Origin: a virus
Virus record (IMG/VR): IMGVR_UViG_3300025769_000223
Location: 1-45,219 of that record
Direction: 5' to 3' (one strand)
DNA length: 45,219 nucleotides
The translations under genes and the position numbers were made by a program. The notes beneath the pieces are model-generated. The model searched no databases, was not told the DNA's origin, and was given only the letters and a program-made list of their open reading frames with translations. Positions 1-45,219 of this stretch are shown in pieces (position 1 is the stretch's first letter; each line of letters begins with the position of its first letter).

Positions 1-1
1 T

Positions 2-1429
2 AGTACCTCGCCCGCGACTCGTACGTTTACCTTTAATAATGTAACCGTTGTCGAAGGAACAAGGAAAGAACTCAAGTATCGAGTGGATAATGATATCGAG
101 AATCAGAAGTTTCAGTTATCCGATGACGATGCCGATACATCGACGCTTCGTGTCTTAGTCCAGGCCAACGAACAATCGACTGCGTTCGATAATTATACAA
201 AGTTCGAGAGTCTGCTCAATGTGGATTCCGATTCAAAGGTCTATTACCTTCAAGAGAATGCAAATGAATACTATGAGATATATTTCGGAGATGGTGTAAC
301 AGGTAATAAACCAACAAACAATAATATCGTAACACTCGATTATATCTTTACTGAAGGTTCAGAATCAAATGGTGCGAACGTGTTTACGATTGTCGATAAC
401 GTGGGTGGTTTCTCTAACGTTACGATTACAACTGTCGCTGCTGCATCTGGTGGGACAGAAAAAGAAACAAACGAATCAATTCGATTCAATGCTCCTCTGA
501 CATTTACATCTCAGAACAGAGCCGTTACCTCTGATGATTATAGAGCGATCATTCAAAAATCGTTCTCTAATATTTCTTCTATCTCATGTTGGGGTGGAGA
601 AGATAATGATCCACCTGATTTTGGTAAAGTGTTCATCTCTATTAAGCCTTTGGTCGGAGATGCCCTTACACAATCAGAAAAAGATAATATCACAGGTACT
701 ATTCTCAAAGGTAAGAATGTGGTTTCGATTACACCTCAAATGGTGGATCCGACCTTTACCTTCTTAGAACTTGACGTTAATTTTAAATATAATCCTAACC
801 TCACAGATCGTTCGGCTGTCGAACTCGAATCTGTTGTCAGAGATACTATTTCGGATTATAACTTTAACGAACTAGAAAAATTCGATGGTGTCTTTAGACA
901 TTCACAGTTATTAAGGGCAATTGATAATGCGGATCCTGCTATTCAGAATAGTTCCGTTCGTCCTTATATGTTTATGAACATTACACCTGCTAATAATGCA
1001 GATAATAACTTCGAATTAAAATTTGTCGAAGAATTCTATAGAGCAGGCGGAACAACACATACTATCTCCTCTACTTCTTTCCTTTTAAATGGTGAAACAG
1101 TTTATTTTGGAGATACAGAGATTACTAATGAAAATAATCGTAAGGTTATTATATACAAGATTGTGAATGGTGTAAATGTTACTGTGGTAAATAATGCAGG
1201 AACTGTTGATCATCAAAAAGGTATTATAACATTAAATAACTTTAGACCAGATACAACTGCCGCAATACGAATTACAGTTACACCTAATTCACTTGATCTT
1301 GCTCCTCTCAGAAATCAGTTAATTTCTATTGATCCTTTGAGAGTAACCGTAACACCAAGTGTAGATACAATTGCATTATCAGGTTCGTCAGGTACAATTA
1401 ATTATACAACGACCTCAAGGCTTAGATAA
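2..1429 (+). CDS. 6: Baseplate wedge subunit gp6 (5' partial)
   Basis: Structural protein of the T4-type baseplate; in T4 a gp6 dimer forms the core of each wedge and contacts gp7 and gp53. The open frame runs in from base 2 with no stop, so the start lies outside the window; a GTG at 83 is inside the frame and is not the likely start because the upstream residues (TFTFNNVTVVEGTRKELKYR) are typical gp6 sequence. The visible 475 residues compare with about 660 in T4. The stretch EYYEIYFGDGVTG is characteristic of the gp6/J-type baseplate family. The gene ends in TAA two bases before the gp7 start, so the two are probably cotranslated. The 5' part is clearly richer in GC than the 3' part (47% in 121-220 against 31% in 1201-1300, counted by hand). 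Confidence 0.9.
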   Translation, partial: STSPATRTFTFNNVTVVEGTRKELKYRVDNDIENQKFQLSDDDADTSTLRVLVQANEQSTAFDNYTKFESLLNVDSDSKVYYLQENANEYYEIYFGDGVTGNKPTNNNIVTLDYIFTEGSESNGANVFTIVDNVGGFSNVTITTVAAASGGTEKETNESIRFNAPLTFTSQNRAVTSDDYRAIIQKSFSNISSISCWGGEDNDPPDFGKVFISIKPLVGDALTQSEKDNITGTILKGKNVVSITPQMVDPTFTFLELDVNFKYNPNLTDRSAVELESVVRDTISDYNFNELEKFDGVFRHSQLLRAIDNADPAIQNSSVRPYMFMNITPANNADNNFELKFVEEFYRAGGTTHTISSTSFLLNGETVYFGDTEITNENNRKVIIYKIVNGVNVTVVNNAGTVDHQKGIITLNNFRPDTTAAIRITVTPNSLDLAPLRNQLISIDPLRVTVTPSVDTIALSGSSGTINYTTTSRLR

Positions 1430-1431
1430 GT

Positions 1432-4329
1432 ATGGCACATAAAGACAATACATTGTTTTCTTCGGATAACGCATCACCTGGTTATATTGAATCAGTAGCG
1501 TCTTCAAAGAAAAAGACAAAAGAAGATTTAAGAACTCAGGAGTTAATTCCTTCTGAGATTCTTTCGAATGCTTCTGGTATTGAAACATTATTAAATGCAT
1601 ATTATGATTATATGAACTTAGAAGAGTTTATATATCAACAAAACGAAGTTTATACAGATATTGTTTTAGATAATAAAGCAGTCTTTAGAATATCAGATCC
1701 AAGAAGTGAGAATGATCATTTCTTTACTGACGAAGATGGAGCTAATTCAACATTAACTGTAACAGCAACAGATGGAACAATTACAACAATAACATTAAAT
1801 GATGAAAACGTAGCAATCACTAATGGTAATAATCTTCCTGGTTCACTCGCTAATTCTCTTTCAGAGATTGGTAAGACATTTACTGTTACAGGATTATCTT
1901 CGTATAATACACAAACTGCCACACTTACAACGCCCATTAAATATTGGGCTGGCCCTGGTGCTTCATATGTCCTCAATACAATTGAGGAAGCAATGGATAT
2001 TGATAGCGCAGCCGCAAACTATTTAGAATTAATTCAAAAAGAAATTGCGGCTGTAATCCCTCGTTCTATTCAAGTAAATAAAAGATCTCTCTATAAATCT
2101 ATTATTGATTATTATAAAATAAGAGGTTCTTCAGATTCAATTGAAGTATTCTTTAGATTATTATTTAATGATACAGTTGAGATTGAATACCCATATAATA
2201 AAACATTAATTCCTTCATCAGGTAATTATGATACTGGTTTAGGACAATATCTTGATAATAAAGGATTTTTATCAGATGATATTAAAATACATGATTCAGA
2301 TTTTTATCAAAAGTTCTCTTACTTAATTAGAACTGGTCAGAACCTTTCTTCATGGAATGATGTCTATGCACGATTGGTTCATCCAGCTGGATTTAAATAT
2401 TTCGCTGAGATACTACTTCAATTATTTGCTACAAGAGAAGCTTTAGGAGATGATGAAAAAGAATCTTCATTCTTAGAAAATTATGCTGGTGGTACAGATC
2501 CATCAGGCGGAGATTTTAGACCAACTGGCAATTTAAGATATAGAGAATATCCTTCAGGTACAGCAGAAACGCCGAGGTTTACATTATCATCGATGCCAGG
2601 TAAACAACCTGGTGTAATTGGTATTGAAGACTTACCAATACTTGTAGAAATGTTTGGTTCTTTATTCTTACCATTTACATTTGCTGAAATCCATAAATCG
2701 GCTTCTATCGCTTTAACAGTTTCAGGTGGATCTGTAACAGGTGCCACAATTACAGATGCTGGATTTGGATATTCATCGGCTCCATCAATTACTGTAAATG
2801 GTGTAGCACTTAGTGGACAAACAATTAGTGCAGCAACTGTAACATGTACAATTGATAGTGAAGGTAAAGTAGATTCAGTAACTATTAGTGGAGCTGGATC
2901 TGGTTATCAGTCAGCATTCGCAAGTGTTGCAGGTAATCCGAATGTTGGTCAAGTGGCTTCTATTAGTGTAGTTGCGAATGAGAATAAATCATATAGTGAA
3001 CCTCCTGCAATTCGAATAAGTGCTCCTACTTCGAAAGACGAATTCGGTGTTCCACTATCAAGTAACGTTACGGCTACGGCAAAATATCTTTTACAACCAA
3101 CATCAGTATCACACATAGAATTATTGAGTGGAGGTAGTTCATATACAACACAACCTGATATATCATTTTCTAATCCATCATCACACTACACAGCAACTCC
3201 ATTCTTCACAGAAGATTATACTGGAGCATCAGTAAGTACAACACAATATGGCGATGATATATGGAGAGTTATTGATACATTAAATCACACTGCTTCAATT
3301 CAAACTATTGATTCATCATCAGTTTTACAAGTACAGACAACAACACTAGATACAAGTGCTTCTGGCAGTATTGGTGGTGTGGTATATAGATTACGTAATG
3401 ATAAACCTGAATTTGTATCAAGATTGGCCGGTAATACAATTAAAGTAAAGTGTAGAGCGAAAAAGCCAAGTAGCGGCGGAGCAGATACATTTAGAATGGC
3501 ATATTCAACAAATCAACTTGGTAACTCTGGTTGGTTTACTAAAAACTTAACAACTGATTGGCAAGACTTTGAATTTGAATATAATATTTCTAGTTCAACT
3601 CCTATTAACGAAGATTATGTAGGATTTCAAAGTGATGGTAATAATGGTATTGTTTATATCGATGATGTAAGTATTACAGTTAAGTATGATTATCCAAGAG
3701 CTCATGCAGAAATTGAAAACGGTTCTATTAGCGGAATTACACTATCACATCTAGGTTCAGGTTATACTGAATTACCTACAGTATCAATTAGTGGTAATGC
3801 TACTGCGAAAGCTCAATTAACTCCATCTGAAATTGCATCAGTAAGTATTACAAATGCGGGTGCCAATTATATTTTAAATCCAGATATAACACTAGCATCA
3901 AGGGCTAAGCATGAAGATAGAGTAAAACATAAAGATCAAACAATGATTCTTGAATTGAATCATACATATGATGATCCACAATTTAATAGACAAACAAACC
4001 CAGTTCAAAGTTCAGGATCAGTAACTGGTAGAACATTATATAATGGTGGATTATTAACAATAGGTGAATTAGGTTCAGGTAATTGGACAATAACACAATC
4101 ATCAACATCAACAAAAACAATGGGTGGCTATGAAGTATTAGTCAAAGCATCAGGTTATAGAACGCAACCTGGTAATGATTATTATAGCCAAAAAACTAAC
4201 GTATTAAATAGTAATAGATTATATGAGTTTAATGAAACAATTGAAGTATTAGGTGATACTCAATTACAAAGTACTTCTATAACTGATATAAATAAATATA
4301 ACGTGAATTCTTTTATTCACACAAATTAA
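1432..4329 (+). CDS. 7: Baseplate wedge subunit gp7-like protein with adhesin-type insert
   Basis: Wedge protein of 965 aa (T4 gp7 has 1032). Two stretches match the C-terminal part of T4 gp7 as I recall it: RGSSDSIEVFFRLLFNDTVE (around residues 225-245) and ARLVHPAGFKYFAEILLQLF (around 310-330). The large N-terminal part of T4 gp7 has no counterpart. Residues about 424-823 are an insert: Gly/Ser-rich beta repeats of the form GSGYxxxPxV flank a jelly-roll-like domain (about 590-753) that ends in YIDDVSITV, typical of carbohydrate-binding modules of the CBM4/9 kind. Tandem gene between gp6 and gp8. ATG follows the gp6 stop by two bases, with AAGG at 1418-1421 as a weak ribosome site. The 3' end contains a late promoter for gp8. 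Identity as gp7 rests on remembered motifs plus position; the insert's role is inferred. Confidence 0.8.
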   Translation: MAHKDNTLFSSDNASPGYIESVASSKKKTKEDLRTQELIPSEILSNASGIETLLNAYYDYMNLEEFIYQQNEVYTDIVLDNKAVFRISDPRSENDHFFTDEDGANSTLTVTATDGTITTITLNDENVAITNGNNLPGSLANSLSEIGKTFTVTGLSSYNTQTATLTTPIKYWAGPGASYVLNTIEEAMDIDSAAANYLELIQKEIAAVIPRSIQVNKRSLYKSIIDYYKIRGSSDSIEVFFRLLFNDTVEIEYPYNKTLIPSSGNYDTGLGQYLDNKGFLSDDIKIHDSDFYQKFSYLIRTGQNLSSWNDVYARLVHPAGFKYFAEILLQLFATREALGDDEKESSFLENYAGGTDPSGGDFRPTGNLRYREYPSGTAETPRFTLSSMPGKQPGVIGIEDLPILVEMFGSLFLPFTFAEIHKSASIALTVSGGSVTGATITDAGFGYSSAPSITVNGVALSGQTISAATVTCTIDSEGKVDSVTISGAGSGYQSAFASVAGNPNVGQVASISVVANENKSYSEPPAIRISAPTSKDEFGVPLSSNVTATAKYLLQPTSVSHIELLSGGSSYTTQPDISFSNPSSHYTATPFFTEDYTGASVSTTQYGDDIWRVIDTLNHTASIQTIDSSSVLQVQTTTLDTSASGSIGGVVYRLRNDKPEFVSRLAGNTIKVKCRAKKPSSGGADTFRMAYSTNQLGNSGWFTKNLTTDWQDFEFEYNISSSTPINEDYVGFQSDGNNGIVYIDDVSITVKYDYPRAHAEIENGSISGITLSHLGSGYTELPTVSISGNATAKAQLTPSEIASVSITNAGANYILNPDITLASRAKHEDRVKHKDQTMILELNHTYDDPQFNRQTNPVQSSGSVTGRTLYNGGLLTIGELGSGNWTITQSSTSTKTMGGYEVLVKASGYRTQPGNDYYSQKTNVLNSNRLYEFNETIEVLGDTQLQSTSITDINKYNVNSFIHTN
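2701..3900 (+). repeat. GSGYxxxPxV beta repeats around a CBM-like domain in gp7
   Basis: Protein-level repeats at codons about 424-823 of the gp7-like gene. Units visible include AGFGYSSAPSITVNG, GAGSGYQSAFASVAG, GGSSYTTQPDISF, GSGYTELPTVSISG and AGANYILNPDITL. A non-repeat block of about 165 residues in the middle (3199-3690) looks like a jelly-roll carbohydrate-binding module. The same repeat type occurs in the neighbouring gp8. Confidence 0.7.
4287..4294 (+). promoter_or_regulatory. T4-type late promoter (TATAAATA) for gp8
   Basis: Exact TATAAATA inside the last codons of gp7, 48 bases before the gp8 ATG. In T4 this -10 octamer alone directs late transcription by the gp55 sigma factor with the gp33/gp45 co-activators, and transcription starts a few bases downstream, here about 4300. 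The base after the octamer is A rather than the G seen at most other sites in this window. Confidence 0.6.
4303..4320 (+). promoter_or_regulatory. Small hairpin at predicted 5' end of gp8 transcript
   Basis: Inverted repeat GTGAAT (4303-4308) and ATTCAC (4315-4320) with a six-base loop TCTTTT. It begins eight bases after the late promoter octamer, so it would form at the very 5' end of a late transcript. No U-run follows, so it is not a standard terminator. It also overlaps the last codons of gp7. Confidence 0.35.
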
Positions 4330-4342
4330 CGGGAAATAAAAA

Positions 4343-5770
4343 ATGACGGCAATAGTAACATCTAAATTCAGAACGTTGAACGCAGAAAACTTTAAAGCAG
4401 ATATTGCTGATGCTGGTACTAGTGTATATGTTGGTATTGGTAAATCAGATGTCTGGTCTTTAACAACTTCTGATACAACAGACACAACACCTTTTACACC
4501 AGCAGATACATTAGATCAATTAGGAGAAGCACATCAAAACGTATTTGCTTATAAACTACTTGGCGCTAATGATGTATCACATGTAGTTCCAAGACATACA
4601 TGGCAATCAGGTGGACAATATTACGAATGGGATTCTAATGATCCAGATATTTTCGATAAAGCGTTTTATATTATTACTTCAGAGTTTAAAGTTTATAAGT
4701 GTATTAAACAAGGAAGCGGTAATTCAACACAAGAACCTGTACAAACATTAACAGTACCAACAGCAGAATCAGATGGTTACACTTGGAAATACATGTATAC
4801 AGTTTCCGTTGCTGATGCAGAAAAATTCTTGACAACTTCATATATGCCCGTTAAAACAGTTGATCCAAGAGCAGGAGGTCAAGCATCAGATTATAACAAT
4901 GATACAACCGCAGAGAATGCTTTATCAGAAGCAGACTATGCACAATACCTAAATCAAAAAGCTTCAGCTCAACACGCTAATGCTGGAGGTATTGAAAGAA
5001 TCGAACTAGCTACTACATCAGGAAGTGGAGGAACAGGATATACTTCTGCTCCTACAGTGTATATAACAGGTGATGGATCTGGCGCTCAAGCGACAGCTAC
5101 TGTTTCAGGTGGTGCTGTTACTGGATTTACTATTACAAATAAAGGAACTGGTTATACAATTGCTGATGTAAGAATTTCTGGTGGAGGTGGTAGTGATGCA
5201 TCTGCGAGAGCAGTTATTTCTCCAGCTGGTGGTCATGGAACTGATCCAATAAAAGAACTAGGTGGATTCTTTGTAGCAGTTAATACTTTACTAGAAGGTA
5301 CAGGCGGTGGAGATCTTACTGTTGGAAATGATTTCAGACAAGTAACACTTGTTAAAAATCCAACTAATTACGGGTTAACAACTATCGCTACAGCTACAAC
5401 ATTAAATGCAACAGGCGCTTTAGATTTTGCTTCTAAAACTGGAACATTCCAAGTTGATGAATTAATTACTCAAGGTTCTGGAGCATCATTAGTACAAGCA
5501 TACGTAGTATCAATTGATTCAGGAACTGGAGAAATTTATTATAATCAAAATAGTAAAACTGGTTATGGAACATTTGCGCATGGTTCAGGTAACACAGTAA
5601 CAGGACAAACTTCTGGTGCTACTGGTGTACCTAAAACTACGGCTAATGATTTCTTAACAAATCCTGAAGTTAATAAAGAAAGTGGTCAAATCATTTTTAT
5701 GGAAAACAGAAATCCAATTAATAGAACAGCTACACAGATTGAAGATATTAAAGTTATTATTGAATTCTAA
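4343..5770 (+). CDS. 8: Baseplate wedge subunit gp8
   Basis: Wedge protein that binds gp10/gp7/gp6 in T4. Both ends match T4 gp8: the N-terminus has AIVTSKFRT, and the C-terminus has [20 protein letters not shown], equivalent to T4 EMIYMENRPP...TEEINI. The conserved VVPRHTW and [10 protein letters not shown] segments lie between. At 475 aa it is about 140 residues longer than T4 gp8 (334); the extra length is largely a Gly/Ser-rich insert around residues 225-310 with [15 protein letters not shown] and [13 protein letters not shown] repeats, the same type as in gp7. ATG at 4343 is preceded by GGGAAATAAAAA. A late promoter and a small hairpin lie just upstream inside gp7, so gp8 may be transcribed separately as well as by read-through. 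Confidence 0.93.
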
Positions 5771-5786
5771 TTAGAAGAGAGAAGAT

Positions 5787-8700
5787 ATGAGTACAACATC
5801 GATTAAAAATTATGGCATAGCGCCTTACTACGACGACTTTGATGAAACTAAAAATTATCAAAGAATACTGTTTAGGCCTGGAAGATCGGTTCAAGCTCGT
5901 GAGCTTACTCAAATGCAAACTGCTTTACAGGCACAGATCGATCGTCATGGTCAATATGCTTTTAAAGATGGATCACGCGTAGTTAATGGTGAAGCATCAC
6001 TCAATATTTCTCACGAATATTTAAAAGTTGAAGGAACATTCCAACACAATTCAGTAGATTATACTACTGCGAATTATCTTTCAGAAATTGTTAAAGGTAC
6101 TATTCTAACTGGTACTGCAAATACTACTCACCAAGTTACAGCTATTGTTGATAAAGTTGTAGCTGCAACTGGTTCTGATCCAGATACAATTTATATTAAA
6201 TACTTAAACAAAGGTGGTCCTAATAGAACAGTAGAAAAATTTGGTGTTGGTGAAGTTGTTTCAACTGATACATCAACAACTCGATATCTTATGGTTGGTG
6301 GCGGATCTAATGTTGATGGTAGTAATTCAGTATCAACTATTGCTAATTCAACTGGACAAGGTTCAACATATAATGTAAGAGAAGGTGTATACTTTATTTC
6401 TGGTTGTTTTGTATATGTGCCTAATCAAACATTAGTATTAGACAAATATACAAATACACCAAACTATGTTGTAGGTTTGCAAGTATCTCAAACTATTCAA
6501 ACTTCTGCAGGAGATACAAGCTTATTAGATAATGCTCAAGGTGTTCCTAATACAGCAGCACCAGGTGCAGATAGATATAAAATTTCAACAACACTTATTA
6601 AAGAAGATTTAGATACAGATACGAATAGAACAATTGATGAATATGTTCCTTTAGCTACTATAGAAAATGGTGTTGTTCGATTAGATGTCACAGATAAAAC
6701 GTCTGATACAGAATTAACAAAGAGATTAGCTAATAGAACACATGAAGAATCTGGCGATTATATTGTAGGTTTATTCGAATTAGATATTAAAGAACACTTA
6801 GATGATACAACTAATTTTGGATATAAGCTAGCAGCTAATGGAGGTGATGCCGATAAATTAGCTATTGGTGTTGAAAAATCTATCGCATATATCCAAGGAT
6901 TTAGAGTAGAAAAAACATCAAAAGAATTTGTTGAGGTTGATAAGCCTCGAGGTAATGATGCTACTGAAACAGAAACAAATACTAATACACAAATTACGGT
7001 AGGTAACTATGTTAAGTTAACTACAAATACAGTTGAAGGTATACCAGATTTAGAAACATATACAACATTAGATTTAAATATTAGTAGTACAGCAAGAGGT
7101 ACAGCAAGAGCTCGTGGTCTTGAAATATTTAGTGATCATATTAGATTATATTTATTTGATATTGTTATGGATGCTGGATATTCATTTAATAATGTTACAA
7201 CTATAACACAATCATCTACATCATTTAGTGCCACATTAGCTACAGCAGGAACAAGATTTGCCACTGGATTTAATAGCGGCTTACATAAATTACCGTATGA
7301 TGCTATTAAAAATTTAACAAATACTGAATATAAAGTAAGACATATCTTAACAGGTTCTGTTTCAACTGGATCATTACAAGTAAGTTTACCTGCATCTTCA
7401 GGAGTTATTTCAGATCAAGTTGATATTATTATTGCTCCAGCTTCAGGCGCAGTTAAAACTGGTGTAGCTGGTAATATTACAGCAGGAGGAAATGGTTCAA
7501 CCTCCGTTACATTTAATGCTACTGCACTAGGTATTTCTGGTACATGTAAAGTTCTAGTTACTGCTAAAAAGAATTTAGCTAGGAAAAATAAGTCAAGAGT
7601 AAATAGTGAAACTTTAACAATTTCTAGTTCTAATATTACTACTGGTCAAGAATCATTTGATTTAGATCATGCAGATATAATTAGAATTGTTTCAATTGTA
7701 GAAGATGGTGGAAATACTGTAACAAATAGATTTACATTAGATAATGGACAAAGAGATAACTTCTATGAAAATGGTAGAATTATCAAAAATCAATCAACTC
7801 CTGCTATTGATGTTGGAAAAGATTTAATTGTTACATTCGATTTTTATAACCATGGAGATGGAGATTATTTCTCAGTTGATTCTTATCCTACTGCAGATTA
7901 TGCAACCATAGGTTCTTTCAATAGTTCAAAGGGTGTTTTACAATTAAGAGATTGTGTAGACTTTAGACCTCGTAAAGCCGAGTCAGGTGCAACAACTGGT
8001 TCTGAATTTAGTACAGGTTCAGGATTTAAAATTTCGAGATCACCTAAGCCTGCACATATTTTCGAAAGTGATATATCATATTACTTACCAAGAATTGATA
8101 AACTAATTTTAAAAAGAGATGGTACATATGAAATTGTAAAAGGCGTAGCATCAGATATTCCTCAACCTCCAGAAGATAGAGAAGATTCTATTTCATTATA
8201 TCAATTAAAGTTAAAGCCTTATGTGTTTAATACTAATGATATTATACCTCAGTTAGTTGAAAATAAAAGATATACAATGAAAGATATTGCTAAGCTTGAT
8301 AAAAGAATTAAGAACTTAGAATACTATACATCATTATCTTTATTAGAACAATCTGCTTCAGATACATTTATGGTTGATTCGAATAATAATACTAGATTTA
8401 AAAATGGTATTTTAGTAGATTCATTTAGAGGACATAATGTAATTAATAATCAACATCCTGATACATTAGGTGGTAAGTGTGCTATTGATAAAGTACAAGG
8501 AACATTAAGAGCTAAGTGTAATTCAAAGAATGTTAATATGGTTACATCAGCTACAGCTACAAATACTGCGGTTAAGAATAGTTCTATTTGGACATTGCCA
8601 TATTCACAAGTAAATCATACAGTTCAACCTTATGCTAGTGTCGCGATTAATGTTAATCCATATAATATCTTTGAATGGGGTGGTTCACTTAAGCTTTCAC

Positions 8701-11021
8701 CAGAATCTGATGAATGGAAAGAAACTGATGTAAGACCTGATGTTATTATAGATGAGACAGGAGCTTACGATCAGTTTGTAGAATTAGCAGAAGAATCAGG
8801 AATTCTTGGTACAGTATGGAATGAATGGGAAACAAATTGGTTTGGTGTAGATGAAGATATAAGGGTTGAACCACAAAGAGATGTTTGGTGGTTCGGTCGT
8901 GGTGGAAGAAATAATAGAAATAACCAAAGTATAACAACTACTACTACATCTAATCAATCAAGAACTGGTATCAGAACAGATGTTGGATTTGATATTATAG
9001 AGAGAAATGCTGGAAGTAGAGTTGTTGAAGTTAACTTTGTTCCATTCATGAGATCAAGAAAAATTTATTTTGAAGCCAAGCAAATGAAGCCTAACACAAA
9101 GGTATATGCTTTCTTTGATGGTATCGGTATAACTGATTATGTAAAACAAGAATCATTCCAAGAATGGACAAATACTAGTGATCAATCAGAAGTTTATAAT
9201 GGTGTTACATCACATCCAGCTTCAAGTTCTGGTTCATTAACTACTGATGCAAATGGTCAAGTTACAGGATCATTTATTATACCAAGAAACTCATCACTTA
9301 AATTTAAAACTGGCCAAAAAGAATTTAGATTGTCAGATAGCACAACAAATAATAGAAGCGATGAATCAACTTTCTCTGAAGCAACATTTCACGCACAAGG
9401 TTTAATTGAATCCGTACAAAATACAATTATTAGTACAAAGGTTCCTAAGCTTGTTCAATCTGAAGTAAGTGATAATAGAGTTGTAAGAGAATCATTCGTT
9501 AGAGAAACTACAAGATGGGAAGATCCATTAGCACAAACAATTCTTATTGAAAAAGAAGGCGGTATCTTTGTAACATCACTTGATTTATTCTTTAAAACGA
9601 AAGCAGTTAAATCACCAGCTGGTGTTGAAGTAAGTATTAGAACAACATCTAATGGAATACCTACTCAAACAGTAGTGCCAGGAACTGAAGTAACATTATT
9701 ACCTAGTTCAGTTAATGTTTCTACTAATGCATCAAGTGCTACAAATTTCCCATTCGATTTTCCTGTATACTTACAACAAGATGTTGAATATGCTATTGTT
9801 ATTAAATCACCATGTGATGAGTACGAAGCATGGGTTGCAGAAATGGGTGGATTCGATGTAACTAATGTTGATTATAGAATTACAAAACAACCACACGGTG
9901 GTTCATTCTTTACATCACAGAATGCATCAACATGGACACCAGATCAAACTAAAGATCTTAAGTTTACTTTAAAGAGAGCTCAGTTTAGTTCATTAAGTGC
10001 TGAAGTTACTTTTGATAATGATGCATTACCAGCAGTGAGTTTAGTTGGTAATCCATTAACAACAACTTCTGGTTCAACAGTTGTAAGAGTACAACATAGA
10101 AATCATGGTATGCATAATAGTGGTTCAAGCGTAACAATAGCAGGAGCTACTGCATTAAATGGAATTGCTGCTAATGATATTAATGGAACAAAAACAATCG
10201 CTAACATAGAACAAGATTCGTATACAATAACATGTGGATCAAGTAATGCAACTGCTACAGGAACTGGAGGTGGAACATCAGTTACTGCTACAGAAAATAA
10301 ACACATAGATGCTTTACATACTAAGCTAGAACATTTTACAGTGCCTAATACAGATTTAAGATGTTTCTTAACAGCAACATCACAACAATCAGTTGATGGA
10401 ACCGAAACTGCATATCAAGCACAAAGTGAATTTGAGTTTTTACCTAATCAGAATCTTTATTTCCATTCGCCTAAGGTTGTATGTTCACCTGGTAATGAAG
10501 CAGCAGGTAAGAGTTTAAAAATTAGAGCAGTATTATCTTCCACAAAAAATCATTTAACTCCAGTTATTGATCAAAATAGATTATCAGCTGTTGCAATTCA
10601 AAATAGAATTGGTGATGCAGGAAATAATACAAGTGCTTACAGTAATTACGTAGCAGAAACAAATGGTATAGGTGGATCTGAGTTAGCTAAATATATAACT
10701 AAGAAAATTGATCTTGAAGAAGAAGCAGATGTAATTGATGTTTATTTAGGAGCTAACGTTCCAACAGGTGCTACTGTAGATTTATATTGGAAAACAACTG
10801 GTGCGGGAGAAGATGGTGACTTTGATGCTTTAGCTTGGACTTTAGCAACACCTGCAGAACCAATTGTTATCAATAATGATAGATCTGTTTATGATGAAGT
10901 TAAATACTCCATTGATCCAACAGGAAGTTTTGGTTCAATGGCATTTAAGATTGTTATGAGATCAAGTAACTCAGCAGCAGTACCAACAATAAAGGATTTT
11001 AGAGCGATAGCAGCAACATAG
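5787..11021 (+). CDS. DUF4815-type virion structural protein (baseplate/fibre attachment)
   Basis: A 1744-aa protein whose N-terminus (YGIAPYYDDFDETKNYQRIL, then FRPGRSVQARELTQMQTALQ) is the hallmark of the DUF4815 family of phage virion proteins, common next to gp8 in marine T4-like phages. Around residue 850 it has NLEYYTSLSLLEQ, around 1090-1115 FMRSRKIYFEAKQMKPNT followed by VYAFFDG, both recurrent in this family. Near residues 1430-1500 lies an HGMHNSGSSVTIAGA plus INGTKTI block, a small beta domain frequent in virion proteins. It sits where T4 encodes gp9 and gp10, so a role on the baseplate rim linking fibres is likely, though this is inference. ATG follows GAAGAGAGAAG. No signal peptide or membrane segment is seen. 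Enzymatic activity is not indicated. Confidence 0.8.
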   Translation: MSTTSIKNYGIAPYYDDFDETKNYQRILFRPGRSVQARELTQMQTALQAQIDRHGQYAFKDGSRVVNGEASLNISHEYLKVEGTFQHNSVDYTTANYLSEIVKGTILTGTANTTHQVTAIVDKVVAATGSDPDTIYIKYLNKGGPNRTVEKFGVGEVVSTDTSTTRYLMVGGGSNVDGSNSVSTIANSTGQGSTYNVREGVYFISGCFVYVPNQTLVLDKYTNTPNYVVGLQVSQTIQTSAGDTSLLDNAQGVPNTAAPGADRYKISTTLIKEDLDTDTNRTIDEYVPLATIENGVVRLDVTDKTSDTELTKRLANRTHEESGDYIVGLFELDIKEHLDDTTNFGYKLAANGGDADKLAIGVEKSIAYIQGFRVEKTSKEFVEVDKPRGNDATETETNTNTQITVGNYVKLTTNTVEGIPDLETYTTLDLNISSTARGTARARGLEIFSDHIRLYLFDIVMDAGYSFNNVTTITQSSTSFSATLATAGTRFATGFNSGLHKLPYDAIKNLTNTEYKVRHILTGSVSTGSLQVSLPASSGVISDQVDIIIAPASGAVKTGVAGNITAGGNGSTSVTFNATALGISGTCKVLVTAKKNLARKNKSRVNSETLTISSSNITTGQESFDLDHADIIRIVSIVEDGGNTVTNRFTLDNGQRDNFYENGRIIKNQSTPAIDVGKDLIVTFDFYNHGDGDYFSVDSYPTADYATIGSFNSSKGVLQLRDCVDFRPRKAESGATTGSEFSTGSGFKISRSPKPAHIFESDISYYLPRIDKLILKRDGTYEIVKGVASDIPQPPEDREDSISLYQLKLKPYVFNTNDIIPQLVENKRYTMKDIAKLDKRIKNLEYYTSLSLLEQSASDTFMVDSNNNTRFKNGILVDSFRGHNVINNQHPDTLGGKCAIDKVQGTLRAKCNSKNVNMVTSATATNTAVKNSSIWTLPYSQVNHTVQPYASVAINVNPYNIFEWGGSLKLSPESDEWKETDVRPDVIIDETGAYDQFVELAEESGILGTVWNEWETNWFGVDEDIRVEPQRDVWWFGRGGRNNRNNQSITTTTTSNQSRTGIRTDVGFDIIERNAGSRVVEVNFVPFMRSRKIYFEAKQMKPNTKVYAFFDGIGITDYVKQESFQEWTNTSDQSEVYNGVTSHPASSSGSLTTDANGQVTGSFIIPRNSSLKFKTGQKEFRLSDSTTNNRSDESTFSEATFHAQGLIESVQNTIISTKVPKLVQSEVSDNRVVRESFVRETTRWEDPLAQTILIEKEGGIFVTSLDLFFKTKAVKSPAGVEVSIRTTSNGIPTQTVVPGTEVTLLPSSVNVSTNASSATNFPFDFPVYLQQDVEYAIVIKSPCDEYEAWVAEMGGFDVTNVDYRITKQPHGGSFFTSQNASTWTPDQTKDLKFTLKRAQFSSLSAEVTFDNDALPAVSLVGNPLTTTSGSTVVRVQHRNHGMHNSGSSVTIAGATALNGIAANDINGTKTIANIEQDSYTITCGSSNATATGTGGGTSVTATENKHIDALHTKLEHFTVPNTDLRCFLTATSQQSVDGTETAYQAQSEFEFLPNQNLYFHSPKVVCSPGNEAAGKSLKIRAVLSSTKNHLTPVIDQNRLSAVAIQNRIGDAGNNTSAYSNYVAETNGIGGSELAKYITKKIDLEEEADVIDVYLGANVPTGATVDLYWKTTGAGEDGDFDALAWTLATPAEPIVINNDRSVYDEVKYSIDPTGSFGSMAFKIVMRSSNSAAVPTIKDFRAIAAT

Positions 11022-11029
11022 GATAGAGA

Positions 11030-11263
11030 ATGCCAAGAAAGAAAAAAGTACAAGTAGAAAATAATCCTGATTTAGTTAGAGATACTTCTACCAATGCTAT
11101 TATAAATACTAATAGCGGTGCTTATGAAGCACGTAGATCTCAAATTGTTGCAGCAAAAGCTCAACAAGAAATTGATGAACAACAAAGGCAAGACATCGAT
11201 CAATTAAAAAAAGATATGGTCGAAATTAAAAAAATGTTAGAAAAATTACTTGGTGGTAAATAA
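11030..11263 (+). CDS. Small coiled-coil protein, unknown function
   Basis: A 77-aa protein with a basic start (MPRKKKVQ) and a C-terminal half (about residues 38-75) that is a strong coiled-coil candidate: QQEIDEQQRQDIDQLKKDMV continuing into EIKKMLEKLLGG. It starts nine bases after the DUF4815 gene and its TAA stop overlaps the ATG of the 2548-aa fibre by one base (TAATG), so translation is probably coupled. The GATAGAG before ATG can serve as ribosome site. The size and coiled-coil character resemble T4 gp57A (79 aa), a fibre-folding chaperone, but no sequence match is seen; it could equally be a structural linker of fibre trimers. Existence is well supported by packing; function is unknown. 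Confidence 0.75.
   Translation: MPRKKKVQVENNPDLVRDTSTNAIINTNSGAYEARRSQIVAAKAQQEIDEQQRQDIDQLKKDMVEIKKMLEKLLGGK
11101..11108 (+). promoter_or_regulatory. Possible internal late promoter (TATAAATA)
   Basis: Exact TATAAATA within the 77-aa gene, 154 bases before the ATG of the 2548-aa fibre gene. It is followed by C, not G, and its codons (ATA AAT) are common in this AT-rich DNA, so it may be a chance match. Confidence 0.25.
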
Positions 11264-14200
11264 TGGCAAATAAAGAAACTAGAGTTTTAAAACAAGATAC
11301 GTTAGAGATCTTAAGACAGAAGACAAATGAAATATCGTTACACGTTGGTGATAACGAACAGCTTGATGCTTTATTAGCAGATAAAACTTATAGTTATACT
11401 GCTTCAGCTGGACAAGTTTTATTTGATGGAGCTGATAATAACTCTAAAGTTACAAGGTTTGAATTAAGCCCACAACATACTATTGATAATACTGGTGGAT
11501 CTATTATTCTTGAAGGTGTATCATCACTTGATGCATCATATGTTGCGAATGCAATTATTTATCAAGGCTCATCTGGTTCTGAAAGTTGGTCAGCTACTAT
11601 TGTTTCTGCATCTGTAAATAAAATTATTGTAAGAGATTCAACAGGAACATTTAGTTCAAGTGCTGATTTAAAAGTAGGCACAGGTTCACCTGATACAATT
11701 GCAAATGCTAATATTGCTAGGATTATTATTGAATCATATCCAGTAGCAATCGCTAGAGTTTACAATAATAACACAGAATTAACTCAAGGTATGGCAGCAA
11801 ATGGATTCTTTGCACCAAAAATTGCTGGTGTTTCTGCGATTAGTAATTCACCATCTGTAGGTAATTCATTTAGTGAAGGTGTAACAGTTTATCAGAATGG
11901 AAGTTCATTAAGTACACAAGGAGATATTGAATCTGATTCAAATTGGTATGGTGTTCTTCACTCAGTAGATTCAAGTGAAATTAGATTTAAAACATCTCAA
12001 GGATCTTTTAGTGCTACAGCAAAATTAAGAGTATTAGGTTCAGCCGATGAAATTGCAGCTGCAGATCATGGAGCATTAACAGCGGTTGATAGTACTTATG
12101 GTAGTTATATTGAACTTACAACTCCTGCAGCAAATACAAATACAATTAAAGTTTTCTCTCTCGATTTAGTAGCAGCTATTAATGAATTACAAGATGATAT
12201 TGGTACAGTAGAAAATTTAACTACATCTGCTAATGATGTTGTATTAGCAATTAACGAACACGATGCAGAATTAGGAACAATTACTGCTTTAGCAATGGGA
12301 ACAACTGCTTCAACAGTAAGTAGCGCAATCGCTGAACATGAAACACAAATTGGTAATGTTGATATTACTGATATTTCTAGTTCTAATGATACTATCACTG
12401 GTGCACTCGAGCAAATTCACGATGAAATTGGTGATGTCACAGCAAGTAACTTAGGAACATCAGCATCAAACTTAACTGCTGCAGTAAGAGAACATGAAGA
12501 TCAAATCGGTAGTGAAAGTATTAGTACTATCGATTCAGGAGATAGTAACAATACAATCACAGGTGCATTAAATCAATTACATACAGAAGTTGGTTCATTA
12601 AGTTTAAATACAACAGCTACTGATTTAACAGCGGCAATTAACGAACATGAAGGTGATATCGGTAATATGTCACTTACAGGTTTAACTGCTACAGATTTAT
12701 CAGCAGCTATAAGAGAATTACGAGTTGAACTTGGTAATCATTTAGAAATTGATGATGCTACAGGTTATTCTGCTACAACTGCTGTTGGTGGTATTAAAGA
12801 AATTCAAGGTGATATCGGAGATGTAGATGATTTAGATACAAATGCAGTATCTGATCTTGTTGCAGCAATTAATGAATTAGAAAATGTTCTAAGAGATGAT
12901 ACAACTCAAAGAACTGGCTATGTGATGGGTACAGATGCTAATAATGTAGTTGCAGCTATTAATGAAATCGAAACGTTCTTAAGAGGTACAAATTCAGATT
13001 ACACAATAACAACTGCAGCTGCTAACGTTAGAGATGCATTAAGAGAACACGAATCACAAATAGGTAATATGGTATTTGGTGCAAGTGGTCCTGTTGATGC
13101 TGTTAATTCAACAACATTAACTGGAGCTATTAATGTATTAGATGCTGAAATCGGTAATACTAATTATAATAGTATGGGTACTGATATTAGTACTGCTTTA
13201 TTAAATGTATATAACGATATTAATACAACTAATTCATTAACAACACTTCAAACAACAAACAAATTTATTGTTGGTGCTATCAATGAAATAGACGCAGATC
13301 TATTTAACGCAGTTGGTTCTGAAAGAAGAACAATGAGTGATTTATCAACAACAGATAAAACATCTATTGTTGATGCTATTAATGAAATCTATGCAGATAT
13401 TCATACATCAGGTTCAGTTACATTAGATACAGATGCTTCGCATTTAGTCGGTGCTATTAACGAAATCGAAGCAGTTTTCGATGCATCTGCAAAAAATATT
13501 ACTGCAGGAACAAATGCATTTCTTATTACATCGGGTGCATTTACTGTAAATTCTGATGGTAATATTAAATTAGATAATGGATCAAATCATACAATACTTC
13601 AAGCTGATGGCGTTGAATATGGTAGATTCACAAAGAGCGGCACAGATTTTCAATTAAAAGCTGGACATTTAGGTGCTTTATTCTTAACAGCATCAGGCCA
13701 AAACGCGACATTTGCTAATAACTTAACTGTTTCGAATGATTTAATTGTAACTAATAATGTTGATATTGAAGGTAATGTCGATGTTAATGGTTCAATCGAA
13801 ACTGACGGATTATCAATTAACGGAACAACAGTTACTGCTACTGCTGCAGAATTAAATATAATGGACGGTAATACAGCAGCATCATCAACAACTATAGCTG
13901 ATGCTGATAGAGTTGTTGTTAATGATAACGGCACAATGAAGCAAGTTGCTGTTACAGATTTAGCTGCATACTTTGATGATGAAATTACAAACATGCCAAA
14001 TCTTGTACAATCAGGTGCATTAAATTCTGGTAGTATTACATCAGGGTTTGGAAGTATTAATATTGGAACATCAACACTTAATGCTGGAATTATTACAGGT
14101 ACACAATTTAGAATTGGTAATGCACAAATAGTAGAAGCTGAATTAGAAACTATTGATGGTGTAGTTGCTGGTACAGTAGGTGCTTCAAAAGTAGTAGTTG

Positions 14201-17200
14201 TTGATGCAAATAAAGATATTACAGGATTTAGAAATATTACACTTTCTGGTGAATTAGATGCTGGATCACTTGATATTTCTGGTAACGTTGATACAGATGG
14301 AACATTAGATGTAGCTTTAGGTTCTACATTAAGAGGCGCTGTAAGTATTACTAATAATACAGCTTCATCATCTTCAGCTACTGGAGCTTTAACTGTAGCT
14401 GGTGGTGTAGGTATTGGTGAAGATCTATACGTTGCTGGTGATCTATACGTTGAAGGAACAAGAACAGAATTAAACGTAACAACTTTAGAAGTTGAAGATA
14501 CATTAGTATTAGCAGGAAACGATTTAAGTTCAGAACCAACATCAGGAGGATTTGGTTTAGAAGTTGGTCCAATTACAAGCCCAAGTGGTGTAGCTTCTGG
14601 TGTTACAGGTGCTCACTCAATTGTATATAACTATGCAACTGATAGATGGGAAGCAGATGGTTCATTAATTCTTTCACAAGCAACATTAGGATCACCGAAT
14701 ATCGAAGGACAAGCTTTTGAATCAGGCGATAATTTAGATTTTACTGCTAGTAATGGTGTAAGTGTAACTACATCAAAAAGTGGTACAACACATACTGTTT
14801 TATATCAAAACACTGATAGAGGTTCTTCACAATCTATCTTTAAAAATATAGTTGCTGGTGGGGTTACCATTAGCGCAGAATCTAATAATGATACACTTAC
14901 GTTTACAGATGATGGAGTAATTAATGCATTAGCTAGCGGCACAACAGATGATGCAATTGCTCTTTCACACGCTGATGTATTTACAGGCACTGCTGGTAAT
15001 TTTGGTCAAGTAAATGCTCAAGACGGTCAATATATTAAATCACTTACACTTACAGCTGAAGGTCACGTTAGTGCTATTACAACTGGTGACTTTGATACAA
15101 GATACGAAGCATCTGATCCAGCGTGGAATCTAAAAGTTTCAGGTACACAAATCGATCCAGTTAATAATGGTGATAGTGTAGATTTTGCTGTAAGTTCAGT
15201 TGATGGAGTAGCTGGTTTAACAATTACATCATCTACAGATAATACAGATTCAGTAATAACATTAGCTCACGCTAATACATCAAGTATCGGTAACTTAGCA
15301 TCAAATAATAGTGATGGTACTGTAATTCAAGATCTTACATTAACATATGATACTTATGGCCATGCGTTAACACGCTCAGTTGGAACTGTTAACTTAGATA
15401 ACAGATATATTAGATCCTTCGCAGTCGAAGATGGTGACGGTTCAAAAGTTACAATTAATCAAGCAAATGAATGGAAGTTCGTAGAAGGTTCTGGTACTGG
15501 TGCTACAATTGATATTAATTGGACTGATATAACACCTGGTTCAGATGCTGATCCTTACGACTTAACATTTACTGTAAATAATACAGATAGAGGTTCATCA
15601 CAAAATATCTTTAAAAATATTGCAGTTACTGACACAGATAGCGGATATAGCTATGCAGAAACAGGTACAGTAGTAGCAGATTCTAATAACGATACAGTAA
15701 CATTCGTATCAGGCGGTGCAATTGATATCGATGTTGATGCAACAAACGATGCAATTAGAATATCACATTCAGATACATCATCTGCATCATCAAGCAATAA
15801 TAGTGGTAGAACATATATTCAAGATATTACAATTGATACTTATGGTCACGTAACTGGAATTGGTACAGCAACTGAAACATATTCTTATACTCACCCAACA
15901 TATAATGGTGATGATTTCAGTATTGATACTGGACCACTTACGGGTGCAACAGTTATTTCAGATTTAGATATTAATGTTACAACAGATTCAATTGGTTCTG
16001 TTGTTGATGCTAATGGTACAGTAGCTACAAGAAACTTAACACTCGGTGATTTAGGATTTGCAGGTTGGGATGTTGAAGTAAATGGTACACACGTTGCTGA
16101 TATTGGTAATAATGGTGATGTTGACTTTAAAAACGGTAATCACACAACTGCAGTATGGACAGCATCAGGTAATAGAATCCAATGGAATCACAACACATTC
16201 ACATCAGGCGGAACAACATACGGAAATAATGGAACTACTGTATTAAGTCAAGTTATAGTAGATGGTTATGGTCACACAAGAGCGTGGCAAACAACTGATC
16301 TTACATCACATTTCGATGATTATAGTTCATGGTCATTAACAGCAGATTCTGGTGGAACAGCTACAATTGGTTCAGGAAACACAGTTGATATTGAAGGTGG
16401 TACATCAATTAGTACAGTAAGAAGTGGAAATAAAGTTACTGTAAACTTTGTTGATCCTGGTTATCTCACATCTCAAAGAACTGCTACATTAACAGCCGTA
16501 AATTCAGGAGCTGATGGTAATGATCCAATTCTGAGATTAAGCGATGGATCTAATTCTGATATAAGAATTACTGATTCAGGTAGTGTTACAGTAACATATA
16601 CAAATAGTGGCGCAATAAACATTCACGGTACAGATAATAATACTGACGTTGATGTAAGTGTTGCTAACTTAACATCGAGATTAGCACAAACTTCTGGTAC
16701 AATTAATATTGGTGATACAAGCGTATCTGATAATACAATTGTGATTAGAGGTAACTTAACTGTACAAGGCACACAAACAACAGCTAATGCAGAAGTATTG
16801 CAAATTTCTGATAATAAGATTCTTCTTAACTACGATTATCCAAATCAGGCACCAACAGAAGATGCTTTCTTTGAAGTAGAAAGGGGTTCATATGTAAATT
16901 CGTATATTCAATGGAATGAAAATACGAATAGATGGCAATTCGCAGAAGGTGATACATCTATGACTTTGAGAAATTTCTCAAGAGCTCCTGATGATGCAAA
17001 CTTAACAAGATTTTATATTAGGCCAGATGATAATAGTAATATAGAAATTACTAAAGACGAAGTATTAGCAATTGATGGTGGTACTGCAATTTCTACTGAC
17101 TTTGTTACTGTTAATAGTGGAGAATCTCATAGATTACAAATTAATCATGAAAACGTAACAAGAGATGATCCACCTGCAGGTTCAGCAACGTTATCTTACG

Positions 17201-18909
17201 GTAATAATTTCTCTGCAGTAACAGGTGTAACATCTAACGCTCAAGGTCATATTACTGCTGTTAATACATCTCAGTTTACAATGCCTTCAGCATATAGTTT
17301 ACCGCTTGCTTCATCTGCAACAAGAGGTGGTATTAAGGTTGGATATAGTGAAAATGGTAAAAACTATCCAGTAGAATTAGCTTCTGAAAAAGCATACGTC
17401 AATGTTCCATGGACAGATACAAATACATTTAGAACTGTTAGTGTTGATACTAATGGTGATGGTTCAGTTAATAATACATTAGGTGCTAGTGAAACATTAG
17501 TACTTAAGAAAGGTTCTAATATTTCATTATCAGAATCTGGAGGTATTGTAACAATATCATCAACTGATACTAATACAGTTACGAGAGTTAAAGCTTCTAA
17601 TGGAACATTACAATCTGGTGATATTACAATTGCTGCTTCAGGTTCAGCATCAGTATCGCAAAGTGGCAATACAATTACAATTAATGCTACTGATACTAAT
17701 ACAACTTATGGTGTAGCTGCAGCTAATACATTAGGTCTTATTGAGGTAGGTTATACAACAAATTCAGGTGCTAGAAATTATGCTGTTCAATTAAGTGGTA
17801 ATGATGCATATGTAAATGTTCCATGGACAGATACAAATACTAATACATTTAGAACGGTCAGCGTTGATACTAATGGAGATGGAAGTGTTAATAATACACT
17901 AGGTGCTACTGAAACATTAACGTTTAAGAAGGGTAGTAATATTACATTATCAGAATCTGGTGGTGTTATAACAATATCATCAACAGATACAAATACTGAC
18001 ACATTCTTAAATGATGTATCAGTTGTAGATAACGGTGCTAATATTATCTTACGTCATACAATGTCGAATAGTACATCACACGATATTGGTATTACTGCCG
18101 GAACTGGAATTACATTAACAGAAGGTACAGATACTTTTGCTATTGCTTCAACAACAAATCTCTCGTTTTCTAGAACATCGAGTGCATTAACAGTAACATC
18201 TTCTAATGGTAATAATGTTACTTTACCAGCTGCAGATGCAAATGGCCCTGGGCTTTTAACTGTAGGTGGTCATACACTTTTATCAACTATTGATACAAAT
18301 GCTAATCAAAATATTGCAGGTAATGGTATTAGTTTAACAAATTCTGATAAAACAATTAATTTAGATTATGATCAAAGATTACCATATAGTAGTGGAACTC
18401 ATGTTAAAGTAGGACATAGTGGAACTAATGGAAAATCATATTTAGATTTTAATGTTGCTACAGCATCTGGAGATTCTGGATATATAGATGTATATACTTC
18501 AGCTGATGGACTTAGTGGTGAGTTACTTAATTTTAAATTTGAAGGTGATGGTGATTTCCATGCTGCGGGCGATGTAATTGCATTTTCTGCAACAACCGCT
18601 TCTGATGTTAAACTCAAAGAGAATATTGAAAGGGTTGAAGGAGCATTGGAGAAAGTATCACAATTAGATGGTGTAAAATTTACTTGGAAGAAAGACGGTA
18701 AAGAATCTGCTGGTGTTATCGCTCAGAATGTTGAAAAAGTATTACCATCTGCAGTAAAAGAAGTTGAGACATTAGATGGTGAAGAGATTAATAAACATGT
18801 TGATTATAACCAATTATCAGCATTGTTTATCGAAGCAATTAAAGAATTAAAAGAAGAAAATAAACTTTTAAGAGATGAGATTGAGAATCTTAAAAGTATA
18901 AATAGTTAA
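11263..18909 (+). CDS. Giant tail fibre protein with C-terminal S74 chaperone domain
   Basis: A 2548-aa adhesin, probably trimeric, expected on the virion surface. Regions: N-terminal attachment part (1-300); about 17 repeats of an AAINEHExxIGN motif (305-742) suggesting a segmented coiled shaft; two fibre modules with LEVEDTLVLAGND (about 1075) and ISDNKILLNYDYPN (about 1850); several GHV/GHI beta units; a duplicated unit with FRTVSVDTNGDGSVNN (about 2050 and 2190); and a terminal S74 intramolecular chaperone with SDVKLKENI. The S2447/K2452 spacing equals the Ser-Lys dyad of endosialidase-type chaperones, so self-cleavage near S2447 should release a fragment of about 102 aa ending in a coiled coil (EAIKELKEENKLLRDEIENL). 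ATG overlaps the previous stop by one base. Receptor unknown. Confidence 0.88.
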   Translation: MANKETRVLKQDTLEILRQKTNEISLHVGDNEQLDALLADKTYSYTASAGQVLFDGADNNSKVTRFELSPQHTIDNTGGSIILEGVSSLDASYVANAIIYQGSSGSESWSATIVSASVNKIIVRDSTGTFSSSADLKVGTGSPDTIANANIARIIIESYPVAIARVYNNNTELTQGMAANGFFAPKIAGVSAISNSPSVGNSFSEGVTVYQNGSSLSTQGDIESDSNWYGVLHSVDSSEIRFKTSQGSFSATAKLRVLGSADEIAAADHGALTAVDSTYGSYIELTTPAANTNTIKVFSLDLVAAINELQDDIGTVENLTTSANDVVLAINEHDAELGTITALAMGTTASTVSSAIAEHETQIGNVDITDISSSNDTITGALEQIHDEIGDVTASNLGTSASNLTAAVREHEDQIGSESISTIDSGDSNNTITGALNQLHTEVGSLSLNTTATDLTAAINEHEGDIGNMSLTGLTATDLSAAIRELRVELGNHLEIDDATGYSATTAVGGIKEIQGDIGDVDDLDTNAVSDLVAAINELENVLRDDTTQRTGYVMGTDANNVVAAINEIETFLRGTNSDYTITTAAANVRDALREHESQIGNMVFGASGPVDAVNSTTLTGAINVLDAEIGNTNYNSMGTDISTALLNVYNDINTTNSLTTLQTTNKFIVGAINEIDADLFNAVGSERRTMSDLSTTDKTSIVDAINEIYADIHTSGSVTLDTDASHLVGAINEIEAVFDASAKNITAGTNAFLITSGAFTVNSDGNIKLDNGSNHTILQADGVEYGRFTKSGTDFQLKAGHLGALFLTASGQNATFANNLTVSNDLIVTNNVDIEGNVDVNGSIETDGLSINGTTVTATAAELNIMDGNTAASSTTIADADRVVVNDNGTMKQVAVTDLAAYFDDEITNMPNLVQSGALNSGSITSGFGSINIGTSTLNAGIITGTQFRIGNAQIVEAELETIDGVVAGTVGASKVVVVDANKDITGFRNITLSGELDAGSLDISGNVDTDGTLDVALGSTLRGAVSITNNTASSSSATGALTVAGGVGIGEDLYVAGDLYVEGTRTELNVTTLEVEDTLVLAGNDLSSEPTSGGFGLEVGPITSPSGVASGVTGAHSIVYNYATDRWEADGSLILSQATLGSPNIEGQAFESGDNLDFTASNGVSVTTSKSGTTHTVLYQNTDRGSSQSIFKNIVAGGVTISAESNNDTLTFTDDGVINALASGTTDDAIALSHADVFTGTAGNFGQVNAQDGQYIKSLTLTAEGHVSAITTGDFDTRYEASDPAWNLKVSGTQIDPVNNGDSVDFAVSSVDGVAGLTITSSTDNTDSVITLAHANTSSIGNLASNNSDGTVIQDLTLTYDTYGHALTRSVGTVNLDNRYIRSFAVEDGDGSKVTINQANEWKFVEGSGTGATIDINWTDITPGSDADPYDLTFTVNNTDRGSSQNIFKNIAVTDTDSGYSYAETGTVVADSNNDTVTFVSGGAIDIDVDATNDAIRISHSDTSSASSSNNSGRTYIQDITIDTYGHVTGIGTATETYSYTHPTYNGDDFSIDTGPLTGATVISDLDINVTTDSIGSVVDANGTVATRNLTLGDLGFAGWDVEVNGTHVADIGNNGDVDFKNGNHTTAVWTASGNRIQWNHNTFTSGGTTYGNNGTTVLSQVIVDGYGHTRAWQTTDLTSHFDDYSSWSLTADSGGTATIGSGNTVDIEGGTSISTVRSGNKVTVNFVDPGYLTSQRTATLTAVNSGADGNDPILRLSDGSNSDIRITDSGSVTVTYTNSGAINIHGTDNNTDVDVSVANLTSRLAQTSGTINIGDTSVSDNTIVIRGNLTVQGTQTTANAEVLQISDNKILLNYDYPNQAPTEDAFFEVERGSYVNSYIQWNENTNRWQFAEGDTSMTLRNFSRAPDDANLTRFYIRPDDNSNIEITKDEVLAIDGGTAISTDFVTVNSGESHRLQINHENVTRDDPPAGSATLSYGNNFSAVTGVTSNAQGHITAVNTSQFTMPSAYSLPLASSATRGGIKVGYSENGKNYPVELASEKAYVNVPWTDTNTFRTVSVDTNGDGSVNNTLGASETLVLKKGSNISLSESGGIVTISSTDTNTVTRVKASNGTLQSGDITIAASGSASVSQSGNTITINATDTNTTYGVAAANTLGLIEVGYTTNSGARNYAVQLSGNDAYVNVPWTDTNTNTFRTVSVDTNGDGSVNNTLGATETLTFKKGSNITLSESGGVITISSTDTNTDTFLNDVSVVDNGANIILRHTMSNSTSHDIGITAGTGITLTEGTDTFAIASTTNLSFSRTSSALTVTSSNGNNVTLPAADANGPGLLTVGGHTLLSTIDTNANQNIAGNGISLTNSDKTINLDYDQRLPYSSGTHVKVGHSGTNGKSYLDFNVATASGDSGYIDVYTSADGLSGELLNFKFEGDGDFHAAGDVIAFSATTASDVKLKENIERVEGALEKVSQLDGVKFTWKKDGKESAGVIAQNVEKVLPSAVKEVETLDGEEINKHVDYNQLSALFIEAIKELKEENKLLRDEIENLKSINS
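12160..13495 (+). repeat. About 17 coding repeats of an AAINEHExxIGN motif
   Basis: Codons about 305-742 of the 2548-aa fibre carry repeated units of roughly 20-40 residues, each with a core such as AAINELQDDIGTV, SAIAEHETQIGNV, AAVREHEDQIGSE, AAINEHEGDIGNM, DALREHESQIGNM or DAINEIYADIHTS. I count 17 cores. The pattern A-I-N-E-hydrophobic suggests short helices separated by loops in a trimeric shaft. DNA copies have diverged strongly, so it is an old array. Confidence 0.8.
17326..17998 (+). repeat. Two-copy internal duplication in the 2548-aa fibre
   Basis: Unit 1 spans about 17326-17578 and unit 2 about 17731-17998. Both encode a G-x-I-x-VGY start, AYVNVPWTDTNT, TFRTVSVDTNGDGSVNN, and a KKGSNIxLSESGG tail. 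Many differences fall at third codon positions, which indicates selection on the protein. Confidence 0.8.
18897..18904 (+). promoter_or_regulatory. T4-type late promoter (TATAAATAG)
   Basis: Exact TATAAATA followed by G at the last codons of the 2548-aa fibre gene, ending 16 bases before the ATG of the 113-aa gene. Predicted start of transcription near 18910 gives a leader of only about ten bases that still contains AAGGAA as ribosome site. Confidence 0.6.
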
Positions 18910-18920
18910 GGAAATGGTTA

Positions 18921-19262
18921 ATGGCTATATATTCTAATTTAGTAATAGATCAAGGTTCCACATTTAGTGCAGACATTGACGTGACTGATTCTAATGGTGA
19001 TCCTTTATTATTAACAGGCTATACTGTAGCAGGTCAGATTAGAAAATCATATGCATCAACAACTGCAGTTGATTTTTCTGGTTCGGTATATAGTGAATCT
19101 AATGGAACAGTTAGAATATCATTAACTGCTACGCAAACTAATAATATGAAAGCTGGTAGATATGTTTATGATGTTGAAATAACAAAAACAGCTACTAGTG
19201 AAATTACTAGAATTGTAGAAGGACAAGTAGAAGTACGACCAGGAGTGACAAGGGCAAGCTAA
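18921..19262 (+). CDS. Small beta-sandwich-like virion protein, unknown
   Basis: A 113-aa protein, predicted all-beta: NLVIDQGSTFSADIDVTDSN, then LTGYTVAGQIRKSY and AGRYVYDVEITK. This strand pattern (a 'DQGATF' start, a V-x-G-x-IR strand, a YxYDVE strand) resembles the N-terminal domain of baseplate upper (BppU-like) proteins and other Ig-like phage domains; that is a fold-level guess. It follows a late promoter, and its TAA overlaps the ATG of the 81-aa gene (TAATG), implying coupled translation. Position between two fibre genes suggests a fibre or baseplate accessory subunit. No catalytic motif is seen. Confidence 0.7.
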   Translation: MAIYSNLVIDQGSTFSADIDVTDSNGDPLLLTGYTVAGQIRKSYASTTAVDFSGSVYSESNGTVRISLTATQTNNMKAGRYVYDVEITKTATSEITRIVEGQVEVRPGVTRAS

Positions 19263-19507
19263 TGGCAATTAAAGCTAAAATTAGACAAGCAAACAGATTA
19301 AAAGGTAAAGTTGGTGCACAAGGTGAAATTGTTGCACAAACTGTTAAAGTTCAAGCTGGTGGATTATCACTAGGTGATTTGATTGATGTGAATACATCAG
19401 GCCAAGCAGATGGCGTTATGATGATCTATGATGGTACTTCAGGAGAATATAAAGTAACTAGGCAAATTGAGAATGAGAACTTAACCATAAGCGGAGGATT
19501 ATACTAG
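19262..19507 (+). CDS. Small fibre-associated protein, unknown
   Basis: An 81-aa protein with a basic N-terminus (MAIKAKIRQANRLKGKVG) and a C-terminal stretch LGDLIDVNTSGQADGVMMIY followed by DGTSGEYKV. The 'LxDLxDVxxxGxxDGxxLxYD' pattern is a short beta element found in many phage fibres and virion proteins. ATG overlaps the upstream stop by one base and the gene ends two bases before the 524-aa fibre start, so the three genes form one translational unit behind the late promoter at 18897. It could be an adaptor for the following fibre; this is inference from position. Confidence 0.65.
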   Translation: MAIKAKIRQANRLKGKVGAQGEIVAQTVKVQAGGLSLGDLIDVNTSGQADGVMMIYDGTSGEYKVTRQIENENLTISGGLY

Positions 19508-19509
19508 AA

Positions 19510-21084
19510 ATGGCGGCTAAAACAAGAATAAAACACCTAACGAGTAGTACCACTAATGCGCCTACTATTCTAAAAACAGGTGAGATAGGTTACTCCTATG
19601 GTACAGGTTTACAAAATAACGGCGGTGATAGATTATATATTGGTATTCAGGGAGAAGATTCAAACGGAATAGCAACTGAAATCGTACAAATTGGTGGTCA
19701 ATATTATACTGATCTACTTGACCATGTTCACGGTACACTGCAAGCAAGTAGCGCATTAATTACAGATAGCAGTTCTAAATTACAACAATTAAAAGTAGAT
19801 AATTTAGATTTTAATGGAAACGCTATTACATCAACTGATACAAATGGAAATATTGTATTAGATCCAAATGGAGCAGGTAAAACTATTCTCCATAATCCTT
19901 ATGTTAATACAACTGCAACAGGTGGTAGTGATGTAGCTTTAGATGAATTTATTTACGATACAGTTGGTGGTGCAGTAACAGGCGGAACTGGAATTACTGT
20001 AACTAACTCTGATGTTGGTAATACTTCAACTGTTTCTATTACAAACCAAATTACTGCAGGAAGCGCAGGTAGTGCAACACAAATTCCTGTAATTACATTT
20101 AATGCTCAAGGTCAATTAACTGCAGTTACAACGGCCTCCGTAGCTACTGCTTTAACTGTTGACGGTGATACAGGTACAGGTGATGTTGATCTCTTAACAG
20201 ATACTTTAGAAATTACAGGTACTTCAAACGAAATCGTTACAGTTGCTTCTAAATCAGGTAATGATGTTACTGTTCAAGTAGGTTTACCAGATGACGTAAC
20301 AATTGGAAATGATTTAACAGTTACGACAGACTTAGATGTAGGTAGTGGTAACTTTACAGTTGCAGGTGCCACTGGTAATACTACGATTGCTGGTAATTTA
20401 ACAGTTCAAGGTTCTACAATTAATCTTGGTAATGATACTGGAGATACTGTTACTGTTGCTGGTAATCTTGTAGTTCAGGGTACTACAACTACAGTTGAAT
20501 CTACAACAATTACTTTAGATGATCCAGTTATTGCTCTTGCTGATAATACTACTGATACAGCCTCAGACGGAGTTGATCGTGGTGTTAATTTTAAATGGGG
20601 TAATGGTTCAGCTGTTGTTGATGGATTCTTTGGTTTCGATATTCAATCAGAAAGATTTGTATTTAAATCAGATGATTCAGGAGAAACAGATTCTTCAGAT
20701 GAAAATTTTGTAGCACCATGGGGTGATGCACAATTTGGTGGTTTATATGCAGGTAATGTTGAAATTGGTACATCAAACGATAATACAATTACAACATCAT
20801 CAGGCAATTTAACAATTTCAGCAGCTGGCACTAGTGTTATTATTAATGATACAGTCGATTTAAATGGTAGTTTAGATGTATCAGGTGCATTAACTTTAGG
20901 CACTGATTTAGCAGTTGCACATGGTGGTACTGGTTTAAGTTCATTTACTGCAAATGCGGTATTTATTTCAAATGGTGCTGGAACAGCTTTAAGTTTTATT
21001 ACTGGATCAGAAGGTGAAATTATTCAGTTTAATGCATCAGGTGTACCAGTTGCATCAGACGTAATTGACGGCGGAACATATTAA
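19510..21084 (+). CDS. Tail fibre protein (524 aa)
   Basis: A mid-sized fibre protein. The N-terminus (MAAKTRIKHLTSS, then LKTGEIGYSYG and DRLYIGI) is the 'GEIGYS...LYIG' start common to marine phage fibre proteins, probably the virion-attachment part. The middle contains NLTVQGSTINLG and TTTVESTTITLDDPVIALAD, a module shared with the other fibres here, and the end has AVAHGGTGLSSFTANAVFIS, a 'GGTGxxS' beta motif frequent in fibre tips. It lacks an S74 domain. ATG is preceded by GGAGG (19494-19498) at a distance of 11 bases. Downstream is the longest gene-free gap of the window, with a late promoter. Confidence 0.82.
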   Translation: MAAKTRIKHLTSSTTNAPTILKTGEIGYSYGTGLQNNGGDRLYIGIQGEDSNGIATEIVQIGGQYYTDLLDHVHGTLQASSALITDSSSKLQQLKVDNLDFNGNAITSTDTNGNIVLDPNGAGKTILHNPYVNTTATGGSDVALDEFIYDTVGGAVTGGTGITVTNSDVGNTSTVSITNQITAGSAGSATQIPVITFNAQGQLTAVTTASVATALTVDGDTGTGDVDLLTDTLEITGTSNEIVTVASKSGNDVTVQVGLPDDVTIGNDLTVTTDLDVGSGNFTVAGATGNTTIAGNLTVQGSTINLGNDTGDTVTVAGNLVVQGTTTTVESTTITLDDPVIALADNTTDTASDGVDRGVNFKWGNGSAVVDGFFGFDIQSERFVFKSDDSGETDSSDENFVAPWGDAQFGGLYAGNVEIGTSNDNTITTSSGNLTISAAGTSVIINDTVDLNGSLDVSGALTLGTDLAVAHGGTGLSSFTANAVFISNGAGTALSFITGSEGEIIQFNASGVPVASDVIDGGTY

Positions 21085-21101
21085 TCTAGCATTTCTCCTA
21101 T

Positions 21102-21109
21102 TATAAATA
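21102..21109 (+). promoter_or_regulatory. T4-type late promoter (TATAAATAG)
   Basis: Exact TATAAATA followed by GAATA, in the gap between the 524-aa and 2111-aa fibre genes. Predicted transcription start is around 21115-21117, giving a leader of about 63 bases. Confidence 0.75.
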
Positions 21110-21116
21110 GAATAAA

Positions 21117-21130
21117 GGTTTATATAAACC
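21117..21130 (+). promoter_or_regulatory. Perfect palindrome at transcript 5' end (leader hairpin 1)
   Basis: GGTTTATATAAACC is a perfect 14-base palindrome seven bases after the late promoter. In RNA it can fold as a five-pair stem with an AUAU loop at the very 5' end of the message. No U-run follows. Confidence 0.5.
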
Positions 21131-21144
21131 AATATAATTAAACA

Positions 21145-21156
21145 CTCTATATAGAG
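21145..21156 (+). promoter_or_regulatory. Perfect palindrome in leader (leader hairpin 2)
   Basis: CTCTATATAGAG is a perfect 12-base palindrome; in RNA a four-pair stem with the same AUAU loop as hairpin 1. It ends nine bases before AGGAG (21166-21170), the ribosome site of the TTG-started fibre gene. Confidence 0.45.
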
Positions 21157-21179
21157 ATTGAACATAGGAGAAGCCAAAA

Positions 21180-24100
21180 TTGGCCAGAAAAACAGATATT
21201 AGACTTAGGCGTTCTAATGTAGCGAACGCAATTCCAGGAGCAGCAAATCTTAGTGATGGCGAATTAGCCATGAACACCATGGATGGTGCGCTCTATTTCA
21301 AAAAATCAGACGGCACAATCATTACAGCACATGATAATACTATCATGCATATCGATAGTGCCAATGATCGTGTCGGTATTAACACAACAAATCCAACATA
21401 TAAATTGCATGTAGGTGGAAGTGGAGCTTCATATCTTGCTGGTGGTATTCAATTAAATAGTACAGATAAAATTACTATAGGAAATCCTAATCAATTTATT
21501 ACTGCAGTTAACGATACATCACTTACATTAGCTACTGATGGAAGTGCATCATTAACAATACTCGATAATGGTAATGTTGGTATCGGAACCACATCCCCAG
21601 CAACAGCTCTTGAAGTAGCAGGTGATATAACATTACCTTCAAACGGCCAATTAAAATTTAAAGGAACAAACCATTATCCAAGAATATATGCAGCAAGTAA
21701 TGACCTTTTAATAAATTTAGATAATGGCTCAGGCTCTAATTATACTGCTTTAAAAATAGATAATGTTACGGGCAATGTTGGTATCGGTGCAGCAACTCCT
21801 GATAAAAAACTTACTGTAGATGGTGATGTTAAAATAGGAAATGGCGATGCCTTTATGTCTGCAAATGTAGCAGGTTCAACTAGGTCACTTATTTCTTTAG
21901 GCACAGATAATATTTTAAGAATTAAAGGTAACGATGCTGAAGGTTCTAGTAATGTAATATCAATGATTGCTGGTGGAAATGTTGGTATTGGAACCACCGC
22001 GCCAGAGGAAGACCTTCATGTTGTTGGAGATGTAAAACTTACTGGAACTCTCTTTAATGGAACAAGAGATGAATATACAAATTCAAACTTAATTAGATTA
22101 AATCAAAGATATACTGGTGGTGCAGTATCTGGTACTTCTTACTTTGAACAAAACGAATACCAAAAAGTAGTAACAATTACACCAAACGGAAGCTCAGAAA
22201 ACTATCAAGTATCAGGTACGTATTATGTTCAGAGTGCAGGATCAATTCAAGAAGTTCATTTTGTTGCAGGTCTAAGATCAGGAGTATTACCCGATTTAAC
22301 TTGGTCGATTTATTATGATCAATCAAATAATGGTACAGCATATATTGAACCTTTCTTATGGACAAAAGAAACAACAACTGCAGGATTTATTTTAGGATTC
22401 AAAGTTTTAACTGGTAGTATTTTTGGATCTGTTACTGCAGACATTGATATTATTCCAAGAAATGCAGATGATAAAGATAATGTAAGTATTAACACCACAG
22501 TACAAAGTGAACAAACAACAATAGATACTGGATTTACAAATCAAAGCTTTACATTAAGAAAGAGTGTTATAAATGCAAATACTGGATTAGGTGCTAATCC
22601 TGGGTCATATAGATTAGATGTTGCTGGTAATTCAAGAATAAGTGGATCAGTAAGTTTAGTTGGTACATTACAAAGTTATTCAGGTGCATTTAATATAAAA
22701 AATATCGCGCAAGATCAAAATTTAAATTTACAAGTAAATGATGGTGGTACTAATACTACTGCTCTTACAGTACAAGGTACTACAGCTAATGTTGGAATTG
22801 GCACAACTTCGCCATCAGATAAATTGCATTTAAATGGTGCTGCTAATGCTGCTACTGGTGTTATAATTGGAAATAATAATTCCACAAGATTAAGATTATA
22901 TCATGATGATAATGCAGGTGCTTCACTTTTATCTACAGATGCAGTAGGAACGGAACAACAATTAAGAATCCGAAGTGGTTCTTTCTTGGCATTAGATACT
23001 GGAGGAACAAGCGAAAGAGTTAGAATTACTGCAGACGGTGATGTTGGTATCGGAACTACTTCACCAAGTTCAGTGCTAAATGTACATTCAAGCACAGATC
23101 CAAAAATAACTATATCTAATGGCGGTGGTACTTCTCCAAGTCCTGAATTATTATTTTTTAGACAAAACGGTGTATCTGCTAAAATTAATTATAATGTAGC
23201 CAATAAAAATCTCATTCTTCAAAACGATTATGCAACTGCAGATACTAGTGGTAATATGTACTTCAATACAAGAGGTGCAAATACTCGTATGACAATTACT
23301 GGAGATGGTAATGTCGGAATTGGAGATACAAATCCTAGTTTTCCATTAGATGTAAATAATACAAGTACTAGAGTTAGATTTAAAGCTACAACTGGACATT
23401 CTAATTTAGAATTATCTTCTATAGCTGGTAGAGATTATTTATTACAAAGTTTATCTAATGGCGAATTTACTATACATGATGAAGATTCAAATGCAAATAG
23501 ATTAAATATTAGTACTGCTGGTGCAATTACATTTAATAATGCATTCACATTCCCAACATCAATTGGTAACTCTGGTCAAATATTAAAAGTTCCAAGTACA
23601 GGTACAACTTTAGTATGGGCAGATGACGCAGGTGGTGGATCTGCAACTGTTCTTACAGATACTGATGGTGATACAAAAATTCAAGTAGAAGAAAGTGCTG
23701 ATGAAGATGTAATTAGATTTGATGTTGCTGGTTCAGAAATAGCAACTATGACTGATGATGGAGTTATATTAAATGATGGATATAATTTTGAAGGTGGTGT
23801 ACTAGGCGCAATTAAATTTAAAGCACAAGCTGGTGAAGCTTTAACAAAAGGTAATGTTGTTTATATATCTGGCATATCAGGTAATACGGTTATTGTTTCG
23901 AAAGCTGATGCTAATGATTCTGCTAAAATGCCAGCTTTTGGTTTAGCTGGAAGCACAGTATCACTTAATGGTGCAGTTGAAATTGTAACCTTTGGTACAT
24001 TACTTGGAGTAGATACATCAACTCCATCATTTGCTTTAGGTGAACAACTTTATGTTTCAACTACTGCAGGTGAATTAACAAATTCTGTTCCTACTGGTTC

Positions 24101-27100
24101 ATCTTCACTTATTCAAAAAATGGGTAAAGTTACAAGAGTCGATGCAAGTGCTGGTTCAATAAAAGTTATGGGTGCTGGTAGAACGAATGCTACTCCTAAC
24201 CTTGATGAAGGTAGATTATTTGTAGGTAATTCTTCTAACCAATCAGTACAAGGTGATGATACACTTTATGTTGATATGGCAAATAGCCGTGTTGGAATTA
24301 ATACAACTTCACCTCTTTATGCATTACAAACTGTTGGATCAATATATGCTAATGCGGGTTCGTTATTTCTTGATTCAGGTCAAAGATTAAAATGGGGTAA
24401 CTCACAACAGTTTATAGAAGCTACAAATAGTGGCCCAATGGAATTTGGCACAGGTAATGCTATAAGAATGACAATAGATTCATCTGGTAATGTTTCCATG
24501 AGTCAAAATTTAACTGTTACAGGTAATTTAATAGTTAATGGAACAGCTACTACAATTAATACAGCAACACTTGATGTTGAAGATAAAAATATTACACTTA
24601 ACTATTCTTCGGGTGATAGTTCTGGAAGTGCAGATGGTGCAGGTATTACTATTCAAGATGCAGTCGATGCTTCTACTGATGCAACATTTAATTGGAATGC
24701 GACCAATGATAGATGGGAACTTTCTCATAGTTTAAATTTCCAAGACGGTGATCCTATTCTTTGGGGTGGAAATTCAATAGTTCAACATACTGGAACATAC
24801 ACATATATTGGTGATAACGCAGCTAGTAATTCACTAAGACTTACAGGCGGTAACTTAGGTATTGGTAAAAATCCATCTTATAAGTTAGATGTTTCAGGTT
24901 CTATTAATGCTGCATATAGTGCTACAAATGCAAATATTATTGGAATGCATAATGGAGCTTCTGGAGAAGGTTGGATTAGGCCATTTTCAAATGGTGGAGA
25001 TTTTGAATTTAATGTAAAATATCCTGGTGGTGATTCGGATTATATTTTCTATGTAAATGATTCTACAGAATTACTGCGTATTAAAGAAAGCGGTAATGTT
25101 GGTATTGGTACTAACGATCCTCAAAGAAAACTTGAAGTAGTTGATAACATACTTATTGATGGTTCATCAGGCGCAAATTTATATTTTAGACCAAATACAT
25201 CTTATAGTACGGCAGGTAATTTTGGTATATTTACTACAGGCTTATCATCAGGTACATACGAATCTACTATGACTATTAAGGGTTATGGTAGTGGTGTAAA
25301 TGATGTGATGACTATTAAAGGTCTTGGCAATGTTGGTATAGGAGATACGTCGCCGTCATATAAGTTAGATGTAAATGGTACTGGTAGATTTACTGGTGCT
25401 GTAACAATGGATTCAACATTAACATTTAGTAATAATACTGCCACTAATATGCTTAATATGGGTAATAATAATATTATTGGTGTTAATGCGATTCAAATGG
25501 CAGATCCTGGTCCAAATGAAGGAATTAGTTTTTCAAACATTAAGATTTATGAATCTCCCGATGATTTAACAACAAACTCTGCTGGTAATTTCCAAGTTGT
25601 TTATGGTAGTACAAGAAGATTAACTGTTAATAATACTGGTATTGATGTAAATGGTACAATCACTGGTGCCACAAATATTTCAAAACTAGCTGCATCAACT
25701 GCAACTGGTAATATTAATACTGAAGATGGTGCAAATACATGGGCTAAATTAGCTACATATTCTAGAAGTGGTAATTATAACGATGGCTCATTTGTTTATG
25801 CTGTTGTTACAGAAGAACAAACAACTAATAACTCTGGTCTTATTTCAGTAAAAGTTAGATGGCACGATGCTACAGGTTCTAGTTCTCCTACTATAGATGT
25901 TCAATGGATTAGTCTACAATCAGACGGTGTAAGTAATGGTATTGTTAGAACTGATTCGTTTAAACTAATTGGTGATAGCGTAGGCGGAGATATAGAATTA
26001 TGGGTACAAAAGAAAACTAATTATGGTCATGTAGAACTATGGGAATTAGCATATAATAAAGAAACTAGTAACGCAGTAACTGTATCATACGAAACAAATT
26101 CTGCATGGCAATCATCAACTCCAACAGGAACATTAGTTAATAAAACATCTAGTACACTTAAGTTTGATGGTCGACCAGTTATAATTGGTGATAATTTTGC
26201 AAATGATACTGATGTAAAAATAGCAGGTGATCTTTTATTAGAAGTTGCAGCATCACCATCACTCACACTTAAAGATACAACAAATAATGTTACATTTAAA
26301 TCTTATGCACAAGATTCAAATGCATTTACAGGTACAACATCTTCACATAATTTATTAATTGGTACTAATAATACAGAAGCAATTAGAATTAATAATTCAC
26401 AACAAGTTGGTATTAATCAAGGTTCTCCTACAAAAAGACTTCATGTTAAAAATTCTTCTAATGATGATAATAATATTTTATTAGTAGAAGCATCAGGAGC
26501 AACTACTTATGGTGTTTATATAAAATCAGCATACTCTGGTCAGATGGGTAGAGTTGGAGCTTTATCTCAATCAGATGGAGATTTAGACGGAGCAAGTATT
26601 GCCTTTGAAGATTTTGGTAGAGATATAGCTTTCCGTACAAATGAAGGTTCGAATAATAGTGAAAAGGCTAGAATTTTAGCTAATGGCAATGTAGGTATTG
26701 GAGATTCATCACCATCTGCTAAATTGCATGTAGTAGGCTCAGTATTAAATAACAGTATTCAAGATTATGGTATTGCCGCATTTGAAAATTCTAATTTAGA
26801 AGGATTAAGTATAGGTTATGATGCTGATGGTGGATATACTTATCTATATAGTAGAGAAGTTGGAGTTTCAAGTAGAGGACTTCATTTAAATGGTTCTATA
26901 TATGTAAATAATTATGGCGGTAATGTTGGTATTGGAACCACTTCTCCAGATACTAAGTTAGATATTACAACTACTGGTGTTGAAGGTTTAATAATAAACC
27001 AAGATACATCAAGTGCTAGTGTTTCTAGTAGATTATTCTTCAAAGATTCTACAAGAACAAACTTAATAATGAATGTAAGTGGTAGACTAGAATTTAGAAC

Positions 27101-27515
27101 TGATGGTATAATAGGTTCTACATCAGGCACGTATAGAGTTGGTGTAACACCTACATTATTTGATGTTACAACTCCAATTAAAATTGAAGAATATCAAATT
27201 GATACAACAGAAACTTCTACAACTGCAACAACTCAAGTTGCTATTCATACATTTGCAGGTGCTACCTTTAGAAGTGCAAGATATACTGTACAGGTAACTA
27301 ATTCAACTGATTCAGCTTATCATACAACTGAACTATTATTAGTACATGACGGAACAACAGCAAATATAACAGAGTTTGGTACTATCTTTACAGGTACTGC
27401 AGCAGAAGCTACATTCGATGCAGATATTAATTCAGGCAATGTAAGATTACTTGCAACTCCTGCTTCCACAGATAGTATGGAATTTAAAGTTATTGCCCAT
27501 TCAGTTACAGTTTAA
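21180..27515 (+). CDS. Giant tail fibre protein with VGIGTTSP repeats, TTG start
   Basis: A 2111-aa fibre protein. The start is TTG at 21180: AGGAG lies nine bases upstream, the encoded ARKTDIRLRRSNVANAIPGA and DGELAMNTMDGALYF form a typical fibre N-terminus, and the first in-frame ATG would remove part of it. About 14 repeats of the GNVGIGTTSPxxKLxVxG type run from residue 64 to about 1930, a beta repeat common in marine phage fibres. Residues about 870-1010 form a domain with LTKGNVVYISGISGNTVIV. A shared module with LDVEDKNITLNYSSG and NDRWELSHSLNF lies near 1110-1190. The end (about 2010-2111) is a compact beta domain with no S74 motif. It follows its own late promoter and a leader with two hairpins. 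Confidence 0.85.
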   Translation: MARKTDIRLRRSNVANAIPGAANLSDGELAMNTMDGALYFKKSDGTIITAHDNTIMHIDSANDRVGINTTNPTYKLHVGGSGASYLAGGIQLNSTDKITIGNPNQFITAVNDTSLTLATDGSASLTILDNGNVGIGTTSPATALEVAGDITLPSNGQLKFKGTNHYPRIYAASNDLLINLDNGSGSNYTALKIDNVTGNVGIGAATPDKKLTVDGDVKIGNGDAFMSANVAGSTRSLISLGTDNILRIKGNDAEGSSNVISMIAGGNVGIGTTAPEEDLHVVGDVKLTGTLFNGTRDEYTNSNLIRLNQRYTGGAVSGTSYFEQNEYQKVVTITPNGSSENYQVSGTYYVQSAGSIQEVHFVAGLRSGVLPDLTWSIYYDQSNNGTAYIEPFLWTKETTTAGFILGFKVLTGSIFGSVTADIDIIPRNADDKDNVSINTTVQSEQTTIDTGFTNQSFTLRKSVINANTGLGANPGSYRLDVAGNSRISGSVSLVGTLQSYSGAFNIKNIAQDQNLNLQVNDGGTNTTALTVQGTTANVGIGTTSPSDKLHLNGAANAATGVIIGNNNSTRLRLYHDDNAGASLLSTDAVGTEQQLRIRSGSFLALDTGGTSERVRITADGDVGIGTTSPSSVLNVHSSTDPKITISNGGGTSPSPELLFFRQNGVSAKINYNVANKNLILQNDYATADTSGNMYFNTRGANTRMTITGDGNVGIGDTNPSFPLDVNNTSTRVRFKATTGHSNLELSSIAGRDYLLQSLSNGEFTIHDEDSNANRLNISTAGAITFNNAFTFPTSIGNSGQILKVPSTGTTLVWADDAGGGSATVLTDTDGDTKIQVEESADEDVIRFDVAGSEIATMTDDGVILNDGYNFEGGVLGAIKFKAQAGEALTKGNVVYISGISGNTVIVSKADANDSAKMPAFGLAGSTVSLNGAVEIVTFGTLLGVDTSTPSFALGEQLYVSTTAGELTNSVPTGSSSLIQKMGKVTRVDASAGSIKVMGAGRTNATPNLDEGRLFVGNSSNQSVQGDDTLYVDMANSRVGINTTSPLYALQTVGSIYANAGSLFLDSGQRLKWGNSQQFIEATNSGPMEFGTGNAIRMTIDSSGNVSMSQNLTVTGNLIVNGTATTINTATLDVEDKNITLNYSSGDSSGSADGAGITIQDAVDASTDATFNWNATNDRWELSHSLNFQDGDPILWGGNSIVQHTGTYTYIGDNAASNSLRLTGGNLGIGKNPSYKLDVSGSINAAYSATNANIIGMHNGASGEGWIRPFSNGGDFEFNVKYPGGDSDYIFYVNDSTELLRIKESGNVGIGTNDPQRKLEVVDNILIDGSSGANLYFRPNTSYSTAGNFGIFTTGLSSGTYESTMTIKGYGSGVNDVMTIKGLGNVGIGDTSPSYKLDVNGTGRFTGAVTMDSTLTFSNNTATNMLNMGNNNIIGVNAIQMADPGPNEGISFSNIKIYESPDDLTTNSAGNFQVVYGSTRRLTVNNTGIDVNGTITGATNISKLAASTATGNINTEDGANTWAKLATYSRSGNYNDGSFVYAVVTEEQTTNNSGLISVKVRWHDATGSSSPTIDVQWISLQSDGVSNGIVRTDSFKLIGDSVGGDIELWVQKKTNYGHVELWELAYNKETSNAVTVSYETNSAWQSSTPTGTLVNKTSSTLKFDGRPVIIGDNFANDTDVKIAGDLLLEVAASPSLTLKDTTNNVTFKSYAQDSNAFTGTTSSHNLLIGTNNTEAIRINNSQQVGINQGSPTKRLHVKNSSNDDNNILLVEASGATTYGVYIKSAYSGQMGRVGALSQSDGDLDGASIAFEDFGRDIAFRTNEGSNNSEKARILANGNVGIGDSSPSAKLHVVGSVLNNSIQDYGIAAFENSNLEGLSIGYDADGGYTYLYSREVGVSSRGLHLNGSIYVNNYGGNVGIGTTSPDTKLDITTTGVEGLIINQDTSSASVSSRLFFKDSTRTNLIMNVSGRLEFRTDGIIGSTSGTYRVGVTPTLFDVTTPIKIEEYQIDTTETSTTATTQVAIHTFAGATFRSARYTVQVTNSTDSAYHTTELLLVHDGTTANITEFGTIFTGTAAEATFDADINSGNVRLLATPASTDSMEFKVIAHSVTV
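21370..26960 (+). repeat. Dispersed VGIGTTSP coding repeats
   Basis: The 2111-aa fibre has 14 units that fit G-N-V-G-I-G-T-T-S-P-x-x-K-L-x-V, for example SPATALEV, SPSDKLHL, DTSPSYKLDV, SPDTKLDI, with spacing from tens to over a hundred residues and unrelated inserts between. Three weaker copies occur in the next fibre gene (near 28870, 29170 and 29445). Confidence 0.8.
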
Positions 27516-27527
27516 AGAATTCTATTG

Positions 27528-27535
27528 TATAAATA
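27528..27535 (+). promoter_or_regulatory. T4-type late promoter (TATAAATAG)
   Basis: Exact TATAAATA followed by GTATTATAA, 36 bases before the ATG of the 1352-aa fibre gene, in a 56-base gap. Confidence 0.72.
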
Positions 27536-27549
27536 GTATTATAATTTAA

Positions 27550-27567
27550 CCGTGGAGAGTGAAACGG
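27550..27567 (+). promoter_or_regulatory. Hairpin presenting the ribosome site of the 1352-aa fibre
   Basis: CCGT (27550-27553) and ACGG (27564-27567) can pair, leaving the GGAGAG ribosome site in the ten-base loop. From the last G of GGAGAG to the ATG there are 12 bases, rather far; the stem would shorten the effective distance. Short stem, so weak evidence. Confidence 0.25.
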
Positions 27568-27571
27568 AACT

Positions 27572-30500
27572 ATGGCAACAGATCACAATTTTAAAGTCAA
27601 AAATGGCCTCAACGTAGAAGGTGCAGGTCTCACTATTGTAGGGGATGGATCCGAATCTAGGGTTACATCAGGTGGCGAAATCAGATTTAGGCCTGAAGGC
27701 TCATCATCAAATAAAGTCAGAATAACACTAAATACACTTCAAGTTCAAGGTAATGTTAATACAACTACTGGATATCAGGTAAATGGTTCAAATGTTATTG
27801 ACGGGTCTGGAAATTGGGCTGGTGGTTCATTAACTAGTACATCACTAGATATTAATGGTAATGCAACAGTATCAGGATATCTAAACTTTGATGGTGGTGA
27901 CCAAAACGGACTTTTACGAATAGGTGGATTAAATGTAATTGGTAAATCTAATAACTTTTTATATATTGATCCTAGTAACTCTTTTAGTTCAGGAATTTAT
28001 ATTAATAACCAACTAAAAGTTAATGGTGGTTTAATTAGTTCTTATGATGAAGATTTACAATTAAGAGCAGCTGGTACTACTGTACTTACATTATCAAATA
28101 CTGATTCAAGCGCGTCATTTGTAGGTGATGTAGATGTTGCTGGAGATTTAGATGTAACTGGTGATTTAAATATTACTGGCGATATTAATTCGGTATCAGT
28201 AACAGATTTAGATGTTGTCGATAAAACAATCACCCTGGGAGTTGGACAATCTGCTGCTAACTCTACTGGTTCAGGTATAGTTATTTCAGGTGCTAATGCT
28301 AATATTTTATGGCATAACACAAATGATCGTTGGGAATTTAATAAAGACATTCATACATCTGGTAATATTGATCTAGGTAATGCTAGAATATACGCAAGTG
28401 GTGATAGTAATTCTATTCACATACATGCACCTACAGCGATTATAGGACCATCAACTACTACAGCAAGTAACCCATCATTAGGATTATCAACTTATAGATG
28501 GAATGGTTTATTTAGTAGTACAGGTAGTTTCTCAGGCACATTAGCTGTCGCAGGACAATCAACATTAGCACGACCAGTATTGGTAAATGGTGCTCACGAT
28601 AATAGCGGTAAAGCAGATTTTGCCGTAGATGGTGGAGAACAGATATCACTTTATGATGGCCAAGTTCAAATGGGTGGCACTGATATGAACTGGTCTGCAA
28701 GATTTTTCTATAATAGTAGTGGTGGTCATGTTGCAGTTTGGGATAATAATTTAGAATTCTTTACACAAGGTAGTAATACTGGATCTGCTACTGCAAGAGA
28801 TATAATTTTCTCTCCACAAATAAGTGGTACTGCTGTTCCAACAGAAAGAATGAGAATCAAAGGCAGCGGTAATGTTGGTATAGGAACGAATGCTCCAGCA
28901 GCTTTATTACACGTTTCATCAGGCACAAGTGGAGATGCCACTGTCATCATAGAATCTGATACAGATAATAATGACGAAAACGATAATCCACAACTACAGT
29001 TTAAACAAGATGGTGGTATTACGATTGCAAAAGCAGGACTTACAGGAGATGCTGGTCAAATATTTGGCAATTCATTAGGTAATGCTGCTTATTTTGGTAA
29101 TGATGAAGCGGCGGCTGTGCAATTTTATACAAATGCAACAGCTAGACTAACTATTGATAGCTCAGGTAACGTTGGTATTGGAACCACTTCCCTCACAAAT
29201 AAATTCCATGTAAGTGGTAATGCTAGAATTGAAGGCAACCTTATGGTTGGTGGTGCAGCTGCAAATAATGTTCCTGTTAGACCAATTCACATTAAATCTG
29301 CAGGTGATGCAGCAGCAATTCGTATTGAAGATACAACAAATTCTAATCAAGTATTTGATATAAGAAGTACACACGGTACAGGTTTATTATTCATCGATGA
29401 TACAGCCGGTGCCACTCGAATGACTATAGACAGTGCAGGAAGAGTTGGTATTGGTACTGCTCCATCATCTGCAACAAACTTGCACGTACAAGGTAATAAT
29501 TCTGCTGTTTTCAGAGTAGATGCACAAGATGGTGGTTCAGCACCTGCTATGACTGCAAGAATACAGATTCATGGTTATGAAGGCAGAGGTGCAGGAATAA
29601 AAATAAAAGATTCTGTTAATAGTGCTAGTGGTGCAAGTGATAGAGAATGGTTTATTGGAAGTGGTTATAACCAAAGTGGATTTAATATTGGATATGCCGC
29701 TAATGGATCTCAATCATCATATGCCGCACAAAATAAATTTGCATTAGATACTTCTGGTAATGCTACATTTTATGGTGAAATATACGCTAAAGATAGTAAT
29801 TCATCTACTGATCCTACTATAACATTTACTGGTCATACAAATACTGGATTAGCAGTAACTCAACCAGGTGGGTTTGATCATTTATGGTTAGTCACAGATG
29901 GCACTGCTAGAGCATATGCAAATAATTCAGGGTTCTTTTCGGAAGGAAATTTATACTCAGGAAATAGTGCTGATTTTAGAAACTTTGGCGGTGAATGGCA
30001 TGCAACAACTGGAACTACAGGTAATGGATTTAGATTTACAAACACTGCTGATAGTGTAGATGCATTAGTGCTCACGGCGGCAGGTAATGCAACCTTTGCA
30101 GGAACTATTAATAGTGGTGCAATAACTTCTACAGGAAGTATTAGTGGTACTCAAATTGGTGTAACAAATATTGTTACAAATAAAGTTGTTAAGTTTAACG
30201 GATCTATTTTAGATGATTCAAATATTACAGATTCTGGTACATTAATTACTTTAGGTACTTCTTCAGAAGTTACAGGAACATTAACAGTAGATTCTGGCAC
30301 AGCAATGGGCCTTAGAATTGAACACGACACCTTTGGTAATTGTTTAGAACTACATAGAGAAGATGCCACTAATGCAGCTTCAATTACGTTTTCAAATAAT
30401 TCTGGAACTTCTGGAATTCTATTTGCAATACATTCAGAAACAGATTTATATTGGAGAAAAGGAACAGGCACAACAAACTATAGAATATGGACAGAAGAAA

Positions 30501-31630
30501 ATGATGGTGCTTCTTCGGGTTTAAATGCGGATTTACTTGACGATCAACATGGTTCATACTATACAAATGCAAGTAATCTATCAAGTGGAACAATACCATC
30601 TGCTAGATTCCCAGATAATATCTTTGACTCATATCGAAGAGATACAATTGATTCATCTTCTGAAGACTTTAATAACTATTTAACAACTGGCACATATGCA
30701 GTAAATAACTGGTCAGAAAGTGGAGATACAGTAGCAAACGGGCCAACAAACACTACTGCAGGTGGTGCTTATCCTTGGGGAATATTAAGAGTTACAAACT
30801 GGCAAGCTGCATCAGGTTCAAGTTCTGGTACAGGAACTTATGTCTTACAAGAATATTGGCCACATCAAACCGATGTTGTATATTCTCGTATTATGTGGAA
30901 TGGAACATTTACTGGTTGGAGAGCAGCATGGGGTAATGAAAACGATGGATCAGGCTCTGGTCTTGATGCAGATAAACTAGACGGTGTAGAAGGTGCTTCA
31001 TTCCTAAGAAGCGATGCCACAGATACTGCAAGTGGTGTTATAACATTTAGTGATAGAATTAATTTACATGAAATTAGAAGTAATACGAGCCAAGAAGTTA
31101 TTATTAATGCAGGTGAATCTTCATCTTATGCTGCTTCACAAACTGATGAGTATTTATATGTAAATGCTGATACTGGTTTCCAAGTAAATGTAAGTCCAGA
31201 TAACTGGTCAAGTGCTTGGGCAGGTAGAAAAACTTTAACATACGATGGCACAAATGGTCTTGTTACTTCTGGTGGATTTAGCGTTGATACTGGTGGTAAT
31301 TTAAGTGCAACAACAAAATCATTTGATATCGAGCACCCTACAAAAGAGGGAATGAGATTAAGATATGGAGTTTTAGAGGGCCCAGAAAATGGTGTATATG
31401 TACGAGGTAGAACAAAGGGCTCTGTAATTCAGTTGCCCGATCATTGGACTGGATTGGTACATGAAGATACTATTACAGTACAACTAACTCCGATTGGAAA
31501 ATCGTCAGAGTTATATGTAAAAGACATTGCTGATAATAAAGTATTGGTGTCAAATGATACAGAATATTTCTATTATATTATGGCAGAAAGAAAAGACGTT
31601 GAGAGATTTGAGGTAGAATATGAGAGCTAA
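27572..31630 (+). CDS. Tail fibre protein with pyocin-knob-like and 'LEGPE' C-terminal domains
   Basis: A 1352-aa fibre. It starts MATDHNFKVKNGLNVEG, a recurrent fibre N-terminus. Residues about 190-265 hold the shared module with DLDVVDKTITLGVGQ and NDRWEFNKDI. Three VGIG units follow. Around 1025-1105 a segment (NNYLTTGTYAVNNW, YPWGILRVTNW, VLQEYWPH, GTFTGWRAAW) has the layout of pyocin-knob receptor-binding domains. The C-terminus (about 1249-1352) has SFDIEHPTKEGMRLRYGVLE, GPENGVYVRG and LPDHWTGLV, a conserved end domain known from marine phage fibres, different from S74. ATG at 27572 follows a late promoter. The 3' end overlaps the next small gene by 11 bases. Likely a receptor-binding fibre; the receptor is not known. 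Confidence 0.85.
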   Translation: MATDHNFKVKNGLNVEGAGLTIVGDGSESRVTSGGEIRFRPEGSSSNKVRITLNTLQVQGNVNTTTGYQVNGSNVIDGSGNWAGGSLTSTSLDINGNATVSGYLNFDGGDQNGLLRIGGLNVIGKSNNFLYIDPSNSFSSGIYINNQLKVNGGLISSYDEDLQLRAAGTTVLTLSNTDSSASFVGDVDVAGDLDVTGDLNITGDINSVSVTDLDVVDKTITLGVGQSAANSTGSGIVISGANANILWHNTNDRWEFNKDIHTSGNIDLGNARIYASGDSNSIHIHAPTAIIGPSTTTASNPSLGLSTYRWNGLFSSTGSFSGTLAVAGQSTLARPVLVNGAHDNSGKADFAVDGGEQISLYDGQVQMGGTDMNWSARFFYNSSGGHVAVWDNNLEFFTQGSNTGSATARDIIFSPQISGTAVPTERMRIKGSGNVGIGTNAPAALLHVSSGTSGDATVIIESDTDNNDENDNPQLQFKQDGGITIAKAGLTGDAGQIFGNSLGNAAYFGNDEAAAVQFYTNATARLTIDSSGNVGIGTTSLTNKFHVSGNARIEGNLMVGGAAANNVPVRPIHIKSAGDAAAIRIEDTTNSNQVFDIRSTHGTGLLFIDDTAGATRMTIDSAGRVGIGTAPSSATNLHVQGNNSAVFRVDAQDGGSAPAMTARIQIHGYEGRGAGIKIKDSVNSASGASDREWFIGSGYNQSGFNIGYAANGSQSSYAAQNKFALDTSGNATFYGEIYAKDSNSSTDPTITFTGHTNTGLAVTQPGGFDHLWLVTDGTARAYANNSGFFSEGNLYSGNSADFRNFGGEWHATTGTTGNGFRFTNTADSVDALVLTAAGNATFAGTINSGAITSTGSISGTQIGVTNIVTNKVVKFNGSILDDSNITDSGTLITLGTSSEVTGTLTVDSGTAMGLRIEHDTFGNCLELHREDATNAASITFSNNSGTSGILFAIHSETDLYWRKGTGTTNYRIWTEENDGASSGLNADLLDDQHGSYYTNASNLSSGTIPSARFPDNIFDSYRRDTIDSSSEDFNNYLTTGTYAVNNWSESGDTVANGPTNTTAGGAYPWGILRVTNWQAASGSSSGTGTYVLQEYWPHQTDVVYSRIMWNGTFTGWRAAWGNENDGSGSGLDADKLDGVEGASFLRSDATDTASGVITFSDRINLHEIRSNTSQEVIINAGESSSYAASQTDEYLYVNADTGFQVNVSPDNWSSAWAGRKTLTYDGTNGLVTSGGFSVDTGGNLSATTKSFDIEHPTKEGMRLRYGVLEGPENGVYVRGRTKGSVIQLPDHWTGLVHEDTITVQLTPIGKSSELYVKDIADNKVLVSNDTEYFYYIMAERKDVERFEVEYES

Positions 31631-31811
31631 ATTAGTTTATAATAAAACAGATGGTACAGTAACTCTGGATTCTTTAGATGGAAATCCTGTTTCACTTTGG
31701 AATGAAGTTGTATCTGATACTTCTTCACAAGTAATTATTAACCTTGAAATCGAAGGTGATGATTCAGAAGACCATGAAAATATGGAAATGGGAGAAGTAG
31801 ATGGCGACTAG
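31620..31811 (+). CDS. Small acidic protein, unknown function
   Basis: A 63-aa protein, MRAKLVYNKTDGTVTLDSLD at the start and an acidic end (EGDDSEDHENMEMGEVDGD). It overlaps the 1352-aa fibre by 11 bases and the next gene by 11 bases, a pattern of translational coupling. GAGG (31609-31612) stands in front of the ATG as ribosome site. No domain recognised. As the only small gene between two adhesins, it may be a fibre accessory or assembly factor, but the sequence alone does not show this; there is some chance that it is not expressed. Confidence 0.6.
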   Translation: MRAKLVYNKTDGTVTLDSLDGNPVSLWNEVVSDTSSQVIINLEIEGDDSEDHENMEMGEVDGD

Positions 31812-34305
31812 AACATCATCACAGTCAGGTAATTTTAATTCAACTTCAACTTGGGGTGGTAGTGCTGTTCCTGTTGATGGTGATGCTTTTGTAGTATCTG
31901 CTGGTCATATAGTTACAGTCAATGATGATAGAAGAACTACAAATGGCTATGATAATTCTACAATAAATGGTAAATTACATATTACTGGTTCAGGTTTAAT
32001 TAGAATGAATGGTCAGTTAGATGTTACATCAACTGGAACATCTGATTACTTTACTGAAAATGATTCAAGTACAGGTGCTTATTTTAGAATGGACAATGGA
32101 GCCATTTTAGAAATAAAAGGAGATAATTCAGCAAATCATTCACTAAGAGTTAATAATCAAAAATATAATTGGGTAGAAATTGAAGGAACAAACCCAAATA
32201 CTACTACCACTACTTCAGCAAATGTAACTATTGGTTCATCATCGTTCACAGTAACTTCAGCAACTGGACTTGCTGTTGGTGATTGGATTAATGTTTTTAG
32301 ACCACTTGAAGATGTTGATGATTGGGAATATGATAGGTACCAAGATGAAGGTATGATTATTCATGATATATCTGGATCAACGATTTATCCCAGATGGTTT
32401 GTAAGTCCTACTGCAACTATTTCTAGAGTTGCAGGAACAAAACTTTTTGTTGATGATGCAGTTGTATTTAGAAAAGGGCAACAAATTATTTTTGGAACGG
32501 GATCAAATAGAAATGTTAGAACAATTTCAGAAATAAAAAGAAATTCAAATACTCTTGTGTTAAATAGTGCACCAACTGGAACAGTTACTGGTGAAAAAAT
32601 ATATAGATGTGGCACAGAAAAATATCATGTATCTGGTCATACTGTACAAAAAATTGCAACTCCTTTAACTGCAGATTCAAATTCAGGTACAAATACAATT
32701 ACAGTTGCTTCAACTGCAGGAATGTCCGTAGGAGATAGAATTCTTATTGAAGCAAATAACAATTCAGATACAAACTGGGATTATGAAATGCGATATGAAA
32801 TTTCTGCAATCTCAGGAAATACAATTACACTTACATCAAATTTAGGTAATAATAGATACACTGGTGGCTGGGTAACTATATTTGATAGAGATACACAGAT
32901 TAGAGCTGCTACTATTGAAGCAGACGGAGAAGCTTCTACTTCAGAAGATAGACCTTATATTTACTTTTTAAGATGGACATCGGGCGATGCATATTATAGA
33001 AGATATCGTATTAGAAACTGTTTATTTGAAGGTATAGGTTCTAACACAGTAAATACTACTTGGTATAGAGGCCTTGGTTGGAATGGATATTGTAGCTTCG
33101 AAAATACATCTTATGGTCAATATGCTTCAGGCTATGAAGGCAATGTTTGGGTACCTAATAATAGTGGTAATAATGCATGTATGTATACAAGAGAATGCCA
33201 TCAATGTACAGTAAGAAATAATATTTTTTATAATGGAGGTTTAAATTTATGGAGATATTCAAGTGGCAATAATTATGCAATAAACAATAATATTTCTTGG
33301 AGAAGTCATTACACAACATTTTTACAAGATGGTGCATATGAACCAAGAATGACGGTTGATTATAATCACTTTTCAAGATCTGATGACCATGGATCATTAT
33401 GGTACCATCATAGACAATCTGCTGGACAAGTAAGACATAATTATTTTACACATCACGAACAAAGACCATTATATGTGTTTTATCATTCACATAATATTAT
33501 TTGGGAAAATAACTATTTTAATTGGTATAGATCATGGCCATATATTGGAGCAGGAGGAGATATTATACACTTAAATAGTTATTTCGGTAATGATTGGGAT
33601 GCTACTACAGGTAATACATCTCCAGTTAATGGTGTACAGATTCAACAATTAGGTGATTTAAGAGCTGATAGACAACTCGCAGGTCAATCTATGTATTCAG
33701 TAAATCACAATTGGAGAGATGGAGATACTGTGGAGTGGGGCTCATATATTTGGAGAGAATGGGATTTTGATGAAAATGCCTGGAAAGTCTTTAGAGATAC
33801 TGCAACAGATGGACCTGCAGGTATGACAGAATCAATTTATGTTCCTGCAGGAGCTACTTGTTATCTTGCGGCAGAAATTAAATTAAGTGATGGATTTAGT
33901 GGTACATATCCTTATATTTTGTGTAGACAAGCAAATAGTTATCACGATGGAAGACATTATGATAATAGTACAACAAGCACTCAGGCAGCTGAAACTGCAA
34001 ATAGTTATTACTATGGGTTTAGAGAATCAGCTCAGTTTACTTCTGCTGCAATAGGTGCATATGAAAGAAAAACAGTTACGGTAAATCCAGTCGATTACGA
34101 TTATTACTTAACCGTAACACTTTATACAAGTAGTGTTAATGCAGGAGATGGATTAGAACATTGGCATCAAAAACCAATTGAAATATACTTAGATGGTGGA
34201 ACAAGATTAAAAGAAAAGAAATTCATAGTTCGTCATCAAAGCAAAAGAGGATTTAATAATTCTACAACGCGAAGAAAGAAAAGATTAGGTGGAAGATTAG
34301 TATAA
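31801..34305 (+). CDS. Predicted right-handed beta-helix spike with G8-like N-terminus
   Basis: An 834-aa protein unlike the repeat-rich fibres around it. The N-terminus (SGNFNSTSTWGGSAVPVDGD, then AFVVSAGHIVTVNDD) matches the start of G8-type domains ('W..G..VP..GD.V.I..G..V'). Residues about 400-600 hold successive PbH1-like coils: YRIRNCLFEG, CTVRNNIFYNG, NYAINNNISWRSHY, MTVDYNHFSRS, GQVRHNYFTHHE, NIIWENNYFNWYRSW, the pattern of pectate-lyase-like beta-helices. The segment is rich in Tyr, Trp and His, as in glycan-binding grooves, and has Cys at 407, 431, 460, 466 and 469. A beta C-terminal domain ends in a basic tail (TRRKKRLGGRLV). It may be a tailspike that binds or cleaves a polysaccharide; catalytic residues cannot be assigned. 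GGGAGAAG precedes the ATG. Confidence 0.75.
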   Translation: MATRTSSQSGNFNSTSTWGGSAVPVDGDAFVVSAGHIVTVNDDRRTTNGYDNSTINGKLHITGSGLIRMNGQLDVTSTGTSDYFTENDSSTGAYFRMDNGAILEIKGDNSANHSLRVNNQKYNWVEIEGTNPNTTTTTSANVTIGSSSFTVTSATGLAVGDWINVFRPLEDVDDWEYDRYQDEGMIIHDISGSTIYPRWFVSPTATISRVAGTKLFVDDAVVFRKGQQIIFGTGSNRNVRTISEIKRNSNTLVLNSAPTGTVTGEKIYRCGTEKYHVSGHTVQKIATPLTADSNSGTNTITVASTAGMSVGDRILIEANNNSDTNWDYEMRYEISAISGNTITLTSNLGNNRYTGGWVTIFDRDTQIRAATIEADGEASTSEDRPYIYFLRWTSGDAYYRRYRIRNCLFEGIGSNTVNTTWYRGLGWNGYCSFENTSYGQYASGYEGNVWVPNNSGNNACMYTRECHQCTVRNNIFYNGGLNLWRYSSGNNYAINNNISWRSHYTTFLQDGAYEPRMTVDYNHFSRSDDHGSLWYHHRQSAGQVRHNYFTHHEQRPLYVFYHSHNIIWENNYFNWYRSWPYIGAGGDIIHLNSYFGNDWDATTGNTSPVNGVQIQQLGDLRADRQLAGQSMYSVNHNWRDGDTVEWGSYIWREWDFDENAWKVFRDTATDGPAGMTESIYVPAGATCYLAAEIKLSDGFSGTYPYILCRQANSYHDGRHYDNSTTSTQAAETANSYYYGFRESAQFTSAAIGAYERKTVTVNPVDYDYYLTVTLYTSSVNAGDGLEHWHQKPIEIYLDGGTRLKEKKFIVRHQSKRGFNNSTTRRKKRLGGRLV

Positions 34306-34309
34306 TGGT

Positions 34310-34317
34310 TATAAATA
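34310..34317 (+). promoter_or_regulatory. T4-type late promoter (TATAAATAG)
   Basis: Exact TATAAATA followed by GAATATA, starting five bases after the stop of the beta-helix gene and ending 22 bases before the ATG of the 2268-aa fibre. TTGGAGAA in between is the ribosome site. Confidence 0.75.
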
Positions 34318-34339
34318 GAATATATTTGGAGAATAATTA

Positions 34340-37300
34340 ATGTCAGATGATTTACTGATTACCCCCGGCTCCAGGAAACTGGAGATAAAAGATACATCGG
34401 GGAATGTCGATGCAAAAATAGAAACTGATGCGAGTGGTAATTTACTTATCACAAACGCAGGTGGTGATATATCTATTGGTGATACTTCATCAGATGTATT
34501 TATTGGAGACGGAACAAATAGTGTAGATATCGTCTTTGAACAAGATGGAGAAATTCGTGGTACATCGGGCGTTACATTAACCTTAGGTGCTTCAGGCAGT
34601 AGTGTTGCTATGGCAAGTGATTTATCACTTGGTGGTAATGATTTAACCAATGTCGGCAATTTAACTGTTACAGGTAATTTAACAATTACTGGAGATATTA
34701 ATTCTTATAACGTAACAGATTTAGATGTAAGTGATAAAACGATTACATTAGGTGTCGGACAAACAGAAGCAAACTCTGGTAACTCGGGTATTATTATTGA
34801 TGGGTCAAGTGCTTCTATACTTTGGGACGAAACTAATGATAGATGGAGCTTTAATAAAGGAATATCAACATCAGGGCCAATTAGTTCAAGTGCAACTTCT
34901 GGTAGTTCATTTTATGCGGCAAGTTTTACAAGAAGTAGTAGTACATTAACAACTCCTGATATTTGGGGTAGCAGTAGTACACTTGTATTTGGAACATCAT
35001 CATCTGATGAAAGACTTGCATTAAGCACAGACGGTGCATTAATATATGGTAGAGCATTAGTAAGAAATGCTTCATCAGATCAAAATACTAGCCAAGATTC
35101 TGCATCAATTCCAGATACTACTGGCCCAGAAATAATGCGATTCGAAGGTAGTTATACTAATGGAACATACACAACAGAATTTGCAAAAGTAGATAGAAGT
35201 GGAAACTTACCACTTTATGTAAGACAATCAAAAGGTACTGCAAACTCATTTAGTAATATCGCAAGATTTGGAGATCATGGTCAAACAAATGGTACTGATG
35301 TATTTGCTGTATTTGGTGGTGCACGAGTTGGTGGTAGAGTTACTGCTGATAATTTAACTCTTAATAGTATTTCAACTCAGAGTTCAGAAGCAACAGTATT
35401 AACAATTAATGGAAGTAATGTTATTGGTAAGAGAGAACTTGGTTCAAATGCATTTAATTCTACAGCTTTCCTTACATCTAGTTCTTCACTTAATGCAAGT
35501 AATATTTCAAGTGGAACATTAGCAAGTGCAAGATTACCTGATTTAACAGTTTCAGATTTTGCAGGGTCTGCTATACAAACTGGGTCAGAATCTTTTGCGG
35601 ATTCAGATACAGCATTAATGACTGCTGCTGCAGTACAAGATAAAATTTTAAGTTATGGTTACACAACAAATGTTGGAGATGTAACTTCAGTAAGTGCAAG
35701 TAGCCCACTTAGTGTAGGAGGTGGTGGTGGTCCATCTCCCAGTATTAGTTTTGTAAGTGCTGCAATTAATACTTCGACAAGTGATGCCGATGGTGACTTT
35801 TTCTTAGTTCACAGCGGTACTACTAGTAGTGGAGGTTTATTTAAACTTACAAAGGCGAATATTAATTTATCTGGATTTAATAATGATTCTGGATTCTTAA
35901 CTAATATAACCACTCAAACAGATCCTAAGTATTTAAGAAGTGATACTTCCGATACATTTAGTGGTGGAACAATAACATTCGAAGCACCAACAGATGGCAC
36001 TGCAGTCTTTATGACAAAGGCAACGGATTCTCCTGATGAACCTGCAATACTTGTTCTTGCAGGAGATGCAGACTCTGAAGACGATCTAGCTTTTGAAATC
36101 AGAGGAAATACAACAGGAAGTTCTGTAGACTTAAGTACTACTATGAGTTCTGCAGATACAAAGTTTGCAATTTTTCAAAGTGGTCACACAACAATTGGTT
36201 ATAATAGTTTAGGCACAGGATATACTCCAGTAAATGCTTACGGATTAAATGTAAATGGAACAATCTCAGCTGTAAATGGATATTATGCTGGTTCAACTCA
36301 AGTTATTAATTCAAGTGGTAACTGGGTAGGTGGCGGAAACATTTCCGAATTTACAAACAATAGTGGGTATCTAACAAGCTCATCTGGACTAAATGCAAGT
36401 AATTTAACAAGTGGAACTGTACCAGATGCACGAATTGCAGCAAGTAGTATTACACAACATACAGATTCAAAATATCTCAGAAGCGATGTTTCCGATGTTT
36501 ATGCTGGAAGAACATTATCTTTTGGAATCGTAGGAAATGGTACAAATACTAATGGATCATTCTTTAGTATTGAAGGGAACACCGATAGCAGTGGAGAGGG
36601 TTCAGGCAGAATATTCTTTAGAGAACATAATAGCTCAACAGCAGCAGAGGATAATTTTGGAATGTCTCTCGGCTATCGTGGTGGAGCTACAACTATTACA
36701 ACTGCTGGAGGCAACAGTAATACTACGGCAGCATTAGTAAGTAATGGTCAATGGTTTATGGTTGGTCATGATGCGAACAACCAAGGAGCTCTTATCATGT
36801 ATGGTGATAGAGCTGCTACATTTGTAGACTTTTCAAGTAATAATGTTAGAGGAATTGGTACACTTACCGCTGCAAGTGCAACTATAACAGGCTTATCAAC
36901 TCAGAGTTCAGAAGCAACAGTATTAACAATTAATGGAAGTAATGTTGTTGGTAAGAGAGACCTGGGCTCAAATGCATTTAATTCCACTACAATTCCAACA
37001 AACAATAATCAGTTAACAAATGGAGCTGGTTATATTACTGCATCAAATAGTGCCATTACTAACAAACTACCTTTAGCTGGTGGAACATTAACTGGTAAGC
37101 TTACCATGGATGAAAATGGATTTTCAGTTTCAGATGCTTATCATTCATGGAAAAGAAACTATGTTGTAAGTTCATCTTCACCTCAAGAAATATTATACCA
37201 CGACGGAACTTCTTTAGATAATGGAGGAGTTTATAGATTTACGGCTCATATATCAGGAACTGGAACTGATCAAAATGCTACTGCAGTTTTTTGGAATCAG

Positions 37301-40300
37301 AATGGAACCTGGAAAGTTAATGTAACAGGACAAAGTGGAACAAGTAGTAATCACCCAGAATTTATAATTAGTTCTTCAACAAATAAACCGACAATTCACA
37401 TTGATCATGCTAGTGCTTATACTATTATTATATATCACGAATGGTTACAATTAAATGAGGAATTAACAGGTACAGACAATGCTGGATATGCATTTGGAAC
37501 CGATGCATTTTTAGGAAGTGTTGGAGATAAATTATACTTTAATCCTGGTGGAACAGCTGCTACAGGGGCCAATCCTTATGATGATGGTGATGAAGTATAT
37601 CACGAAGGTCACAAGCCAACATATTCCGAACTTGGAACAATGGCATATTCCAATCTTACTGGTACACCAACAATTCCATCACTATCAGGATATGCAACAG
37701 AATCATATGTAGGAACACAGATTAGCAATTTAGTTGATTCTGCTCCAAGTACTTTAGATACACTGAATGAATTAGCTGCTGCACTTGGTGATGATGCAAA
37801 CTTTAGTACAACCGTTACAAATAGTATTGCTACTAAACTACCACTAGCTGGTGGAACCTTAACTGGTACTCTGGACTTAAATGCTGCAGATTCTCTTTCT
37901 TTCGAATCAGGAAAACATTGGATTACATGGAATGATGGAGAAGGAAACTTTAATATTAGAGTTGGACATAAATCAGATTCATCTACGAATGAAGTATCTA
38001 CTGAAACTGGATATGTATTCCACGATGAGTGGTCACAGAGTTCTGGTTGGAGAGAGTTCAATATTTCAGCGAGCAGTATAACCGCTGGGGCTGATGTAGG
38101 CACTTGGCGAAAACAGATGTACTATGACACTAACTCCGTATATATTGCATATCAAGGAAGTACTAAATTTAATACTACATCTGCAGGGGTATCGATTGCT
38201 GGAAACATAGCAGTATCAGGAACAGTCGATGGAGTAGATATTGCCGCAAGAGACGCAGTCTTAACAAGTACAACTACAACTGCTAATGCCGCATTACCAA
38301 AAGCAGGTGGAACAATGACTGGAGACCTTCAGGCTCCTGGTTTATATGTCGGTTCTACAAACACTAGTTACGATTTTTATAATAATGGAACAACTTATTT
38401 AAATGGTAATGTAAGAGTAAATGCTACTTTAACTGTAGATGCAGGTAATATTGAAATTGCTAAAGATAATCCTGTTCTAATACTTAATGAAACGACTTCT
38501 TCATCTAATGCTAACCAAGTGGCTTATATTAGTTTCCAAGATAATGGCACAGAAGAAGCATGGATAGGCTGGGGAAGTAGTGGTAATACAGATTTCACTA
38601 TTACTAATAATATAGGTTCTGTTGTTTTAAATGGAAATGGAACAACACAAATAAATGACAACTTAGATCTTAACGGAAATGCTGATATATCAGGAAATAT
38701 AACAGTTACAGGAGAAGCTGCTTTTAATGGTACAAAACTAGAAGGTGATAGTAAAGAGATGCTTCGATTCTCTGACACATGGTTAAGAATAAATCCTGAT
38801 AATGACTTTACCAGCGGTATTTATTGTGGAACTGGATTATTAAGAACAGATGGAACTTTTCAAGTTGGTGCTAGTGGTACTAAATTTGCAGTAAATGGAG
38901 CAAATGGTAATGTTACTCTTGCAGGAACAGTCGATGGTCGTGATGTTGCTACTGACGGAACAAAACTCGATACAATAGCTACAAATGCTGACGTAACTCC
39001 TTCATGGGTGCCATCAAGCAATCCAAACTATTTAACAAGTTCATCTGGACTAAATGCAAGTAATTTAACAAGTGGAACTGTACCAGATGCAAGAATTGCT
39101 GCAAGTAGTATTACACAACATACAGATTCAAAATATTTAAGAAGTAATGCTAATGATACTCTATCTTCTACTTTAAAAGTAACTGGAAGTATTATTCACG
39201 AATTCAATACTGCAGGTGGTTATATAGCAAGACCGAAGGGCGCGCAATATGTAACAAGTACAAATGCCCATACAGGTGCAATTAAGATTAAACTACCGAC
39301 TCATGGTACAGATGATATGATGTCCTTCTGGGTAGATATTTATGACTATAGTACTGGAGAGTCAGTAACTTTATGGATTGGCGGTTATCTTTACCAAACA
39401 ACAGGAAACAATGAGTGGGTAAATACAACTGCTTTAATTTTTACAGAACAAACAGGTAAAGCTCCCGAAAATGTTAGATTTGGAGCAGACGGAAGTAATA
39501 ACTGTGTATGGATTGGTGAAACTACAGACACCTGGAGTTACCCTCAGATTATAGTAAGAGATTTTCAATGCGGATATAGTGCAGATATAGATGCATACGA
39601 TGATAACTGGTCAATAACTTTTGTTACATCATTTGATACTGTTGATGAAACTCATGTAGCAAAAGGCCCCGTAACAGAATGGGATAGAGTTGAAGGCAAA
39701 CCAACAATACCAACAAACAATAACCAGTTAACAAATGGTGCTGGTTATATCACTGATGGTAATACAAACTGGAACAATACTTATGGATTTATAACTTCTA
39801 CAGACTCAAGTATCACTAATAAAATGCCACTTGCTGGTGGAACATTTACAGGTGCTGTAACAATAGAACAATCAGGAACCCCAACACTTAGTTTAAGCGA
39901 TAGTGGAAATGCTGGAGGCGGAGGAGCTTCTGGTAAAATACTTTTCTCAAATACTGGCGGTAATGCTATGGGTATTGGGTATACTGGAGATAGTACAGCT
40001 GACTCAGACTTTATTATATCATCTAATGCAGGTGGAACTTATGGTGGTTATCTTGGATTAGATGCTGGTGCTATTACAGATGCTCAATCAGATATTATAT
40101 TAGAACCAAAAACAAATGTCAGAATTGCTACAGGTTCTATTGAAATGGGTAGTACAGTATTTATTGACCAAAGTAGAAACATGACAGTCGGAACTATCTC
40201 TAGTGGTCAAATAACAGCAACAAAAATTCATGCTGGTGGTGATAGTACTTCCTTTACTGATGGAACTGATCCTGATATTTCTACTGATAATATTTATGCA

Positions 40301-41146
40301 ACAGAAAAAGTTGTTTCACCAAAAATCGTTTGGTTAAATGATGCTAGTGGAGATGATAACTATGTAACTTGTGATGATAATAATAGCGCATATACTGTTA
40401 AAGGTCAATCAGCTGGTGCATGGTGGCAATGGTATGGTGATAAAACATTAGGTTATGCAGGTCATAAATTTGATTATTGGAAAGGTAATGGTGCAGAATT
40501 AACTGGATTTATTCAATTTACTGGGACAGGAACAGATACTAATACTGGAGGATATATCTATTTTGGTAATGCAACCACATATAAAATAAATCCTAATCAG
40601 CAATCTGTATTTGCTCCAGGCTCTACAACAAGTAGTACTACAAGAAAGGGAATTAAATTTTATCATGGCCAGGGCCCTGAGCCAGTGATATGGTATCATG
40701 CAACTGGTACAGGCACTGGAATGTTAAAAATATATTCAAATAATGTTGGTGTTGGTGATATGTTTGCATTAGATGCAACTAATGGTGATGGTCACTTTAA
40801 AGGAGATGTTACTGCTTATTCAACTACTACTACTTCTGATATTAAATTAAAAGAAAATGTAAGAGATTTAGAAGGTGCATTAGATACAACACTTAAATTA
40901 AGAGGTGTTAAGTTTGATTGGAAAGATGAAAATAAAGATAATGATCAATTAGGATTTATTGCACAAGAAGTAGAAGAAGTATTACCAGAAATTGTAAAAG
41001 AAGTAACAAGTTTAAGTGATGATAATACTGAAACACATAAATCAGTTAATTATAGTGCAGTAGTTCCTGTATTGGTAGAAGCAATAAAGGAATTGAAACA
41101 AGAGATTGATGATCTTAAAGAACAACTAAAGAATAAAGAGTTATAA
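34340..41146 (+). CDS. Giant mosaic tail fibre with C-terminal S74 chaperone domain
   Basis: A 2268-aa fibre. N-terminus MSDDLLITPGSRKLEIKDTS; shared module with DLDVSDKTITLGVGQ and NDRWSFNKGI (about 105-180). Later parts alternate linkers and beta domains: SEATVLTINGSNV units, LNASNLTSGTVPDARIAASS units, four (L/M)PxAGGTxTG units, a jelly-roll-like domain at about 923-1090 (YRFTAHISGTGTD, SNHPEFI), TLDTLNELAAALGDD, and another at about 1613-1775 (IKIKLPTHGTDDMMSFW, VRFGADGSNN, VWIGETTDTWSYPQIIV). The end is an S74 chaperone with SDIKLKENV; S2166 and K2171 form the predicted Ser-Lys dyad, and self-cleavage should free about 103 aa ending in a coiled coil. It has its own late promoter. Long repeated DNA inside suggests modular growth. 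Confidence 0.88.
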   Translation: MSDDLLITPGSRKLEIKDTSGNVDAKIETDASGNLLITNAGGDISIGDTSSDVFIGDGTNSVDIVFEQDGEIRGTSGVTLTLGASGSSVAMASDLSLGGNDLTNVGNLTVTGNLTITGDINSYNVTDLDVSDKTITLGVGQTEANSGNSGIIIDGSSASILWDETNDRWSFNKGISTSGPISSSATSGSSFYAASFTRSSSTLTTPDIWGSSSTLVFGTSSSDERLALSTDGALIYGRALVRNASSDQNTSQDSASIPDTTGPEIMRFEGSYTNGTYTTEFAKVDRSGNLPLYVRQSKGTANSFSNIARFGDHGQTNGTDVFAVFGGARVGGRVTADNLTLNSISTQSSEATVLTINGSNVIGKRELGSNAFNSTAFLTSSSSLNASNISSGTLASARLPDLTVSDFAGSAIQTGSESFADSDTALMTAAAVQDKILSYGYTTNVGDVTSVSASSPLSVGGGGGPSPSISFVSAAINTSTSDADGDFFLVHSGTTSSGGLFKLTKANINLSGFNNDSGFLTNITTQTDPKYLRSDTSDTFSGGTITFEAPTDGTAVFMTKATDSPDEPAILVLAGDADSEDDLAFEIRGNTTGSSVDLSTTMSSADTKFAIFQSGHTTIGYNSLGTGYTPVNAYGLNVNGTISAVNGYYAGSTQVINSSGNWVGGGNISEFTNNSGYLTSSSGLNASNLTSGTVPDARIAASSITQHTDSKYLRSDVSDVYAGRTLSFGIVGNGTNTNGSFFSIEGNTDSSGEGSGRIFFREHNSSTAAEDNFGMSLGYRGGATTITTAGGNSNTTAALVSNGQWFMVGHDANNQGALIMYGDRAATFVDFSSNNVRGIGTLTAASATITGLSTQSSEATVLTINGSNVVGKRDLGSNAFNSTTIPTNNNQLTNGAGYITASNSAITNKLPLAGGTLTGKLTMDENGFSVSDAYHSWKRNYVVSSSSPQEILYHDGTSLDNGGVYRFTAHISGTGTDQNATAVFWNQNGTWKVNVTGQSGTSSNHPEFIISSSTNKPTIHIDHASAYTIIIYHEWLQLNEELTGTDNAGYAFGTDAFLGSVGDKLYFNPGGTAATGANPYDDGDEVYHEGHKPTYSELGTMAYSNLTGTPTIPSLSGYATESYVGTQISNLVDSAPSTLDTLNELAAALGDDANFSTTVTNSIATKLPLAGGTLTGTLDLNAADSLSFESGKHWITWNDGEGNFNIRVGHKSDSSTNEVSTETGYVFHDEWSQSSGWREFNISASSITAGADVGTWRKQMYYDTNSVYIAYQGSTKFNTTSAGVSIAGNIAVSGTVDGVDIAARDAVLTSTTTTANAALPKAGGTMTGDLQAPGLYVGSTNTSYDFYNNGTTYLNGNVRVNATLTVDAGNIEIAKDNPVLILNETTSSSNANQVAYISFQDNGTEEAWIGWGSSGNTDFTITNNIGSVVLNGNGTTQINDNLDLNGNADISGNITVTGEAAFNGTKLEGDSKEMLRFSDTWLRINPDNDFTSGIYCGTGLLRTDGTFQVGASGTKFAVNGANGNVTLAGTVDGRDVATDGTKLDTIATNADVTPSWVPSSNPNYLTSSSGLNASNLTSGTVPDARIAASSITQHTDSKYLRSNANDTLSSTLKVTGSIIHEFNTAGGYIARPKGAQYVTSTNAHTGAIKIKLPTHGTDDMMSFWVDIYDYSTGESVTLWIGGYLYQTTGNNEWVNTTALIFTEQTGKAPENVRFGADGSNNCVWIGETTDTWSYPQIIVRDFQCGYSADIDAYDDNWSITFVTSFDTVDETHVAKGPVTEWDRVEGKPTIPTNNNQLTNGAGYITDGNTNWNNTYGFITSTDSSITNKMPLAGGTFTGAVTIEQSGTPTLSLSDSGNAGGGGASGKILFSNTGGNAMGIGYTGDSTADSDFIISSNAGGTYGGYLGLDAGAITDAQSDIILEPKTNVRIATGSIEMGSTVFIDQSRNMTVGTISSGQITATKIHAGGDSTSFTDGTDPDISTDNIYATEKVVSPKIVWLNDASGDDNYVTCDDNNSAYTVKGQSAGAWWQWYGDKTLGYAGHKFDYWKGNGAELTGFIQFTGTGTDTNTGGYIYFGNATTYKINPNQQSVFAPGSTTSSTTRKGIKFYHGQGPEPVIWYHATGTGTGMLKIYSNNVGVGDMFALDATNGDGHFKGDVTAYSTTTTSDIKLKENVRDLEGALDTTLKLRGVKFDWKDENKDNDQLGFIAQEVEEVLPEIVKEVTSLSDDNTETHKSVNYSAVVPVLVEAIKELKQEIDDLKEQLKNKEL
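35372..35460 (+). repeat. Direct repeat A, copy 1 (89 bp)
   Basis: Nearly identical to 36896-36984: I count four differing bases in 89. Encodes STQSSEATVLTINGSNVIGK followed by RELGSNAFN. The copies are 1524 bases apart within one fibre gene. Confidence 0.85.
36371..36483 (+). repeat. Direct repeat B, copy 1 (113 bp)
   Basis: Matches 39032-39144 with six differing bases in 113, all synonymous. Encodes LTSSSGLNASNLTSGTVPDA followed by RIAASSITQHTDSKYLR. Confidence 0.85.
36896..36984 (+). repeat. Direct repeat A, copy 2 (89 bp)
   Basis: Second copy of the 89-bp repeat; protein differs from copy 1 by I to V and E to D only. Confidence 0.85.
39032..39144 (+). repeat. Direct repeat B, copy 2 (113 bp)
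   Basis: Second copy of the 113-bp repeat, 2661 bases downstream in the same gene and frame. Confidence 0.85.
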
Positions 41147-41149
41147 ATA
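41142..41149 (+). promoter_or_regulatory. T4-type late promoter (TATAAATAG) overlapping a stop codon
   Basis: Exact TATAAATA followed by GTATAATAG. The TAA stop of the 2268-aa fibre (41144-41146) lies inside the octamer. The octamer ends 19 bases before the next ATG, with AGAGGATTAATT between, and could drive the neck and terminase genes. Confidence 0.72.
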
Positions 41150-41168
41150 GTATAATAGAGGATTAATT

Positions 41169-41438
41169 ATGGCAATTACAAAAACAACAACGGTTCAACA
41201 CATTAGAGTTTTTCCTGCAACTTCTCCAGAAGGTGGAGCCGAGGCAGGTAATCTTGCTTATCCAGCTATACACGTAATGTATAGTGACTCATTTGATGAT
41301 CCAGACGATGATTTACTACCAGTTACAAACGCTAGAGAAAAAAGCATTTATAAGTTTGAATCAGACGGTAGTACCGCTACAGATGTTAGTGGAGAAGATC
41401 AACTGGTACAAGATATTTGTGCGGCAGTTTGGAGTTAA
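41169..41438 (+). CDS. Small conserved-looking protein before the neck genes, unknown
   Basis: An 89-aa soluble protein: MAITKTTTVQHIRVFPATSP, YPAIHVMYSDSFDDPDDDLL, and an end DQLVQDICAAVWS. It is predicted mixed beta with an acidic loop (DDPDDD). A late promoter lies just upstream and the gp13 ATG follows its stop by three bases, so it leads the neck/terminase unit. I do not recognise a family or function. The position suggests a virion or neck-related protein, but that is only association. AGAGGATT before the ATG is a good ribosome site, so the gene is very likely real. Confidence 0.72.
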   Translation: MAITKTTTVQHIRVFPATSPEGGAEAGNLAYPAIHVMYSDSFDDPDDDLLPVTNAREKSIYKFESDGSTATDVSGEDQLVQDICAAVWS

Positions 41439-41441
41439 AAA

Positions 41442-42194
41442 ATGGCAAAGCCTAATAGCAGAGATACATTAATAGATTATTGTCTAAGAGCATTAGGCGC
41501 GCCCGTTATTGAAATAAATTTAGATGATGATCAAATTGGCGATCGTATTGATGAAGCTTTACAATTTTATCAACATTATCATGCTGATGCAATAGAAAAG
41601 GTTTATTTAAAGCATCAAATTACTCAAGTAGATATCGATAATCAGTATATTCCATTAAACGATTTAGTAACAGATGTTGTACAGATATTTCCATTAAGAG
41701 ATAATAGAAATACAGCAGATTCGATGTTTGATGTTAGATATCAAATGCATTTGAATGATGTTTATAATCTTGGATTTATGGGATCATTAGTTGAATATGA
41801 AATGACACAACAGTGGTTATCATTATTAGATATGGTTATTGATAATGATCAAAAACACGTTAATTTTGAAAGACATAAAAATCAACTACAAATTTATATG
41901 GATTGGTCAGATGAAGTAAGTGTAGATGATTATGTTATTATTGAGTGTTATAGAATATTAAACCCTGATACACATACTGATGTTTATAATGATTACTTCT
42001 TAAAAAAATATGCTACAGCGCTTTTAAAAATGCAATGGGGCATGAACTTATTAAAATTCGAAGGTATGCAAATGCCTGGTGGTGTAACATTTAATGGAAG
42101 ACAATTATTTGACGACGCGCGAGAAGAAATCGCTAAATTAGAAGAAGAAGTTAGATTGAATTGGGAACAACCAGTCGACTTTTATACGGGGTAA
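41442..42194 (+). CDS. 13: Neck protein gp13 (head completion)
   Basis: T4-type neck protein that, with gp14, closes the portal after DNA packaging and forms the head-tail connector. 250 aa against 309 in T4, as usual for cyanophage-type gp13. Diagnostic segments: LRALGAPVIEINLDDDQIGD near the N-terminus, then ALQFYQHYHADAIEKVYL, ITQVDIDNQYIPL, and KYATALLKMQWGMNLLKFEG towards the C-terminus. It is mostly helical with no membrane segment. The order gp13-gp14-gp15-gp16-gp17 is that of T4 and confirms the call. Three bases separate it from gp14. Confidence 0.9.
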   Translation: MAKPNSRDTLIDYCLRALGAPVIEINLDDDQIGDRIDEALQFYQHYHADAIEKVYLKHQITQVDIDNQYIPLNDLVTDVVQIFPLRDNRNTADSMFDVRYQMHLNDVYNLGFMGSLVEYEMTQQWLSLLDMVIDNDQKHVNFERHKNQLQIYMDWSDEVSVDDYVIIECYRILNPDTHTDVYNDYFLKKYATALLKMQWGMNLLKFEGMQMPGGVTFNGRQLFDDAREEIAKLEEEVRLNWEQPVDFYTG

Positions 42195-42197
42195 TCA

Positions 42198-43127
42198 ATG
42201 CCACGTAATGTATATTTTTCACAAGCAGTAAAGTCAGAGCAAAATCTATATGAAGATTTAATTATAGAATCTTTAAAGATTTTTGGTCAAGACGTTTACT
42301 ATATTCCTAGAACCCTAGTCAATAGGGATAACATTATGGGCGAAGATATTGGATCTAAGTTCGATGATGCTTATCTAATTGAAGCCTATATTGAAAATGT
42401 AGATGGATTCGAAGGTGCTGGTGATTTATATAATAAATTTGGTTTAGAAATTAGAGATGAAGCAACATTTATTATTTCTAGAAGGCAGTGGAATAGTTTA
42501 GTAGGATTTTGGAATAATGAATTAGAAGATCCTAAACCTCAAGAAGGTGATCTTTTATTTATGCCAATGTCAAATACTTTTTTCGAAATTATGTTTGTTG
42601 AAGATGAACAACCATTCTATCAGCTATCTAATTTACCAGTATTTAAATTACAATGTTCATTATTTGAATATAACGATGAGCAATTTGAAACTGGTGTTAG
42701 TGAAATTGATGCAAAAGAAATTACTAATGCACAACAAACACAAATCGATCTTACAGTAACTGGAGGTAATCACTTTACTCAAGGGGAAATAGTAACACAG
42801 GTAATTTCTACTGATCCTGCAATTAGTGTATATGGTGAAGTTCAAACAGTTACAAAGACATCTGATGCCGCCGCATCTATTAGTGTATCTAATATTGGTG
42901 TAACAGGTAGTACCGAAGCAAAAGATTTCTTTGTTTCACCCACAGTAGGTTTAACAGGTAGTGAATCGAGTAATACTTGCTTTATTACTAAAGTTTATGA
43001 CATAACCGATAGCGAATCATTCCCAGCAGATGATCAAGCCAAGAATTATGAGTTTGAAGTTGCTGCAGATAACTTTATAGACTTTACGGAATCAAATCCG
43101 TTTGGTGATCCATCGGAGACATACTAA
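42198..43127 (+). CDS. 14: Neck protein gp14 (head completion)
   Basis: Second neck component, acting with gp13 at the head-tail joint. 309 aa, longer than T4 gp14 (256). Typical start MPRNVYFSQAVKSEQNLYED and LKIFGQDVYYIPRTLV, then DGFEGAGDLYNKFGLEIRDE and ISRRQWN; these are conserved in gp14 of marine T4-like phages. The C-terminal part (about 185-309) is a beta-rich, Thr/Ser-rich extension that may explain the extra length. Its TAA overlaps the gp15 ATG by one base (TAATG), which fits coupled translation in fixed ratio. Confidence 0.9.
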   Translation: MPRNVYFSQAVKSEQNLYEDLIIESLKIFGQDVYYIPRTLVNRDNIMGEDIGSKFDDAYLIEAYIENVDGFEGAGDLYNKFGLEIRDEATFIISRRQWNSLVGFWNNELEDPKPQEGDLLFMPMSNTFFEIMFVEDEQPFYQLSNLPVFKLQCSLFEYNDEQFETGVSEIDAKEITNAQQTQIDLTVTGGNHFTQGEIVTQVISTDPAISVYGEVQTVTKTSDAAASISVSNIGVTGSTEAKDFFVSPTVGLTGSESSNTCFITKVYDITDSESFPADDQAKNYEFEVAADNFIDFTESNPFGDPSETY

Positions 43128-43873
43128 TGTTTGGAGGTCATTTCTATCATGCAACAACTCGTAAAGCAGTAGCTATTTTTGGTACATTATTTAATAATTT
43201 AAAAGTTATTAGAAAAGATGGTAGTGGTAACGTATTAAATCAAATTAAAGTTCCATTAGCTTATGGACCTAAACAAAAGTTTTTATCTAGAATTGATGCT
43301 ACAACTGGAAGTGATGCATCAATGGCCATTAAATTACCAAGAGTTGCTTTCGAAATAACAAATTTAGCTATTGATTCGACACAAAAATTACAAAAAAGAA
43401 ATCAGGTTATAGAAAATCACGCGACTGATTCTACCAAAAAGAAAACATTAAATCATATAGTTGCATACGATATTGGTATGTCGTTATATGTTTTAGCTAA
43501 AAATCAAGATGATGGATTACAAATTATGGAACAAATACTTCCATATTTTCAACCAGAATATACTGTAACAATTACACCAGTAGATGGATTTGCATATAAG
43601 CAAGATGTTCCTATTGTATTACAATCAGTGGCTATACAAGACGATTATGAAGGTGATTATATTACAAGAAGAGCATTAATATATCAGTTTGATTTTAATA
43701 TGAAAATGAAATACTTTGGACCAACTAAAGATCAAGGTGTAATTAAAGAAATTAATATAGATTTTAACAACGATGCGGGTGGTGCAGAAATATTGGAAAA
43801 TATGGATTTAACAATTACGCCTGCTAATGCGGATGAAGATGATAATTATACTGTAAATGTAAGTATAACGTAG
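43127..43873 (+). CDS. 15: Tail sheath terminator gp15
   Basis: In T4, gp15 forms a hexamer that caps the finished tail and binds the neck. 248 aa here and 272 in T4. Recognised from the N-terminus FGGHFYHATTRKAVAIFGTL, AYGPKQKFLSRID, LPRVAFEITNLAIDSTQKLQ and the later EQILPYFQPEYTVTITPVDG, all family hallmarks. The C-terminus ends in an acidic tail with a DEDDNYTV segment. It follows gp14 with a one-base overlap and precedes gp16 by seven bases. Confidence 0.92.
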   Translation: MFGGHFYHATTRKAVAIFGTLFNNLKVIRKDGSGNVLNQIKVPLAYGPKQKFLSRIDATTGSDASMAIKLPRVAFEITNLAIDSTQKLQKRNQVIENHATDSTKKKTLNHIVAYDIGMSLYVLAKNQDDGLQIMEQILPYFQPEYTVTITPVDGFAYKQDVPIVLQSVAIQDDYEGDYITRRALIYQFDFNMKMKYFGPTKDQGVIKEINIDFNNDAGGAEILENMDLTITPANADEDDNYTVNVSIT

Positions 43874-43880
43874 GTATGTT

Positions 43881-44297
43881 ATGAGTGATAAATTAGAAAA
43901 GATTAATAAGAATCTAAGCAAAAACTTGCCAGCAAAGAAAACTATTACTAAAGATGATCTTGAAATTAAAGATGATTATGAGTTTTCTAGAAAGACGTAT
44001 AAAGATTTAATTAGAACAGGCACATTATCTCTTGATGTGCTTGCTGAGTTAGCTCGTGAATCAGAACATCCACGAGCGTTTGAAGTATTATCAAGATCGA
44101 TAAAAGATATTGCCGATACAACTGAAAAATTGATGGCTCTCCAAAAAAATAAAAAAGATTTAACGGGTGAAGCTATAAAACGTGAAGTGACAAATAATAA
44201 TCTTTTTGTTGGAAGTACGACAGATTTACAAAGATTGTTAATAAAAGCAAATAATGATACAAAGGATGTAATAATAGATGACGAAGGCAACAACTGA
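43881..44297 (+). CDS. 16: Terminase small subunit gp16
   Basis: Small subunit of the DNA packaging terminase, which binds genome concatemers and stimulates the ATPase of gp17. 138 aa (T4: 164). Sequence shows a charged start, a core DYEFSRKTYKDLIRTGTLSL and LAELARESEHPRAFEVLSRS, then IKDIADTTEKLMALQKNKKD, a predicted helical pair typical of small terminases, and a C-terminal tail VGSTTDLQRLLIKA. Its last 20 bases overlap the gp17 start in another frame, as is frequent in T4-like phages. Confidence 0.9.
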   Translation: MSDKLEKINKNLSKNLPAKKTITKDDLEIKDDYEFSRKTYKDLIRTGTLSLDVLAELARESEHPRAFEVLSRSIKDIADTTEKLMALQKNKKDLTGEAIKREVTNNNLFVGSTTDLQRLLIKANNDTKDVIIDDEGNN

Positions 44298-45219
44298 GCA
44301 AGGATATCTAGGGAATCCTAATGTAAAAAGAGATGGAGTAGAATCTTCATTTTCCAAGCATGAGGTTCTAGAGTATAAAAAGTGCATGAGTGATCCTGCA
44401 TATTTTGCTCGTACGTATGTAAAAGTTATTTCGCTTGATAAAGGTTTAGTTCCATTTGATTTATGGCCTTATCAAGAAGAAATGTTCCATCACTTTAATG
44501 AAAACAGATTTAATATTGTTTTAGCATGTAGGCAAAGCGGTAAATCAATATCATCAGTTGTATTTTTATTATGGTATGCGTGTTTCCACCCAGAAAAAAC
44601 AATTGCTATTTTAGCTAACAAAGGTGCAGTGGCTAGGGAAATGCTAGGTAGAATTACATTAGCATTAGAAAACTTACCATTCTTTTTGCAGCCAGGTTGT
44701 AAAGCATTAAATAAAGGTTCAATTGAATTTAGCAATAATTCAAAAATTATTGCTGCAGCTACATCAGGTAGTTCAATCAGGGGTTTATCTATTAACTTAC
44801 TATTTCTTGATGAGTTTGCGTTTATTGATAATGACGCACAGTTTTATACATCGACATATCCTGTTGTCTCATCAGGTAAAGATACAAAAATTATTATAGC
44901 TTCTACGGCAAATGGTGTTGGTAATATATACCATAAATTATGGGAAGGTGCTACAACAAATACAAATGAGTTTAAGCCATTTAGAGTAGATTGGTGGGAC
45001 GTACCAGGAAGAGATGAAAAATGGAAAGAAGAAACAGTTGCTAATACATCAGAATTACAGTTCGATCAAGAATTTGGTAATAATTTCCATGGTAGAGGTA
45101 ATACATTAATTGAGGCAAATGATTTATTAGCACAAAAGGCTATTAATCCTATTAGATGGTCAGAAAATTTATTTCAATATGAAGAACCAAAAGAAGGTCA
45201 TCATTATGTTATGACTGTT
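44278..45219 (+). CDS. 17: Terminase large subunit gp17 (3' partial)
   Basis: Packaging motor ATPase and nuclease; 314 residues are visible out of about 550-610 in the family. The ATG at 44278 is inside gp16, with AAGGA 12 bases upstream. Walker A is ACRQSGKS (residues 83-90, K89); Walker B is LLFLDEFAFI with D178 and catalytic E179; the coupling motif ASTANG follows. The window ends at HHYVMTV, directly before the place where T4 gp17 has LDCSEG with the first nuclease Asp, so the nuclease domain is outside. The N-terminal SDPAYFARTYVKV and DLWPYQEEMFHHF (adenine-binding Q region) are family-typical. No frameshift or inserted element is seen. Confidence 0.93.
   Translation, partial: MTKATTEQGYLGNPNVKRDGVESSFSKHEVLEYKKCMSDPAYFARTYVKVISLDKGLVPFDLWPYQEEMFHHFNENRFNIVLACRQSGKSISSVVFLLWYACFHPEKTIAILANKGAVAREMLGRITLALENLPFFLQPGCKALNKGSIEFSNNSKIIAAATSGSSIRGLSINLLFLDEFAFIDNDAQFYTSTYPVVSSGKDTKIIIASTANGVGNIYHKLWEGATTNTNEFKPFRVDWWDVPGRDEKWKEETVANTSELQFDQEFGNNFHGRGNTLIEANDLLAQKAINPIRWSENLFQYEEPKEGHHYVMTV

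Follow-up and report, generated by a model that had tools for sequence, protein, structure and literature searches.

The open reading frame at positions 31801-34305 on the plus strand of a 45,219-nucleotide viral stretch (IMG/VR record IMGVR_UViG_3300025769_000223, covering positions 1 to 45,219 of that record and hereafter termed the window) probably encodes a virion spike, or receptor-binding protein, of a T4-like phage, in which a beta-helix is led by a G8 domain, carries Rider barrels and finishes in a carbohydrate-module-like end, and which would be expected to trimerise and to bind polysaccharide. The frame is genuine, opens with ATG and specifies 834 amino acids. T4-like phages abound in marine and lake waters, and the host-recognising part of the virion is unknown for most of them. 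The spike family described here recurs across a broad array of uncultured aquatic T4-like viruses, occupies a fixed gene slot, lies outside the PHROGs (a search with the spike protein gave no match) and was not seen at full length by tblastn in GenBank phages. Points new to this analysis are the arrangement of three barrels in tandem, a connection with G8/CEMIP proteins, the breadth of the environmental family in its fixed slot, and a small probable partner gene. The features concerned were as follows:

27528-27535, plus strand: exact match to the T4-type late promoter TATAAATA, which would serve the fibre, the small gene and the spike
27572-31630, plus strand: upstream tail fibre ending RKDVERFEVEYES, with PHROG tail fibre matches
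31620-31811, plus strand: small acidic reading frame of 63 amino acids, which overlaps both the end of the fibre gene and the beginning of the spike gene, with counterparts in related loci
31801-34305, plus strand: G8 beta-helix spike gene, 834 amino acids (AlphaFold2 model with pLDDT 85.6 and pTM 0.87)
31801-32196, plus strand: G8 domain, residues 1-132, forming the first beta-helix rungs (Pfam G8 below cut-off; model strands)
32197-32418, plus strand: Rider-like beta-barrel 1, residues 133-206, bearing the invariant family signature DEG..(I/V)HDI.GN.IY.R (hhalign to barrel 3)
32419-32643, plus strand: Rider-like beta-barrel 2, residues 207-281 (hhalign to barrel 3)
32644-32880, plus strand: Rider-like beta-barrel 3, residues 282-360 (alignment with the LKA1 gp49 insertion domain; Pfam K1-lyase_Rider below cut-off)
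32881-33675, plus strand: right-handed beta-helix with PbH1-type rungs, residues 361-625 (DSSP of the model, rung test, ladder counts)
33676-34200, plus strand: CBM16-like C-terminal beta-sandwich, residues 626-800 (Foldseek 2zez; CBM_4_9 in one relative)
34201-34302, plus strand: basic flexible tail with the conserved end K-x-R-(L/I)-(G/S)-G (identity of the last eight residues against the preceding tail)
34340-41146, plus strand: downstream fibre starting MSDDLLITPGSRK, with a Peptidase_S74 C-terminus (Pfam S74, E 4.3e-16)

The AlphaFold2 model of the monomer was calculated from an alignment of 53 family members, ranging from 23 to 74% identity to the window protein, and superseded a model based on only five close relatives that was unusable (pLDDT 43). 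According to this model the spike is a right-handed beta-helix protein, with strands of the G8 rungs beginning at residue 29, barrels at residues 135-360, helix rungs continuing to about residue 591 and a beta-sandwich at residues 643-797; the tail is modelled with low confidence. The G8-like N-terminus and PbH1-like coils proposed by the initial annotation were borne out, in that Pfam G8 was matched at residues 17-67 (E 0.022) and, at E<=0.01, in 15 of the 53 relatives, whilst the model contains five regular three-strand rungs (residues 444-591), irregular ones before these and about three in the G8 part. The regular rungs are spaced by 23-26 residues in the DSSP assignment of the model, and their in-register similarity was equalled by three of 5000 shuffles. 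A ladder at residues 474, 497, 522, 547 and 571 is composed entirely of Asn in the window protein and is mostly Asn or Cys in other members of the family; the spike accordingly shows both the three-strand rungs of about 22-26 residues and the two-residue Asn-ladder turn of PbH1 helices.

The compositional remarks of the same annotation also held for the most part. Residues 390-625 comprise 9.7% Tyr, 4.7% Trp, 5.1% His and 12.3% Asn, Arg and Lys together account for 38% of residues 801-834, a tail that terminates in RLGGR, and the protein stands apart as Tyr/Trp/His- and Cys-rich relative to the other long adhesin frames of the window. The five cysteines that had been listed (407, 431, 460, 466 and 469) are present, but the protein contains eight in total (270, 687 and 708 in addition) and none is conserved in the relatives, by which a disulphide role was ruled out.

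Foldseek searches of the PDB with the monomer model placed phage depolymerases and tailspikes, including 7vul, 4y9v, 4ru4 and 7w1c, among the top matches by E-value. Since the TM-scores to single PDB entries were low (0.1-0.2 on the query for the enzymes), these matches are generic to beta-helices and denote a beta-helix spike rather than any particular enzyme. The 50 PDB fold matches listed did not include TMEM2 (8C6I). One full-length match stood out in a viral structure library, namely A0A516M121, with TM-scores of 0.77/0.72 and 22% identity. The C-terminal sandwich was matched to the CBM16 structure 2zez (TMt 0.57 over 140 columns, probability 1.0), and a CBM_4_9 match was obtained in one relative (E 0.021).

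Comparison of the family segments with hhalign related barrel 1 to barrel 3 (probability 95.7, E 3.9e-9) and barrel 2 to barrel 3 (probability 80.7, E 1.5e-6), with no direct match between barrels 1 and 2; the control pairs, G8 against barrel 3 and barrel 1 against the helix, gave E-values of 0.07 and 0.96, respectively. The Pfam family K1-lyase_Rider (PF24149) scored 17.5 bits in the spike, below the curated cut-off of 27, and was found in 13 of the 53 relatives at E<=0.01. By sequence, and by way of the barrel, the 53-member profile retrieved 7vul (E 1.1e-5, from stretches that are each weak when taken singly) and 4ru4 (E 0.0014). In LKA1 gp49, the insertion domain deepens the groove and contributes Arg329 to the active site (PMC5701251), whilst the Rider domain of the K1 lyase stabilises the trimer and participates in a second sugar site (PMC8822698).

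The G8 assignment likewise draws on the family, as Pfam G8 (PF10162) scored 15.1 bits in the window protein, below the curated cut-off of 22.9, and the best of the 53 reached an E-value of 9.1e-6; CEMIP_beta-hel (PF24606) was matched by no member at E<=0.01. When 150 genomes of one bacterial family were searched with the family profile, large cellular proteins were matched in two places, the G8 part and barrel 3 with the first rungs. In two of these proteins G8 and CEMIP_beta-hel score far above the cut-off, and in a third G8 also exceeds it; hhalign to bacterial G8/CEMIP members gave E-values of 5e-6 and 1e-6 across the motif GNTITL...RN/RD. Two proteins with G8 above the cut-off, at loci L095 and L099, align with barrel 3 and the first rungs of the spike, a region outside their G8 domain. 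At about positions 1500-1840 of L095, the bacterial G8/PA14 gene is split over two frames, reflecting a frameshift or an assembly error. In the human protein TMEM2, the nearest architecture among eukaryotes, G8 forms part of a single continuous beta-helix that takes up inserted beta domains after three turns; assays of TMEM2 showed no hyaluronidase activity (PMC10206443).

Two close relatives of the spike were retrieved from IMG/VR and two more from a binned genome. Searches with pieces of the alignment extended this to five loci with the helix, 11 with the N-terminus and 68 with residues 180-275, the last from a single profile scan of IMG/VR in which nearly all loci took up one and the same slot, with a tail-fibre gene on either side. 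In nearly all members the protein opens with M-x-x-x-(T/S)-S-x-(Q)-(S)-G and closes with K/x-R-(L/I)-(G/S)-G. A spike of this kind had been called unexpected among T4-like fibres, a view that does not stand, as the same gene slot is filled in dozens of related contigs. Among 50,697 GenBank phage records, tblastn with the window protein returned no match at 1e-5, and whole-protein tblastn with other family members gave nothing significant; at a loose limit, one N-terminal match appeared, in Curvibacter phage PCA1, the sole GenBank relative noticed. The search of the single bacterial family yielded only partial G8/barrel matches, apart from two stray contigs. A Rhodobacteraceae host, considered from the bin that holds L004 and L005, was ruled out by the very different coverages of the contigs (5.7 and 40.6), and these two are probably stray phage contigs in the bin, not prophages.

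The spike lies among virion tail genes, as is characteristic of tailspikes. Upstream, a fibre with an RKD(V/I)-type end was found in 47 of 66 loci and a lectin-like LamG gene in eight, and downstream a fibre with an ITP start was counted, by reading the gene lists, in 51 of 62. Two or three lectin-like Laminin_G_3 genes lie between fibre and spike in L005 (1054-4801), L013 (2057-5801) and L014 (3997-5786), and none does so in the window. The upstream fibre of phage P560 (QOV05501) gave no match. About 48 of 66 loci have similar small acidic reading frames directly ahead of the spike, and many of these frames begin in a YNK-x-TGE-like manner; the 63-residue frame of the window, for which no confident family match was found, is a probable partner gene of the spike.

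Exact copies of TATAAATA occur on the plus strand at 4287, 11101, 18897, 21102, 27528, 34310 and 41142, shortly before the structural genes at 4343, 11263, 18921, 21180, 27572, 34340 and 41169, and one further copy lies on the minus strand at 31151. The fibre frame at 21180-27515 (2111 amino acids) is listed with a TTG start and follows the exact promoter at 21102, hence its true start is uncertain. No exact late promoter directly precedes 31620 or 31801; without one of its own, the spike is probably transcribed together with the fibre at 27572-31630.

Within the family, pairwise identity averages 42% for G8, 37-44% for the barrels, 25% for the helix and 27% for the sandwich, and the last eight residues reach 59% against 17.5% in the preceding tail. 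Several polar residues of barrel 1 are invariant or nearly so (E183 in 53/53; D182, H188, Y196 and R198 in 52/53 each), as are R363 and R472 (52/53), Y521 (49/53), H276 and D189 (48/53) and R526 (47/53). Conservation is strongest in barrel 1 and next to a turn that in known spikes is directed towards the trimer axis. Within the helix, E446, R472, N496, Y521 and H546 occupy or adjoin the two-residue turn; in the K1 lyase the sheets flanking this turn pack at the trimer centre (PMC8822698), and this set may be structural. No invariant acidic/His cluster was found in the family alignment on the presumed groove side of the helix, where D528, D529, H552 and E553 are retained at about 56% helix identity and above and lost in the 46% identical L010. 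This pattern fits a conserved assembly and docking half joined to a variable host-facing half. A depolymerase would fit it as well, given that the catalytic set varies from one such enzyme to another.

Taken as a virion spike, the protein has a body that is, in the confident model, a continuous right-handed beta-helix running from G8 at residue 1, widened by three Rider-type barrels and ending in the beta-sandwich. It would form a trimer, held together by the conserved G8/barrel half, which would also dock to the baseplate or to a neighbouring fibre, whilst the variable helix face and the sandwich would bind the host surface polysaccharide, so setting specificity. The initial annotation had proposed a beta-helix spike as a candidate glycan-degrading enzyme. 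The observation was sound and the reading is partly supported: the beta-helix spike is upheld by the confident model and the G8/CEMIP profile matches, whereas enzyme activity is putative, no PL or GH family having been matched by the spike or its 53 relatives in curated profile libraries.

By analogy with Rider-bearing tailspike lyases the spike might additionally cleave host polysaccharide, to which we assign somewhat less than an even chance, and a polysaccharide depolymerase proper, a beta-helix lyase or hydrolase acting on the host's surface glycan through a groove that the barrels would deepen in the manner of LKA1 gp49 and the K1 lyase, is credible to a similar, tentative degree. Those Rider-bearing phage spikes whose activity is known are lyases, namely the K1 lyase (Tyr311/His373/Arg397), P560dep and LKA1 gp49 (PMC11652154, PMC5701251, PMC8822698), the P560 and LKA1 proteins were picked by both sequence and fold searches, and the helix retains conserved polar residues (E446, R472, Y521, R526 and H546) together with an acidic column at 510. 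Against catalysis count the missing PL/GH match, the loss of D528/D529/H552/E553 in L010, the apparent location of the most conserved helix residues next to the two-residue turn that, in the K1 lyase, points to the trimer axis, and the LKA1 residue Arg329, which falls opposite T324/N325 in the alignment and is not kept. A non-enzymatic adhesin or structural spike, whose beta-helix is only a stiff and variable binding surface, has about an even chance of being correct; many of the phage beta-helix spikes among the fold matches are enzymes, yet TMEM2, built on the same plan of G8, inserted domain and beta-helix, showed no detectable hyaluronidase activity (PMC10206443), lectin-like LamG genes adjoin the spike in several phages, and the helix face is variable against a conserved N-terminal half.

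Placement outside the virion, as a cell-secreted or moron-type G8 protein, is very improbable: bacterial genomes do encode G8/CEMIP beta-helix proteins, but the gene keeps its place among late tail-fibre genes, on the same strand, in dozens of contigs, has no promoter of its own and has no cargo genes nearby. A bolder version of the virion spike, which we consider unlikely, is a dedicated two-gene receptor module carried by a wide lineage of uncultured aquatic T4-like phages, consisting of the acidic partner and the G8 three-barrel spike, in which D182-E183/H188-D189/Y196/R198 of barrel 1, and not the helix, would serve as the functional site, whether catalytic or metal-binding, and RLGGR as a docking tether. 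RLGGR as a pure protein tether is weakened because the GGN-GGN-AGR codons occupy the Shine-Dalgarno place of the next gene in many relatives, where the conserved C-terminal GGR codons (34266-34302 in the window) form a Shine-Dalgarno-like stretch, so that selection on the peptide and on the ribosome site coincides there. A ribosome-site role does not fully explain GGR either, since synonymous codons vary and non-Shine-Dalgarno forms retain the glycine, and since GGR is kept in the clade of the window although the next gene starts 37 nucleotides downstream with its own upstream signal. For the virion spike as a whole, the model suffices for the choice of constructs, making host recognition and possible polysaccharide cleavage directly testable.

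Several known systems resemble the spike in part. LKA1 gp49, the O-antigen lyase of Pseudomonas phage LKA1 (4RU4), likewise has a beta-helix interrupted by a barrel insertion and followed by a C-terminal beta-sandwich, and its insertion domain is 33% identical to barrel 3 over 73 columns; it differs in having one barrel against three, in its active-site Arg329 and in being a lyase by experiment. The K47 depolymerase of Klebsiella phage P560 (7VUL) ranks first among PDB matches in both fold E-value and profile search and contains two stretches resembling the barrel, but has no alignable helix or G8 and a TM-score of only 0.17 on the query. The Klebsiella K1 capsule lyase (7W1C, source of the Pfam Rider family) shares the beta-helix, Rider barrel and C-terminal beta-sandwich (fold E 7.9e-6), although direct profile comparison was not significant and the Rider match lies under the curated cut-off. 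Curvibacter phage PCA1 UZZ64504.1 matches the N-terminal G8 and first barrel region (probability 96.8, E 2.1e-10) and its gene also directly follows a tail fibre gene; this protein has 981 amino acids, of which the remainder does not align, and belongs to an isolate with a known host. The G8/CEMIP proteins (bacterial PF10162 with PF24606; human TMEM2 and CEMIP) have in common with the spike the G8 start, an inserted beta domain and the GNTITL...RN/RD entry to the helix, whereas the bacterial examples are longer with G8 placed elsewhere and TMEM2 carries a lectin-like insert. Hyaluronan cleavage claimed for that group is disputed, and it is to this G8/CEMIP/TMEM2 beta-helix architecture that the spike ties the phage spikes.
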